A stretch of DNA of 54,626 bases, from positions 1 through 54,626 of the forward strand of contig JAPLGN010000009.1 in the NCBI GenBank assembly GCA_026390135.1. The letters run 5' to 3'. Below the pieces are notes generated by a model, which had not been told where the DNA came from, did not search any database, and worked only from the letters and a program-made list of their open reading frames with translations. Made by a program: the position numbers and the translations under genes. This document shows, piece by piece, positions 1 to 54,626 of this stretch (within the stretch, counting starts at the first letter, position 1; the number at the start of each line of letters is the position of its first letter). The stretch comes from Campylobacterales bacterium. Lineage in GTDB: Bacteria > Campylobacterota > Campylobacteria > Campylobacterales > Sulfurimonadaceae.

Positions 1-347
1 ATCAAATTGAACGGGTTCAAGTCGCCAAACAAGAAGTAGAAAAAGCACAGCAAGATGTCGAACGTGCAAAACAAGAAGCATTTAAAAAAGAGACAGAAGC
101 ACAAGGAACTGCCAATGCGATTACCATTCAAGCCATTGCTCAAGCCAAAGCCAACCATCTCCTAGCCCAATCACTTACACCGGGATTGCTCAAACTCGAG
201 CAGATCAAAGTGCAAGGGAAATTCAATGACGCTCTGAGAGAAAATAAAGACGCGAAAATTTTCCTCACACCTGGCGGCTCAACTCCTAATATTTGGCTCG
301 ATACCAAATCAGGCGATAATCAAAAAATTAGCTCTATGGATAAATAA
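1..347 (+). CDS. SPFH/band 7 (prohibitin-like) protein, C-terminal part
   Basis: The window opens inside this gene; codons are in frame from base 3 and end in TAA at 345-347. About 114 residues are visible. The first half is a charged, Ala/Glu/Lys/Gln-rich helix (repeats such as KQEVEKAQQDVERAKQEA), which then turns into a segment with QAIAQAKANHLLAQSL and the ending IFLTPGGSTPNIWLD. This is the usual C-terminal layout of prohibitin-type SPFH proteins, which form membrane-anchored oligomeric rings. The N-terminal membrane anchor and SPFH domain lie outside the window, so the family call rests on the tail only. hisIE starts 3 bases after the stop, suggesting cotranscription. Confidence 0.7.
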   Translation, partial: QIERVQVAKQEVEKAQQDVERAKQEAFKKETEAQGTANAITIQAIAQAKANHLLAQSLTPGLLKLEQIKVQGKFNDALRENKDAKIFLTPGGSTPNIWLDTKSGDNQKISSMDK

Positions 348-350
348 TCC

Positions 351-1025
351 ATGAATCTTAATACTATTGACTGGGCCAAGTCTGAACTTCTTCCTGTTAT
401 CGTACAAGACTCTACAACCTTAGAAGTCTTGATGATGGCGTATATGAGCCGTGAATCACTAGAACTCTCGCTCTCTACAAAAGTGGCACACTATTTTTCA
501 CGTTCCAAACAACGTCTATGGAAAAAAGGTGAAAGCAGTGGTCACTTACAGCACATCGAACGTTTTTTACTCGATTGCGACAACGATACGCTCCTCATTC
601 TCGTAAAACAAGACGGTGTAGCCTGTCATACAGGACGTAAATCGTGTTTCTTTACGGATATCGAATCCGATGAAATCATCAGTGAACCCGAAATCGACAC
701 CCTAAACACCTACGGGATTATCGATGAGCTTTACCACACTATTCTTGCCCGCAAGAACAGTGATCCTGAAACCTCATGGACAGCAAAACTCCTTTCAAAA
801 GGGGACAATGCTATTTTGAAAAAAGTGGTTGAAGAAGCAGGTGAGTTCGCCTTTGCAATCAAAGACAATAACGAAGATGAAATTATTTACGAATGTGCCG
901 ATTTAGTCTATCATGTCTTGGTAGCACTGGGGCACAAAAACATCTCTCCCGATCGTATCAAACAAGAGCTTGCCCGACGATCAGGTGTAAGCGGAATCGC
1001 AGAGAAAAATTCTAGGAACAAATGA
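351..1025 (+). CDS. hisIE: Bifunctional phosphoribosyl-AMP cyclohydrolase / phosphoribosyl-ATP pyrophosphatase
   Basis: Catalyses steps two and three of histidine synthesis: PR-ATP to PR-AMP (HisE part) and ring opening of PR-AMP (HisI part). The HisI domain covers about residues 1-105 with the metal-binding DCDND at 75-79 and the Cys/His cluster ACHTGRKSC at 91-99. The HisE domain follows from about residue 125, with EEAGE at 161-165 and ECADLVYH at 181-188, the acidic metal site of the MazG-like fold. At 224 residues the length fits a HisIE fusion. The start ATG lies 3 bases after the upstream stop, and the 3' end overlaps the next gene by 4 bases (ATGA type), so it is probably cotranscribed with both neighbours. 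No other his gene is in the window. Confidence 0.95.
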   Translation: MNLNTIDWAKSELLPVIVQDSTTLEVLMMAYMSRESLELSLSTKVAHYFSRSKQRLWKKGESSGHLQHIERFLLDCDNDTLLILVKQDGVACHTGRKSCFFTDIESDEIISEPEIDTLNTYGIIDELYHTILARKNSDPETSWTAKLLSKGDNAILKKVVEEAGEFAFAIKDNNEDEIIYECADLVYHVLVALGHKNISPDRIKQELARRSGVSGIAEKNSRNK

Positions 1026-1540
1026 AAACTCAACTGCTTCACTTTATTGATACCTTAGCTCTTTATGACTACCTCCTTTTTGGGGGAATCCTTTTTTTCT
1101 TTTTTCTTTTTCTTATTTTGGCAGTATTATTTCATCATAAACTTATCCTTGCTATCAGTCTTATCCTCAGCGCATTCCTTCTCCTTTTAGGTGCGCCGTT
1201 GGGTGGCTATCTGCTTTTACATAAATACGTTTATAAACATACTATCACCCTCACTACCGTCCAAGATCTCGAATTTACTGAGGCGCTACTGCTAAAAGGA
1301 GACATCAACAATACCTCCCAACAGAGCTTCAAAGAATGTACTCTTTATTTTGGTGTATCAAAGACGTCGTCTATCAAAATCCTCAACGATAAGGTTTATC
1401 CTTATCTCCCTTTTCATCGTCAAACACTCATTCTTACGCAATCCATCAAACCCAATAGTACAGAGACATTTAAACTCTTAATTGAACCCTTTAGTTATTC
1501 AAAGAAATTTAGCGTTACAGCGTGGGGAGTTTGCAGATGA
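1022..1540 (+). CDS. DUF2393-family membrane protein (first of a pair)
   Basis: A 172-residue protein with two to three closely packed hydrophobic helices in residues 18-70 (very rich in Phe/Leu/Ile), followed by a soluble beta-rich domain of about 100 residues. It resembles the DUF2393 proteins that occur as adjacent pairs in Campylobacterota; their function is unknown. It overlaps hisIE by 4 bases and the next, related gene by 4 bases, so all three probably form one transcript. The soluble part contains LLLKGDINNTSQQSFKECTL, a fibronectin/FxLYD-like beta pattern, which would place it on the periplasmic face. Family assignment is from recollection of the pattern and gene order. Confidence 0.7.
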   Translation: MKTQLLHFIDTLALYDYLLFGGILFFFFLFLILAVLFHHKLILAISLILSAFLLLLGAPLGGYLLLHKYVYKHTITLTTVQDLEFTEALLLKGDINNTSQQSFKECTLYFGVSKTSSIKILNDKVYPYLPFHRQTLILTQSIKPNSTETFKLLIEPFSYSKKFSVTAWGVCR

Positions 1541-2073
1541 TGAATACTTATTTTACTTTTTGGCACTATGGGGCTGTTATTTTTTTTACGTTACTACTAA
1601 TTTTCCTCATTATTTTAACACTTTTGCAACCTAAATCAACCTCAAAAGTTTCCATTATTTTCACCTATCTTCTTGTTATACCTGGATTTATGTTTGGTGC
1701 ACTTTTAGTTATCGATAGTTACACCAAAAAAATTACCTTGTCCGATGTTAAGGATCATCGTTTCCTTCCTACGGAAAAAATATTTTTTATAGGGTCTGTA
1801 CGAAATAGTGGTAATTATACGATCGGAGAAGTAAGCGTAGAAATAAAAATAGTCAACAAAGACACCCCTGCACTAGAAGGAAAACCCTCTTATCAGTCGA
1901 ATGCGTTTGCTGAACTTATCGGAGATGGTAGCGTCAAACCTTCTTATCTAGTCGTTACCGAAGTGGTTGCCACCGATCTCAAGCCGGGTCAGCGAAAAGA
2001 ATTTAGAATTATTATGCCTCACCCTTCATATTTTAAAGGGTATACAAGCTACGTTAGAGCGTACGGTCAATAG
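1537..2073 (+). CDS. DUF2393-family membrane protein (second of a pair)
   Basis: A paralogue of the preceding gene with the same plan: two N-terminal membrane helices (about residues 8-60), then a periplasmic beta domain. The segment ITLSDVKDHRFLPTEKIFFI aligns with the ITLTTVQDLEFTEALLLKG region of its neighbour, so the pair arose by tandem duplication. I chose ATG 1537 rather than the GTG at 1522 because GGGGAG at 1524-1529 then sits at normal ribosome-binding distance, and the ATG overlaps the upstream stop (TGA 1538-1540). ATG 1540 is an equally possible start. The gene faces the minus-strand radical SAM gene, with only 5 bases between the stops. Function unknown. Confidence 0.7.
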   Translation: MMNTYFTFWHYGAVIFFTLLLIFLIILTLLQPKSTSKVSIIFTYLLVIPGFMFGALLVIDSYTKKITLSDVKDHRFLPTEKIFFIGSVRNSGNYTIGEVSVEIKIVNKDTPALEGKPSYQSNAFAELIGDGSVKPSYLVVTEVVATDLKPGQRKEFRIIMPHPSYFKGYTSYVRAYGQ

Positions 2074-2078
2074 GGAAG

Positions 2079-3041
2079 TTAGTACTTTAACCCAAGCTCT
2101 TTGAGAGCATTATTAATGGCTCTCAATTGGGCATTTTTATCTCGACACCACTGCGGAGCAATAAGCGATTCATCATCAATTCCCGCTGTCAGTCGCTGAA
2201 CGCTTATGTTCTTTGGCTTCATTTTCAAAGCTTCGCTTAATACTTCCAAATACAGTTCCTGAGTAATGGGGGTAAATTCACCCCGTCCATATTCGTTTGC
2301 CAATGCTGTTCGTTTTACCACATAAAGGGGATGGTATTTGAGTGAATCTACTCCTAACTCGTATGCCGCCTGCGCCGTTTGGAGCATCATTGCTTTATCT
2401 TCTCCCGGAAGTCCGAAGATAAGATGTCCACATACATTTAATCCATATTTTTTGGCTTTCAGTATTGCATCTTTTACACTTTGCGCATCATGTCCGCGAT
2501 TGATTTTTTCTAATGTTTCATCAAATATCGATTGAATTCCAAACTCGATCCACAATTCTGTTTTTTTGGAAAGCTCACACAAATACTCAAATACCTCATC
2601 ACTAATGCTGTCCGAGCGTGTTCCGATACTAAGACCAACGACATTGTCAAAACTAAGGGCTTTTTCATAAAGAGCTTTAAGTGTTGCCAGAGGGGCATAA
2701 GTATTGGTAAAACTTTGAAAATAAACGAGGTACTTTTGCGTCCCATTTTGAAGCATTAGTTTTTGAGAGAGCGCATTAAACTGCCATTCAAGCTGTTCAA
2801 GTTGTTTTTCCAGATAAGGATTTTCGGAGGATTCAAGGTTAAGAAAAAAACCTTTAAGAGGCTTCGCTTTATCCAAACTCGGACTAAAGGAATCATTTTC
2901 GCAAAAAGCGCATCCACCCTTTGCAACGTTACCATCAATATTAGGGCAGGTAAATCCTGAAATAGAGACAGGAACCTTGGAGACTTTGCACCCAAACTTT
3001 TCACTCAAATACTGTCCAAAAGTAAAAATCTGTTCGCGCAT
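2079..3041 (-). CDS. Radical SAM protein, TIGR01212/YhcC family
   Basis: A 320-residue radical SAM enzyme of the YhcC-like group. Its [4Fe-4S] cluster cysteines are spaced more widely than in classic CxxxCxxC enzymes (a Cys in the FTCPN segment, then CAFC about 12 residues later), which is characteristic of the TIGR01212 family. The family's substrate is not established. Other supporting stretches are LSIGTRSDS, WIEFGIQS and GLNVCGHLIFGLPGE. It ends the minus-strand run dapB-purF-this gene; the gap to purF is 9 bases, so it is probably cotranscribed. No strong ribosome-binding site precedes the ATG. Confidence 0.85.
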   Translation of the reverse strand: MREQIFTFGQYLSEKFGCKVSKVPVSISGFTCPNIDGNVAKGGCAFCENDSFSPSLDKAKPLKGFFLNLESSENPYLEKQLEQLEWQFNALSQKLMLQNGTQKYLVYFQSFTNTYAPLATLKALYEKALSFDNVVGLSIGTRSDSISDEVFEYLCELSKKTELWIEFGIQSIFDETLEKINRGHDAQSVKDAILKAKKYGLNVCGHLIFGLPGEDKAMMLQTAQAAYELGVDSLKYHPLYVVKRTALANEYGRGEFTPITQELYLEVLSEALKMKPKNISVQRLTAGIDDESLIAPQWCRDKNAQLRAINNALKELGLKY

Positions 3042-3050
3042 TTGAATGTT

Positions 3051-4400
3051 TTAAATAATATAATTGCCGGTAAAACACGCCGTACAATAATTTTCTTCTT
3101 TGCCATTGACACTCAGCAACAGCCCGTCATTGCTCAAATAAGCAAGCGAATCTGCTTCTATAAAGGCACAGATCTCTGCATTGGTCATGTTAGCAGCTAT
3201 TAGCTTCTCTTTATCAGGCGTATCAACCCCATAAAAACATGGATCAGTTGTTGGAGGACTTGAGATACGCATATGGACTTCAAGTGCGCCAGCTTCCTTT
3301 AACATACGTACAATTCGACGGCTTGTCGTTCCTCGTACAATGGAATCATCGACAACGATCAAGCGTTTACCTTTGATCAAATGCTCTATCGGAGAAAGTT
3401 TCATTTTAACTTTTAAATCACGCATTTCTTGGGTTGGCTCAATGAATGTACGCCCAATGTAGTGATTACGCATAATTGCCATCTCGAAGGGGATACCGCT
3501 TTCTTGTGAATATCCAATCGCTGCAGGAACACCGCCATCTGGAACAGGGACAATCATATCGGCAACCATCGGCTGCTCTTGCGCCAATTTTTTACCCATT
3601 GCTTTACGCATTTCATACACATTTTGTCCATAAACATTCGAATCAGGACGCGCAAAATAGACATATTCAAAAATACAGTGCTTTGGTGTTGGCTCGTAAA
3701 CTTTGATCGATTGAGGAGCTTTTCCTTTCTCAAAAATCAATAGCTCACCCGGCTCTACATCACGAATATACTCCGCACCGATAAGATCAAAAGCACATGT
3801 TTCAGAGGCTACTACATAACCATCCCCTAAGCGCCCAAGGCTAAGAGGACGAAATCCAAAACGGTCGCGCATCGCAAACATCTTCGAACGACTTAAAAAG
3901 ACGAGAGAATACGCTCCTTCAATCTTTTTGACCGCGTCAATAATACGATCTGTTAAATGATGCTGGTCACTTTTTGCAATCAAATGTATTAAGTTTTCAG
4001 TATCCATATAGGTTTGAAAAATTGCCCCTTTTTTGATGAGCGCATCACGTACCTCTTTGGCATTGGTGAAATTTCCGTTATGAACAATCGCCATCTCTCC
4101 AAGATCATAACGGGCGAATACCGGTTGTGCATCGAGAATAGAATCATCTCCAGCAGTTGAATAGCGTGTATGTCCAATGGCCATTTGACCTTTTAGGGTT
4201 GCTAACTTTTGATTATCAAAAACCTGCGTAACCAATCCGCGATCTTTAATCGTATAAAGTTTTTCACCATCACTAGTGCTGATTCCTGCCGCTTCTTGAC
4301 CTCGATGCTGTTGAGCATGAAGCGAGAAATAGGCTAATTTTGAAGCCTCAGGATGATCGAAGATACCAACAACTGCACATTTTTCATTCATACTACGCAT
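3051..4400 (-). CDS. purF: Amidophosphoribosyltransferase (Fe-S type)
   Basis: First committed enzyme of purine synthesis: transfers the glutamine amide to PRPP. An N-terminal Ntn glutaminase domain (nucleophile Cys8, exposed after removal of a 7-residue propeptide MRSMNEK) is followed by a PRTase domain with the PRPP loop VVDDSIVRGTTS at 349-360. Cysteines at 242, 388, 439 and 442 match the four [4Fe-4S] ligands of the Bacillus subtilis enzyme, so this is the propeptide/Fe-S subclass rather than the E. coli type. At 449 residues the length is usual. AGGAG 5 bases before ATG 4400 supports the start and lies inside the end of dapB; the dapB stop directly abuts the purF start. Confidence 0.96.
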   Translation of the reverse strand: MRSMNEKCAVVGIFDHPEASKLAYFSLHAQQHRGQEAAGISTSDGEKLYTIKDRGLVTQVFDNQKLATLKGQMAIGHTRYSTAGDDSILDAQPVFARYDLGEMAIVHNGNFTNAKEVRDALIKKGAIFQTYMDTENLIHLIAKSDQHHLTDRIIDAVKKIEGAYSLVFLSRSKMFAMRDRFGFRPLSLGRLGDGYVVASETCAFDLIGAEYIRDVEPGELLIFEKGKAPQSIKVYEPTPKHCIFEYVYFARPDSNVYGQNVYEMRKAMGKKLAQEQPMVADMIVPVPDGGVPAAIGYSQESGIPFEMAIMRNHYIGRTFIEPTQEMRDLKVKMKLSPIEHLIKGKRLIVVDDSIVRGTTSRRIVRMLKEAGALEVHMRISSPPTTDPCFYGVDTPDKEKLIAANMTNAEICAFIEADSLAYLSNDGLLLSVNGKEENYCTACFTGNYII

Positions 4401-5174
4401 TTATTCTCCTAATTCCAAACAATCGCTGATATTATACAATCCGTTCTCTTGACTGGCTAACCATTTGGCAGCACGGATTGCCCCTTTTGAAAATGTATTA
4501 CGACTTGTTGCTGTATGGTGAAGTTCGACAAACTCACCTTCATTGTAAAAACCAACCGTATGACGTCCCACAATATCACCACCGCGTAATGCCATTACAG
4601 CGATTTCATCTTTTGTTCTCTCGCTGATATTACCATCGCGACCACTGATACGAACCTTGTCTAAATCCAAACCACGAGCAAGTGCTGCAGAGTGGGCCAA
4701 TGTCAATGCAGTACCGCTTGGAGCATCTTTTTTGTGACGATGATGCTGTTCCACAATCTCTATGTCAAATTCTTTGAGCATTTTCGAAGCGGCATAAACA
4801 AGCTTGTTCAACAATGCTACTCCTAGTGACATATTGGTTGCGTACAGAATCGGCATTAATTCACTTGCACTTTTTAGCAAATTAAGCTGATGCGCATCCA
4901 TCCCAGTTGTACCGATAACAAGAGGACGAGGATGAACCATCGCGCATTCCAAAAGCGCTTGAGTCGCTTCCGGAAGTGAAAAATCGATGATAACATCGGA
5001 ACTTTTGAGTAACACATTCATATCATTGGTAACAAGGACAGATGGATCAATCGAAAAATTAAGCTCATTGCGTACATACACAGCACCCAGTGATATGTCA
5101 CTTTCCTGACGTAAATCTTCAATAATCAACTTTCCAACACGTCCACCCGCGCCAAATACTCCTACTCTAATCAT
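4401..5174 (-). CDS. dapB: 4-hydroxy-tetrahydrodipicolinate reductase
   Basis: NAD(P)H-dependent step of the lysine/diaminopimelate pathway. The N-terminal Rossmann motif [12 protein letters not shown] and the catalytic segment [16 protein letters not shown], carrying the His pair and the Lys of the active site, are intact. I chose ATG 5174 (MIRVGVF) because GGGAG at 5181-5185 sits 6 bases upstream of it; the ATG at 5180 would abut the ribosome-binding site. The 257-residue product is of normal length. It heads the run dapB-purF-radical SAM. A TACAAT-like -10 lies upstream in the trxB-dapB gap, at low confidence. Confidence 0.95.
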
Positions 5175-5241
5175 GGTCATCTCCCGTTTACAATAGTAAA
5201 AACGAATTGTATCGTTTTAGGGTTTAAGTGCCACTTTGCCC

Positions 5242-6189
5242 TTATGCGTGAAAATGTTCATCTACGTAACTAATTGCCTGTAATGCAGCAACTGCGCCAT
5301 CACCTGCAGCACTCACAACTTGTTTAGGTGCCTGAGTACGCATGTCGCCCGCAGCGTACAATCCTGCAACCGATGTTTTCATACTCAAATCTACAATGAC
5401 CTCACCTGAGGGTGTCATATCACATAAAAAACTGCCGTCTTCTTGTATTAGTACTTGATTATTGACGTTATTGCCGATAAATACAAATACTCCTGGAGCA
5501 TCTATCTGACGAGTGGAAGCATCTTTAAACGCAACACGAATGCCCGTCACACCCATGGCATCACCGAGCACTTCTTCAGGAGAAGCATTGAGGACAAGCT
5601 CAATATTTGCGGTATTTTTGATTCGCTCAATCGTACTAGGTGCTGAACGAAAGGTATCACGACGGTGGATAAGATAGACTTTTGAACAGATTTTTGCCAA
5701 ATAAAGCGCCTCTTCGAGAGCCGTATCACCACCCCCAATCACTGCAACTTCTTTTCCTTTATAGAAAAAACCATCACAAGTCGCGCAGGTACTGACCCCG
5801 CGACCGAAATATTTATCCTCACCGATAAATCCTGCACGTTTTGGAGTTGACCCTGTCCCCACAATCACACTTTTAGCCGTATCCGTTTTGCCATCGGATT
5901 TATGAATCGTAAATGTACCATCCTCATTTCGAGAAACACGTGTTACTTCGGACATCTCATGCTTCAACCCAAAACGCTGACACTGCTCAGGCCACGGGGT
6001 CATAAAATCCATTCCGCTGAGATTATGAGCCGTAGCACCGGGATAATTTTCGATCTCAGAACTCATAGTAATTTGACCACCGGGCATCCCTTTTTCAAAC
6101 ATCACAACATTATCCAAGCCACCGCGTGTCGTATACAAACCCGCCGTTAATCCCGCAGGTCCCCCTCCGATAATCGCACAATCCAACAT
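5242..6189 (-). CDS. trxB: Thioredoxin reductase (NADPH)
   Basis: A flavoprotein that passes electrons from NADPH to thioredoxin. The FAD motif [10 protein letters not shown] is at the N-terminus, the redox disulfide CATC is at residues 135-138, a second nucleotide-binding [10 protein letters not shown] follows, and the FAD-binding AAGDM is near the C-terminus. I chose ATG 6189 (MLDCAIIG), preceded by AGGTG at 6196-6200, over the GTG at 6198 that overlaps this ribosome-binding site. The product is 315 residues. Its partner trxA lies 3.8 kb away on the same strand; these two are often closer in related genomes, so the intervening genes look inserted. Confidence 0.96.
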
Positions 6190-6348
6190 AGTGTACACCT
6201 CATAATATAATTCATTTCAAATTGGACGTATGGTACTGTATTGCTGTTAAAGGATGCTACAAATTGATAAAAAGAAAAATGGTTTTAGAAAACTTTTAGG
6301 CTAAAAATTAGAGGGATAAAAAACGAGCTTAGAGGGATTGTAATCTGT

Positions 6349-6354
6349 TATAAT
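6349..6354 (+). promoter_or_regulatory. Candidate sigma-70 -10 element for the small-peptide genes
   Basis: TATAAT at 6349-6354 lies 49 bases before the GTG of the first small ORF. The -35 region is weak, as is common in Campylobacterota. Direction fits the two plus-strand small ORFs between trxB and the autotransporter gene. Confidence 0.45.
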
Positions 6355-6402
6355 CATGGGGTGAAAGCGGAAACGCAAGTAGCAAAAACAAAAGGAGTCA
6401 CG

Positions 6403-6483
6403 GTGAATAAACGGTTCATTGAAACGCTCTTAAAGGTCTTACAGATTATCTTTTGGATAATCCAAATCCTAAAAGAGTTTTAG
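6403..6483 (+). CDS. Putative 26-residue hydrophobic peptide
   Basis: A short ORF starting with GTG and ending in TAG, with a good ribosome-binding site (AAAGGAG at 6391-6397) 5 bases before the start and a TATAAT further upstream. The peptide is basic at the N-terminus (MNKRF), has a helix-forming hydrophobic middle (VLQIIFWIIQIL) and ends KEF. That shape is seen in type I toxins, membrane-acting small peptides and regulatory leader peptides; the sequence alone cannot tell which. GGGG/CCCC arms directly after the stop (about 6488-6501) could form a small hairpin. A second tiny membrane ORF follows at 6551. Confidence 0.4.
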   Translation: MNKRFIETLLKVLQIIFWIIQILKEF

Positions 6484-6550
6484 GAGAGGGGGCGCAACCC
6501 CTTTCCCTATCCTTTTGTTGCAAAAATTATACCACAAAAAAGGGGAATCA

Positions 6551-6652
6551 ATGGAAACAATATTACTTGGAATTATTGTAGGGCTGCTCACCTATTATGT
6601 TTTTAGCCTAAATAAACGTATTGAAAAGCTCGAAGAAAAGGATGTAGAATAA
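6551..6652 (+). CDS. Putative 33-residue single-helix membrane peptide
   Basis: The ORF starts at ATG 6551 after an AAGGGGA ribosome-binding site and ends in TAA. It encodes one membrane helix (ILLGIIVGLLTYYVF) followed by a charged tail (LNKRIEKLEEKDVE) that would form a short amphipathic helix. This plan is typical of small bitopic membrane proteins, including phage-derived and stress-induced ones. No homologue is recognised. It shares strand and probably transcript with the 26-residue ORF 67 bases upstream. The rest of the trxB-autotransporter gap (about 570 bases) shows nothing else except a small hairpin near the end. Confidence 0.4.
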   Translation: METILLGIIVGLLTYYVFSLNKRIEKLEEKDVE

Positions 6653-6748
6653 TCAATATAATTTAACTATATGCACTTCTACTCATTTATTTTTAAATCT
6701 TCCCTCTTTTGATAAACTGAATTGTTATATATTTATGAAGTGAGGCAA

Positions 6749-6762
6749 TCCGGTAAACCGGA
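6749..6762 (-). terminator. Small hairpin downstream of the autotransporter gene
   Basis: TCCGGT, two-base loop, ACCGGA: a perfect 6-bp stem 6 bases beyond the autotransporter stop. No clear U-tract follows, so it may act as an mRNA 3' end stabiliser or weak terminator. Confidence 0.35.
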
Positions 6763-6767
6763 ATGTT

Positions 6768-9002
6768 TTAAAAGTAGTAATAAAGAGAAACAGAAACTTC
6801 ATCGTCAGAGAAGCCGCTGATATTAAATTTATCAATAATGTGGTTGTATTCGGTAAGGAAGCTAAATAAATAAGCTTTCTTTTGGAAAAATACTCCCATC
6901 TTTTGCTCTAAGGCATTTGGGGAAAGTTTAGCAGTTGAGTTCTCATAGTTAATATATCCATCAACAGTTTGAGATACTGGTACAGAGAAATCCATTGATC
7001 CGCTTATTACACGCATCGGAATCTCGTAGCTTGCGCCGAAGCCAAAATATGAAGCACGTACTTTCCCACCAACTCCTTGTACATCAGAAACATTTTTGAT
7101 CATACTTCCATTTGATGCGTCTGCTTGACCATACCCATAAGTAAGCTGCCCCTCAAGACGGAAGTCGTCACTGCTGTATATTTTCTTAGCGTTAAGGTAA
7201 TATGTTTTTGAATTATCGAACCCGAGAGCACCTGAAGCTGTTGTTCCAAAAAGGTCTTTTTTGACCGTGCCCATGACGCTTAAACTTTTGTTATATTGAT
7301 ATCCAATTGCACCGTCACCAGTCATGCCGTTGACTCCAACAATTAATTTTCCAAGACGAACATTGGCGTAGTCATCAAAGTTGATGCCGTTGCTCTCTGT
7401 TGCAACAACCGCAGAGGACATTTTGACGTTAAAATCACGTTGATAGCTGTCAAGAACGATTGTATTGTCAATCGAGCCAAAACTCTGTAGAGACATCCCC
7501 ATAGCAGACCCAGTAGACATTCCGGTTCCTGCAAGTTTAATGCTCGCAGTATTTACTGCAGCAACTTTTCCGCTTGGAACTGAAGCGACAGGAATGCCAA
7601 CAACACCAACCGGAGCAAATGCGCGATTAAGATTCAATTTTCCGTTTCCATAGATGTCGTCAATTCCAGCAACACCCATATCGTCAGCAGTAGTAAATAA
7701 AATGTCTGCCATTGCACGTCCGGTCAAAGCCGGCCATTTTTGGTACATCAAAGCCATTGCACCGGAAACGATAGGAGCTGCGTAACTTGTCCCATTGCCA
7801 GCCTCGAGACCTCCTGCTAAATTCCCTCCAACGTTACCGCTTCCAGGGGCAAGAATGTAATTGCTTTTTGTGATACCGGCGCGGTTTGAGAAACTTGCAA
7901 TATCACTTCCGCTTGCGTTAAGTGCACCAACTACGATCCATGCGCCGTTTTGAGTAAGCATATTCGAGGATACCATTGAAGCCTCCCAAGGAAGCGCAGC
8001 CGGACGAAGACAATCACCAATGACTAAACAGCTTTTACCTTCATTGCCTGCAGCAGTAACAAAAGAGATATTTGCCTGCTGGGCCGTTACATAGTTGGCG
8101 ATATTGGAATACCCTGCCATATTCTCATAAGCTCCGAAACTCTGATTGATGATGTTTACATTTTTAGATTGAGCCCACGCGACACCATTTAAGACGTTAT
8201 CCATAAAAACTGCTCCGCTTCCTGTTCCGGTGCCAGAAGCTTTAATAGTGAAAAGTGTCGCATTATTAGCAACACCACGTATTCCTGTATCATCAGCTTG
8301 TGCTCCAATTTGAGTCGTAACAAATGTTCCGTGACCAAGCTCGTCAGCTCCAGCAATAAAAGCATTTGAAATAACGATGTTACTTGTCCCGTCATTAGTT
8401 GTAGCGGATGCGTGTGTATAGCCTGTTCCAGCATTTGTGACGACGATTCCTTTAATCTTACCATCACTGCCAAGAAGGGCTTCTGCTGTCGCTCCTGTGC
8501 CATCTCCTGTGACCGTAATGGTTGGAGCTGAAGCGTATACTTGATTTGAATCAGTCATTGTATAGCCAATTTTAGAGACCTGGTCGCCAGACAAGTTAGC
8601 GTAAGCGACTTCCCACCCAGCTACACCATTGTATGAATTTCCCATGTTGCCAGTATAGGTAGCAATAACTGCCCGCTCCATAATATTTGCTCGACTAAGA
8701 TTCGCTGCAAGTTCAGAATGAGATGCTGTGACGCCCGAGTCAATAACTGCAACATTCACACCAGCACCAGTAAAGCCAGCGTCATAAGCCGCCTGCGCGC
8801 CAGCAAGGGCAAGCGCAGGATTTAAGTTGTATTCAATTTGTGCTGGGGTAAGAACAACCACGGGAGGAACAACAGGAACGGGAATAACCGGCTGAGGAGA
8901 AGGGGCTACAGAGTCACCACTGCCGCCGCAACCAATAAACATAACTGCAGCTGAAACACTGATAGCCGCGCTAACTACATTTTTGAGAACTAAATTCTTC
9001 AT
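6768..9002 (-). CDS. S8 (subtilisin-like) serine protease autotransporter, predicted lipoprotein
   Basis: A 744-residue secreted protease with its own outer membrane barrel. The signal peptide ends at a lipobox-like FIGC (Cys25), and a Pro/Val linker follows. The subtilase triad is complete: Asp88 (AVIDSG), His224 (GHGTF) and Ser406 (GTSYAAP), with oxyanion Asn320 (AAGNEG). The last 260 residues alternate in beta-barrel style and end in aromatic residues (SLYYYF), as in type V autotransporter domains. The 136 residues between Asp88 and His224 are far more than usual and contain a Gly/Thr-rich module (PTITVTGDGTGATAE ... VTNAGTGYT). GGAG precedes the ATG. Likely role: processing of surface or environmental proteins; substrate unknown. 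SphB1/NalP-type enzymes are the nearest known analogues. Confidence 0.88.
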   Translation of the reverse strand: MKNLVLKNVVSAAISVSAAVMFIGCGGSGDSVAPSPQPVIPVPVVPPVVVLTPAQIEYNLNPALALAGAQAAYDAGFTGAGVNVAVIDSGVTASHSELAANLSRANIMERAVIATYTGNMGNSYNGVAGWEVAYANLSGDQVSKIGYTMTDSNQVYASAPTITVTGDGTGATAEALLGSDGKIKGIVVTNAGTGYTHASATTNDGTSNIVISNAFIAGADELGHGTFVTTQIGAQADDTGIRGVANNATLFTIKASGTGTGSGAVFMDNVLNGVAWAQSKNVNIINQSFGAYENMAGYSNIANYVTAQQANISFVTAAGNEGKSCLVIGDCLRPAALPWEASMVSSNMLTQNGAWIVVGALNASGSDIASFSNRAGITKSNYILAPGSGNVGGNLAGGLEAGNGTSYAAPIVSGAMALMYQKWPALTGRAMADILFTTADDMGVAGIDDIYGNGKLNLNRAFAPVGVVGIPVASVPSGKVAAVNTASIKLAGTGMSTGSAMGMSLQSFGSIDNTIVLDSYQRDFNVKMSSAVVATESNGINFDDYANVRLGKLIVGVNGMTGDGAIGYQYNKSLSVMGTVKKDLFGTTASGALGFDNSKTYYLNAKKIYSSDDFRLEGQLTYGYGQADASNGSMIKNVSDVQGVGGKVRASYFGFGASYEIPMRVISGSMDFSVPVSQTVDGYINYENSTAKLSPNALEQKMGVFFQKKAYLFSFLTEYNHIIDKFNISGFSDDEVSVSLYYYF

Positions 9003-9109
9003 CTTTTGGCTCCGAAAGTTTATTACTGTTTTGTGCTTTTTTCAAAAGCTTTTGGCATGTGCTCAATATTTTTTTTCATATCAATATGGGTTTTTAGTGG
9101 TGCCCTATA

Positions 9110-9634
9110 TTAATTGAAGTTAAACAACCATTCTCCGCCATTTTCCTGAACCATTTGATATCTTCTTTGTGAAGACTCACCAGTTTGCGCCGAAGTAAAT
9201 GTAACATTGACTGAAAAAGCATTTATATCAATATCTTTATAACCATTAATTCTTTCAATAACTAAACACCCGTCTGTATGTTTAGTTATCTCACTACCAG
9301 ACTGAGGGAATCTTCCAATATAATAAACTTTACCATCAATTGTATACCTTGAAAGTCTACTCATGGAATAATCTCCATTGCCCTTTTTTGTACATGCAAT
9401 TATACTTAGTCCCTTTTGCATATTTTCATAAGCTTGCATCACATTTTTTTTCGCTGTTTTACTTGGAAGCGGAGAAAACGCTTTTGATATATTTTGTTCA
9501 TATACGCCACTTGCTGCATTTTCAACCCCATATAATGTTTCATTAAACGAACGAATACCAGAGTTAACATCCGCACATCCATTTATTACAAAAATTGTGA
9601 GGATACTTCCAATAACTTTATAAGAACATTTCAA
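9110..9634 (-). CDS. Predicted small lipoprotein of unknown function
   Basis: A 174-residue protein with a lipoprotein signal peptide (hydrophobic stretch to VINGC, lipid Cys20). The mature part has no recognised domain; the segment KAFSPLPSKTAKKNVMQAYENMQKG looks helical and the second half beta-rich. It lies 107 bases upstream of the autotransporter gene on the same strand and could be cotranscribed with it. Its start faces the divergent HTH gene across a 157-base region loaded with inverted repeats, which suggests shared control. Confidence 0.6.
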   Translation of the reverse strand: MKCSYKVIGSILTIFVINGCADVNSGIRSFNETLYGVENAASGVYEQNISKAFSPLPSKTAKKNVMQAYENMQKGLSIIACTKKGNGDYSMSRLSRYTIDGKVYYIGRFPQSGSEITKHTDGCLVIERINGYKDIDINAFSVNVTFTSAQTGESSQRRYQMVQENGGEWLFNFN

Positions 9635-9661
9635 CTTAATTCCCCTTTAAAATAATCATTA

Positions 9662-9739
9662 AGGTAAATACTACCTATTAAAACTTAAACATAAGGTATT
9701 TTATACCTTTTTATAACAATTTTAGGGGAATTTATACCT
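9662..9739. promoter_or_regulatory. Array of operator-like inverted repeats, AGGTA-N5-TACCT
   Basis: Two exact copies of AGGTA-N5-TACCT lie at 9662-9676 and 9694-9708; the second extends to AAGGTAT-TTT-ATACCTT. A degenerate copy (right arm intact) is at 9725-9739. Their centres are 32 and 31 bases apart, about three helical turns, so they sit on one face of the DNA. The whole set is bracketed by inverted AATTCCCCT (9638-9646) and AGGGGAATT (9724-9732). The location between two divergent genes, one encoding an HTH protein, suggests an autoregulated operator. Confidence 0.6.
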
Positions 9740-9791
9740 TGTTGTTAAATTAGTGCTTGTAATGTAATTTTTTGCCTAAAAAGAGGTAAAA

Positions 9792-9971
9792 ATGACGCAA
9801 AGAGATATGGCAGGAATTTTAGATCTTGATGTCAAAACCCTCCGAAACTGGCGTAAACACAAGCCCGAACTCTACAAAAAAGTGATGCAAGGATTTAAAC
9901 TCGAAGAAGCACTAAAAGAAGCTAAAGAGCATTATGAGAAATTAGAAAAAATTGCAAATGAAGTGAAATAA
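9792..9971 (+). CDS. Small helix-turn-helix DNA-binding protein (59 aa)
   Basis: The ORF starts at ATG 9792 with AGAGGT just upstream and ends in TAA at 9969-9971. The product begins TQRDMAGILDLDVKTLRNWRK, a compact HTH with the recognition helix around VKTLRNW, followed by a charged helix (LEEALKEAKEHYEKLEKIANEVK) that may dimerise. It has no effector domain, as in small DNA-binding regulators of phage or toxin-antitoxin style. It is preceded by three spaced inverted repeats that probably form its own operator, and it diverges from the lipoprotein gene. A hairpin terminator follows. Confidence 0.6.
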   Translation: MTQRDMAGILDLDVKTLRNWRKHKPELYKKVMQGFKLEEALKEAKEHYEKLEKIANEVK

Positions 9972-9984
9972 AAAAGAGAGGTTC

Positions 9985-10000
9985 TGACCCTAACGGGTCA
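9985..10000. terminator. Bidirectional terminator between the HTH gene and trxA
   Basis: TGACCC-TAAC-GGGTCA forms a perfect 6-bp stem with a 4-base loop. T-rich runs lie on both sides (ATTTTT at 10003-10008 for the plus strand; the A-run at about 9970-9975 reads as T on the minus strand). It separates two convergent genes. Confidence 0.75.
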
Positions 10001-10006
10001 AGATTT

Positions 10007-10324
10007 TTACAGTAGAGAATTAATTTTGTCCGTAAATGCTTGTTTAGAAGCAGCGCCAACCATTTGATCGACCATTTCACCATTTTTGAAGAAAAGGATT
10101 GTAGGAATTGAACGGATTCCATATTTTACGGCAATATCTTGTTCTTCATCTGTGTTTACTTTACAGATTTTAGCTTTACCTTCAAAATCATTTGCCAATT
10201 CTTCGATAACTGGAGCGATCATACGACACGGTCCACACCATGGTGCCCAGAAATCTACAAGAGCTACGCCCTCTTTTGTTGTATCAGCGAAATTTGCGTT
10301 TGTTAATTCAATGTATTTACCCAT
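10007..10324 (-). CDS. trxA: Thioredoxin
   Basis: A 105-residue cytoplasmic disulfide reductant with the classic active site WAPWCGPCRM (Cys30, Cys33), the cis-Pro segment IRSIPTILFF, and full thioredoxin length. The electron donor is TrxB, encoded 3.8 kb downstream on the same strand. It has its own probable promoter (TATAAT in the 96-base gap upstream) and a hairpin terminator directly after the stop, so it is probably monocistronic. Confidence 0.97.
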   Translation of the reverse strand: MGKYIELTNANFADTTKEGVALVDFWAPWCGPCRMIAPVIEELANDFEGKAKICKVNTDEEQDIAVKYGIRSIPTILFFKNGEMVDQMVGAASKQAFTDKINSLL

Positions 10325-10354
10325 TTTGTTTCCTTGAGTTTTTAATGTTAAGTA

Positions 10355-10360
10355 ATTATA
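10355..10360 (-). promoter_or_regulatory. Probable trxA -10 element
   Basis: TATAAT read on the minus strand, about 31 bases before the trxA start. No good -35 box is visible. Confidence 0.5.
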
Positions 10361-10420
10361 ACTCCCCTTTCTTTAAAACGTCTTATTACAAAATTATCAT
10401 ATATTTTCTAAGCAAAAACA

Positions 10421-10753
10421 TTAGAGTGTAATATTCTCTATCCAGACGATTTCTTCTACCGTAACAATCAAAGCGTCAATGCAATAATCAAGTGAAAACT
10501 TTTTTTTCTGTAGGTAGGTTTGGATAGTGCGATTTAGTTTTTGGAGTTTTGAATGGGTAATATTGTTAACTGCTTGCTCATAGCTCTGAGCGCTTTTGAC
10601 TTCTACAAAGTGCAAGACATTATCTTTAAGGGCGATAATATCGATTTCTCCAAATCTGTTATAAACATTTCGATCGATGATTCGAAAGCCGTGTGATCTA
10701 AGATAATCACACCCTTTCTCCTCTGCCAAATTGCCCTTAGCTTTGGTATGCAC
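10421..10753 (-). CDS. yraN: YraN family protein (UPF0102, predicted nuclease fold)
   Basis: A 110-residue protein with the restriction-endonuclease-like core of the YraN family: KGNLAEEKGCDYL at the start, GEIDII at 35-40 and FVEVKS at 49-54, giving the acidic E/D...ExK metal site. Biological role unknown; in many bacteria it lies beside rnhB, but here rnhB is 18 kb away. The start is GTG, 3 bases after the stop of the molybdoenzyme gene, so the two are probably cotranscribed. Confidence 0.9.
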   Translation of the reverse strand: MHTKAKGNLAEEKGCDYLRSHGFRIIDRNVYNRFGEIDIIALKDNVLHFVEVKSAQSYEQAVNNITHSKLQKLNRTIQTYLQKKKFSLDYCIDALIVTVEEIVWIENITL

Positions 10754-10756
10754 CGA

Positions 10757-12832
10757 TTAGTCCAGATAATCGGGTTTAATGATTTCAACTTTAATGGATT
10801 TAAAGCGTGCAGTTTTGATCAGCTCGTCCGACTCGTCTCCGAACAAAAAGTTAATCTGACTTTTTGCGTGATGAAACGTCGTAAAGAGTGTCCCTTTTTT
10901 AACCGTTGTGCTCACTTTTACTCGCAAAGGAGCACTTTGCCCGTATTCGCTTTTAAGCACTACAAAATCTTTATATTCAAAAAATTCTTCATCATCGACA
11001 CTAACGAGCAATGTATCTTCACTATGAGAGCGACTAAGCTTTTCACATGCATTCGTTTGTGCCGCGTTGTTATAGTGAACTAATACACGCCCAGTGGTGA
11101 GGTAATAACCCTCATAACTTGGAGCATGTAAAAGCTCTGCAACTTGACCTCGAGGCTCATACTGCTTGTAACGAAAGGAAGCAATTCCGTCTTTCGTTCT
11201 AAAATCATGGAGGTGTAATACCGGGGTATCTTCCTCTTGTACCGGCCATTGCAATCCGCGTAAACGATTGGCTTCAAGCTTTTCATAGCTCGCTCCTCCA
11301 AAACGGACAGGGGCATCGACTCGAACTCTCTCCCAGACATCTTTAGAATCTTTAAAACCAAAATCCGTCCCATAGCGTTTAGAAATTTCAGCGATTACTT
11401 CCCAGTCGTCAGGCATCGTAACATGAATCAAAGGTTGTGAGAGATGAAGTCTGCGTTCTGCATTCACATAGACACCCGTTTTTTCGTAGGCACTTTTGAC
11501 GCCAAAAATAATATCCGCGAACTTGGTAATTTCATTGTTAAAAAGTTCATTGACAATCAATAAATCAAGATTTTTAAGTGCCGCATGAATTTTATTTTGA
11601 TTGGGATGAATGTGGGCAATGTCTTCACCGATGTTAAAAAGAGCTTTTATTTTCCCATCAACCATGGCATTTATCAAATCAGGAGTCATCATTCCCACTT
11701 CTTTAGGCGGTTGATAATCAGGAGCATAATACGGCAGCATACCGACATCACACGTTCCTTGAACATTGTTTTGACCACGCAGAGGCATCAGCCCAGCTCC
11801 ACGTTTACCAATATTTCCCGTTATTAACGCAAGATGCGTAATCGCCATAACCGCATACGACCCATCTAAGTGTTCCGTAATCCCTAGCCCCCAGAAAAAG
11901 AGGCTTTTGCGTGTTGCATATTTACGAGCAACCGCTCTTATTTCTTCAACGAGTGATTCATACCCTGGAATTTGTAGTAAATACTCAGGATTTGCATACA
12001 TATCCTCTAAAATGGCCTGTTTGAACTCTTCATATCCTTTGGTTCGTGATGCGATAAAATCACCATTCACTAAATCTTCAGAAATAATGACAAACGTCAT
12101 CATGTTGAGAATCATCAAATTCGCTTCATACGGGATACTAAGATGATGGGTGGCAGATTTTGATAGCTGCAGTCTGCGTACATCAAGCACGGCAAGCTCT
12201 ATTCCTTTATCTTTGATCACATCCAACATTCGGTTTGCAACGATGGGATGTCCCTCAGTTGTATTGGAGCCCATGACTATCATAAACTCTGTTTCATAAA
12301 TATCATCAAATGGATTCGTAGCGGCACCTTCGCCTATAGTAGTACGCATCCCTTTCAATGACGGAGAATGGCACACACGAGCACAGTTATCGACATGAGG
12401 AGAACCAACAACATGACGGGTAAAGTGCTGAAACAAATAGGAACTTTCACAGCTTGTCCGTGCTCCTCCGATCGAAGCAAACGAATGCGAACCATACTCA
12501 TCGGTGATCGATTTTAGTTTGCGAGCGGCAAGTTCGTACGCACTCTCATAACTGATCTCATAAAAATCATGATCAATAGGTTCAAGATAATCCATATCCA
12601 AATCGGAAAACAATGCAGCATTTTTTGCCAAAAATGTCTTTCGTACTCGGGCATTGCGAAGACGCTTAGGATGAGTTACAAAATCCCATCCCTGTTTTCC
12701 CTTGATGCAGAGGCGTCCCTGAGAAACAACTCCCTCTTCTTTAGCAAAAATCTTCTGAATTTTGTTGTCCTCGACCTCAGCGGAAATATCGCATCCCACG
12801 CCACAATAGGTACAAACGCTGTCGATGACCAT
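10757..12832 (-). CDS. Molybdopterin oxidoreductase, formate dehydrogenase alpha-like
   Basis: A 691-residue molybdenum/tungsten bis-MGD enzyme of the formate dehydrogenase H/FdhA type. An N-terminal [4Fe-4S] motif uses Cys7, Cys10, Cys14 and Cys42. The catalytic segment NCARVCHSPSLKGM puts Cys154-His155 at the metal-ligand position, so this is the Cys form, not the selenocysteine form. The Mo-bis-MGD domains and a C-terminal dinucleotide-binding domain (TTGRVLVHYNNAAQT) are present. It lacks the N-terminal ferredoxin-like extension of NAD-dependent enzymes, and no beta/gamma subunit or fdhD lies in the window, so its electron partner is unknown. An alternative is a related nitrate or other oxyanion oxidoreductase. 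AAGGAAG precedes the ATG. Confidence 0.82.
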   Translation of the reverse strand: MVIDSVCTYCGVGCDISAEVEDNKIQKIFAKEEGVVSQGRLCIKGKQGWDFVTHPKRLRNARVRKTFLAKNAALFSDLDMDYLEPIDHDFYEISYESAYELAARKLKSITDEYGSHSFASIGGARTSCESSYLFQHFTRHVVGSPHVDNCARVCHSPSLKGMRTTIGEGAATNPFDDIYETEFMIVMGSNTTEGHPIVANRMLDVIKDKGIELAVLDVRRLQLSKSATHHLSIPYEANLMILNMMTFVIISEDLVNGDFIASRTKGYEEFKQAILEDMYANPEYLLQIPGYESLVEEIRAVARKYATRKSLFFWGLGITEHLDGSYAVMAITHLALITGNIGKRGAGLMPLRGQNNVQGTCDVGMLPYYAPDYQPPKEVGMMTPDLINAMVDGKIKALFNIGEDIAHIHPNQNKIHAALKNLDLLIVNELFNNEITKFADIIFGVKSAYEKTGVYVNAERRLHLSQPLIHVTMPDDWEVIAEISKRYGTDFGFKDSKDVWERVRVDAPVRFGGASYEKLEANRLRGLQWPVQEEDTPVLHLHDFRTKDGIASFRYKQYEPRGQVAELLHAPSYEGYYLTTGRVLVHYNNAAQTNACEKLSRSHSEDTLLVSVDDEEFFEYKDFVVLKSEYGQSAPLRVKVSTTVKKGTLFTTFHHAKSQINFLFGDESDELIKTARFKSIKVEIIKPDYLD

Positions 12833-12849
12833 AAAACTTCCTTAGGGGG

Positions 12850-13602
12850 CTAACTACCCTTTTTATAATTAGTGAAGTTTACAATTTTGTCTCTTAAGGA
12901 CTGCGGAAGTAACGTAAGAATTCGAATCATTAAGCTAAATCTAAAAGGGAAAGCGTAGCGTATTTTTTTTCGTTCAATCGCATTAGTAATCCGCTTTATC
13001 CCTTTTTCCGTTGACATAAAAAATGGCATTTTAAAACAATTCTTTTGGGTCATCTCTGAATCGATAAATCCGGGTAATATCGTCATAACCGTTACCCCAT
13101 GCGGTTTTAACTGATAATGTAACCCCTCCGCATAAGCATTAAGTGCCCGCTTCGAACTGCTATAAGCGATTGAGGTCGGCATACTAAAGAGTGATGCTAG
13201 GGACGATATAAAAACCACTTCACCCGATTGTTGATGTATCAGTTTTGGAATTATCGGCTCCAACAACGCGTGAACGCTCAAAAAATTGGTTTGAAATAAA
13301 CGATGAAAATCCTCAAACGGTGTCACTTCACCAAAATGACCTACAGAAACACCCGCATTTAGGATGATTCGGTCAATCGGTTGTAGACTCAAACGCTCTC
13401 CTATTTCCTTCATTCGCACAAAATCATTGACATCGGCGACAATCGTCTCCACCTCGGCACCTTTGTCTCGACACCGTTGTGCAACATCACTCAGACGATC
13501 TTCTCTGCGGGCTATCAATACAAGCTGATTCTCTTTCGTTGCATAATGAAGCGCTAATGCTTCTCCTAAACCGCTGCTTGCACCTGTGATAATAATACGC
13601 AT
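12850..13602 (-). CDS. Short-chain dehydrogenase/reductase
   Basis: A classical SDR of about 250 residues: cofactor motif TGASSGLG at 6-13, NAG at 82-84, catalytic Ser133/134, Tyr147 and Lys151 (SSLAS...YSSSK). The long C-terminal region with IRILTLLPQSLRDKIV resembles SDRs of the YqjQ/DltE group, which act on lipophilic substrates; the substrate is unknown. I chose ATG 13602 (MRIIITG) because the longer reading frame runs into a dispersed repeat and GGGAG precedes this ATG. It lies 17 bases upstream of the molybdoenzyme gene on the same strand. Confidence 0.88.
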   Translation of the reverse strand: MRIIITGASSGLGEALALHYATKENQLVLIARREDRLSDVAQRCRDKGAEVETIVADVNDFVRMKEIGERLSLQPIDRIILNAGVSVGHFGEVTPFEDFHRLFQTNFLSVHALLEPIIPKLIHQQSGEVVFISSLASLFSMPTSIAYSSSKRALNAYAEGLHYQLKPHGVTVMTILPGFIDSEMTQKNCFKMPFFMSTEKGIKRITNAIERKKIRYAFPFRFSLMIRILTLLPQSLRDKIVNFTNYKKGS

Positions 13603-13615
13603 TCTTTTCTCTCCC

Positions 13616-13684
13616 GTCATTCCCAACTTGATTGGGAATCCATCCCATTTTAAATACTGGATCCCCGATCAAGTCGAGGATGAC
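13616..13684. repeat. Dispersed palindromic repeat, copy A (two inverted halves)
   Basis: A 69-base unit that starts GTCATTCCC and ends GGATGAC. Each half is itself an imperfect palindrome (TTCCCAA/TTGGGAA on the left, ATCCCCGA/TCGAGGAT on the right), and the halves are inverted copies of one 27-base motif separated by a short AT-rich spacer. Copy A lies between the GIY-YIG nuclease gene and the SDR gene, and overlaps the SDR leader. Confidence 0.85.
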
Positions 13685-13737
13685 GAGTACTAAATAAATT
13701 TCTAAATTATAAACTAAATAACGTATCAAAACAGCTT

Positions 13738-14025
13738 TTATAAAATCTCTTCATACAAATCTTTCCAATCAAAATTTTTTCCTTCAATCAACTCAATTTT
13801 CCATGATCGATTCCATCGCTTAACTACTTTTTCACGTGAAATAGCGGCTTCCATCGTATCGTATATTTCAAACCATACAAGCATCGTAACATCGTATTGA
13901 TTGCTAAATCCTTCGACTGCATGGTTTTTGTGTTCGTAAATGCGTTTAACTAAATTCGATGTCACACCGATGTAAAGTGTACCGTTTTTCTTACTCGCTA
14001 ATATGTAAACAGCTGATTGTTTCAT
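13738..14025 (-). CDS. Solo GIY-YIG endonuclease domain protein (UPF0213/COG2827 type)
   Basis: A 95-residue protein that is almost only a GIY-YIG nuclease domain: VYILA at 6-10, LYIG at 17-20, the catalytic Arg28 within LVKRIYEH, and the metal-binding Glu65 within ISREKVVKRW. The C-terminal NRSWKIELIEGKNFDWKDLY is characteristic of COG2827. No DNA-recognition domain is present. Such single-domain proteins are common in bacteria and mostly uncharacterised. The gene is flanked at both ends by full copies (A and B) of the palindromic repeat, 53 and 24 bases away, which suggests a functional link between nuclease and repeat. Its GC content looks similar to its neighbours. Confidence 0.9.
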   Translation of the reverse strand: MKQSAVYILASKKNGTLYIGVTSNLVKRIYEHKNHAVEGFSNQYDVTMLVWFEIYDTMEAAISREKVVKRWNRSWKIELIEGKNFDWKDLYEEIL

Positions 14026-14049
14026 CGAGGCTCTGTCCTTAATATTCCC

Positions 14050-14123
14050 GTCATTCCCAACTCGATTGGGAATCCAGTGGTTTTAAATACTGGGGATAGA
14101 TCCCCGATCAAGTCGGGGATGAC
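14050..14123. repeat. Dispersed palindromic repeat, copy B
   Basis: A 74-base unit with the same two-half layout as copy A, from GTCATTCCC to GGGGATGAC. It lies upstream of the GIY-YIG gene and downstream of the secreted-protein gene. The inner end of the right half differs slightly (a TAGATCCCC start). Confidence 0.85.
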
Positions 14124-14167
14124 AGATTGTTATATCAACGCTTTCAGCGCTTCAATCCGTATTCTAT

Positions 14168-14650
14168 TCAAATAGCTTTTTCATTTTCACATATTTTTTT
14201 ATAGTATTCATACTTATCCCCATTCCATCTCCATACTGGAAAGCAAAATCCAGGTCCTCCAATCTCTACGTCAGGAAATCCTTTATTCCTTGTTTTTAGT
14301 ATTTTATACCCACCTGCCGAAAAATCAAAATTTTTGTTATATTGACCTTTTTCATCTTTCACTAATAAAATCAAATTTCCACCTGAAAATCCGTAACATC
14401 CTGTATTACTATTGACCAGAACAAATACTTCATTCACTCCATCTCGATTTAAATCAACCATTTCTACTATCGGATCAACTTTTTCATTTTCACATTCCTG
14501 AGCAATATATCCGTCTTGACGCTTTTCTAAACCAATCAATTTATATATTATTTCCATATCAGATTGAGAAATTTTACTTTTTTCTCCTGCTGCTACTACA
14601 CTACTTACAAGAATTGTCCACATTAAACAAGCTGACATAATTTTTTTCAT
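14168..14650 (-). CDS. Secreted protein with a DxDxDG-like calcium motif, unknown function
   Basis: A 160-residue protein with a signal peptide (MKKIMSACLMWTILVSSVVAAG) and no lipobox. A DLNRDGVNEVF stretch (residues 66-76) matches the calcium-binding loop of FG-GAP/VCBS-like or dockerin-like repeats, and the rest is Gly/aromatic-rich (GGNLILLV, VWRWNGDKYEYY). Four or more cysteines in the mature part may form disulfides in the periplasm. I chose ATG 14650 because AGGAGG lies just upstream; the longer frame has no such support. It is bounded by repeat copies B and C and has no functional neighbours. Function unknown. Confidence 0.65.
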   Translation of the reverse strand: MKKIMSACLMWTILVSSVVAAGEKSKISQSDMEIIYKLIGLEKRQDGYIAQECENEKVDPIVEMVDLNRDGVNEVFVLVNSNTGCYGFSGGNLILLVKDEKGQYNKNFDFSAGGYKILKTRNKGFPDVEIGGPGFCFPVWRWNGDKYEYYKKICENEKAI

Positions 14651-14674
14651 CTGCCCTCCTAATCTCAATTTTTC

Positions 14675-14699
14675 GATCCCCGATCAAGTCGGGAATGAC
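14675..14699. repeat. Dispersed palindromic repeat, half copy C
   Basis: A 25-base right half only (GATCCCCGATC...GGGAATGAC), just upstream of the secreted-protein gene. It mixes features of left and right halves: the stem pair that is T-A in left halves and C-G in right halves is here a T-G mismatch. Confidence 0.75.
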
Positions 14700-14770
14700 A
14701 ACAATCATTAAATCATAAATAATACTCTTTTTGATTATACCAAACTGTCACTTTTAAATCTAACATCTCT

Positions 14771-14844
14771 GTCATTCCCAACTCGATTGGGAATCCATCC
14801 CCTGTATTTAGAACCACTGGATCCCCGATCAAGTCGGGGATGAC
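14771..14844. repeat. Dispersed palindromic repeat, copy D
   Basis: The cleanest full copy, 74 bases, GTCATTCCC to GGGGATGAC. Comparing its left half with the reverse complement of its right half gives 22 of 27 identities; all five differences are transitions, and four of them form two compensatory base-pair changes. It lies 20 bases upstream of the cvfB -10 element. Confidence 0.88.
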
Positions 14845-14864
14845 GGGTACAGCCCAAAACCCGC

Positions 14865-14870
14865 TATAAT
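14865..14870 (+). promoter_or_regulatory. cvfB promoter -10 element, predicted leaderless start
   Basis: GCTATAAT with TATAAT at 14865-14870. The ATG of cvfB begins 7 bases after it, exactly where transcription should start, so the mRNA may be leaderless. No ribosome-binding site precedes the ATG, consistent with this. Confidence 0.55.
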
Positions 14871-14876
14871 TCCACT

Positions 14877-15716
14877 ATGAATGAAACACTAAAAATCGGG
14901 GAAATAAATATCCTCACTATCGATAGAGATACAACACCGGGGCTTTTTTTACGAGCACTGGATGAGAGCGATATTTTATTGCCCAACCAATACGTTACAG
15001 ATGCGATGCACATCGGCGATACCATCGACGTATTTGTTTACACGGACAGCGAAGATCGTCCCGTAGCAAGCACCGTCATGCCAAAAGCGATGGTCAATCA
15101 ACTCGCCTTCGTCGAAGTAGTCGATACCACTCCTATCGGAGCGTTTGTCAACTGGGGATTGCCAAAAGACCTCTTTGTCCCGCGCGTGATGCAAAAAGTT
15201 CCCTTCAAGGTGGGTGAAAAGCGCATCGTACGGGTTATCTTGGATGCGCAGACGAATCGTCTCGTAGGGACTGAAAAAATCACTCCGGCACTCATCGATG
15301 CCCCAAGAGAGTTTTACCCAAACACCCCCGTGGAGTTTATGATTATTGCCAAAACACCTATGGGGTACAAAGCCATCGTCAATCACCTCTACGAGGGAAT
15401 GCTTTATGCCAACGAGATTTTTGAGCCTCTTCGCTCAGGTCAAATCAAAAACGGGTTTGTAAAACTGCGCCGTGAAGATGGAAAACTGGATCTCTCTCTA
15501 CAAAAAATGGGAAAAGAAAAATCGACCGATGCCGGCGAAAAAATTCTTCAAATGCTCAAGAAAAACAGTGGAATGTTGCCGTACAACTACAAAAGCGATG
15601 CCGAACTTATTCAAAAAATCTTCGGACTTAGCAAAAAGAATTTTAAAGCTGCCCTCACCAAGCTAAGTGATGCCAAAAAAATAACCATCAAGGAGAACGG
15701 AATTTATGGGATATAG
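14877..15716 (+). CDS. cvfB: CvfB-family S1-like RNA-binding protein
   Basis: A 279-residue cytoplasmic protein of the CvfB/YitL family: several tandem S1-like OB folds (for example FVEVVDTTPIGAFVNWGLPKDLFVP around residues 77-101) and a C-terminal winged helix (about 215-279, KIFGLSKKNFKAALTKL). Family members bind RNA and affect virulence or translation in Staphylococcus; the role here is not known. The start fits a TATAAT placed 7 bases upstream. The 3' end overlaps the next small gene by 11 bases, so the two are translationally linked. A repeat (copy D) lies directly upstream of the promoter. Confidence 0.88.
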   Translation: MNETLKIGEINILTIDRDTTPGLFLRALDESDILLPNQYVTDAMHIGDTIDVFVYTDSEDRPVASTVMPKAMVNQLAFVEVVDTTPIGAFVNWGLPKDLFVPRVMQKVPFKVGEKRIVRVILDAQTNRLVGTEKITPALIDAPREFYPNTPVEFMIIAKTPMGYKAIVNHLYEGMLYANEIFEPLRSGQIKNGFVKLRREDGKLDLSLQKMGKEKSTDAGEKILQMLKKNSGMLPYNYKSDAELIQKIFGLSKKNFKAALTKLSDAKKITIKENGIYGI

Positions 15717-15921
15717 ACCTAAAAAAAGAGCTTTTATGAATCTTCAAGGACGGCGTTTATCGTACATTGAAGACGATAAAGTCTACACGCTTATCAATTT
15801 TGATCGAAGTGAAATGACACTGGAAATTCACATCAAAGATGGGGACGAAGAGAGAATTGATCTAAAATATCCCTTTGCTCATCTCCCTAAAAATATGAAA
15901 AAAGAGCTCAATCCGCTATAA
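15706..15921 (+). CDS. Conserved-looking small protein (71 aa), unknown function
   Basis: A compact beta-rich protein of 71 residues overlapping the end of cvfB by 11 bases; an AAGGAG-type ribosome-binding site lies inside cvfB. The sequence (GYRPKKRAFMNLQGRRLSYI, then DKVYTLINFDRSEMTLEIHI) is basic at the N-terminus and predicted to fold as a small beta domain. I do not recognise a family. Tight coupling to an RNA-binding protein suggests a related role, which is inference only. Its stop codon overlaps the ppnP -10 element. Confidence 0.6.
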   Translation: MGYRPKKRAFMNLQGRRLSYIEDDKVYTLINFDRSEMTLEIHIKDGDEERIDLKYPFAHLPKNMKKELNPL

Positions 15922-15922
15922 T
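15917..15922 (+). promoter_or_regulatory. ppnP promoter -10 element
   Basis: TATAAT within CCGCTATAATTC, nearly the same context as the cvfB promoter (CCGCTATAATTCCACT versus CCGCTATAATTCTCCACT). It lies 27 bases before the ppnP ATG and overlaps the stop codon of the previous gene. Confidence 0.55.
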
Positions 15923-15949
15923 TCTCCACTATTTTTTTAAAGGATCACA

Positions 15950-16264
15950 ATGTCACAATTTACCAATGTTACTGCTGATAAAAAAGCCAATATCTATTTC
16001 GACGGAAAAGTAACGAGCCGAACGCTTCATTTCGAAGACGGCAGCATGAAAACTCTGGGGATTATGTTACCTGGCGAATATACGTTTAACACAGGCGATA
16101 AAGAAATTATGGAAATTATGAGTGGCGAAATGGACGTACAACTTCCAGAATCAGAAGAGTGGATTGCTATTAATGGTCCAGAAAGTTTTGATGTTCCTGC
16201 GAATAGTTCATTTCATTTGAAAGTTAAGACGATTAGTGATTATTGCTGTAGTTTTGTGAAGTAA
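15950..16264 (+). CDS. ppnP: Pyrimidine/purine nucleoside phosphorylase (PpnP, DUF1255)
   Basis: A 104-residue single-domain cupin. Family members split many nucleosides into base and ribose 1-phosphate. The family pattern is clear: [44 protein letters not shown] and [19 protein letters not shown] lies at the correct distance from ATG 15950. The gene is convergent with infA; a short hairpin repeat (copy E) lies between them and may serve as terminator for both. Confidence 0.92.
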
Positions 16265-16270
16265 AAGCTA

Positions 16271-16294
16271 GATTCCCGCCTTCGCGGGAATGAC
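16271..16294. repeat. Palindromic repeat, half copy E, likely used as terminator
   Basis: GATTCCCGC-CTTC-GCGGGAATGAC: a perfect 7-bp stem (TTCCCGC/GCGGGAA), 6 bases after the ppnP stop and 10 bases before the infA stop. It is a GC-richer relative of the A-D repeats and shares the GTCATTCCCG end (read on the minus strand). Confidence 0.75.
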
Positions 16295-16304
16295 GAAAGA
16301 AAAC

Positions 16305-16523
16305 TTACTTGTAACGATACGTAATACGCCCTTTATCAAGACTGTACGGGGTGAGTTCAAGTTTAACCGTATCACCCGGTAAGATTTTGATATAGTGCAT
16401 ACGCATTTTTCCAGCGATGTGACATAAGATCACATGCCCATTTGGAAGCTCCACACGAAACGTTGCGTTCGGTAGTGCTTCAACAATCTTTCCGTCTACT
16501 TCAATGACATCATCTTTTGCCAT
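16305..16523 (-). CDS. infA: Translation initiation factor IF-1
   Basis: A 72-residue OB-fold protein that binds the ribosomal A site during initiation. The full IF-1 pattern is present ([52 protein letters not shown]). AAAGGA precedes the ATG and the gene is 9 bases after map. In this window it is the last gene of the ribosomal cluster: rpmJ-rpsM-rpsK-rpsD-rpoA-rplQ do not follow it. Confidence 0.97.
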
Positions 16524-16532
16524 AAAATTCCT

Positions 16533-17291
16533 TTACGTGATTGATAAAATTTCAGCTCTACCGTTGATAATCGCAACCGTATGCTCGTAATGAGAGCCTC
16601 TCAGCTCATCCACACTCACCACATCCCAACCATTTGCCAAAATCTTAGACATACCGTCTTTTTGACAAATCATCGGTTCCAAACAAAAAACCATTCCGTT
16701 TTTGATTTTTGGTCCCGCTTTGGGATTTGTTCCATCGAAATAATTTGGGATTTCAGGCTCTTCATGAGGCTTTTTTCCGATACCGTGTCCACAGAAATTG
16801 CGTAATGGGACATAGCCGCGACTCAGGATGAATTTCTCCATCTCATGAGAAAGCTCTTTGAATCGCATTCCGTCTTCAATAATATCAATAGCGTGGTAGA
16901 GGGTATCTTTCGCGCATGCGATCAATGCCTCATCTTCTTTGGTAATTTGACCAATGCCTACCGTTATGGCTGCATCACCAAAATAACCATTTTTTTGAGT
17001 ACCGACATCGAAGCCGATAATATCGCCTTCTTGAAGTCGGTAATCAGTAGGTATACCGTGAATAATAACGTTGTTAAGAGAGGTACATACAGCACTTGGA
17101 AAGCCATAAAGACCTTTAAATGACGGTTTTGCATTGAGTGATCGAATATATTCTTCACCCATCGCATCCAATTCTTTTAACGAAATACCCACTTTTGCAT
17201 GATCTCTTAGTAGCTCTAGTGTCCCGGCAACGATTTTATTCGCTTCCCGAAGTTTGGCTATTTCATCATTTTTACGTAGCGCAATCGCCAT
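16533..17291 (-). CDS. map: Methionine aminopeptidase, type I
   Basis: A 252-residue dinuclear metalloenzyme that removes the initiator Met. Metal ligands lie in GFDVGTQKNGYFGDAAIT (two Asp), GHGIGKKPHEEPEIPNY (His) and the later Glu segments CLEPMI and SHYEHTVAI. It lacks an N-terminal zinc-finger extension, as usual in bacteria. It sits between secY and infA with gaps of 2 and 9 bases in the ribosomal operon. Confidence 0.96.
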   Translation of the reverse strand: MAIALRKNDEIAKLREANKIVAGTLELLRDHAKVGISLKELDAMGEEYIRSLNAKPSFKGLYGFPSAVCTSLNNVIIHGIPTDYRLQEGDIIGFDVGTQKNGYFGDAAITVGIGQITKEDEALIACAKDTLYHAIDIIEDGMRFKELSHEMEKFILSRGYVPLRNFCGHGIGKKPHEEPEIPNYFDGTNPKAGPKIKNGMVFCLEPMICQKDGMSKILANGWDVVSVDELRGSHYEHTVAIINGRAEILSIT

Positions 17292-17293
17292 TG

Positions 17294-18556
17294 TTACAGA
17301 CCAACCGCACTAAGGGTTTGGTATTTTGACGTATACACTTGCGCTTCAACTCGACGCATCGTATCCAAGGCTACTTGAACCACGATTAGAACTGCCGTCC
17401 CTCCGAAGAAGAATGGAACCCCCATTGCTTTAACAATAACCCACGGAAGCGTTGCAATCAATCCGAGGTAAATCGCACCCGTAATGGTCAAACGACCTGC
17501 TGTCTCATTTAAAAATGCTTTGGTCGATTCACCCGGACGAACACCCGGGATAAATCCACCTTGACGCTTAAGATTGTCAGCAATATCTTTGGCATTAAAT
17601 ACAATAGAAGCATAGAAAAATGCAAAGAATACAACAAATGTAAATTGTAACACGTTAAAGAAATAATGATTCGGATTAAGAACATCCGCTATAGCTTGAA
17701 TCGTTGGATTCGTACTGCTTGAAAGAACCGTCATCGGAAACATCAAAATTGCTGAAGCAAAAATAACAGGAATAACACCCGAAAGGTTTACTTTAACCGG
17801 GATATAGTTCATAACCCGTTTGTTTTGATTTTGAAGCATAGTCTTTTTTGCATACGTAACCGGAATACGACGTTCACCAAGCTCTACATAAATAATGACC
17901 AGTACCGTTGATATTACCAATGCTATGATTGCCAGGACAACTAAAGGACTCATTGCCCCCGTATTCACCATCGTAACCATATGCCCAATAGCACTAGGAA
18001 TAGCCGAAACAATCCCTGCAAAGATGATCAAAGAGACACCGTTACCAATGCCGCTTTGAGTAATTTGCTCGCCAATCCACATTAACAACATCGTTCCTGC
18101 CAACATCGAAACAACAGCAAGAAGAACAAACGTTGAATGATCAACTAAAATAGCACTTCCGCCATCTTTACCACCCATATGCTGCAATCCAACACTCACA
18201 CCAATTGCTTGAACAATGGTAATTACAATCGTTGCGTAACGGATAATTTGCATGTATTTAACCATACCATCACGCTCTTTTTTCATTTGCGCTAAAGTTG
18301 GGAAAGTTGCTGCTAACAGTTCCATAATAATAGATGCGGTGATGTAAGGCATGATACCAAGGGAGATAATGGAGAATCGTTCTACGGCTTTACCGCTAAA
18401 CATATTGAATAAACCTAACGCGTCAGCTTGATGTGAATTAAAAAATGAAGCGATGACGGCTGTGTCAACACCCGGTACTGGCACGTATGCCAATAGACGG
18501 TAGATAAAGAGAAAACCGATCGTAATTAAGATCTTGTTTACAAGTTGCTGGTTCAT
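17294..18556 (-). CDS. secY: Preprotein translocase subunit SecY
   Basis: A 420-residue, ten-helix core of the Sec channel in the inner membrane. Seen: RLLAYVPVPGVD near the N-terminus, GIMPYITASIIMELLAA (helix 2 region), RIPVTYAKK in the cytosolic loop, and GGTAVLIVVQVALDTMRRVEAQV near the end. The start overlaps the rplO stop by 1 base. Products of secE and secG are encoded elsewhere. Confidence 0.97.
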   Translation of the reverse strand: MNQQLVNKILITIGFLFIYRLLAYVPVPGVDTAVIASFFNSHQADALGLFNMFSGKAVERFSIISLGIMPYITASIIMELLAATFPTLAQMKKERDGMVKYMQIIRYATIVITIVQAIGVSVGLQHMGGKDGGSAILVDHSTFVLLAVVSMLAGTMLLMWIGEQITQSGIGNGVSLIIFAGIVSAIPSAIGHMVTMVNTGAMSPLVVLAIIALVISTVLVIIYVELGERRIPVTYAKKTMLQNQNKRVMNYIPVKVNLSGVIPVIFASAILMFPMTVLSSSTNPTIQAIADVLNPNHYFFNVLQFTFVVFFAFFYASIVFNAKDIADNLKRQGGFIPGVRPGESTKAFLNETAGRLTITGAIYLGLIATLPWVIVKAMGVPFFFGGTAVLIVVQVALDTMRRVEAQVYTSKYQTLSAVGL

Positions 18557-18954
18557 TAGTTACCAGTAGTTGTAACGTTTTCGTCTTTAATTTTAGATGC
18601 TAAATCTTTTGCGCTTGCACCAACAAGTTTAACTTGAGTGACCGATTTTTTCAAACGGTGTACGCTACGGATTGTTTCCATTGTAATTTCTGAAAGCTCA
18701 GCGATTACATTTGTTTTTTCAACGTTAATGATCGTTGGTTTTACAACACGTGATGTAAATCCAACTTTTGGCAAACGGCGAGCAAGAGGTTGTTGTCCAC
18801 CCTCGAAGTTACGCTTTTCATTGTAACCTCCACGAGCTTTTTGACCTTTGTGTCCTTTACCAGAAGTTTTACCAGTACCACTACCGGCGCCACGTCCAAG
18901 ACGTTTTGTAGGGTGTGTTGACCCAACAGCTGGGGTTAAATTTTCGAGTGCCAT
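18556..18954 (-). CDS. rplO: 50S ribosomal protein L15
   Basis: 132 residues. The Gly/Lys-rich N-terminus ([20 protein letters not shown]) and [15 protein letters not shown] are diagnostic. It sits directly after rpsE, without an rpmD (L30) gene between them, matching other Campylobacterota. The C-terminal [15 protein letters not shown] tail is short. Confidence 0.97.
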
Positions 18955-18957
18955 ACC

Positions 18958-19401
18958 TTATCCTTTGATACGTGAAAGTGCATCTACTGTTGCACGAACC
19001 ACGGTGTTTGGATTGTTTGAACCCAAAGACTTCGTAAGAATGTCTTGGATTCCAGCAAGCTCAAGAACAGGACGTGCAGCGCCGCCGGCGATAACTCCTG
19101 TACCTTCAGATGCTGGTTTAAGCAACATACGACTTGCGTTGTATTTTACTTCGATGTCGTGTGCGATAGTAGTTCCTTTGATCTTAACAACTGTAAGATT
19201 TTTGAACGCTTCATCTACCGCTTTACGGATAGCATCGGGAACCTCTTTGGCTTTACCGACGCCGTAACCGACAGTCCCTTTTTTGTTACCTACAACCACA
19301 AGTGCAGTAAAACGAAAACGACGTCCACCTTTTACAACTTTGGTTACACGACCGATATTTACGATCGCTTCTGAAAATTCTTCTCTATTAATAGGATTCA
19401 T
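18958..19401 (-). CDS. rpsE: 30S ribosomal protein S5
   Basis: 147 residues, with the S5 double-stranded RNA-binding fold ([20 protein letters not shown]) and the decoding-fidelity loop [20 protein letters not shown]. Part of the spc segment between rplR and rplO. Confidence 0.97.
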
Positions 19402-19411
19402 TCATCAGCCC

Positions 19412-19768
19412 TTAAAACTTGATTTCATTTGCACGAAGTGCTTCGGCAAACGCTTTTACGACACCGTGATACAAAAATCCGTTACGATCAAACGTAACTT
19501 CATTAATCCCAGCATCTTTTAAGGTTTTTGCGAACACTGCACCCGCTTTTTCAGCGCTTTCAATGTTAGCTTTAAGACCCAAAGTTTTTGAGTGTACGGC
19601 TGCAAGAGTTACCCCTTGTTCATCGTTAATCGCTTGTGCGCTGATAAAGCGGTTAGAGCGAAATACTGAGATACGTGGCAATGTCGCGCATCCTGAGATT
19701 TTAGAGCGAATACGGCGCTTACGCTGAAGACGCTTTGCCGATTTATTTTTAAGTGTTTTACCTGTCAT
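19412..19768 (-). CDS. rplR: 50S ribosomal protein L18
   Basis: 118 residues; basic N-terminus (NKSAKRLQRKRRIRSKISG) for 5S rRNA binding and the conserved end DRNGFLYHGVVKAFAEALR. Gap of 11 bases to rplF. Confidence 0.97.
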   Translation of the reverse strand: MTGKTLKNKSAKRLQRKRRIRSKISGCATLPRISVFRSNRFISAQAINDEQGVTLAAVHSKTLGLKANIESAEKAGAVFAKTLKDAGINEVTFDRNGFLYHGVVKAFAEALRANEIKF

Positions 19769-19779
19769 ATCATCGCCCC

Positions 19780-20316
19780 TTATTTCTTAGATGTCTTACC
19801 GGCTTTACGCAGGATAATCTCATCAGAGTATTTAACACCCTTGCCTTTATACGGCTCAGGTGGACGGAATGAACGGATTACAGCTGCAATTTGTCCAATT
19901 TGTTGCTTGTCAGTACCTTTGATAGTAATAACATTTTTCTCAACAGTAATTGCAACGCCAGCAGGAATATCAAAAAGAATATCATGACTGAAGCCCAATT
20001 GAAGTTTCAAAATAGCGCCTTCAACAGCAGCACGGTAACCAACACCATTGATTTCGAGTTTTTTCTCAAAACCAGCAGTTAAGCCCACAACAATATTTTG
20101 TGCAAGTGCGCGGTAAGTACCCCAAAAGGCACGGTGAGCACGATCGTCAGAGTTTGTAGCAAACGTTAAAGCATTATCTGCATACGTAACACCACAATTT
20201 CCACGGGTATCAAGAGTGTGAGTTGTATCACCTTTTACAAAAGTAATAACCGCTCCATCAAGAGTAACATTTACATCAGCTGGGATAGAAACAGGAAGTT
20301 TTCCAATACGTGACAT
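19780..20316 (-). CDS. rplF: 50S ribosomal protein L6
   Basis: 178 residues with two L6 domains; [12 protein letters not shown] at the start and the signature [14 protein letters not shown] near the C-terminus. Gap of 9 bases to rpsH. Confidence 0.97.
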
Positions 20317-20325
20317 CTTATCCCC

Positions 20326-20721
20326 TTACCAAATTGTACAAAGGACTTCGCCGCCAACGCCAAGCTCGAATGCTTTATCGTTAGGAAGAACCCCTTTTGA
20401 ACTGCTGACGATGATAGTACCGTAACCGTTTTTGAAACGCTTAAGCTCAGTCGCACCTTTGTAAACACGTCGTCCTGATTTAGAAATACGTTTTACTTCA
20501 TTAATTACTGTACGACCATTAACGTCATACTTTAATACTACGTTGATAGTTTTTTTAACGCCATTTTCAATAACGTTAAAACTCTCAACATATCCTTTGT
20601 CTGCCAAAATAGCAACTACAGCTTCTACAGTCTTAGAATGCATAAGTGTAGTTGAATCCAAACGACGCATTGCAGCATTACGGATACGAGTCAACGAATC
20701 CGCGATCAAATCATTAATCAT
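20326..20721 (-). CDS. rpsH: 30S ribosomal protein S8
   Basis: 131 residues; [17 protein letters not shown] at the start and the S8 signature [12 protein letters not shown] ... GGEVLCTIW at the end. Central 16S rRNA assembly protein. Confidence 0.97.
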
Positions 20722-20762
20722 TTATTTTCCTTATCTAAATCGTAAGCAGTATCGAGCTGGAC

Positions 20763-20948
20763 TTACCAGCTTGACTTTCTTACGCCTGGGAGTAACCCTT
20801 CATTCGCCATCTTACGAAAGCAAATGCGACAAATACCGAAATCGCTGATAACAGAGTGTGGACGACCACAGATCTGACAACGAGTGTATGCGCGAACTGC
20901 AAATTTTGGTGTGCGAGCCGCTTTAGCGATCATTGACTTTTTAGCCAT
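20763..20948 (-). CDS. rpsN: 30S ribosomal protein S14, zinc-binding (type Z)
   Basis: A 61-residue short form with a complete zinc ribbon: Cys24, Cys27, Cys40 and Cys43 (CQIC ... CRIC). This is the zinc-dependent version; no zinc-free paralogue is in the window. The first base overlaps the rplE stop. Confidence 0.97.
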
Positions 20949-21493
20949 TATTCTCTTCCTTTTGCAAACGGCATACCAATCATCTCAAGAAGCTTGAAAG
21001 CATCCTTGTCAGCGGTTGCGCTTGTTACTACGGTGATGTTCATCCCGTGGATTTGCATAATTGAATCGTAATCAACTTCAGGAAAAATCAACTGCTCGGT
21101 TAGACCGAAGTTGTAGTTTCCGCGACCGTCAAAACCATTGCGTGGAATACCACGGAAATCTTTTTGACGTGGAAGAGATACAGAGATCAATTTATCCATG
21201 AAATCGTACATTTGAGCGCCACGAAGTGTAACTTTTACACCAACTGGCATCCCTTCACGTACTTTAAATCCAGCAACAGATTTACGAGCTACAACAACTG
21301 AAGCGCGTTGCCCAGCGATGTTGCTAATCGTATCTTGGATACTTTGGATCAATTTGTTGTCTTTCATAGCAAAGCCACAACCAACAGAGATCACAACTTT
21401 TTCAAGTTTAGGAGTCTGCATAGTGTTGGCAATACCAAGAGCTGATTGAAGCTCAGGCTTAAGAGCCAAATATTTATCTTTTAGTCGTGCCAT
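20948..21493 (-). CDS. rplE: 50S ribosomal protein L5
   Basis: 181 residues; [12 protein letters not shown] and [18 protein letters not shown] are diagnostic. Binds 5S rRNA at the central protuberance. Gap of 2 bases to rplX. Confidence 0.97.
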
Positions 21494-21495
21494 GA

Positions 21496-21729
21496 TTACG
21501 CCTCAACTTTACGGACATTTGATGCATCTACAGGCATCTCTTTGTTCAAGAATCCGCCTTGTGGATTTTGCTCGGTAGGTTTGATCGCTTTTTTCGCAAC
21601 ACGAACACCCTTAACGATTACTTTGTTTTTCTTAGGCATTACTTGAAGCACTTCTGCTTTAGTACCTTTGTCGTCGCCAGCGATTACTTCAACAGTATCG
21701 CCTTTTTTGAAATTAAATTTTGCCATCAT
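21496..21729 (-). CDS. rplX: 50S ribosomal protein L24
   Basis: 77 residues; short L24 with the KOW motif [20 protein letters not shown] at the N-terminus. Two successive ATG codons (21729 and 21726) overlap the rplN stop, and either may be the start. Confidence 0.96.
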
Positions 21730-22094
21730 ACAACCTCCGGAGCCAAAGATACGATTTTCATGAAACCAGCGTAACGAACTTCACGTCCGATTGGTCCGAA
21801 AATACGTGTTCCAACAGGCTCACGTTTTTTATCAAGAATAACGGCTGCATTTTCGTCGAAACGAATCAAAGAACCGTTTTCACGGTGAATCTCTTTTTTC
21901 GTACGAACAACAACTGCTGTTACTACTTGACCTTTTTTTACTTTACCGGTTGGAGTCGCTTTTTTAACAGAAGCGATGATAACATCACCTACTGTTGCGT
22001 AACGACGTTTTGAACCGCCAAGAACTTTGATACACATGATCTCTTTCGCACCTGTGTTATCCGCTACTGCTAGACGCGTAAAACTTTGAATCAT
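21726..22094 (-). CDS. rplN: 50S ribosomal protein L14
   Basis: 122 residues, the usual length; [19 protein letters not shown] and the signature [19 protein letters not shown]. Overlaps both neighbours by 4 bases (ATGA type). Confidence 0.97.
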
Positions 22095-22345
22095 GCGCTT
22101 ACTCCTGCTTTTACAAGAGATTTAAGACGGAATGATTTGCTTTTACTAAGCGGACGGCACTCGATAGCGATGATTTCATCACCAACGTTAAGCTGGTTAT
22201 TTTCATCATGTACCATGTATTTTTTGAAACGTTTTACCGTTTTGTGGTAACGAGGGTGCATTACACGACGCTCAACAACGATTGTTGCTGTTTTGTCTGC
22301 TCCATTAGTTACTACGATACCTTGAATTTCACGTTTATGTGTCAT
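22091..22345 (-). CDS. rpsQ: 30S ribosomal protein S17
   Basis: 84 residues with the S17 OB fold; [18 protein letters not shown] and [15 protein letters not shown]. Overlaps rplN by 4 bases. Confidence 0.97.
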
Positions 22346-22354
22346 AGGTTACCC

Positions 22355-22540
22355 TTACTTCACTGCGCTAAGCGCGGTGTTGATACGTGCAATGTCTTTT
22401 TTCGCCGTGCGAAGTTCGCTCGTATTAGTCAATTGCATCATTTTTTGCTTAATTTTCAAAGTGAAAAGCTCAATCTTTTTCTCTTTGAGCACGCCTTGAA
22501 GTTCAGCAGCGGTTTTACCGTTTAAATCAGTATATTTCAT
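22355..22540 (-). CDS. rpmC: 50S ribosomal protein L29
   Basis: 61 residues forming a two-helix hairpin ([31 protein letters not shown]). Its start overlaps the end of rplP by 14 bases. Confidence 0.95.
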
Positions 22541-22946
22541 TGCTCATCTCCAAAGTAACAATTTTTGTTTTGAACGGGAGTTTTTGCATCGCAAGCGCTA
22601 ACGCTTCACGAGCAAGAGTCTCTTCAACACCACCCATTTCAAAAATGATACGGCCTGGTTTGATGTTCATAACCCATTGATCCACTGCACCTTTACCTTT
22701 ACCCATACGCACTTCAAGTGGTTTGGCAGTCAAAGGCTTAGCAGGGAACACGCGAATCCAGATCTTACCCGTACGTTTAATGTGACGAGTAGCTGAGATA
22801 CGAGCCGCTTCGATTTGGCGAGAGTTAATACGTCCCGCTTCCGTTGCTTTGAATCCGATAGAACCGAATTCAAGTTTATTTCCAGCAGTAGCGTAACCAC
22901 GGTTACGCCCTTTCATTTGTTTACGATATTTCGTACGTTTAGGCAT
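22527..22946 (-). CDS. rplP: 50S ribosomal protein L16
   Basis: 139 residues. I chose ATG 22946 ([15 protein letters not shown]), the conserved L16 start, over an upstream ATG two codons earlier. [20 protein letters not shown] and [17 protein letters not shown] are diagnostic. Lines the tRNA acceptor site. Confidence 0.96.
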
Positions 22947-22954
22947 TAACATAA

Positions 22955-23668
22955 TTAGTTAACCTTTCGACGAGGGCGGCGTTGTTGATCTTCACGACCA
23001 CCCTCTTCTTTAGTTTCTTTAGCTTCAGGTTGGATACCTTTAGTGAGAACCTCACCTTTGAAAATCCATACTTTAATGCCGATTACACCGTAAGTGGTGT
23101 GTGCTTCTGCAAAACCGTAATCGATTTTCGCACGAAGAGTATGAAGAGGAACACGTCCCTCAAGATACCATTCAGTACGAGCGATTTCAGCACCGCCGAG
23201 ACGACCTGCAACAGAAACTTTAATCCCTTTTGCGCCGGCACGTTGTGCATTTTGCATAACTTTTTTCATCGCACGACGGAAAGCCACACGTTTTTCAAGT
23301 TGAGTAGCAACGTTTTCCGCAACGAGTTGCGCAGACGCTTGTGCTTTTTTCTCTTCTTTGATGTTTAGGGCAACTGGTTTTCCGATAAGTTTGTTGAGAG
23401 AATCTTTGATTTTCTCAATATCAGAACCTTTTTTACCGATAATGATTCCCGGACGAGCAGCGATAATCGTTACACGAAGACGCTTAGCTGTACGTTCAAT
23501 GACGATGTTGCTCACACCGGCATAGTAGAGTTCTTTTTTCAAGAATGTACGGATTTTATGATCTTCACCAAGAGATACCGCAGCTGTTTTAAAGTTAGGA
23601 AACCAACGAGATTCCCAGTTGCGGTTGATACCAAGACGAAGTCCAATAGGATTAACTTTATGACCCAT
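22955..23668 (-). CDS. rpsC: 30S ribosomal protein S3
   Basis: 237 residues: type II KH domain with the loop [15 protein letters not shown], then the C-terminal domain ([19 protein letters not shown]). It ends in a charged Glu/Arg tail ([16 protein letters not shown]) longer than in many bacteria. Confidence 0.97.
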
Positions 23669-23670
23669 AA

Positions 23671-23988
23671 TTATTTACCCTCTACTTCTACCAAAATGTG
23701 CGCAGTCGGTTTGCGGATACCTGACGCTGTACCACGTGCTCGTTGCGTAAAACGCTTAAGTACTGGACCATTGTCAACGCGGCATGATTTAATAACACAA
23801 TCTTCCGCTTCGATACCGCTGTTAGCGACTGCTGATGCAACTACTTTAGCGATGATTTTTGCTGCTTTGTTAGGAGTGAACTCCAACGCTGCTAATGCTT
23901 GCTCTGCATTCATACCTTGAACTTCGCGAGCGATCAAACGAGATTTAGTCGGAGATACGCGAACGAATTTTAATAATGCTCTTGCCAT
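23671..23988 (-). CDS. rplV: 50S ribosomal protein L22
   Basis: 105 residues; [18 protein letters not shown] and the exit-tunnel hairpin region [20 protein letters not shown]. Macrolide-relevant loop intact. Confidence 0.97.
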
Positions 23989-23997
23989 ATCTCTTCC

Positions 23998-24279
23998 TTA
24001 TTTCCCGATTTTCTTTTGTACAGAACCTTTATGGCCCTTAAACGTACGTGTTGGTGCGAATTCACCAAGCTTATACCCAACGTGGTTTTCAGTTACGAAA
24101 ACAGGTATAAACTGACGGCCATTATGGACGGTGAACGTCAAGCCGATCATATCTGGCAAGATCACGCTACGGCGTGACCAAGTTTTGATAGGCTTGTTGC
24201 TTTTCGTCTCTTTGGCAGCAATCACTTTTTTAATAAGGTGTCCATCAACGAATGGTCCTTTTTTTACTGATCTAGCCAT
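23998..24279 (-). CDS. rpsS: 30S ribosomal protein S19
   Basis: 93 residues; [15 protein letters not shown] and [20 protein letters not shown] are diagnostic. Gap of 3 bases from rplB. Confidence 0.97.
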
Positions 24280-24282
24280 ACT

Positions 24283-25122
24283 CTACCTCTTCGGATTTGA
24301 TTTACGGCGAGTAATAATAAGTCTATCACTTGCTTTCTTCTTACGTGTTTTAGCACCTTTAGTCGGTTTACCCCATGGAGTAACCGGGTGACGTCCTGAA
24401 TTCGTTTTACCTTCACCACCACCATGCGGGTGGTCGATAGGATTCATCGCAGAACCACGAGTTTGAGGGCGGATACCCATGTGACGTGAACGACCGGCTT
24501 TACCGATAACGATATTGATATACTCTTCGTTACCAACAGTACCGATAGTTGCCATACACTCACCAAGAACGTAACGCATTTCGCTTGACGGAAGACGTAG
24601 TGATACGTATTTTCCCTCACGACCCATGATTTGAGCAGAAGTTCCAGCTGAACGAACGATTTGTCCGCCTTTGCCCGGTTTTAGCTCAACGTTATGAATC
24701 GTAGTACCCACAGGGATACTCATCAATTTCATAGCGTTACCCGATTTGATATCCAAACCGCTCTCAGCAGAAGCGATTACATCGCCGACTACCATACCTT
24801 TTGGTTGAAGAACATAACGTTTATCACCATCAGCATAATTAATAAGAGCGATACGACAGTTACGGTATGGATCGTATTCGATCGCTGCTACTGTTCCTGA
24901 GATACCAAATTTATTACGTTTGAAATCGATAATACGGTAAAGCTTTTTAGCTCCCGCTTCTTTATGACGAGACGTGATACGACCATTGCTGTTACGACCT
25001 GCGTGTGCTGGAAGTTTTGTCAACAATGCACGAACACTTGCTTTTGCAGTGATGTCCGAGTTATCAACGTTTGTCATAAAACGTCGGCTAGGAGTGGTTG
25101 GTTTATAGGTTTTGATTGCCAT
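24283..25122 (-). CDS. rplB: 50S ribosomal protein L2
   Basis: 279 residues; [15 protein letters not shown] at the start, the peptidyl-transferase-proximal [20 protein letters not shown], and the basic tail ending RRKSNPKR. Confidence 0.97.
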
Positions 25123-25124
25123 AA

Positions 25125-25406
25125 TTACACCGCCAAACTATCGATTTGTGCGCCTTCTGGAAGCTTCACATAAAACTTTTTAAAGTCATTTTGCTTACCA
25201 GTAAGACCACGGAAACGTTTAACTTTTCCGCTTTGGTTTAGTGAGTTAACTCTCGAAGGAACGATTCCGAAATACTCTCTAAACACCTCTTTAAGGCCGT
25301 TCTTAGTCATACGTGTTGACGTTTGAACTACGATTACGCCTTCTTCTTGAAGACCTAAAGTCTTCTCTGTATACAGGATCGATTTGATATCAGTAATATC
25401 TGCCAT
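25125..25406 (-). CDS. rplW: 50S ribosomal protein L23
   Basis: 93 residues; [20 protein letters not shown] at the start, [19 protein letters not shown] in the middle. Docking site for trigger factor and SRP near the tunnel exit. Confidence 0.96.
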
Positions 25407-25407
25407 C

Positions 25408-26019
25408 TCAGCTCTCTTTAGTCAGATTTTCCCATACCGCTTTTTCGATAACAACCGAGCGATATGTCGCAGCCAAAAAGGCGTTGAGTTCATTCTCTTC
25501 AATTACATACGTAGAAGAGAGATTGCGGAATGCAAGATACGTGTTCTCATCGAGAATCGTTTTAACGAACAATGCATCACGTACGTTCAACGTATTGAAC
25601 AACGCCAAAGCATCTTTTGTTTTTCCACTTGGAACGTCAATCGAATCAACGATAAACAATTTCCCAGCAGTAGCGCAAGCGTCTAGTGCACATTTAAGCG
25701 CTAGTTTCTTTTGCTTTTTGTTGATCTTTTGATCGTAGTTACGACCCGTGTTTGGCCCGTGAGCTACCGCACCACCAACAAAGATAGGTGAACGACGTGA
25801 ACCAGCACGAGCGCCCCCTTTACCTTTTTGAGCCCATGGTTTTTTACCACCACCGCGCATCTCAGAACGAGTCTTAGCTGATGCAGTGTTTGAACGGATA
25901 CTTGCTTGATATGATTTAACGTACAACCAAAGATTGTGTGGATTAATCCCGCTAAAACTCTCAGGCAATGCCAATTCAGAGGCTTTTTCAAATTTTTCAT
26001 TTAAGACAATAGCACTCAT
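25408..26019 (-). CDS. rplD: 50S ribosomal protein L4
   Basis: 203 residues; the tunnel loop [20 protein letters not shown] is intact. In E. coli L4 represses this operon; no equivalent leader structure was examined here beyond a small hairpin near the promoter. Overlaps rplC by 4 bases. Confidence 0.96.
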
Positions 26020-26594
26020 TGTTTAACAACCTTTACTCGACCTAGCGCACCGTTTGCACCTGGGATAGCACCCACGACAACCAATACACCGTTTTGTGCG
26101 TCAAAAGACATCACTTTATTTTTTACAGTAACGAGCTCGTTACCGTATTGACCAGACATTTTACGCCCTTTTTGGACTTTACCTGGCCATTCGCGGTTAC
26201 CGATAGATCCACCAGTACGGTGGAAACGGTGACCGTGTGCGCCTGGTCCGCCGGCAAAATTCCAACGTTTCATAACGCCGGTAAAACCGCGACCTTTGGT
26301 GTTGAATGCACTCTTAACGACTTTTGCGTCCGCTAGAGGAGTCATATCTTGATCACCTGCTTCTGTGTTAGCAACTTCCAATGTAGCGAATTTATTGAAT
26401 TCAGCAGAAAGGTTATACTTCTTTTGCTGACCCTCAATTGGCTTATTGTGTGCTTTTCCTTGGCTGTATGCTACAAGAGCTACGCCGTTTGCTACGTTAC
26501 AAACTTTTACTTCTTTTACTTTTAAAAGAGTTACAGCTTGGCTATTAGCGCCGATTGTTCGGCTCATGCCGATTTTTTCTACAATGTATTCCAT
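26016..26594 (-). CDS. rplC: 50S ribosomal protein L3
   Basis: 192 residues. I chose ATG 26594 ([10 protein letters not shown]) because AAGGAG lies 5 bases upstream; the GTG at 26600 would abut that site. Diagnostic: [20 protein letters not shown] and [18 protein letters not shown]. Confidence 0.96.
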
Positions 26595-26603
26595 ACCCAC
26601 TCC

Positions 26604-26915
26604 TTACTTGTCCATAGAGCGAACTTCTACGTCCACTTCCGGAGCCAAGTCAAGCTTCATTAAAGAATCAACAGTATCAGGTGTAGCTGATACGATATCA
26701 ATCAAACGTGCGTGCATACGAATCTCAAATTGCTCACGTGAACTTTTGTTAACGTGAGGTGACTTAAGAACCGTATATTTACGAATCTTTGTTGGCAAAG
26801 GTATTGGTCCACGGATTTCCGCACCTGTACGCTTTACGGCTTCAACGATAGAAGCTACTGAACGATCGAGTACACGATGATCGTATGCTCTAAGTTTCAA
26901 ACGAATCTTTTCCAT
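26604..26915 (-). CDS. rpsJ: 30S ribosomal protein S10
   Basis: 103 residues; first gene of the S10-spc operon. [18 protein letters not shown] and [20 protein letters not shown] are diagnostic. A sigma-70 promoter (26973-27001) and a leader hairpin lie upstream; the leader is about 50 bases. Confidence 0.97.
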
Positions 26916-26938
26916 AATTTTTCCTCTATAAAGAACTC

Positions 26939-26954
26939 GTCAGTCGATGCTGAC
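26939..26954 (-). promoter_or_regulatory. Hairpin in the leader of the S10 operon
   Basis: GTCAG, 6-base loop, CTGAC within the predicted 5' leader of rpsJ. It could be an mRNA-stabilising or regulatory hairpin; it is far smaller than the E. coli S10 leader. Confidence 0.35.
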
Positions 26955-26972
26955 TATTGTAAGGCAGCTGGA

Positions 26973-27001
26973 ATTATAGCCACATACCCCTTTGCGGTCA
27001 A
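26973..27001 (-). promoter_or_regulatory. Strong sigma-70 promoter of the ribosomal protein operon
   Basis: Read on the minus strand: TTGACC (-35), 17-base spacer, TATAAT (-10). The -35 box matches consensus at 5 of 6 and the -10 at 6 of 6. It is the only obvious promoter upstream of the 23-gene block. Confidence 0.8.
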
Positions 27002-27037
27002 TGATTTTGGGGGTAAAAATGGTGCATAAGTATAAAT

Positions 27038-27066
27038 TTGTTTCCTTTTAATAAGGAAGCTATAAT
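27038..27066 (+). promoter_or_regulatory. Promoter of the ATPase gene
   Basis: TTGTTT, 17-base spacer, TATAAT, with the -10 box in the organism's common GCTATAAT context. Predicted leader of about 15 bases to the ATG at 27088. Confidence 0.5.
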
Positions 27067-27087
27067 ATTTAGGCTATTATTTTACCT

Positions 27088-28155
27088 ATGAATACACTTT
27101 TAGATGAATATTATCGACACGACTTACACAACCCCCTCTTCATCGAACGTAAAGCATCCCTCAATGAAAATAATGTATGGATTATGGGAATTGCACAGTC
27201 GGGTAAAACCTCTTTAATAAAGAATTATTTACTTTCACACAAAAAATCCGCCTATCTTTATTTGGATTGTCGTGACATACGTCTTGATATTAATGAGTTG
27301 AATGAGACACTTCAACCTTTTTGTATTGAACATAAAATTAAAATATTGGCTCTTGATAATTATCACAGTGCCATTAAGCTATTTGATTTAGATCAAATCA
27401 TACTTTCCAGTGAATATATCAATCAAAGTGAATTTGAAACACTGGACCTTCATCTCCTCGATTATGAAGAGTTTCTCGCATTCGAATCAAAATACTACGA
27501 TTCAACTGCACTTAACCACTTTTTCCAGCTTGGTGGGTTTCCGGCCATGCACCGATTACCCAGTGAAGAGCGCTCCCTTTATCTCCAAAAAACCTTGGCC
27601 CTCTCTTTATCTGAGATTGAGCTTTCCATAATGATTCAAGCTTCCAAGATGCTCACACAAAAAGTTTCTGCCTTCACCCTCTATGAGCGTTTGAAAATCG
27701 AACGTAAAATTTCTAAAGACAAACTCTACACCCATCTGCAGTCGCTATTCGATAAACGCTATCTTTACGGATGTGAAAAGTTCAATCACCCAAGTGCTAT
27801 CAAAAAGCTCTATTTATGCGATATTGCTATAAAACATGCTCTTGTTTTGCAAAAGCATTTTGGAAAAGTATTCGAAAATTTGATTTTTTTAGAACTGATC
27901 AAACATGACATTGAGTGTTATTACGATGAAGGGATTGATTTTTATCTCCCAGAGAGAAATCAAATCGTATTAGCATCGGCATTTGCGAATGAACATGCCT
28001 TGTTTAAAAAAGTAGAAGCACTGGAAGGTTTTATCATCACGTATCAAGTTAAAGAGGTTATTGTAGTGACGATGAATTTGGAAAACACCCTCTCCCATCC
28101 GATTGCAAAAATCGAGATGGTACCCTTTTCACAATGGGCATTGGGAGAAGAGTGA
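27088..28155 (+). CDS. ATP-binding protein, COG1373/DUF4143-like AAA family
   Basis: A 355-residue protein with an N-terminal P-loop (GIAQSGKTS at 34-42), a Walker B-like ILALD (86-90), and a later LGGFPAMHRLP segment that recurs in the COG1373 family (AAA domain plus a DUF4143-like C-terminal domain). The middle (about 190-240) reads like a winged helix (KISKDKLYTHLQSLFDKRYLYG). The C-terminus, with YYDEGIDFYLPERNQIVLA, matches the nuclease-like end found in these ATPases, but with weak catalytic residues. Family function is unclear. It is divergent from rpsJ and converges with the barrel gene with no gap. No ribosome-binding site is evident. Confidence 0.7.
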   Translation: MNTLLDEYYRHDLHNPLFIERKASLNENNVWIMGIAQSGKTSLIKNYLLSHKKSAYLYLDCRDIRLDINELNETLQPFCIEHKIKILALDNYHSAIKLFDLDQIILSSEYINQSEFETLDLHLLDYEEFLAFESKYYDSTALNHFFQLGGFPAMHRLPSEERSLYLQKTLALSLSEIELSIMIQASKMLTQKVSAFTLYERLKIERKISKDKLYTHLQSLFDKRYLYGCEKFNHPSAIKKLYLCDIAIKHALVLQKHFGKVFENLIFLELIKHDIECYYDEGIDFYLPERNQIVLASAFANEHALFKKVEALEGFIITYQVKEVIVVTMNLENTLSHPIAKIEMVPFSQWALGEE

Positions 28156-28836
28156 TTAAAATGCATATCCTAGACCGATAAAGGGTCCTTTAAAAGTTAC
28201 ATTCGCATTTATATTCTCTCGATTATCAATTTTCATTGACTCGTAGCGGAGACCCGCTTGTGCTTGTAAGCCGGCAAAAATATCCCACATCGCTTTTACG
28301 CGGGCATCGATCACAGAATCGCCATTGTATCCTACGTATTTCACATCACCGACTACGTGAATCGGTAAAACAGGTATTTTGATACCCGTACTCAGATAAA
28401 GCATAGGAATTAAAACATTAAAATCTTGATTTGCTGATCCTTCAATCTTTCCATCAATAGCCTTAAATGTTACTCCTACATCCAAATCTACAACATTATC
28501 CAAAAGTTCATAATAAAGGGTTCCATCAAGTTGTTTAAAGGAAACATTATTTGTTCCAATGATACTATCTGCTCCACTAAAGGTAGTTTCAGGGGTATAA
28601 TCGATACGAAGATTAGGCAACATTGGAAGAGGATGCTCCAAATAAGCACTGAGCTGATAACTTGACTGAGTATCGTCAGAAAAATAGGTATCCGTTGTGG
28701 TCCCATTACCTGTGTAACTAAAATTTCCACTTACTGTAGGACTATAATAATCAGCCTCAGCACCAAATCCTAAAATAGTAGCCGCTGAAGCTACCGAGAC
28801 ACCAATAAACGAAACAAACAAAGCTGATTTCAACAT
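28156..28836 (-). CDS. Outer membrane beta-barrel protein, TIGR04219-like
   Basis: A 226-residue protein with a signal peptide (MLKSALFVSFIGVSVASA), then alternating amphipathic strands and a final aromatic residue (GPFIGLGYAF), as expected for a small outer membrane barrel. Strand-like segments include ILGFGAEADYYSPTVSGNFSY and YQLSAYLEHPLPMLPNLRIDY, typical of TIGR04219 family proteins. I chose ATG 28836 because AGGAG precedes it; the longer frame has an unlikely leader. No function is known. It diverges from rnhB across 65 bases. Confidence 0.75.
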   Translation of the reverse strand: MLKSALFVSFIGVSVASAATILGFGAEADYYSPTVSGNFSYTGNGTTTDTYFSDDTQSSYQLSAYLEHPLPMLPNLRIDYTPETTFSGADSIIGTNNVSFKQLDGTLYYELLDNVVDLDVGVTFKAIDGKIEGSANQDFNVLIPMLYLSTGIKIPVLPIHVVGDVKYVGYNGDSVIDARVKAMWDIFAGLQAQAGLRYESMKIDNRENINANVTFKGPFIGLGYAF

Positions 28837-28901
28837 AAATACTCCTTTTTGTGTATCATAGCAAATTAGAAGATAAAATATCGCTAAGTAACGGAGAAAC
28901 A

Positions 28902-29450
28902 ATGTATTTATGTGGAATCGATGAAGCAGGCAGAGGACCACTCGCGGGACCGCTTACGATAGCCGGGGTAATTCTCCATCGACCTATAGATGGATTAAAT
29001 GACTCTAAAAAACTCAGTGAAAAAAAAAGAGAACTTCTTTTCGACGAGATCATCGCCAACTCAACCTTTCATATTGTACGCTTTGATGCATCCGCCATCG
29101 ATGAGTTTGGACTTTCTCATTGTTTATCATCAGGTCTTCATGAGATCATGAGAACCATTGGTGAAGCGGATTATTTATATGATGGGAATTGCTCTTTTGG
29201 AATACCGAACCTCAAGACACTGGTCAAAGCAGATGCGACAGTGCCTGAAGTAAGCGCTGCATCGATACTGGCTAAAGTAACACGAGATCGAGAGATGATT
29301 AAACTCGCTTCTCTTTATCCCCAATATGGATTTGAAGGGCATAAAGGGTACGGATCAAGTGCTCATATCGAAGCTATACGTGAATATGGATACTGTGAGA
29401 TTCATCGGAGAAGTTTTAAATTAAAAGCACTGCAGCCTTCACTTTTTTAA
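28902..29450 (+). CDS. rnhB: Ribonuclease HII
   Basis: Cleaves RNA in RNA-DNA hybrids, including single ribonucleotides in DNA. The 182-residue protein has the RNase HII motif GIDEAGRGPLAG (first Asp/Glu pair), the later Asp segment YLYDGNCSFG, and KADATVPEVSAASILAKVTR with the remaining metal-binding residues. I chose ATG 28902 because GGAG lies 5 bases upstream; the longer frame has no support. It converges with the deacetylase gene with only 3 bases between the stops. Confidence 0.95.
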   Translation: MYLCGIDEAGRGPLAGPLTIAGVILHRPIDGLNDSKKLSEKKRELLFDEIIANSTFHIVRFDASAIDEFGLSHCLSSGLHEIMRTIGEADYLYDGNCSFGIPNLKTLVKADATVPEVSAASILAKVTRDREMIKLASLYPQYGFEGHKGYGSSAHIEAIREYGYCEIHRRSFKLKALQPSLF

Positions 29451-29453
29451 ATA

Positions 29454-30347
29454 CTAAACCGCTGGTGGAAAAAGCCCTTGCGATTTTAGTACATACTCAT
29501 CCATCCGGATAAAACTGTGTTGAAACTCTTCCAATAAAGACGAAATTTTTTTCTCACATCCCGGGATCCCTTGATAGTGAAAATAACCATCCATCAATCC
29601 TAATTTCAATCTCGGTTGGTGAATGTCAATTTCTCGTGGGTGAAGATAGATAAAAACCGGTTTACCCTCACGGTTTTTTAGCCCTATTTCTCGTTTTATC
29701 AGCCATGTCGGGAAAAATCGCAAATATCCCCCTCCGGCATAGCCAACTTTATTTCCAAAAAGATTCATAACGCTTTGGGGTATTTCTAAAACAGGACTAT
29801 AAGTAGGATAGTGAGGACTATTGGGAAAGTTTGGAATACCAAAAATAGTGTTTTTAGCAGGATAAACAGAAGAGGAATACAAAAATCCTTCTTCTGCCAG
29901 AATTTCATAAAACCATGGCAATGTCCCGCGCTTAAGCGACCAAGAAGGAGCACGAAAACCGACAATCTTGTGACCGGTAATTTGCTCGATGGTGTCAGTT
30001 GAATATTTCAAATCAGCGTGAAATTCATTAGGACTCATTGGATAAATAAGTTTATGAGACATTCCGTGCGATGCAATCTCGTGCCCTGCTTCAAAAAGCT
30101 TTTTAACCACATAAGGTTTATTTTTTGCCACATCTCCGAGTATAAAGCATGTCGACTTAACTCCATACTCAGCACATAAATCAATTAGACGATCAACATT
30201 GGATTCTAAATTTGTTGATGTTCCGCTATATTGGGACAAATCAAGGCCGCTCCCCAGAGTAGTCTCTCTGGCTTCACTATTCGCCTCCTCATAATTTGCA
30301 TGAAACCACTCTTCGATATCGAAAGTTATAAAATTATTAATATTCAT
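29454..30347 (-). CDS. Polysaccharide deacetylase family protein (DUF3473/PEP-CTERM-type)
   Basis: A 297-residue NodB-fold deacetylase. It begins directly with the catalytic/metal Asp (FDIEEWFHAN, Asp10), has the zinc His pair SHGMSH (His94, His98), the arginine motif FRAPSWS, and a DUF3473-type C-terminal part (GGGYLRFFPTWLI, VFIYLHPREID). In exosortase/exopolysaccharide loci such enzymes act on cell-surface polysaccharide; no such locus is visible here. It has no signal peptide, so it acts in the cytoplasm or relies on a partner. Its start lies 7 bases after a -10 element within a palindrome, suggesting a leaderless or very short leader. Confidence 0.88.
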   Translation of the reverse strand: MNINNFITFDIEEWFHANYEEANSEARETTLGSGLDLSQYSGTSTNLESNVDRLIDLCAEYGVKSTCFILGDVAKNKPYVVKKLFEAGHEIASHGMSHKLIYPMSPNEFHADLKYSTDTIEQITGHKIVGFRAPSWSLKRGTLPWFYEILAEEGFLYSSSVYPAKNTIFGIPNFPNSPHYPTYSPVLEIPQSVMNLFGNKVGYAGGGYLRFFPTWLIKREIGLKNREGKPVFIYLHPREIDIHQPRLKLGLMDGYFHYQGIPGCEKKISSLLEEFQHSFIRMDEYVLKSQGLFPPAV

Positions 30348-30354
30348 AGATCAA

Positions 30355-30368
30355 ATTATAGCTATAAT
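30355..30368. promoter_or_regulatory. Palindromic double -10 element between divergent genes
   Basis: ATTATAGCTATAAT is a perfect 14-base palindrome that contains TATAAT on the plus strand (30363-30368) and on the minus strand (30355-30360). It sits between the deacetylase (minus, start 30347) and the 75-residue gene (plus, start 30394), and could serve both. Confidence 0.55.
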
Positions 30369-30393
30369 CACTCAAAAATACAGGAAAATTCTC

Positions 30394-30621
30394 ATGGTTT
30401 CACTAACTCACCTCGAAGCAGCCCTTGCCGCAGTCGATGCCGAAGTCAAAGCAGTGTTATACAATCAATCAATCTCATTAACTGAAAAAGATGAGAAGAT
30501 GTTACCGTTATTAAGAGAAAGCAAGGTGCTTAAACAAGCGTATGAAGATTTGTGTTATTTACGGGACAATCCGCCTAGCAGTCCAACAGGGTGCAAGGCA
30601 GGGAGTTATAGAGAAGATTAA
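30394..30621 (+). CDS. Small hypothetical protein (75 aa)
   Basis: The ORF has a TATAAT 25 bases upstream and AGGA near the start. The product is a mainly alpha-helical soluble protein (SLTHLEAALAAVDAEVKAVL, EDEKMLPLLRESKVLKQAYE) with a Pro/Ser/Gly-rich end. No family recognised. The stop overlaps the HDOD gene end by 4 bases on the opposite strand. Confidence 0.5.
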   Translation: MVSLTHLEAALAAVDAEVKAVLYNQSISLTEKDEKMLPLLRESKVLKQAYEDLCYLRDNPPSSPTGCKAGSYRED

Positions 30622-31430
30622 GCGGCGGAGAGAATTTTTTCTACCGTCTCATCAAAAAGATTTTGGTTCATTCCGTACTCTTCAATCAATTCACGTGCAT
30701 TTTTCAATGTTGCAGCCGTCATCGTCCCCTCGAGACTAATGGCTTCTTTTGCCACTTTTAAAAACTTTGCCATTTCTTGTGTTTCAGGATCAGACGCATC
30801 TTCTGGCTCATTTGCAAAACGGATTAAGTGTACCAAATCCGGATCAAAGTTCCATCGGAAAAAGAGAGTTGCTGTTACGTCTTCAGATTTACTTCCGCAC
30901 GCACCGATCTCAGCTTTTTTGGTTGTGTCACCCTTTGCTAATGCATCACTTAGCAAGTCACCCTGATGTGATTCGATTAAGTAGCGGCTAATAACAATTT
31001 TACCAAGTTCAAGTAAAAAAGAGGCAAGCGAAAGGTGTCCCAACAAAGAACGGTCCACTTTAGCAACCCATCGGCTGACCAATGCATTTTGCAACTGCGC
31101 ACGCGCCAAATAATTGTTTTGCGTCATCCCGTACGGAGAGAGGTCTATGTCCATGCACGTGTTTGCCGCTGAAGCAATTGTGAATGTTCGCACAGTATCT
31201 TTACCTAAAAGTGAAATCGCTTGAGCCACATCGGTAACCGTGCGACTCAATCCGTACATCGGAGAATTGGCTGTTTTGAGGATATAAGCAGTAATAATCG
31301 GATCTTCTTTAACTGCATTTGCCATTTCCGCTACACCGCTGTTTGGATCGCTATACACTGCTTCCACTTTTAAGACGGTTTCTGGGAGCATCGGAACATG
31401 CTCAATTTGTTCCATTAATTCAGGTCTCAT
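30618..31430 (-). CDS. HDOD domain protein
   Basis: A 270-residue single HDOD domain (an inactive HD-like fold found in signalling proteins). Seen: MRPELMEQIEHVPMLPETVL at the start, NSGVAEMANAVKEDPIITAYILKTANSPMYG (abridged core of the domain) and AISLLGKDTVRTFTIASAA. HDOD proteins often link to motility or c-di-GMP signalling in Campylobacterota and fliD lies nearby, but on the other strand. ATG 31430 is preceded by GGAG; the TTG at 31442 is less likely. Confidence 0.85.
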   Translation of the reverse strand: MRPELMEQIEHVPMLPETVLKVEAVYSDPNSGVAEMANAVKEDPIITAYILKTANSPMYGLSRTVTDVAQAISLLGKDTVRTFTIASAANTCMDIDLSPYGMTQNNYLARAQLQNALVSRWVAKVDRSLLGHLSLASFLLELGKIVISRYLIESHQGDLLSDALAKGDTTKKAEIGACGSKSEDVTATLFFRWNFDPDLVHLIRFANEPEDASDPETQEMAKFLKVAKEAISLEGTMTAATLKNARELIEEYGMNQNLFDETVEKILSAA

Positions 31431-31555
31431 TCGTTTCTCCAAAAATATTTAAACTAGCTGAAAAGATTATAGGACATTGTAGATTAAATTTATTCTTTAT
31501 TTTTACGATTTGAAAGTATTGTGATAGAAGTGTGTGAAAAGTGAGAAAAAAAGAC

Positions 31556-31657
31556 TCCCCATCAGATACCTGCGGCACAAAACACGTCTAGGTGTGCTGC
31601 TGTATTCCTACCCTGACACGCTGTCTAAACGCACCCTTGCACAGGTCTAATGAAGAG
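31556..31657 (-). ncRNA. ffs: Signal recognition particle RNA, small bacterial type (4.5S)
   Basis: Read on the minus strand, the centre is GTGTCAGGGTAGGAATACAG followed by CAGCAC. This matches SRP RNA domain IV: a GGAA tetraloop on a GUA/UAC stem, then the symmetric loop formed by CAGG and AGCAG. The outer arms pair (AGACCTGTGC near 31648 with CGCAGGTATCT near 31564), giving one long hairpin of about 100 bases. A T-run (TTTTTTT) follows the 3' end near 31545-31551, and a TATAAT promoter precedes the 5' end. The ends are estimated to within about 5 bases. Confidence 0.88.
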
Positions 31658-31664
31658 AAATCGC

Positions 31665-31693
31665 ATTATAGCTAATACTCAGATTGAAAGCAA
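31665..31693 (-). promoter_or_regulatory. Promoter of the SRP RNA gene
   Basis: On the minus strand: TTGCTT, 17-base spacer, then GCTATAAT with TATAAT at 31665-31670. The predicted start of transcription (about 31658) fits the folded RNA's 5' end. Confidence 0.7.
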
Positions 31694-31735
31694 GAAAAGT
31701 CTAGCGGAACTGTTTTTGCTTTACTGTAAAAGAAT

Positions 31736-31762
31736 TAAAATTTTAGACTATTTGGTCGATAT
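31736..31762 (+). promoter_or_regulatory. Sigma-28 (FliA) type promoter of fliD
   Basis: TAAA, 15-base spacer, GTCGATAT, compared with the enteric FliA consensus TAAA-N15-GCCGATAA (10 of 12 defined positions match). It lies 34 bases before the fliD ATG. A sigma-70-like TATAAT at 31769-31774 is an alternative. Confidence 0.65.
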
Positions 31763-31796
31763 TAGTTCTATAATGATTTAAGTAAAAGGATTTACT

Positions 31797-33467
31797 ATGG
31801 CAATTGCCTCACTTGGAGCAGGATCGGGATTGCTCACATCTACCGTTATTGATCAGCTTAAAGCAGCCGATACCGCAGCAATAATTACGCCCATTACTAA
31901 AAAAATAACTTTACAGCAACAAAAAGGCAATGCATTAAGTCTTCTTAGCAGCCTGCTTACAACATTCAAAAGTAGTGCTAGTGCTCTCGATAATGATGTA
32001 CTGTATCAACAACGTAGCGTTTCCGGTACAAGCAGTGCTGTTAATGTTACTGCTGATGCAGGGGTCAGTGTTCAGTCATTTTCCATTTCCAATACTCAAA
32101 TGGCATTAAATAATGTAAAAGAATCAGGAGCCTTCAGTTCCACAACTGCTAATGTCTCTACTGGATCAGGATCTATGACTCTGTCTGTTGGGAGTCATAC
32201 CTATAATATAGACTATACATCGGCCACTAGCTTGAGTAATCTAAAAGATTCAATTAACAATATCGCGGGAAGTAGCGTCAAAGCATCAACATTACAAGTG
32301 GGAGCGAATGACTATCGACTTATTTTAACCTCTGCTGCAACCGGTGCCGATCAAACAATAACGCTTGCCGACTCGACAGGAGGAACCTTAAACAGCTCGC
32401 TGTACGCCTCATCCAAAAAAATTGAATCTCAAGCTTTCACTGCATCTACTGATACAATAGCATCTGGAAGCGGAAATTTAACCGTTGCTATGGGCACCAG
32501 CAACTATGTTATTCCTTATGGTCTCACAACAACATTAGCAGCCTTATGCACTTCTATCAATACTGCGGCGGGGTCTACCATTGCTTCAATCGATAGTAAT
32601 AATAAGCTGGTCTTGCAATCCAATGTCGCAGGTTCAAGTGCAGCTCTTACCTTGACCGACAATAGCGGTAATTTGGATTCAAAATTAACAAGCTATACTG
32701 CATACAATGCTATGGACGAAATTCAAGCCGCCCGTGACTCATCCTTTAAATTTAACGGGATCACACTTACGCGCAGCAGTAATGAGATAAGTGATGTTAT
32801 CGCTGGTGTTAAAATTAATTTACTCCAAGACAGCGGAAGTGCGAATATATCGATTACTCAAGATACTCAAGCCATCACCGATGAAATGAGCACATTTGTT
32901 CAAAATTACAATACATTAACTTCCCAATTAAATGATATGACAACTTCTAATCAAGCAACTGGTGCGGTCGGTATTTTCAATGGGGACAGTTCAATTAACT
33001 CAATTACCCGCGAAATAAATCAACTCATCACATCCATAAACAGTAAGGGAGCATCTCTCGCACAATTTGGTATTGATCTTAGTCAAACAGGCACTATGAG
33101 CTTTAATAGTACTGCCTTTAACACAAAATTCAACCAAGATCCTTCTGCATCGGAAACTTTTCTTAGTGGGCGCACTACTGTTGATACCAATGGAAATAGC
33201 ACAACAGTCAATGGATTATTTACGAATATGAATACGTTACTTGATCGTTATACAAGTAGTAAGGGAACTATCAGTACGTTAACCACTGGGTTTTCCACTG
33301 AGCTTAAATCATTAAATGATAATAAAACACGTTCACAGGCTTTATTGGATGCTCGATATGCTGCCATGACAGCACGATTTGTTCAATATGACTCCATAAT
33401 GACTAAGCTTACGAACCAATTTAGTTCACTTAGTCAGCAAATTAGTATGGCGGCTAATGGGAAATAA
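31797..33467 (+). CDS. fliD: Flagellar hook-associated protein 2 (filament cap)
   Basis: A 556-residue protein secreted by the flagellar export system; it caps the filament tip and helps flagellin to assemble. The N-terminal region (about 1-100; SLGAGSGLLTSTVIDQLKAA) and C-terminal region (about 350-556; ITDEMSTFVQNYNTLTSQLN, LDARYAAMTARFVQYDSIM) have the conserved coiled-coil features of FliD. The middle is a Ser/Thr/Ala-rich variable domain holding two hook-IN-like repeats (TTANVSTGSGSMTLSVGSHTY and TDTIASGSGNLTVAMGTSNY). No signal peptide, as expected. No cysteine is seen outside CTS, as usual for filament proteins. Confidence 0.93.
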   Translation: MAIASLGAGSGLLTSTVIDQLKAADTAAIITPITKKITLQQQKGNALSLLSSLLTTFKSSASALDNDVLYQQRSVSGTSSAVNVTADAGVSVQSFSISNTQMALNNVKESGAFSSTTANVSTGSGSMTLSVGSHTYNIDYTSATSLSNLKDSINNIAGSSVKASTLQVGANDYRLILTSAATGADQTITLADSTGGTLNSSLYASSKKIESQAFTASTDTIASGSGNLTVAMGTSNYVIPYGLTTTLAALCTSINTAAGSTIASIDSNNKLVLQSNVAGSSAALTLTDNSGNLDSKLTSYTAYNAMDEIQAARDSSFKFNGITLTRSSNEISDVIAGVKINLLQDSGSANISITQDTQAITDEMSTFVQNYNTLTSQLNDMTTSNQATGAVGIFNGDSSINSITREINQLITSINSKGASLAQFGIDLSQTGTMSFNSTAFNTKFNQDPSASETFLSGRTTVDTNGNSTTVNGLFTNMNTLLDRYTSSKGTISTLTTGFSTELKSLNDNKTRSQALLDARYAAMTARFVQYDSIMTKLTNQFSSLSQQISMAANGK

Positions 33468-33615
33468 TGGAGCTTCCTGAGCTTCTTAGAATCACTAATT
33501 AAAATACTTTTATATTTCATTCAGGGCACTGTTACTAAGGATAAACCGATTAAATAATTTAGGCCATTTAAACAACAAATTAATAGGATAGTCAATAATA
33601 TATAATTGCTAAAGT

Positions 33616-33631
33616 TGGTATCATTTTTGCT
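33616..33631 (+). promoter_or_regulatory. Sigma-54 (RpoN) type promoter upstream of pseB
   Basis: TGGTATCATTTTTGCT: invariant GG at 33617-33618 and GC at 33629-33630 separated by exactly 10 bases, with TTGCT at the -12 box. Predicted start of transcription about 33642, leader about 25 bases. A sigma-70-like TATAAT at 33647-33652 is also present. Confidence 0.65.
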
Positions 33632-33651
33632 TAATTCTATCTTATCTATAA

Positions 33652-35797
<2,146 letters not shown>

Positions 35798-35798
<1 letters not shown>

Positions 35799-36505
35799 TG
35801 CGTGTCGCGATTATCCCTGCACGCGGCGGCAGCAAACGAATCCCTCGTAAAAACATAAAACTTTTTCATGGAAAACCCATTATCGCCTACAGCATTGAAG
35901 CAGCAGTAAAATCCGGTTTGTTTGATAAGATTATCGTCAGTACCGATGATGATGAAATCGCGCAAGTGGCACGAAACTATGGAGCAGAAACTCCATTTAT
36001 CCGTCCTCGTGAACTCTCAGATGATTTTACCGGTAGCGGTGCCGTTGTTGCCCATGCCATACAATGGCTCAAAGATTCCGGAATGACTCCTGAGTATGTA
36101 TGTACTCTCTATTCGACAGCCCCGTTGATTCAAATTGATACACTTATCGACGCCTTTGATAAACTCTCCAAGAGTGATGCCGTTCATGCTTTTCCCGTCA
36201 CTTCTATGCCCGCCCCGATTCAAAGAAGTTTTAAAATTACCGCCGATAACCGCTTGGAAATGTTTTGGCCCGAGAATTTTTATACACGTTCCCAAGATTT
36301 GGAAGAAGCGTATCATGATGCGGGACAATTTTATTGGACGCATCTCGCTCGTGAAGAAGCATCTAAAGAAAAGATTTCATTTTCTAATATTAGTATTCCG
36401 ATTATTTTGCCACGCCATCTTGTTCAAGATATTGATACTCCTGAGGATTGGGAGTTTGCCGAATTACTCTACGAAGTGATTCAACGCACCAAAGTGAGGA
36501 AATAA
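35798..36505 (+). CDS. pseF: Pseudaminic acid cytidylyltransferase
   Basis: Activates pseudaminic acid to the CMP sugar used by flagellin glycosyltransferases. The CTP-binding signature ARGGSKRIPRKN lies at about residues 8-19, and STDDDEIAQVARNYGAE follows. I chose ATG 35798 (MRVAIIPARGG), whose first base is the last of the pseC stop; an in-frame ATG at 35786 is possible but would overlap pseC. 235 residues. Final step of the CMP-Pse route. Confidence 0.94.
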
Positions 36506-36506
36506 A

Positions 36507-37550
36507 ATGTTCAATCAAACGTTTGAGATAGATGGTAGAAAAATCGGTGAAGGGTGTGAACCTTATATCATTGCAGAGATGTCCGCCAATCATGGAAATA
36601 ATCTGGATACCGCCATCGAAATTATCAAAGAGGCCAAGAAAGCAGGAGCCGATGCTGTTAAGATTCAAACCTATACCGCCGACACCCTAACCCTTAATTG
36701 TCCCACCCCAGCATTTGAAGCCAAAGGGGCTTGGGAGGGTCAATATCTTTACGACCTCTATTTAGATGCCTCTATGCCTTGGGAATGGACACCCATACTT
36801 CAAAAAGTTGCCGAAGAGATTGGGATTACCCTTTTTTCATCACCTTTTGATGTTTCTTCGATTGAATTTTTAGAAGCGCTAAATATGCCAGCCTATAAAA
36901 TCGCATCCCCTGAAATCATTGATTTACCCTTTGTAAGAAGAGTTGCACAAACAGGTAAGCCGATCATCATGTCAACAGGCGGTGCGACCTTATCTCAAAT
37001 CGGTGATGCTGTAACGATTATGGTTGAAGAGAACGTAAAAGACTTAGCGATCTTAAAATGCACAAGTGAATATCCTGCACCTCCTGAAAATATCCATCTC
37101 AAAACGATTCCCAATCTCAAAGAAATCTTTAAATGTCCGATAGGTTTATCGGATCACACACTGGGAAGCGCCATCCCTATAGCTTCAGTTGCCCTTGGCT
37201 GCAGTATTATCGAAAAACACTTTATCGTCAACCGATATGATACGACAGCCGATAGCTTTTTTTCAGCGACCCCAGATGAGCTTAAATCAATTGTTGATGG
37301 AAGTAAACTGGTTTATAAAGCCTTGGGAAATATTAATTACCCGCTGATTCCACCAAAACCACAAAGAAGCTTAATTGCTATAACGGACATCTCAGAAGGG
37401 GAACCCCTCATAAACAGCAAAAATATCAAAAGCTTGCGCCCAGGCGGTGGAATAGAGCCAAAATATATCGATCAAGTTGTAAATCGAAAAGCCACAGGGT
37501 TCATTAAACGCGGAACACCTTTGGACTGGACAATAATTGGTGGATTTTAA
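36507..37550 (+). CDS. pseI: Pseudaminic acid synthase
   Basis: NeuB-family enzyme that condenses phosphoenolpyruvate with the 6-deoxy-AltdiNAc sugar. The TIM-barrel part includes IIAEMSANHG (Glu24, His29) and GADAVKIQTY (Lys52). The C-terminal antifreeze-like (SAF) domain spans about 280-345 (GEPLINSKNIKSLRPGGGI). At 347 residues the length is that of the family. Gap of 1 base from pseF. The next gene starts 73 bases downstream, where the AT-rich cassette begins. Confidence 0.94.
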   Translation: MFNQTFEIDGRKIGEGCEPYIIAEMSANHGNNLDTAIEIIKEAKKAGADAVKIQTYTADTLTLNCPTPAFEAKGAWEGQYLYDLYLDASMPWEWTPILQKVAEEIGITLFSSPFDVSSIEFLEALNMPAYKIASPEIIDLPFVRRVAQTGKPIIMSTGGATLSQIGDAVTIMVEENVKDLAILKCTSEYPAPPENIHLKTIPNLKEIFKCPIGLSDHTLGSAIPIASVALGCSIIEKHFIVNRYDTTADSFFSATPDELKSIVDGSKLVYKALGNINYPLIPPKPQRSLIAITDISEGEPLINSKNIKSLRPGGGIEPKYIDQVVNRKATGFIKRGTPLDWTIIGGF

Positions 37551-37623
37551 AAAGATCAGGATGAATAACATGTCAAAAATCGTCAATTAAACAATAATCA
37601 AGTTACTATAAAGGGTCCCATAA

Positions 37624-38205
37624 ATGTCATTACAATCCAATCAGCTCTATATTAACAATCTCATTCAATTACTTCAAAAAATCGATTATGAAATAGTGGA
37701 TCAAATTATTAAGATTCTTGAAGAAGCGGCACATAAACAATCCTCTATTTATATCATAGGAAATGGTGGCAGTTCGGCTACTGCATCTCATATGGTTAAT
37801 GATTTAGGGGCAGGATTACGTCGAAGAGGTCTCATAAACTTAGATATCACCAGTTTAGCGGATAATGTACCGGTCATAACCGCAATCGCCAACGATATAG
37901 GATATGAAAATATTTTTTATATGCAGTTAGAAGGTCTCTTAAAACCTGAAGATCTTATTATAGCGATCTCTTGCAGCGGTAACTCTCCCAACATTGTTAA
38001 AGCGGTTGAATACGCTAAAAATATCGGTTCAACGATTATCGGTATTACTGGTTTTGACGGTGGAGATTTAAAAAAATTATGTGACGTCAATTTCCATATA
38101 GATGCCCCAAAAGGGGAATACGGTTTAGTGGAGGACATGCATATGATACTAGACCACATGATCTACTCTTATTACATCAACAAAGGCAAAACAAATGTCG
38201 GATAA
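37624..38205 (+). CDS. SIS-domain sugar isomerase, GmhA-like
   Basis: A 193-residue sugar isomerase domain protein: GNGGSSATASH at 46-56 and SCSGNSPN at about 115-122 form the phosphosugar-binding loops, and the late EDMHMILDHMIYSYY resembles the segment that carries the active-site His in sedoheptulose 7-phosphate isomerase. GmhA converts sedoheptulose 7-phosphate to D-glycero-D-manno-heptose 7-phosphate. Together with the downstream kinase-nucleotidyltransferase and HddC-like gene this suggests an NDP-heptose-like product, but other phosphosugars are possible. The end overlaps the radical SAM gene by 11 bases. Confidence 0.8.
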   Translation: MSLQSNQLYINNLIQLLQKIDYEIVDQIIKILEEAAHKQSSIYIIGNGGSSATASHMVNDLGAGLRRRGLINLDITSLADNVPVITAIANDIGYENIFYMQLEGLLKPEDLIIAISCSGNSPNIVKAVEYAKNIGSTIIGITGFDGGDLKKLCDVNFHIDAPKGEYGLVEDMHMILDHMIYSYYINKGKTNVG

Positions 38206-39286
38206 ATATAAAATTGACAGTCATAAACTCATCTTCCATCCAGAGAGAGTTTCTCAATGGCTTGAGGCAAAAGACGATTGGGAGAAAGAAAAAAAAGTTT
38301 ATCCAATCTACGTTGAAGTCTCTCCTTATGGCGGATGTAATCATAGATGCACCTTCTGCGGTGTTGATTATATGGGGTACCAAAATATTAAATTAGATAC
38401 TGCTATTTTTAAAGAACGACTTACCGAAATGGGTCAGTTAGGGATAAAAAGTATTATGTATGCAGGTGAAGGTGAGCCATTGCTGCATAAAGATCTCCCC
38501 GAAATCGTTGAACATACAAAAAAATCAGGTATTGATGTTTCCATTACAACCAATTTCATACCTGTCAATCCAAAAGGGATAGAAACCTATTTGACCTATT
38601 CGAGTTGGATCAAAGTAAGTGTGAATGCAGGAACTGCATCCACCTATGGTGCCATTCACCAAACAAAAGAATCAGATTTTGATTTGCTTTTAAAAAACTT
38701 ATCCATGGCCGTTGAAATCAGAAAATCAAAACGATTAAACTGTACTCTCGGTGCGCAATCTCTATTACTTCCTGAAAATCATCATGAAATGTTTTTATTG
38801 GCAAAAACAATGAAAGAGATTGGCTTGGACTATATTGTTATTAAACCTTATTCTCAACATCTTTTCAGCGTAACCAAACAATACGAAGGGCTCACCTATT
38901 CTGGGATGCTAGAACTTGAGAAAGAACTTCAAACCCTGAATGACGAAAATTTCAATGTCGTATTTCGCTCTGAAACCATGAAAAAAGTAGAAGAAAAAGC
39001 TCCGTACAGTAAATGCTATTCAACACCATTCTTCTGGGGCTATATTTCAACGGATGGTAATTTTTACGGATGCAGCTGCTATTTGGCTCAAGATAAATTT
39101 TGCTATGGCAATATCAATGACACACCCTTTAAAAATATATGGGAAAGCGATAAAAGAAAAGCCAATTTAAACTTTATTAAAAATGAATTGGATATTTCAC
39201 AATGTCGCACCAATTGCCGTATGGATTCGATAAATCGTTACTTATGGGATTTAAAACACCCTAATGCACATGTTAATTTCATTTAA
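38195..39286 (+). CDS. Radical SAM/SPASM-like enzyme 1 of the sugar cassette
   Basis: A 363-residue enzyme. The radical SAM cluster motif is at Cys48-x3-Cys52-x2-Cys55 (GCNHRCTFCG). A C-terminal Cys-rich region (CYSTPFFWG, YGCSCYL, QCRTNCR) looks like a SPASM/twitch site for one or two extra Fe-S clusters. The N-terminus carries HPERVSQWLEA, shared in modified form with the second radical SAM gene of the operon, and the protein ends HVNFI, similar to HINFI in the second. They are therefore paralogues. In sugar loci such enzymes can do dehydration, epimerisation or C-C chemistry; the reaction here is unknown. Confidence 0.85.
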   Translation: MSDKYKIDSHKLIFHPERVSQWLEAKDDWEKEKKVYPIYVEVSPYGGCNHRCTFCGVDYMGYQNIKLDTAIFKERLTEMGQLGIKSIMYAGEGEPLLHKDLPEIVEHTKKSGIDVSITTNFIPVNPKGIETYLTYSSWIKVSVNAGTASTYGAIHQTKESDFDLLLKNLSMAVEIRKSKRLNCTLGAQSLLLPENHHEMFLLAKTMKEIGLDYIVIKPYSQHLFSVTKQYEGLTYSGMLELEKELQTLNDENFNVVFRSETMKKVEEKAPYSKCYSTPFFWGYISTDGNFYGCSCYLAQDKFCYGNINDTPFKNIWESDKRKANLNFIKNELDISQCRTNCRMDSINRYLWDLKHPNAHVNFI

Positions 39287-39295
39287 AGGATCTTT

Positions 39296-40282
39296 TTGAA
39301 AGCTATTGTAACCGGAGGAGCTGGGTTTATAGGCTCACACATGGTAGATCTCTTAGTCAAAAACGGTTATGAAGTAACGGTTTTAGATAATTTAGTCAAT
39401 GGCAGATTGGATAACATTGCTCACCATAAAAATAATATTACCTTTGCTAAAGTTGATATTGGAGACTACAATCAAGATCTTGAGGAATATTTTACCGATG
39501 TTGAGTATGTATTTCATTATGCTGCATTAGCAGATATTGTCCCCTCCATCAATGATCCGCTTAAATACCATAAAGCAAATGTCGATGGAACGATTAACGT
39601 GCTAGAAGCAGCAAAAAAATCTAAAAGATTAAAAAAATTTGTCTATGCTGCATCATCATCTTGTTATGGTATCCCCGATATTTACCCTACCCCTGAATCC
39701 TCTCCCATACGACCTGAATATCCTTATGCGCACACAAAAACAGTCGGTGAGCAATATGTACTTCATTGGGGTCATGTTTATAATATGCCTATCGTATCCA
39801 TGCGCTTCTTTAATGTGTATGGAGTAAGACACAGAACCAGTGGAACCTATGGTGCTGTTTTTGGAGTTTTTTTGGCTCAATTGCTTAATAACAAGCCATT
39901 GACGGTCGTGGGTGACGGGGAGCAAACGAGAGACTTTACGTATGTTACCGATATTGTTGATGCGTGTTACAGTGCGGCTGTCTCGGATGTCGTTCAAGAA
40001 ATTTTAAATGTTGGAAGCGGAAACACCTACAGTATTAATTATCTTGTGAGCTTATTGGGTGGTGAAAAAGTGCATATTCCCAAACGTCCAGGCGAACCGG
40101 ACAGTACTTTTGCCGATATTACAAAAATTAAAACCATGCTGGGATGGACACCAAAAGTCACCATTGAAGAAGGAGTCCAGATTATGCTTGATAACATTGA
40201 GCAATGGCGAGATGCTCCGGTTTGGGATGAAAGTTCCATCGAAGAAGCAACAAAAGACTGGTTCGAGTGTTTAGGAAAATGA
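39296..40282 (+). CDS. NAD-dependent sugar nucleotide epimerase/dehydratase
   Basis: A 328-residue extended SDR: GGAGFIGS at 7-14, catalytic serines around 120-122 (AASSSCYG), and Tyr144/Lys148 (YAHTK). The PEYPYAHTK context and VYGVRHRTSGTYGAVFGVF are like UDP-glucose/UDP-glucuronate 4-epimerases and related enzymes. Substrate not predictable from sequence. It starts at TTG 39296, with AAAGGA (39285-39290) 5 bases upstream. The next gene starts 1 base after its stop. Confidence 0.88.
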   Translation: MKAIVTGGAGFIGSHMVDLLVKNGYEVTVLDNLVNGRLDNIAHHKNNITFAKVDIGDYNQDLEEYFTDVEYVFHYAALADIVPSINDPLKYHKANVDGTINVLEAAKKSKRLKKFVYAASSSCYGIPDIYPTPESSPIRPEYPYAHTKTVGEQYVLHWGHVYNMPIVSMRFFNVYGVRHRTSGTYGAVFGVFLAQLLNNKPLTVVGDGEQTRDFTYVTDIVDACYSAAVSDVVQEILNVGSGNTYSINYLVSLLGGEKVHIPKRPGEPDSTFADITKIKTMLGWTPKVTIEEGVQIMLDNIEQWRDAPVWDESSIEEATKDWFECLGK

Positions 40283-40283
40283 G

Positions 40284-41078
40284 ATGTTAGATTCAGCTAA
40301 TATAAGAAAAAAAACCATTAAATTGTCTTGTGACAGCGGGGCAGGACATTTGGCTCCTGCATTATCAACCGTTGAAATATTAACGGTTTTATTTAGAGAT
40401 TATTTAAAATATGATGTAAAAGATCCCCAAAGTGAGACTCGCGATCGCTTGGTATTCAGCAAAGGTCACGGCGCCTATGCTTATTACGTCATATTGAATG
40501 AATTAGGCTTTATTCCTGATTTTGAACTTGAAAATTTTTATACGGAGAAATCAACTCTTAAAGGGTGTTTGACCGAAAACAAAGCATATATGATTGAAGC
40601 ATCTACCGGTTCGCTAGGGCATGGATTACCTCTATCTGTCGGAATGGCTCAAGCATTTAAAATGCAAAAAAAGGACACTAAAGTTGTATGCATTGTCGGT
40701 GACGGTGAGATGCAAGAAGGAAGTAACTTCGAAGCATTAGCTTTAGCGTATCGTTTTAAATTGGACAATTTATTGTTAATCGTTGATGCAAATGAACTTC
40801 AGGCTATGGATAAGGTGAGCGACGTAGGATTAGATAATAACCGATTATCAAAAGTCTTGTCTGCCTATACCGATAACTTTTCTAACATTAACGGACATGA
40901 TGAAAACGCACTCAAAGAAACTTTTGATACTTTTTTTCAAAAAACAAACAGTTCTTTTTCTATTATGGTTTGTAAGACTATCAAAGGAAAAGGGATTGAA
41001 CTGCTTGAAAATTCTGTAGCCCATCATTTTAGATGTCCTACCCAAGACGGTTATGTAATGGAGGTGAATGATGTCTGA
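40284..41078 (+). CDS. Transketolase-like protein, N-terminal (thiamine-PP-binding) subunit
   Basis: A 264-residue protein matching the first third of transketolase. The thiamine diphosphate motif is GDGEMQEGSNFEA (from 139) ending in Asn170. Other motifs: SKGHGAYAYYVILNELG and ASTGSLGHGLPLSVGMAQA. The C-terminal half is a separate gene that overlaps by 8-11 bases, so the two subunits are made together. Split transketolases occur in many bacteria and archaea; in sugar loci they may make heptulose phosphate or add a two-carbon unit to a sugar. Confidence 0.88.
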   Translation: MLDSANIRKKTIKLSCDSGAGHLAPALSTVEILTVLFRDYLKYDVKDPQSETRDRLVFSKGHGAYAYYVILNELGFIPDFELENFYTEKSTLKGCLTENKAYMIEASTGSLGHGLPLSVGMAQAFKMQKKDTKVVCIVGDGEMQEGSNFEALALAYRFKLDNLLLIVDANELQAMDKVSDVGLDNNRLSKVLSAYTDNFSNINGHDENALKETFDTFFQKTNSSFSIMVCKTIKGKGIELLENSVAHHFRCPTQDGYVMEVNDV

Positions 41079-41559
41079 TATTGTCTCAAAACAAGAAGTA
41101 ATGAAAGAGATTTATACCTACTTTAAAGAAGATGAAAGGATGTGTCTACTCGTAGGAGACATGGGATTTGCGGTATTGGATGATTTTTTCAACAATCACT
41201 CAGACAGAGTATTTAACACGGGAATCAATGAACAAGCGACCATGAGCATGGCTGCCGGTATGTATTTAGCCGGAATGAAACCTCTGTACTACTCTCAAGT
41301 ACCCTTTTTGGTGATGAGAGCCTACGAACAAATTCGATATGATATTAATGAGCATAAAATGAATGTAAAGCTAATCGGTGTCGGGGCTGATAATTATTTT
41401 TCAATGCTTGGCAGAAGTCATTGTATTGATAATGACGATATAGCAATGATGACGATTTTTAAAAACTTTTTAATTCTTTCTCCTACGACAAAGACATTAA
41501 AAGAGGACATTCATTTGATGTTCAAAACAAATGGACCGGTCTATTTGAGATGCAGATAA
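41071..41559 (+). CDS. Transketolase-like protein, pyrimidine-binding subunit, shortened
   Basis: Only 162 residues. It contains the PYR domain: VGDMGFAV, NTGINEQATMSMAAGMYLAG with the thiamine-activating Glu54, and GRSHCIDNDDIAMM. Ordinary split C-terminal subunits are about 300 residues and include the C-terminal transketolase domain; here the protein stops right after the PYR domain (GPVYLRCR). The next gene follows within a few bases, so this is not an obvious frameshift. I chose ATG 41071 (GGAGG 6 bases upstream); ATG 41068 is adjacent. Confidence 0.8.
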   Translation: MSDIVSKQEVMKEIYTYFKEDERMCLLVGDMGFAVLDDFFNNHSDRVFNTGINEQATMSMAAGMYLAGMKPLYYSQVPFLVMRAYEQIRYDINEHKMNVKLIGVGADNYFSMLGRSHCIDNDDIAMMTIFKNFLILSPTTKTLKEDIHLMFKTNGPVYLRCR

Positions 41560-41574
41560 AATAAGGTGGATACT

Positions 41575-42291
41575 TTGAAAAATATTGAAATATACGAAAA
41601 AAATATTTTGTCTTATAAAGATATAATCACCCCTGCCGCCTATACTAAAAGTGCTAATGGTTTAGAATATAAAGCGACTTATAACGGATGTGAATTAAAA
41701 CTAAGCATAAATCCAAATACCCATATCATTAATAACGCTATGGTCAATGAATGCGAATATGAGCCGTATAAACTAGGTATGATGAGGGCATTTTGCACTC
41801 TTATCGTCGGATTACCGATTTTGGAAGCACAGGATCATGGTGTCCTGAGATTAGAAAATTTATTAAGAGACAATGTGGTTCATCCCGTTAAAGGTATTAT
41901 AATGCCGGGAAATAGCTGTGAACTTTTCGAAATTCCATTACATTTGATTCGTGATCTCTACAACCAATACTCTCAAGAACAAAATTATTACCCTCTCGTT
42001 AACACCTACTCTCCAAAAGAGATACAAGAATGGAAAAGTTTACCGATCAACGATCGTGAAAAAATTGTTTTCGAAAAAATCAAGAACTTTTGTATGCAAC
42101 ATAACATAGAAGAATATGAAGCAAAATTAATCGGAGAAATGAGAGTTGAATTTGCCGCCGACAAAGAAGTCTACAGTTCATTGGCTAAATTACTTTTCGA
42201 TATGGAAATAAGTATCGATAAAGAATTAGGATTTTCATTAGAAGTTATGTTCACAGAAAAAAAAGACACCAATAAAAAAAGACAAAACTAG
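41575..42291 (+). CDS. Unknown protein in the sugar cassette
   Basis: A 238-residue soluble protein of unknown family. The start is probably TTG 41575 (MKNIEIYEKN), with AAGGTGG at 41564-41570; GTG 41566 is an alternative. The N-terminal half is beta-rich (ATYNGCELKLSINPNTHIIN) and includes Cys residues in GCELKL, VNECEYEP and RAFCTL and the sequence LEAQDHGVLRLENLLRD; the second half is helical with an acidic/basic tail. The pattern of the first half is faintly like the NifU/IscU scaffold fold, which I rate as weak. It is placed between the mini-transketolase and the second radical SAM gene, so a partner role for one of them is likely. Codon use is very AT-rich. Confidence 0.6.
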   Translation: MKNIEIYEKNILSYKDIITPAAYTKSANGLEYKATYNGCELKLSINPNTHIINNAMVNECEYEPYKLGMMRAFCTLIVGLPILEAQDHGVLRLENLLRDNVVHPVKGIIMPGNSCELFEIPLHLIRDLYNQYSQEQNYYPLVNTYSPKEIQEWKSLPINDREKIVFEKIKNFCMQHNIEEYEAKLIGEMRVEFAADKEVYSSLAKLLFDMEISIDKELGFSLEVMFTEKKDTNKKRQN

Positions 42292-42307
42292 GAAGTGAGT
42301 GTCAATA

Positions 42308-43417
42308 ATGAAAAATAGAGAATTAATTTTGGACGGGACAAAGCTGGCTTGGCATTTAGAAAGGGTACAACAATGGTTAAACGGGGAAAGAATCGCCCCC
42401 ATTACCATTGATATGTCTTTAACTAGAGCCTGTAACTATGGATGCGGATTTTGCTATGCACGATTACAAGAAAATGACAGATTTGAAATCACCAAAGAAA
42501 CAATTGATAATTTTCTGGAAGATTGTGCGCAAATGGGAGTAAAAGCCATCAGCTTAGTCTCAGATGGAGAAAGTTCTATTCATCCTGATTATGTACATAC
42601 CATCGTTAAAGGTTCTCAACTGGGGATCTCTATGGCTGTGGCAACTCATGGCTACAACACAAGAAAAGAAGATCTTGAAAAGATATTGCCACATTTAACG
42701 TATCTGCGCGTTAACTTTTCTGCCGGTGAACCTAAGCGTTATTCAGAGATCATGGGCGTTAAAGAAGAGTGGTTTTATCAGGTGTGTGACAATATAGAAA
42801 CCATGATGGAAATTAAAAAACGCCTCAATCTGAACGTTACAATCGGTATGCAAATGGTCTTAATGCCGCAAGATGGAGATCAAGTTATCCCATTGGCAAA
42901 ACTTGGAAAAAAGTTGAGACCGGACTATCTTGTTATTAAACATACAAGTGATAGTGAAGAGGGTGATTTGGGTGTCGATTATTCTAAGTATGCCGCATTA
43001 GAGGGTGTACTAAAAGAAGCAGAAACCTATTCGGATGATGACTATCAAGTAGTGGTAAAATGGTCTAAAATCAATGCACAAGGTAAACGAAGTTATCAAC
43101 GCTGCTATGGACCTCCTTTTCAAATTCAAATGTCAGGTTCTGGCTTGGTTGCACCCTGCGGAATGCTGTTTAATGAAAAATATAAAAAATTTCATATCGG
43201 CAATATTACACAAACACGATTTAAAGAGATTGTGAACAGCGACAGATATTGGGAAGTTATGAATTATTTAGCTTCTCCCAGTTTTGATGCTCAAAAAATG
43301 TGTGGTTCATTATGCTTGCAGCATAAGCCTAATGAATATTTAGATGCTTTGCAAAAAGGGCTAATCAGCCTACAAAAACCTAGTGGTACAATGCCACAAC
43401 ATATCAATTTCATATAA
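42308..43417 (+). CDS. Radical SAM/SPASM-like enzyme 2 of the sugar cassette
   Basis: A 369-residue paralogue of the gene at 38195. Radical SAM cysteines at 42, 46 and 49 (CNYGCGFC); AWHLERVQQWLNG at the N-terminus matches FHPERVSQWLEA of enzyme 1. The C-terminal Cys region (RCYGPPF, VAPCGML, KMCGSLC) again suggests extra Fe-S clusters. The last five residues are HINFI, compared with HVNFI in enzyme 1. Start uncertain: ATG 42308 is preferred, GTG 42299 is possible. Reaction unknown; having two paralogues in one operon suggests two consecutive or alternative radical steps. Confidence 0.85.
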   Translation: MKNRELILDGTKLAWHLERVQQWLNGERIAPITIDMSLTRACNYGCGFCYARLQENDRFEITKETIDNFLEDCAQMGVKAISLVSDGESSIHPDYVHTIVKGSQLGISMAVATHGYNTRKEDLEKILPHLTYLRVNFSAGEPKRYSEIMGVKEEWFYQVCDNIETMMEIKKRLNLNVTIGMQMVLMPQDGDQVIPLAKLGKKLRPDYLVIKHTSDSEEGDLGVDYSKYAALEGVLKEAETYSDDDYQVVVKWSKINAQGKRSYQRCYGPPFQIQMSGSGLVAPCGMLFNEKYKKFHIGNITQTRFKEIVNSDRYWEVMNYLASPSFDAQKMCGSLCLQHKPNEYLDALQKGLISLQKPSGTMPQHINFI

Positions 43418-43430
43418 GGTAACAAAAAAA

Positions 43431-44867
43431 GTGACGAATAAAAAGAAAAAAACGATATTTGTTCACGGAAAATTTGAAGTTCTGCACCCGGGGCATTTAC
43501 GGCTTCTTAAATTTGCAAAAGAGAGTGGGACTTCTTTAGAAGTTGGGGTTTATGCAGACAGCATGGGGAAATATTTTGTACCGGAAGATCTCAGACTTGA
43601 AGCATTAATGGCATCTATTTTCGTAGATAAAGCATTCATTCTTGATGTTTTGCCTGAAGAATACATTCGAAAAAACAAACCGGATATTGTTGTCAAAGGG
43701 AATGAACACGAAAACATGTTTAATCCTGAATCTGAAATTTTAAAAGAATACGGCGGGAAACTTATTTTTAGTTCCGGAGACAGCAGATTTTCATCCATTG
43801 AGCTACTCAGAGCAGAACTCAATGCGATAGACCTCTCTTCCATCAAGAAACCCCAAGCATTTTGTGATCGACATACGTTTGACTATCAAGAACTCAAACG
43901 AATCCTAAATCGATTTGAAGGGATCAAAACAATTGTTATAGGAGATACCATCATCGATGAGTATATAGCATGTGAAGCACTTGGCATGAGTCAAGAAGAT
44001 CCTACAATTGTCGTAACTCCCTTACTGAGTGAAAAATTTTTAGGGGGAGCCGGTATTGTTGCCGCGCACACAAAAGGGCTTGGGGCAACCGTTAGTTTTT
44101 TCACCGTATTGGGCTGTGATGATGCGGCAGGATATGCAAAAGAGAAACTAAAAGAGTACGGAATAAACTCTTTTTGCTACCCTGACGATACAAGACCTAC
44201 CAATCTAAAACAACGCTTTCGTGTCGGCAACAAAACAATGCTTAGAGTGAATCATCTCAAGCAACATCACATTTCCATAGAAATCCAAACAGAAATTTTG
44301 AAAGACATAGAAAAAGAGATAAAAGACGCGCACGTTCTTATTTTTTCCGACTTTAGTTATGGATGTTTACCTCAAAGAATGATAAATGAAATAATATCTC
44401 TTGGTGAAAAATATGGTCTTATTATGAGTGCAGACAGTCAATCTTCTTCACAAAACGGAGATATATCAAGATTTAATAATATGACCCTTGTAACGCCGAC
44501 TGAACGAGAAATCAGACTTGCAGTTGATGATTTCGAGTCAGGGCTCATTGTTATTTCAGATAAACTAAAAGCGAAGGCAAATCCTCAAAATATCTTTATT
44601 ACCTTAGCTTCAGAAGGAGTTATAATCAACAGATATACGTCAAAAGACGAATTTTTTACGGATAGATTACCTGCAATGAATCAGAATCCCAAAGACGTTG
44701 CCGGAGCTGGAGATTCGATGCTTGCCACAGCTTCTTTAGCCTTGGCAGCAGGTGCAAATATCTGGCAAGCCTCCTATCTCAGCTCCATAGCTGCCGCGTG
44801 TCAAGTAAGCAGAGTGGGTAATTTACCTCTCACAAAAGAAGATATTCACAAAGAGTTAACTCTATGA
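43431..44867 (+). CDS. Bifunctional nucleotidyltransferase-PfkB kinase (HldE-like, domain order reversed)
   Basis: A 478-residue fusion. The N-terminal part (about 1-125) is a cytidylyltransferase-fold nucleotidyltransferase with HPGH at 19-22 (FVHGKFEVLHPGHL). The C-terminal part (about 165-478) is a PfkB/RfaE-type kinase with GGAG at 205-208 and DVAGAGDS at 422-429. In E. coli HldE the kinase comes first and the adenylyltransferase second, so the order here is swapped. HldE acts on D-glycero-D-manno-heptose 7-phosphate; the substrate here is inferred. Start: GTG 43431 after AAGGT is preferred; ATG 43383 lies inside the upstream gene. The end overlaps the next gene by 4 bases. Confidence 0.85.
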   Translation: MTNKKKKTIFVHGKFEVLHPGHLRLLKFAKESGTSLEVGVYADSMGKYFVPEDLRLEALMASIFVDKAFILDVLPEEYIRKNKPDIVVKGNEHENMFNPESEILKEYGGKLIFSSGDSRFSSIELLRAELNAIDLSSIKKPQAFCDRHTFDYQELKRILNRFEGIKTIVIGDTIIDEYIACEALGMSQEDPTIVVTPLLSEKFLGGAGIVAAHTKGLGATVSFFTVLGCDDAAGYAKEKLKEYGINSFCYPDDTRPTNLKQRFRVGNKTMLRVNHLKQHHISIEIQTEILKDIEKEIKDAHVLIFSDFSYGCLPQRMINEIISLGEKYGLIMSADSQSSSQNGDISRFNNMTLVTPTEREIRLAVDDFESGLIVISDKLKAKANPQNIFITLASEGVIINRYTSKDEFFTDRLPAMNQNPKDVAGAGDSMLATASLALAAGANIWQASYLSSIAAACQVSRVGNLPLTKEDIHKELTL

Positions 44868-45574
44868 AAAGAGCTCTTTTATTAGCCGCAGGTTTAGGGA
44901 CAAGACTTAGACCCATAACGGATACAATCCAAAAATGTCTTGTCCCCATAAACGGGAAACCGTTGATAGAGTATTGGCTGGATACCCTCTCTAAAGCCGG
45001 TATCGAAGAGTTTTTAATCAACACACACTATTTTGCCGAACAGATGAAAGAATACGTTGAAAATTCTAAATATAAAAACAATATAGTTCTGGTGCATGAA
45101 GATGAACTTCTCTTGACAGGCGGTACAATCCTTGCCAATAAAAGTTTTTTTCAAAATGAACCTTTTTTGGTAGTCCATGCCGACAATCTTTGCTTGTGCG
45201 ATTTTACGCTGTTTATTGAAAAGCATAAAAACAGACCGCAACACTGTGATATTACAATGATGACATTTGAAACGGATATGCCAAAGAACTGTGGAATCGT
45301 TGATTTGGACAAGAACGGTGTCGTTGTCGGTTTCTATGAAAAAGTGGCTAATCCGCCTTCCAATTTAGCCAATGGCGCAGTTTATATCTTTGAACCTTCT
45401 GTTATTGAGTATATAGAAAGTTATCATAAAAAAATGGTGGATTTAAGTACTGAAGTATTACCCCATTACCTAAATAAAATGTATACATTTCAAAATAGTG
45501 TGTATCACAGAGATATTGGAACAATCCAAAGCTATGCTTTGGCTCAAATAGAAATTCTCAACCTCCATTTTTGA
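44864..45574 (+). CDS. Sugar-1-phosphate nucleotidyltransferase (HddC/RmlA-like)
   Basis: A 236-residue GT-A-fold nucleotidyltransferase: LLLAAGLGTRLRP at 5-17, Lys24 in QKCLVPINGKP and VVHADNLCLCD for the metal site. Length and NGAVYIFEPSVIEYIES are like D-glycero-D-manno-heptose 1-phosphate guanylyltransferase (HddC) and mannose-1-phosphate guanylyltransferases. It could supply the nucleotide-activated end product of the cassette. The gene ends the plus-strand cassette; its last 17 bases overlap the convergent glycosyltransferase gene. Confidence 0.85.
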   Translation: MKRALLLAAGLGTRLRPITDTIQKCLVPINGKPLIEYWLDTLSKAGIEEFLINTHYFAEQMKEYVENSKYKNNIVLVHEDELLLTGGTILANKSFFQNEPFLVVHADNLCLCDFTLFIEKHKNRPQHCDITMMTFETDMPKNCGIVDLDKNGVVVGFYEKVANPPSNLANGAVYIFEPSVIEYIESYHKKMVDLSTEVLPHYLNKMYTFQNSVYHRDIGTIQSYALAQIEILNLHF

Positions 45575-46955
45575 CAATAGATACCATCTTTTCTATAAAG
45601 CCTTGATAGGACATATCTTGACTGATTTTGAAAGGATCTTCGCTAGGAACACTCTGCAAAGAGGCTTTCAGCTCTTTTGGATTTTTAAAAACAAGACTAT
45701 TGTTGTGATGATGGAATGCTTCTGAATTTAAAATATCTTCATAAATAACAGGGATACATCCGCAGTAACTTGCTTCAAAAACTCGTTGTTGATAATAAAA
45801 TTGTGAATGGCATGCGAGTGAATATTTAGAACCATAAAGAACTTTTGCAATCTCCTCTCCATACGTCAAAACCCCTTTATAATAGGGGGCGATTTCGGGA
45901 ATATTTTCCCATCCATACCCATAAACTTCAACGGGAATATCAGAATGCAAACACATCCACTTCACAACCTCACAACGGACAACGGCTGGATAAATATGCA
46001 TATCTATATGTTCTTGGCGTCTTATTGATGATGCATGTTTTTGATAGAAATCCGATAATAAAGCAGGTGTTATTGGCATGGTATTAAACATTTCAGCAAG
46101 TTCTTGAATAAAATCACACTCTTTATACTCAATAGTCGGGCTGACTACTTCAAAGTAATTTTGACCGATAAAAACAATTTTTTCCTGCCGTTCAATGACC
46201 TCATCGAGCGTATATTGTTGATAATCAATAGAAAAAGGCTGATAAAAGGTTTTGGAATCAGGAATATTTTTTTTAATCAAAGCATCTTTTAAAGGCTCTA
46301 TCAAATAAAAGAAATAATCTCTTTCTCTAGCATTCAAAGTAGTTGAATCATATAAAATAAGTGTCGGATCTTGAAACCAAATAAAATTATAGGTCTCATC
46401 CGAAATTTGAAGATTGTGCAGTCTGTTGATCGTAAGACACAGATGCGGTAAAAAAGAAGCCATATTTTTTGCCCGCCTGTAATCGGTCAAATCTTCCGTG
46501 TTATCATTCATATCAAAAAACACTTGATACCCTAATGCACGAAACGTATTTGCAACATTTTCAGATGCATGTCTTACGACTTTTGCATAATGTTCAACAG
46601 CAATGTAAACACGCAAGGGCTCTGAAAAATCCAAAGGTGTCGTTTTTAGTGTAGTTAAAAACTCTTGATGCTGCTGTATTTTACGTGTGTTTAAAGCTTC
46701 TAGTGTTTCTATAAAATTTTTCTCATAGCTATCATTTTCACAATCAATAGATGTTGGCCATCTTGTATCCATCGTAAGCAATAGCTCCATTTGTTCCCAA
46801 GGGAGATGGATTAAATTTTTTGGACCATTCGCAATCGCCGAACCATCATAATAACAAAGTTGAAGATTTCCATAGGGTCCAAATTTATTTTCCTTGAGAG
46901 CCACGCTTAAAGCTTTATTTTTATCCATAAAATAAGTATCTTCAATAGTCTTCAT
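45558..46955 (-). CDS. Glycosyltransferase, GT-B fold, CgeB-like
   Basis: A 465-residue protein, the only minus-strand gene between fliD and the Maf gene. Its C-terminal half contains QQRVFEASYCGCIPVIYED (about 400-420), the donor-binding pattern of CgeB/SpsG-like GT-B transferases, and VEVYGYGWENIPEIAPYYKG before it. The N-terminal half is helical, with no membrane helix. Most probably it transfers a sugar to flagellin or to another glycan of the locus. Donor unknown. Its start diverges from pseG across 125 bases that hold TATAAT sequences readable in both directions (46991-46996). Confidence 0.75.
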   Translation of the reverse strand: MKTIEDTYFMDKNKALSVALKENKFGPYGNLQLCYYDGSAIANGPKNLIHLPWEQMELLLTMDTRWPTSIDCENDSYEKNFIETLEALNTRKIQQHQEFLTTLKTTPLDFSEPLRVYIAVEHYAKVVRHASENVANTFRALGYQVFFDMNDNTEDLTDYRRAKNMASFLPHLCLTINRLHNLQISDETYNFIWFQDPTLILYDSTTLNARERDYFFYLIEPLKDALIKKNIPDSKTFYQPFSIDYQQYTLDEVIERQEKIVFIGQNYFEVVSPTIEYKECDFIQELAEMFNTMPITPALLSDFYQKHASSIRRQEHIDMHIYPAVVRCEVVKWMCLHSDIPVEVYGYGWENIPEIAPYYKGVLTYGEEIAKVLYGSKYSLACHSQFYYQQRVFEASYCGCIPVIYEDILNSEAFHHHNNSLVFKNPKELKASLQSVPSEDPFKISQDMSYQGFIEKMVSIVKNGG

Positions 46956-47080
46956 CTGCCCTCATATCTTTAAAGATTAATATTTGCCATTATAATAGCC
47001 TAATTTGCACATGGGGGAAACAAAATACGATATGATTAAGAAAAAATAACCATTTGTATATGACGAGAGAGAGTCCCCAA

Positions 47081-48016
47081 TTGAAACCTCCAAAAATAGC
47101 ATTTTATACTGAAGCAGGTACGCAAAGGGGAATGGGGCATCTGATACGATGTTATTCACTGTATGAGGAATTTAAGCGCAGCGGGATAAACGGATCTTTT
47201 TTTTTGGATAGCGATATCGATTTTAGTTACAAATTTAGTGATTTACACCCTTTTATCTGGGATGAATTTCATATAGACGATAGCTATGACATCGTTTTTA
47301 TCGACAGCTATGAAGCCTCTATCGACATTTATAATACTATTGCAAAAAATGCTCGTGTACCTGTATTTATCGATGATTATGGTCGATTAGAGTATCCAAA
47401 GGGGGTTATTATCAACTTTGCTCCGGATGCAGAGAAGCTGTTCTTTCGCGATAAAAATCCAGAAAATAGGTATCTATTGGGAGTGGATTATATTCCCCTC
47501 AGAAGAGAAATTTTAACTGTCCATCCAACAAAACAGCCTCAAATTTTTATCATGCTGGGTGGAAACGACATCTTTAACGTATCACAAATGATACTTAAGG
47601 CATTGCAAGATATAGATCTCAAAAAAGTAGTGGTTGTCAATAATGCAAGCACAGCCAAAACGTTACGCACATATCCGAATGTAAACGTTTTGCACAAACC
47701 CTCCGATGAGGAGCTTATTTTTGAGATGGCTCGAAGCTCTTTAGCCATTTCAACGGCAAGTATGACGGTATATGAGCTTGCTTATTTCACAATACCGACG
47801 ATCATTGTTGCTTTGAGTGAGAATCAAAAAATAGGCTCTATGCAACTTTTAAACCATCATTTAGCCGCTTATCTTATCGATGTTACGGATGGGCATTGGA
47901 TCACGGATCTTCATAAATACGTGACATCCTTAAACTCAGAAAATATCTATCCGATCATCGATGGCAAGGGGAGAGAAAGAATCGTGAAATTCATTATAGG
48001 AATGGTAAAAAAATGA
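47081..48016 (+). CDS. pseG: UDP-2,4-diacetamido-2,4,6-trideoxy-beta-L-altropyranose hydrolase
   Basis: GT-B-fold hydrolase that removes UDP before the PseI step. The signature RGMGHLIRC carries the catalytic His (His20 in this numbering). Later FIMLGGNDIFNVS and ISTASMTVYELAYFTIP (donor-site-like) fit PseG. 311 residues. Start: TTG 47081 (GAGAG 7-12 bases upstream) gives the usual short N-terminus; ATG 47060 and TTG 47054 are possible. It overlaps the next gene by 4 bases. Separated from pseBCFI by a 9 kb insert. Confidence 0.88.
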   Translation: MKPPKIAFYTEAGTQRGMGHLIRCYSLYEEFKRSGINGSFFLDSDIDFSYKFSDLHPFIWDEFHIDDSYDIVFIDSYEASIDIYNTIAKNARVPVFIDDYGRLEYPKGVIINFAPDAEKLFFRDKNPENRYLLGVDYIPLRREILTVHPTKQPQIFIMLGGNDIFNVSQMILKALQDIDLKKVVVVNNASTAKTLRTYPNVNVLHKPSDEELIFEMARSSLAISTASMTVYELAYFTIPTIIVALSENQKIGSMQLLNHHLAAYLIDVTDGHWITDLHKYVTSLNSENIYPIIDGKGRERIVKFIIGMVKK

Positions 48017-49173
48017 AAAAAATTCTTTTGCTTGGCGGCAGCCATAGAGATATACCGCTGATAAAAGCTTCTCAAGAGTTAGGGTATTTTGTTATAACAC
48101 TAGGAGATAGAGACTATTACTTAGGGCACCAATACTCGGACAAATCGTATAAAATAAACTTTAATGATTTAGAAAAAGTCAAAAAAATCGCCCTCGATGA
48201 ACAAATAGATTATCTATTGCCCGGCTGCGGTGAAGAATCGTATCTTAAGACGGTTCAACTCTCGCATGAGTTAAATATAGGAAATTTTGACACACTTGAA
48301 ACGGCAAAACTAATCCACAATAAATGGAAATTTAAAGATTTTTGCCTAAAAAACACTATTTCTACCCCCAACGGTATTTTTTATAAAGATCAAAACGACT
48401 TAAAAAATCTACAATTCCCTATCGTTGTCAAACCAACCAATCTCTCAGGCGGGAGAGGGGTTGAAATCGTCCATGATACTGATGAACTGCAAAAATCTCT
48501 CACCAACGCACAAAAATTTAGCGATGAGATTTTTCTTGAAGAGTTTATTGACGGAAAACTGATCGCCTATTCTATATTTCTAAAAAATCAGAAAATCATT
48601 TATGGATTTGTCGGCGATGATAAAACCTATCTCAATCCATATCTTATAGCATCGGCGTATCCAACCGAAATAGAGGATGTTGTTCTAAATAAACTCAAAG
48701 AAGATATAGAAAAATTAGCTCGCCTGCTGCATCTCGTCGATGGTATGTTTCATTTGCAAGTTTTAATCAAAGATCAAAAACCCTATATTATTGATGTTAC
48801 ACGAAGAATTCCGGGAGATTTATATCCTTATTTGATAGAGTATTGCGATGATGTTGAGTATTCAAAAGCAGTTGTAAATGCGTATACAACCGGAATAATC
48901 ACAGATGAATTTGAGCCTAAATCCCAAAAACAATCGTTTGTCATACGCCACTGCGTCATGCCCTCAACCAATGGCATTTACAAAGAGATACACATAGATG
49001 AGAGCTTACGAAGCAGTATAATCTATACCTTTGATTTGATGGAAAAAGGGTCTATTGTAACCGATTTCTTGCATACGCAGTTAGCAATCATTTTTATAAA
49101 ATTAGATTATGCCGATACTAGTGTTTTAGAAAACATTAATAGTATCATCAAACCTGTTATAGATGAATTATGA
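48013..49173 (+). CDS. ATP-grasp enzyme
   Basis: A 386-residue carboxylate-amine/thiol ligase-like protein: N-terminal PurK/CarB-like preATP-grasp domain (LLLGGSHRDIPLIKASQELG), the ATP-grasp loop VVKPTNLSGGRGVEIV (about 139-154) and the metal site VDGMFHLQVLIKD...PYIIDVTRRIPGDLYP. ATP-grasp enzymes form amide bonds; beside pseG it might attach an amino acid or acyl group to a Pse derivative. That role is inference. Overlaps pseG by 4 bases; its stop is 20 bases before the next gene. Confidence 0.85.
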   Translation: MKKILLLGGSHRDIPLIKASQELGYFVITLGDRDYYLGHQYSDKSYKINFNDLEKVKKIALDEQIDYLLPGCGEESYLKTVQLSHELNIGNFDTLETAKLIHNKWKFKDFCLKNTISTPNGIFYKDQNDLKNLQFPIVVKPTNLSGGRGVEIVHDTDELQKSLTNAQKFSDEIFLEEFIDGKLIAYSIFLKNQKIIYGFVGDDKTYLNPYLIASAYPTEIEDVVLNKLKEDIEKLARLLHLVDGMFHLQVLIKDQKPYIIDVTRRIPGDLYPYLIEYCDDVEYSKAVVNAYTTGIITDEFEPKSQKQSFVIRHCVMPSTNGIYKEIHIDESLRSSIIYTFDLMEKGSIVTDFLHTQLAIIFIKLDYADTSVLENINSIIKPVIDEL

Positions 49174-49192
49174 AAAAAGTAGGAGATAAACT

Positions 49193-50245
49193 TTGGAAAA
49201 AATAGCCATTTACGGTGCAGGGCAATATGGACAAATTTTTTATGCCGCATTAAGTAATACGGGAGTTGAAATCGACTTTTTTATCGATACTGACCCCTCT
49301 AAAACTGAACTTTATTCAAAACCCGTTTACCGTATTGAAGAAATTTCTCTTGAAACGACCATCTATATCTCGGTTCTAAGTGTTTCGGATCGAATCAAAG
49401 AAGAGCTCACTTTACTTGGGTATCAAAACATCTGTACCTTTATCGAAACACTCAAGCAGTTTCCAACCATCATGAATGAAGTATCAAAACGTAATTTTCT
49501 GTGGATGCGCTCTAATCCCCTCGATATGATTGATACCGATAAAATCCATCAATTTCGCACCTTACTCTCTGATAACAAAAGTCTCCACACCCTCGATCAA
49601 ATCACTGCTTTTCGAAATACCTATGATATGAACTACTATCCCTATCCTGATGGTGAGAAAGAATATTTTCCTTCCGATGTTCCCGTATTGGACAATCTTG
49701 CCACGGTACGGTTTATCGACTGCGGTGCCTATATCGGTGATACGGTTGCCGATCTTATGAAGACCAACAAATCCATCGAATCTGTTGTCTCTTTTGAACC
49801 CGATAAACAAAACTTTCAAAAACTTCTCTCTGAAACAAAAAAACATCAAGGGCAATTCATTACCCTAAATGCAGGAGTATGGTCAACAAACACTCTTGTA
49901 AATTTTAGTAATGACAACTCAAGTTTCAGTAAAATTGGGGAAGACGGGAGCTTTATTCCCGTCATGGCATTGGATCAAACCGTTTTTTCTGCTCGACCAA
50001 ACTACATCAAAATGGATATAGAAGGGGCTGAGCAAGAAGCATTAAAAGGATCTCGTGAAATCATACAAACGTATTCACCCCATTTAGCTATTTGTCTTTA
50101 TCATCGCCCCCAAGATTTTTGGGAGATACCCCTGATGATTCACGAAATGAATCCCCATTATTCTATGTATCTGCGAGTACATGAACACATGGGGCTAAGT
50201 ACTGTCTTGTACTGTATTCCAAAATCAGGAGCCTTGAATGACTAA
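49193..50245 (+). CDS. FkbM-family methyltransferase with N-terminal Rossmann-like domain
   Basis: A 350-residue two-domain protein. Residues 1-85 form a PglD-like nucleotide-binding unit (IAIYGAGQYGQIFYAAL, DFFIDTDPSK). Residues 170-330 form the FkbM methyltransferase with DCGAYIGDT (SAM loop) and KMDIEGAEQEALKG. Probably O-methylates a flagellar glycan. Starts at TTG 49193, with AGGAG 7 bases upstream. The end overlaps the oxidoreductase gene by 8 bases. Confidence 0.85.
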   Translation: MEKIAIYGAGQYGQIFYAALSNTGVEIDFFIDTDPSKTELYSKPVYRIEEISLETTIYISVLSVSDRIKEELTLLGYQNICTFIETLKQFPTIMNEVSKRNFLWMRSNPLDMIDTDKIHQFRTLLSDNKSLHTLDQITAFRNTYDMNYYPYPDGEKEYFPSDVPVLDNLATVRFIDCGAYIGDTVADLMKTNKSIESVVSFEPDKQNFQKLLSETKKHQGQFITLNAGVWSTNTLVNFSNDNSSFSKIGEDGSFIPVMALDQTVFSARPNYIKMDIEGAEQEALKGSREIIQTYSPHLAICLYHRPQDFWEIPLMIHEMNPHYSMYLRVHEHMGLSTVLYCIPKSGALND

Positions 50246-51350
50246 ACGCCCGCTAAGACTCGGATTCATCGGTGGCGGATTAGGTTCGATTGCAGGAAAT
50301 ACACACTATGCCGCAGCAACAATGGATGGACTCTATCGATTGCGAACAGGCGCATTTAGCACACATCCCATAACCAACCAAGAAACCGCCGACCAATGGC
50401 ATATTGATTCTCCCTACAACTCATGGATGACCATGATTGACGAAGAGACTCAAAATATTGATGCATGTGTTATCCTAACACCGACACCTACCCATGCACC
50501 CATTGTAAAAGAACTTCTGAAACGAAAAATTCCTATTATCTGTGAAAAAGCTTTTGTTGCTTCGCTCGCAGAAGCCGAGGAGCTTAAAGCGCTCTATAAC
50601 CCCTCTGAGCACTTTATGTCGGTTACCTATAACTATACCGGCTATCCTCTTATTCGAGAGCTTAGAGAGCGTATATTGAACAATGAACTAGGGGAAATAA
50701 TCAACATTCGCCTCGAAATGCCACAAGAGAGCTTTTTACGTCCGCCGGTGAGTCAAAAATACCCTCAAGCTTGGCGGCTAAAAGATGATTACATCCCCAC
50801 AATTTGTCTGGATTTAGGGGTTCATATTCAACACATGGCATCGTTTTTAACGGGTATGGATCCCAACAGGGTGATGGGGAAGATGGATACGTTCTCTCAT
50901 TATGGTGTTGTCGATAATGTCGATGTATTTATGGGATACCCATCGGGAGCAACGGGGCATCTATGGATGAGCAAGACCGCTCTTGGGCATCGAAACGGAC
51001 TTGCAGTTCATATCTATGGAACAAAAGCTTCGGCTCATTGGATACAAACGCAACCTGAACAACTCCAGCTTCATTACTCCAATGGTGAAAAAAAGATCGT
51101 CGAGCGGGGAGGAGATACATTACTATGTGGGCAAAAAAGATACAATCGGATGACGCCAGGACATCCTGCGGGCTTTATTGAGGCATTTGCAAATCTCTAT
51201 GTGGACATTGCTGAAGATTTCCAAAATTTCCAAAACAATATCAAAACAAAAAGTCCCTATACGTTCGGTATAGAAGAGGCGCATAAAGGGCTACATCTCT
51301 TTCATAAAGTCAAGGAATCTCACGAGACAAGACAATGGGTAGACCTCTAA
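50238..51350 (+). CDS. Gfo/Idh/MocA-family oxidoreductase
   Basis: A 370-residue NAD(P)-dependent dehydrogenase. The N-terminal Rossmann motif is GFIGGGLGSIAGNTHYAA; ILTPTPTHAPIVKELL and CEKAFVASLAEAEELK (with the conserved EK) are diagnostic. The C-terminal domain includes WRLKDDYIPTICLDLGVHIQHM. In sialic-acid-like loci such enzymes oxidise or reduce a nonulosonate or its precursor. Substrate unknown. Ends 5 bases before the convergent Maf gene. Confidence 0.85.
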   Translation: MTKRPLRLGFIGGGLGSIAGNTHYAAATMDGLYRLRTGAFSTHPITNQETADQWHIDSPYNSWMTMIDEETQNIDACVILTPTPTHAPIVKELLKRKIPIICEKAFVASLAEAEELKALYNPSEHFMSVTYNYTGYPLIRELRERILNNELGEIINIRLEMPQESFLRPPVSQKYPQAWRLKDDYIPTICLDLGVHIQHMASFLTGMDPNRVMGKMDTFSHYGVVDNVDVFMGYPSGATGHLWMSKTALGHRNGLAVHIYGTKASAHWIQTQPEQLQLHYSNGEKKIVERGGDTLLCGQKRYNRMTPGHPAGFIEAFANLYVDIAEDFQNFQNNIKTKSPYTFGIEEAHKGLHLFHKVKESHETRQWVDL

Positions 51351-51355
51351 AGTGT

Positions 51356-53242
51356 TTACTCGTAGCTGATTTCTTCTGTAACTTTGAGAATGGCTTCCAT
51401 TCCTCCAGCAAGAGAAAAAAGCCAATATCGGTGAGCATAGAGCCACTCAATTTTTTTAGCGTTTTTTTCTTCGTCATTTTGAGTTTTTCGAACTTGTATT
51501 TTTGCTATTTCAAATTCTTGAAACATAATGTACGATTTAAGAAAATCATACACCGTGGCTCTAAAAATACCTTCTGTATATAGTTTTTTTACATCTTCTA
51601 GCTCGGCTATTAATTGATCCGCTATTGTAAAATCAATCTCTTCCAGTCTCGTTTCTTTGTTGAATGTTTCAATTTCTTCTAAATAAGCAACGATCTTTAG
51701 AAATAAATCCTTAATGATTTCATTTTTTTCTTCGATATAGCGTTTCATTTCATCAAATTTATCGTGATAATTTTTTTCTCCCCGCTTACTCTCTTTGGAG
51801 GTAGGTTTTTTCAAAAGAATACGCTTCTTTTTTTGCTTATTAGGAAAGACATTTTGATCTGCAAAATCAGCAAATGAGACTTCTTTTGTCCCTTTGATAC
51901 GAACGCCTCCTTCAGTACAGTTAAAGGTTTCCAAAAAGGAGCCAACTCTACTAAGGTCTTGTTCAAAATAGGTTAAGAATGCCTCCCAAATAGGTGTGCT
52001 TTTCACCTTCCCCTCACCGCCGTATGCATCAAGCCATACCGTATCAATATCAGAAGGAACATTCTCAAGCCCAAAAACGTGATCCGATGCGTGCGTTGCC
52101 CCATCATTTCCGTATGCCAAATCTTGTCCGATAAAAGCACATTGTTTAAAATGAGCCAATAAAACAAATTCAAATGCCATATTGGCAGCACTCATTCCAA
52201 ATCCAATATATCCCCATGATGGAGTATTAAAATAGGCTAAAAAACTAAATGGACGAATATTTATTTGGATATTTTGACTCTGGAGAGAATCGATTAACTC
52301 CTGATGAACGATTGAAGTAAAACAAAAAATAGGTTTTTTGTGATATTCAGCTGGCGTATCTTTATAAAACTGTGAAGTTGCCTCAACTCGTTCAAGTGAA
52401 AAAACAATATCAGGGATAATGTTATGGCGTGACAAGATCGGGAAACTTGCATCAGGACATAATATCGTTACATAATCTTGTATCTCATACAATAGTGCAA
52501 GCTGTTTGGTCAAGGAAGGGCCTGTTGAAACAATTACCGCAATATCGGTGTTTTTACCCTTAGCTACCAGCTCATCCAAGGTAGGTGTTTTTACCACTAA
52601 TGGAAGGTTCATCAAATGGTGTCTTAAGCCTATCAGAGAATCCTCTGCGCTATTTCCCATCGTAAAAACTGAATGTTCAAAAGCTCGAGTCAGGATTGAA
52701 TTTATCTCTTGTAGCAAAGAGGAATAATGCTCATAATAGTCACAGTGAACAATAAGTTCATACAATCTGACGTATATCAAGATATGAATATCTTGTAAAA
52801 ACATATTTGCATTATCAAAAGTAAAGGTATTGGCATTTAAAAAAACAATTTTCTCATTTTTAATTGCTTCACTGAAGTCAATTAAGCTTAATACGATATT
52901 TAACAATTCCAGTTCCGGTTCGAAAATAAATATCTTTTTAAGATTAATAAATTCAGAAAGGATGATTTTATAGATTAGTCCATTGCCAACCCCAAAAAAA
53001 TAAAAATAGGGATATTCACTTTTTTCTTCTATACTCTGAAGTTTTTCAAAAAGTTCCTGCGTTACTTTCGAGGGATACAGAGGCTCAAAGTCTCTTTCTT
53101 TGTCAAAAACATTAATCTCCTCATGGCTTTTTCCAATCACAACTTCATATTTATGGTTGCTTTTCATCCCCACAAGATCATTTGCTAATTTTAAATTAAC
53201 CATTGCCAAAGCAACTAAGTTATTTTCATATATATTATCCAT
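51356..53242 (-). CDS. Maf-type motility accessory factor (DUF115), putative flagellin glycosyltransferase
   Basis: A 628-residue protein. The central DUF115 domain (about 190-450) has VIVSTGPSLTKQL, LCPDASFPILSRHNIIPDIV and GMSAANMAFEFVLLA...AFIGQDLAYG, which matches the Maf/MptE-like sialyltransferase-like fold. Helical N- and C-terminal regions flank it (residues 1-185 and 480-628). In Campylobacter, Helicobacter and Aeromonas, Maf proteins transfer pseudaminic or legionaminic acid to flagellin. Upstream of the ATG is AGGAT. Located between the glycan genes and a flagellin gene, as expected. Confidence 0.88.
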   Translation of the reverse strand: MDNIYENNLVALAMVNLKLANDLVGMKSNHKYEVVIGKSHEEINVFDKERDFEPLYPSKVTQELFEKLQSIEEKSEYPYFYFFGVGNGLIYKIILSEFINLKKIFIFEPELELLNIVLSLIDFSEAIKNEKIVFLNANTFTFDNANMFLQDIHILIYVRLYELIVHCDYYEHYSSLLQEINSILTRAFEHSVFTMGNSAEDSLIGLRHHLMNLPLVVKTPTLDELVAKGKNTDIAVIVSTGPSLTKQLALLYEIQDYVTILCPDASFPILSRHNIIPDIVFSLERVEATSQFYKDTPAEYHKKPIFCFTSIVHQELIDSLQSQNIQINIRPFSFLAYFNTPSWGYIGFGMSAANMAFEFVLLAHFKQCAFIGQDLAYGNDGATHASDHVFGLENVPSDIDTVWLDAYGGEGKVKSTPIWEAFLTYFEQDLSRVGSFLETFNCTEGGVRIKGTKEVSFADFADQNVFPNKQKKKRILLKKPTSKESKRGEKNYHDKFDEMKRYIEEKNEIIKDLFLKIVAYLEEIETFNKETRLEEIDFTIADQLIAELEDVKKLYTEGIFRATVYDFLKSYIMFQEFEIAKIQVRKTQNDEEKNAKKIEWLYAHRYWLFSLAGGMEAILKVTEEISYE

Positions 53243-53301
53243 TTTTATCCTTGTTAATATATTTTATATTGGAACAATTTAAGGACGTTTTCGTGGAAAT
53301 G

Positions 53302-53326
53302 CCTTAGTTACTGAAGTAACTTAAGG
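53302..53326. terminator. Hairpin between the flagellin and Maf genes
   Basis: CCTTAGTTACT-GA-AGTAACTTAAGG: an 11-bp arm pair with one unpaired T. It may act as the flagellin terminator, although no clean U-tract follows on the minus strand. Two related TTAAGGAC..TTTTC sequences (53278 and 53320) flank it. Confidence 0.45.
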
Positions 53327-53370
53327 ACATTTTCTAAAGAAACTTGCTCGTAGCTTATGCTACTTTCTCA

Positions 53371-53390
53371 GTTGTTACTATTGTAACAAC
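53371..53390 (-). terminator. Hairpin spanning the flagellin stop codon
   Basis: GTTGTTAC-TATT-GTAACAAC, a perfect 8-bp stem with a 4-base loop that includes most of the TAG stop (53378-53380). In the mRNA it lies across the last sense codons, the stop and the first 7 untranslated bases. Confidence 0.5.
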
Positions 53391-54625
53391 TTCAACACGT
53401 TTTGCTGAACTGCATTCGCTTGGCTCATTGCGTATGAACCAGATTGTGCAAGAATATTGAATTTAGAGAAATTCGCAGATTCTGCTGCAAAGTCAACATC
53501 ACGGATATTTGATTCTGCCGCTTTAATGTTAACTTGCGTTACTGAAATATTATTAACAGTAGAAACCAATTGGTTTTGAACCGAACCCAGATCCGCACGA
53601 ATACTATCAAGCGCTTTTGTCGCAGACTCTGCAATGCTCATCGCCATTTGAGCGCCCTCAAATGATGTAAGACCAGCACTCAATTTTTTACCAGATTGCC
53701 ATGAACTTGAATTTACGTTAGCTCCTGCAGCACTTGCTACGTTTGCACTAAAGGCATCTCGTAAATCATTTAAATTTGCAGTGGCTTGTGCCATTCCTTT
53801 AGTAACCGTTCCTGAAATGATACCAATCGCAGCTGCTCCAGTAGAACCACTCACTTGAATATCACCTCCACCGATTTTCACCAATGATAAACGACCCATA
53901 ATAACATTTCCGCCTGCTGCGGCTGAAACCTTAGAGAAACTTCCATTACCTAATTTAGCTGCTCCTGCAGATGTAACGCTAATCTTGATTGCACGACCAT
54001 CCGTACTGTTAAGGTTTAGTTTTCCCTCTGCATCGACAGATGCTACAACACCCGTTGTCTCTTTTTTAGCATTGATTGCTGCTACAAGGACACCGGTACT
54101 GTCATTTTCTTTCATATCAGTAATGGTACCAATTTCAATACCGTTGATCAACATATTTTTAATCGTTCCAGAAGTAACTTTAGTAGCACCTGTTCCTTGA
54201 ACAACTGCTGTAGCACGGACTCCGGTCGTATCAGAATATTTATTGATTGTAGCAGCTAATGCACCAAGACCGGTACCGGCACTGGTAGAAACTTTTACCC
54301 CTTCAATGGTCAAAGCATTACTTCCATCAACTTTTTCAAATTTCATGGCAACCGTTGTTAATCCTGCACTACCGAGACTTACGGCAATGTTAGCCGTAGT
54401 TTCAAAACGTGTTGCTCCGGTTTTAGCAGTTGTAGTATCACCGATCGATGCATTAACCGTTTGATTACTGAACGCACCAACTTGGAATGACTTATTCGTA
54501 AACGATCCATTCAAAAGTGACTGACCGTTATAGCTCGTTTGATTTCCAATGTTATCTAACTGTTCCATTAAACGGACAACGTCAGCTTGAAGTGCTTTGC
54601 GAGAATCGGCACTTTGACCATCTTG
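53378..54625 (-). CDS. Flagellin, 5' part missing at window edge
   Basis: About 415 codons are visible; the gene continues beyond the right edge, so its real start is not seen. From the edge the frame reads QDGQSADSRKALQADVVRLM, the conserved D1 helix of flagellins, then IGNQTSYNGQSLLNG. The middle holds a flagellin hook-IN motif (IKNMLINGIEIGTITDMKEN) and Ala/Gly/Thr-rich domains likely exposed on the filament and glycosylated at Ser/Thr. The C-terminus is the D0 coiled coil (NIRDVDFAAESANFSKFNIL; QNVLKLLQ). No Cys is seen. The filament subunit is the likely acceptor of the neighbouring glycan genes. Confidence 0.95.
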   Translation of the reverse strand, partial: QDGQSADSRKALQADVVRLMEQLDNIGNQTSYNGQSLLNGSFTNKSFQVGAFSNQTVNASIGDTTTAKTGATRFETTANIAVSLGSAGLTTVAMKFEKVDGSNALTIEGVKVSTSAGTGLGALAATINKYSDTTGVRATAVVQGTGATKVTSGTIKNMLINGIEIGTITDMKENDSTGVLVAAINAKKETTGVVASVDAEGKLNLNSTDGRAIKISVTSAGAAKLGNGSFSKVSAAAGGNVIMGRLSLVKIGGGDIQVSGSTGAAAIGIISGTVTKGMAQATANLNDLRDAFSANVASAAGANVNSSSWQSGKKLSAGLTSFEGAQMAMSIAESATKALDSIRADLGSVQNQLVSTVNNISVTQVNIKAAESNIRDVDFAAESANFSKFNILAQSGSYAMSQANAVQQNVLKLLQ

Positions 54626-54626
54626 C

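Follow-up and report, generated by a model that had tools for sequence, protein, structure and literature searches.

The locus and its genes

The window, that is, the whole stretch of 54,626 nucleotides that was analysed, is one entire contig from a sulfur-oxidising bacterium of the genus Sulfuricurvum. Between positions 37624 and 45574, the ORF listing gives nine plus-strand genes downstream of pseI, with adjacent genes either overlapping or separated by no more than 13 bases. This cassette and its surroundings contain the following features.

33667..37550, +, upstream context: pseB, pseC, pseF and pseI, all above NCBIfam cut-offs
37624..38205, +, SIS: sugar-phosphate isomerase, a predicted GmhA paralogue (Pfam SIS_2, 1.4e-20)
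38195..39286, +, rSAM1: radical SAM/SPASM protein that tracks the transketolase (Pfam Radical_SAM and SPASM)
39296..40282, +, EPI: NAD-dependent epimerase/dehydratase family member (SDR; Pfam Epimerase, 1.5e-57)
40284..41078, +, TKN: N-terminal ThDP-binding subunit of a split transketolase (Transketolase_N, 6.4e-29)
41068..41559, +, TKP: pyrimidine-domain subunit, 163 aa (Transket_pyr, 2.3e-12, its sole domain)
41566..42291, +, UNK: two-part protein with no Pfam match even at E 10
42299..43417, +, rSAM2: second radical SAM/SPASM protein (Pfam Radical_SAM and SPASM)
43431..44867 (ORF open from 43383), +, HLDE: nucleotidyltransferase followed by a PfkB heptose-type kinase (TIGR02199 and TIGR02198 matches)
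44864..45574, +, NTP: sugar-1-phosphate nucleotidyltransferase (NTP_transferase, 7.6e-38)
45558..46955, -, GT: glycosyltransferase-like (Glyco_trans_1_2, 4.7e-8)
47054..48016, +, context: PseG-like gene (TIGR03590, 93 bits against a cut-off of 154)
51356..53242, -, context: PseD/Maf-like flagellin modification protein with an MptE-like domain (NF050051, 420 bits against a cut-off of 670)
53378..54626, -, context: flagellin, its 5' end missing at the contig end, aligning to residues 120-514 of the flagellin B model

A previous sequence-only reading of this DNA had described eight genes, packed with overlaps or gaps of at most 20 bases, between pseI and pseG. The packing and the gene content stand, in that Pfam matches the claimed isomerase, the two Radical_SAM plus SPASM proteins, the NAD-dependent epimerase, Transketolase_N and Transket_pyr, as well as the CTP_transf_like-PfkB fusion and NTP_transferase, and leaves UNK without a match; the count, however, is nine, which is also what that reading's own list sums to. 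The pseI side was likewise placed correctly, but on the right the minus-strand GT gene separates the cassette from a gene that can be called PseG-like only, since its score is below the cut-off. Of the 22 cassette loci, 14 have a relative of GT (29-97% identity) no more than 20 kb away, and it frequently adjoins SIS or rSAM1; the gene probably belongs to the cassette module.

Distribution and conserved linkage

The reversed nucleotidyltransferase-kinase fusion was found at 18 places in 17 of the 397 genomes of the phylum, all as full-length relatives of HLDE with at least 52% identity, the next best match having 34%. The sequence-only reading had proposed a search for co-occurrence of the cassette families, and linkage is indeed kept: the 22 HLDE loci that were fetched carry NTP in every case, rSAM1 in 20, the split transketolase in 19, SIS in 16, EPI in 15, rSAM2 and GT in 14 each, and UNK in eight. 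The cassette recurs in patches across the phylum, and because the same block is met again in other genera and families, the nine-gene arrangement is more than chance. Copies of rSAM1 in other genera are 58-63% identical, while rSAM2 copies of at least 61% identity occur in 12 of the 397 genomes, with a 69% identical one on an Azospirillum plasmid. There, EPI (59%), rSAM2, SIS, the reversed fusion and UNK are all present, and a pair of the pyruvate dehydrogenase (PDH) E1 alpha/beta type stands in place of the transketolase.

The heptose-type enzymes

Judged from sequence, all four heptose-type genes or domains are paralogues of housekeeping heptose enzymes, the kinase being nearest to HldE and the isomerase nearest to GmhA; the earlier claim of a sugar-activation cassette with relatives of heptose enzymes is supported, and every profile score is below its cut-off. 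SIS reaches 101 bits against the 209 of the gmhA equivalog model (TIGR00441) and so fails it; in an alignment with the GmhA of the same genome, two His are retained and two further positions show Glu-to-Asp and Gln-to-Glu changes, all four positions being presumably metal-binding or catalytic. Pfam places the domains of HLDE in the order CTP_transf_like then PfkB, the reverse of HldE. The nucleotidyltransferase domain (residues 14-138) scores 54 bits to TIGR02199 (cut-off 181.5) and the kinase domain (residues 176-491) 187.5 bits to TIGR02198 (cut-off 345), so that in both order and score the protein departs from HldE, in which a kinase precedes a nucleotidyltransferase and both exceed their cut-offs. 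Its start is more likely the GTG at 43431 than position 43383, because a 98% identical relative (L074) begins 12 bases past rSAM2. The label 'HddC-like' given earlier to NTP proved not to be specific, as the 78 bits that the protein reaches for HddC fall short of the cut-off of 300 and of its 128 bits for a mannose-1-phosphate guanylyltransferase model.

The genome's own gmhA, gmhB and hldE sit together on one contig, outside the cassette. Domain and NCBIfam profile searches found no gmhB in the window's cassette, as had been noted from the sequence, and one gmhB elsewhere in the genome; GmhB lies elsewhere in the genome in 13 of 14 genomes. The only cassette seen with a GmhB is that of genome G248, where it adjoins SIS and scores 203 bits (cut-off 150).

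A split transketolase with two alternative partners

The nearest solved structures to TKN and TKP are the N component (6yak, 1.6e-37) and the 341-residue C component (6yaj, 1.7e-11) of a split-chain transketolase; Transketolase_C, the third transketolase domain, is absent from TKP according to Pfam. The GDG...N motif and the Glu of GINEQ, presumably the ThDP motif and the activating Glu, respectively, align with the housekeeping transketolase, as expected of a ThDP/pyrimidine domain pair. Across the 397 genomes there are 49 split-transketolase places, and at 33 of them a radical SAM gene lies no more than 10 kb away. Searches by similarity, with set score thresholds and on stretches some of which stop at contig edges, found no RfbG/RfbH dehydratase or RfbH-like sugar dehydratase within 10 kb at any of these 33 places, the window included, and an RfbH-like gene at 12 of the 16 places that lack a radical SAM gene (Fisher p 2e-8, ignoring kinship of the loci); four of the 49 have neither partner. 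The 12 RfbH-linked places include five with a CDP-glucose 4,6-dehydratase-like gene and five with an HddA-like gene, and one cluster (L178) has RfbF, RfbG and RfbH, each scoring above its NCBIfam cut-off. In the transketolase tree, the radical SAM-linked proteins form two separate groups, one of them nested among the RfbH-linked ones. What is established is which gene families are present, that their linkage is conserved, and that the transketolase occurs in two alternative contexts. Of the two options in the sequence-only reading, two-carbon transfer gains contextual support from this tracking of radical SAM or RfbH-like genes, from L178 and from the tree.

The radical SAM proteins, EPI and UNK

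rSAM1 and rSAM2 are 28% identical, and each translation has a CxxxCxxC motif (CNHRCTFC and CNYGCGFC). rSAM1 is under the cut-off for all NCBIfam models listed (the best 25 of 37), and no listed NCBIfam radical SAM model fits either protein; for ketone formation by rSAM1 there is therefore no relative of known sugar chemistry to point to. The top listed match for both, a tungsten cofactor maturase, was rejected at 72.5 and 67 bits against a cut-off of 380. Among solved structures, rSAM1 best matches BlsE, a sugar-nucleotide decarboxylase, and rSAM2 best matches SkfB. EPI scores 169 bits to GalE (cut-off 262) and 130 to the HldD model (cut-off 275).

The N-terminal part of UNK may have an IscU/NifU-like fold, since comparison with 19 NifU N-domains by hhalign gives 66% probability (E 5.6e-5), whereas none of 18 control families exceeds 0.5%. 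The three Fe-S cysteines are not conserved; C77 alone is invariant in nine sequences, apparently not at a ligand position. AlphaFold models of UNK (pLDDT 39 and 40) are too low in confidence for use.

A proposed pathway

From gene context we infer every reaction, the order of the steps, the substrates and the target of a pathway to which we assign a probability of about 0.42. The cassette would make a nucleotide-activated, heptose-level sugar with a two-carbon branch, for transfer by GT and possibly a Maf protein, plausibly to flagellin. Housekeeping metabolism would supply a ketose phosphate, probably sedoheptulose 7-phosphate, for isomerisation by SIS and phosphorylation at C1 by HLDE, the other phosphate being taken off by a phosphatase (the genome's own GmhB or, in G248, that of the cassette), and NTP or the nucleotidyltransferase domain of HLDE would then form the NDP-sugar. 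rSAM1, in the position held by RfbG/RfbH-type dehydratases in sister clusters, would produce a keto or deoxy-keto sugar by oxidising (or dehydrating) a carbon that carries a hydroxyl, and TKN/TKP would put a two-carbon hydroxyacetyl unit on the ketone. The branched-chain sugar might be tailored by EPI and by rSAM2, with UNK as partner of the latter, before transfer by GT and possibly also the Maf protein. This scheme is favoured because of the conserved block, the heptose-level relatives, the pairing of the transketolase with a radical SAM or RfbH-like gene, and the PDH-E1-type pair that the Azospirillum relative has where the transketolase would be. Decoration of flagellin, as earlier suggested, is plausible; the fetched stretches of the 22 cassette loci have a flagellin match in five cases and a Maf-like match in nine.

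Several observations count against the branching scheme. The cassette has two nucleotidyltransferases where one pathway should need one; GmhB lies within the cassette in G248 alone; one HLDE locus on a long contig (L161) has SIS and NTP, and neither transketolase nor rSAM1 within its stretch, to which are added the four transketolase places without either partner; and flagellin is near in so few loci.

The same L161 locus, the two nucleotidyltransferases and the 19 of 33 radical SAM-linked transketolase places without HLDE within 10 kb show the gene groups to be separable, as they would be if one operon served two pathways, SIS, HLDE and NTP making one activated sugar and the radical SAM, transketolase and EPI proteins making or altering another, e.g. 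the neighbouring pseudaminic acid. We consider this unlikely, given that the same-strand genes overlap, that rSAM1, the transketolase and rSAM2 lie between SIS and HLDE, that EPI is 72-83% identical whichever transketolase type its locus has, and that many cassette loci have no full pse set alongside. The families of SIS, HLDE and NTP, along with the GmhB of G248, would also suit a plain NDP-heptose route, in which TKN/TKP supply sedoheptulose 7-phosphate and the radical SAM proteins remodel the NDP-heptose later. However, a housekeeping transketolase was found in all 14 genomes searched, and the split enzyme tracks radical SAM genes rather than heptose genes, HLDE being within 10 kb at 14 of the 33 places; the existence of the housekeeping enzyme and the occurrence of split transketolases with radical SAM genes where heptose-type genes are absent disfavour this distinctly improbable route, and the dedicated transketolase of the sequence-only reading is not supported.

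A salvage route, by which 5'-deoxyadenosine from the radical SAM proteins yields 5-deoxyribose, the transketolase 7-deoxysedoheptulose, and SIS, HLDE and NTP an NDP-7-deoxyheptose, has a precedent in the transketolase-based conversion of 5-deoxyribose to 7-deoxysedoheptulose that is reported for Synechococcus elongatus (PMC8102628). It would account for the transketolase-radical SAM linkage and, as a 7-phosphatase would be unnecessary, for the absent GmhB; it is nonetheless very improbable, since SIS, HLDE and NTP are often not near transketolase-radical SAM pairs, related transketolases accompany RfbG/RfbH where radical SAM genes are lacking, the G248 cassette has a GmhB, and domain and profile searches of the window's cassette found no nucleosidase or phosphorylase. 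Peptide-modifying enzymes often have SPASM domains, and rSAM2 resembles SkfB, but action of the radical SAM proteins on a peptide or protein amid unrelated sugar genes is scarcely credible when the cassette has no gene-sized gap, rSAM1 resembles BlsE and sugar genes are constantly nearby.

To return to the branching scheme, a wider form of it is possible but doubtful: a radical SAM protein plus two-gene mini-transketolase would be a 'ketone maker plus C2 adder', an interchangeable module that stands in for the NDP-4-keto-sugar dehydratases known from classical routes to branched sugars and, on heptose-type activation, yields a nine-carbon branched sugar for flagellin or some other surface glycan. 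If true, radical SAM chemistry and ketone-accepting transketolases would enter bacterial surface glycan synthesis.

Comparison with known systems

A 2025 review (PMC12247030) states that in vitro characterisation is lacking for any ketone-accepting transketolase, and gives 13 candidates, from Streptomycetes only. The 397 genomes of Campylobacterota contain 49 or more places with a split transketolase, and as these fall into two gene contexts, the question of the acceptor is open to direct test. In the ADP- and GDP-heptose pathways (GmhA, HldE or HddA, GmhB, HddC), the isomerase, kinase and nucleotidyltransferase families are those of the cassette, whose genes nonetheless score below equivalog cut-offs, have the fusion reversed and coexist with the normal pathway elsewhere in the genome. 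The nearest solved structures for both transketolase subunits are from Carboxydothermus hydrogenoformans, in which the C component is 341 residues long, whereas TKP ends after the pyrimidine domain.

For two-carbon branching, the same review describes split transketolases in the miharamycin and amipurimycin clusters as proposed to move a hydroxyacetyl group onto a keto sugar; it treats split transketolases as branched-sugar makers as proposals, and describes PDH-E1-type pairs in that role as well (PMC12247030). Those split transketolases are 13 uncharacterised sequences, all from Streptomycetes, in contrast to the surface-sugar loci of Campylobacterota, and TKP differs from them in having no third domain. 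In alphaKADH2 and AviB1-AviB2 (PMC4753412), a two-subunit ThDP enzyme puts a two-carbon unit on a deoxy-keto sugar, to which the PDH-E1-type pair replacing the transketolase in the Azospirillum relative is a likeness; pyruvate there leads to an acetyl branch, whereas the branch from a transketolase would be a hydroxyacetyl. For yersiniose A, the review has RfbF, RfbG and RfbH turn an NDP-sugar into a ketone acceptor, to which the ThDP enzyme YerE adds the two-carbon branch (PMC12247030). No YerE-like decarboxylase domain was found among the cassette proteins with Pfam or NCBIfam profiles. Activation there is of the glucose type and here of the heptose type, and YerE with RfbG/RfbH has its counterpart in the split transketolase with rSAM1, but the proposed logic is the same, from NDP-sugar to ketone to two-carbon branch, and the sister cluster L178 has RfbF, RfbG and RfbH themselves.

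Gene content and setting of the cassette

The contig (C19, 54,626 bases) belongs to a genome that is 82 % complete and whose nearest named relatives are Sulfuricurvum MAGs. The features relevant here are as follows.

to 37550: pseI, left neighbour of the cassette
37624-45574, plus strand: the cassette
from 47054: PseG-like gene, right neighbour of the cassette
48013-51350: ATP-grasp, FkbM methyltransferase and GFO/IDH/MocA genes, after the PseG-like gene
53378-54626: flagellin gene, truncated by the contig end, with a model match that starts at residue 120

By ORF listing, the interval between pseI and the PseG-like gene holds nine plus-strand genes that overlap or lie 13 bases or less apart, where a sequence-only reading had counted eight, as well as one minus-strand glycosyltransferase-like gene (GT). 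The families named in that reading were confirmed by domain searches, comprising a SIS isomerase (SIS), two radical SAM enzymes (rSAM1 and rSAM2), an epimerase (EPI), a two-gene transketolase (TKN and TKP), a protein of no familiar family (UNK), a nucleotidyltransferase-kinase fusion (HLDE) and a second nucleotidyltransferase (NTP). Several details needed revision: the fusion has both HldE domains but in reverse order, the transketolase is indeed a split pair but its second subunit is the pyrimidine domain alone (163 aa), the family match of NTP is not specific to HddC, and the right flank is occupied by a PseG-like gene whose score lies under the pseG model cut-off. G+C is 0.36-0.38 over the cassette versus 0.38-0.42 in the preceding 8 kb and 0.35-0.40 after it, a drop too mild to show recent transfer. 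Scans for promoter-like sites (38 versus 37.1 expected) and terminator-like sites (4 versus 7.5 expected) were at chance level.

Conservation and distribution

The cassette is real and conserved. Relatives of rSAM2 at 61 % identity or more occur in at least 12 of 397 genomes of the phylum, with rSAM1 nearby in 12/12 and HLDE plus NTP in 10/12; at genus level, relatives at 79 % or more were found in 6 of 41 genomes. The reversed fusion occupies at least 18 places in at least 17 of the 397 genomes, spanning eight genera and four families by taxonomy labels, and the next match among the candidates scored has 34 % identity, to the kinase part only. These phylum counts, like that of the 49 transketolase places below, are lower bounds, at most three to six candidates having been scored per genome. 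Together with four genus relatives (G004, G006, G027 and G035), the 18 places make 22 HLDE loci, which, within 20 kb bounded by stretch and contig ends, have as neighbours NTP (22), rSAM1 (20), the transketolase (19), SIS (16), EPI (15), rSAM2 (14), GT (14), a Maf-like gene (9), UNK (8), flagellin (5) and a third radical SAM gene (3). Flagellin is thus a plausible target of the product, given also the context in the window. One locus that is a full contig (L161) carries SIS, HLDE and NTP without the transketolase and rSAM1, and in genome G384 the transketolase is absent from the HLDE stretch, while SIS, GT, TKN and TKP lie on a second contig. Such a patchy distribution indicates that transfer or loss is common.

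Genes for AAA ATPases and a DUF1016/YhcG nuclease-like protein break into the cassette of some relatives (L064:5551-6672, L064:8848-9987 and L066:7365-8021), which suggests repeated insertions. In two genomes, a second rSAM1-like sequence, spread over two ORFs, adjoins an intact rSAM1 (L067:12061-13148 and L068:6062-7236).

Outside the phylum, a Solidesulfovibrio plasmid combines radical SAM and transketolase genes (rSAM2 37 %, TKN 37 %, TKP 31 %) with pseB (57 %) and has no HLDE or SIS match, and a Streptomyces plasmid with radical SAM genes (rSAM2 match 23 %) has no transketolase or HLDE match. Literature searches, which covered few subscription journals, did not find the gene set described. 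In PMC6321876, a table of phase-variable Campylobacter genes contains two radical SAM genes in CFT03427, with methyltransferase and dehydrogenase genes in the same locus-tag range; this is possibly a related surface-sugar locus.

The unassigned protein

At an E-value of 0.01, UNK was found in five of the 397 genomes, one a weak partial match, and in a search of genome contigs it turned up at two loci, each in Sulfuricurvum. The mean pLDDT of AlphaFold models was 39.2 (single sequence) and 40.4 (three sequences), and a nine-sequence profile gave only chance matches to solved structures (E 0.27 and 0.45). In a profile comparison, for which 19 of 31 fetched NifU_N loci gave usable sequences, the N-terminal part matches NifU weakly; a role as a true Fe-S scaffold was rejected, as the ligand cysteines are not conserved. 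At three loci (L061-L063), an ORF of ~100 aa before rSAM2 appears to be the C-terminal part standing alone, which fits UNK as a partner of rSAM2.

Housekeeping genes and proposed heptose-level activation

Among 14 genomes searched, a normal transketolase scored above cut-off in all, GmhB in 13 (exception G004), HldE in 13 (exception G248) and GmhA in ten, with three others at 201-209 bits. Each of the 14 also carries a further GmhA relative of low score. For the window's own genome, contig C13 holds gmhA, gmhB and hldE. The cassette enzymes therefore form a parallel set. SIS, when aligned to GmhA, keeps two His residues of the GmhA site, with Glu replaced by Asp and Gln by Glu. In G248, GmhB (203 bits, cut-off 150) adjoins SIS within the cassette, favouring a bisphosphate intermediate at the heptose level. 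Activation at that level would belong both to a plain NDP-heptose route with its own transketolase, which we consider improbable, and to a branched-sugar pathway, and the setting of the transketolase bears on the choice.

The split transketolase and its neighbours

The best solved-structure match of both subunits is a split-chain enzyme of Carboxydothermus. Compared with the transketolase of a Sulfuricurvum relative, the pair retains both the activating Glu and the ThDP motif, and it stops at the point where a third domain would start. TKN was found at 49 or more places in at least 41 of the 397 genomes; all 49 were fetched, leaving out G004, G006, G027 and G035 from both count and tree, and neighbours were scored within 10 kb. 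A radical SAM relative is present at 33 of the 49, where an RfbH-like dehydratase occurs at none and HLDE at 14. The other 16 include 12 with an RfbH-like gene, five with a CDP-glucose 4,6-dehydratase-like gene, five with an HddA-like gene and none with HLDE; four of the 49 have neither partner, one of which (L184) ends close to a contig edge. This mutual exclusion has a Fisher's exact p of 2e-8, uncorrected for relatedness. In the transketolase tree, radical SAM-linked sequences fall into two sets, a group of 17 and another that is nested among the RfbH-linked sequences; the context label needs four changes, at least three forced by well-supported branches, although long-branch flags (L175_1, L181_0, L188_0 and L189_0) mean that the number of switches is not firm.

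At L178, RfbF (419 bits), RfbG (489) and RfbH (721) are each above cut-off, and at L176, L177, L178 and L189 the transketolase adjoins CDP-glucose 4,6-dehydratase and RfbH-like genes. At L179, L180, L183, L186 and L191 it adjoins HddA-like kinase and RfbH-like genes without radical SAM (the L180 neighbours resemble HddC, HddA, RfbH and GDP-fucose synthase, all below cut-off), possibly a second kind of branched heptose cluster in the phylum. A sister module at L076, L077 and L193-L198 combines radical SAM, transketolase, methyltransferase and third radical SAM genes without HLDE; at L076, L193 and L194, the transketolase has flagellin and a Maf match as neighbours at 10 kb or less.

RfbG and RfbH prepare CDP-3,6-dideoxy-4-keto-glucose, which serves YerE as the acceptor in the yersiniose pathway. 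That these transketolases stand beside RfbG/RfbH or else radical SAM genes suggests that they share a single role, in which two carbons are added to a keto sugar, and that the ketone is made in one of two ways.

Comparison with known branched-sugar systems

The best supported reading of the cassette (probability about 0.42) is that a heptose-level sugar would be activated, converted to a ketone by radical SAM chemistry and extended by two carbons through the transketolase to give a branched sugar; we infer these reactions and their order, the substrate and the target. A plasmid of Azospirillum oryzae encodes SIS, UNK and the reversed fusion together with relatives of EPI (59 %) and rSAM2 (69 %). 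It has no match to the transketolase, and that slot holds genes closest to pyruvate dehydrogenase E1 alpha (289 bits) and E1 beta (271 bits), each scoring below cut-off, along with two DegT aminotransferases. The swap is easiest to understand if the slot serves C2 branching. Known systems include comparable enzymes: in PMC12247030, YerE adds two carbons to the acceptor in yersiniose synthesis, alphaKADH2 enzymes are two-subunit C2-branching enzymes that use pyruvate, and the split transketolases of miharamycin and amipurimycin are proposed to be hydroxyacetyl transferases.
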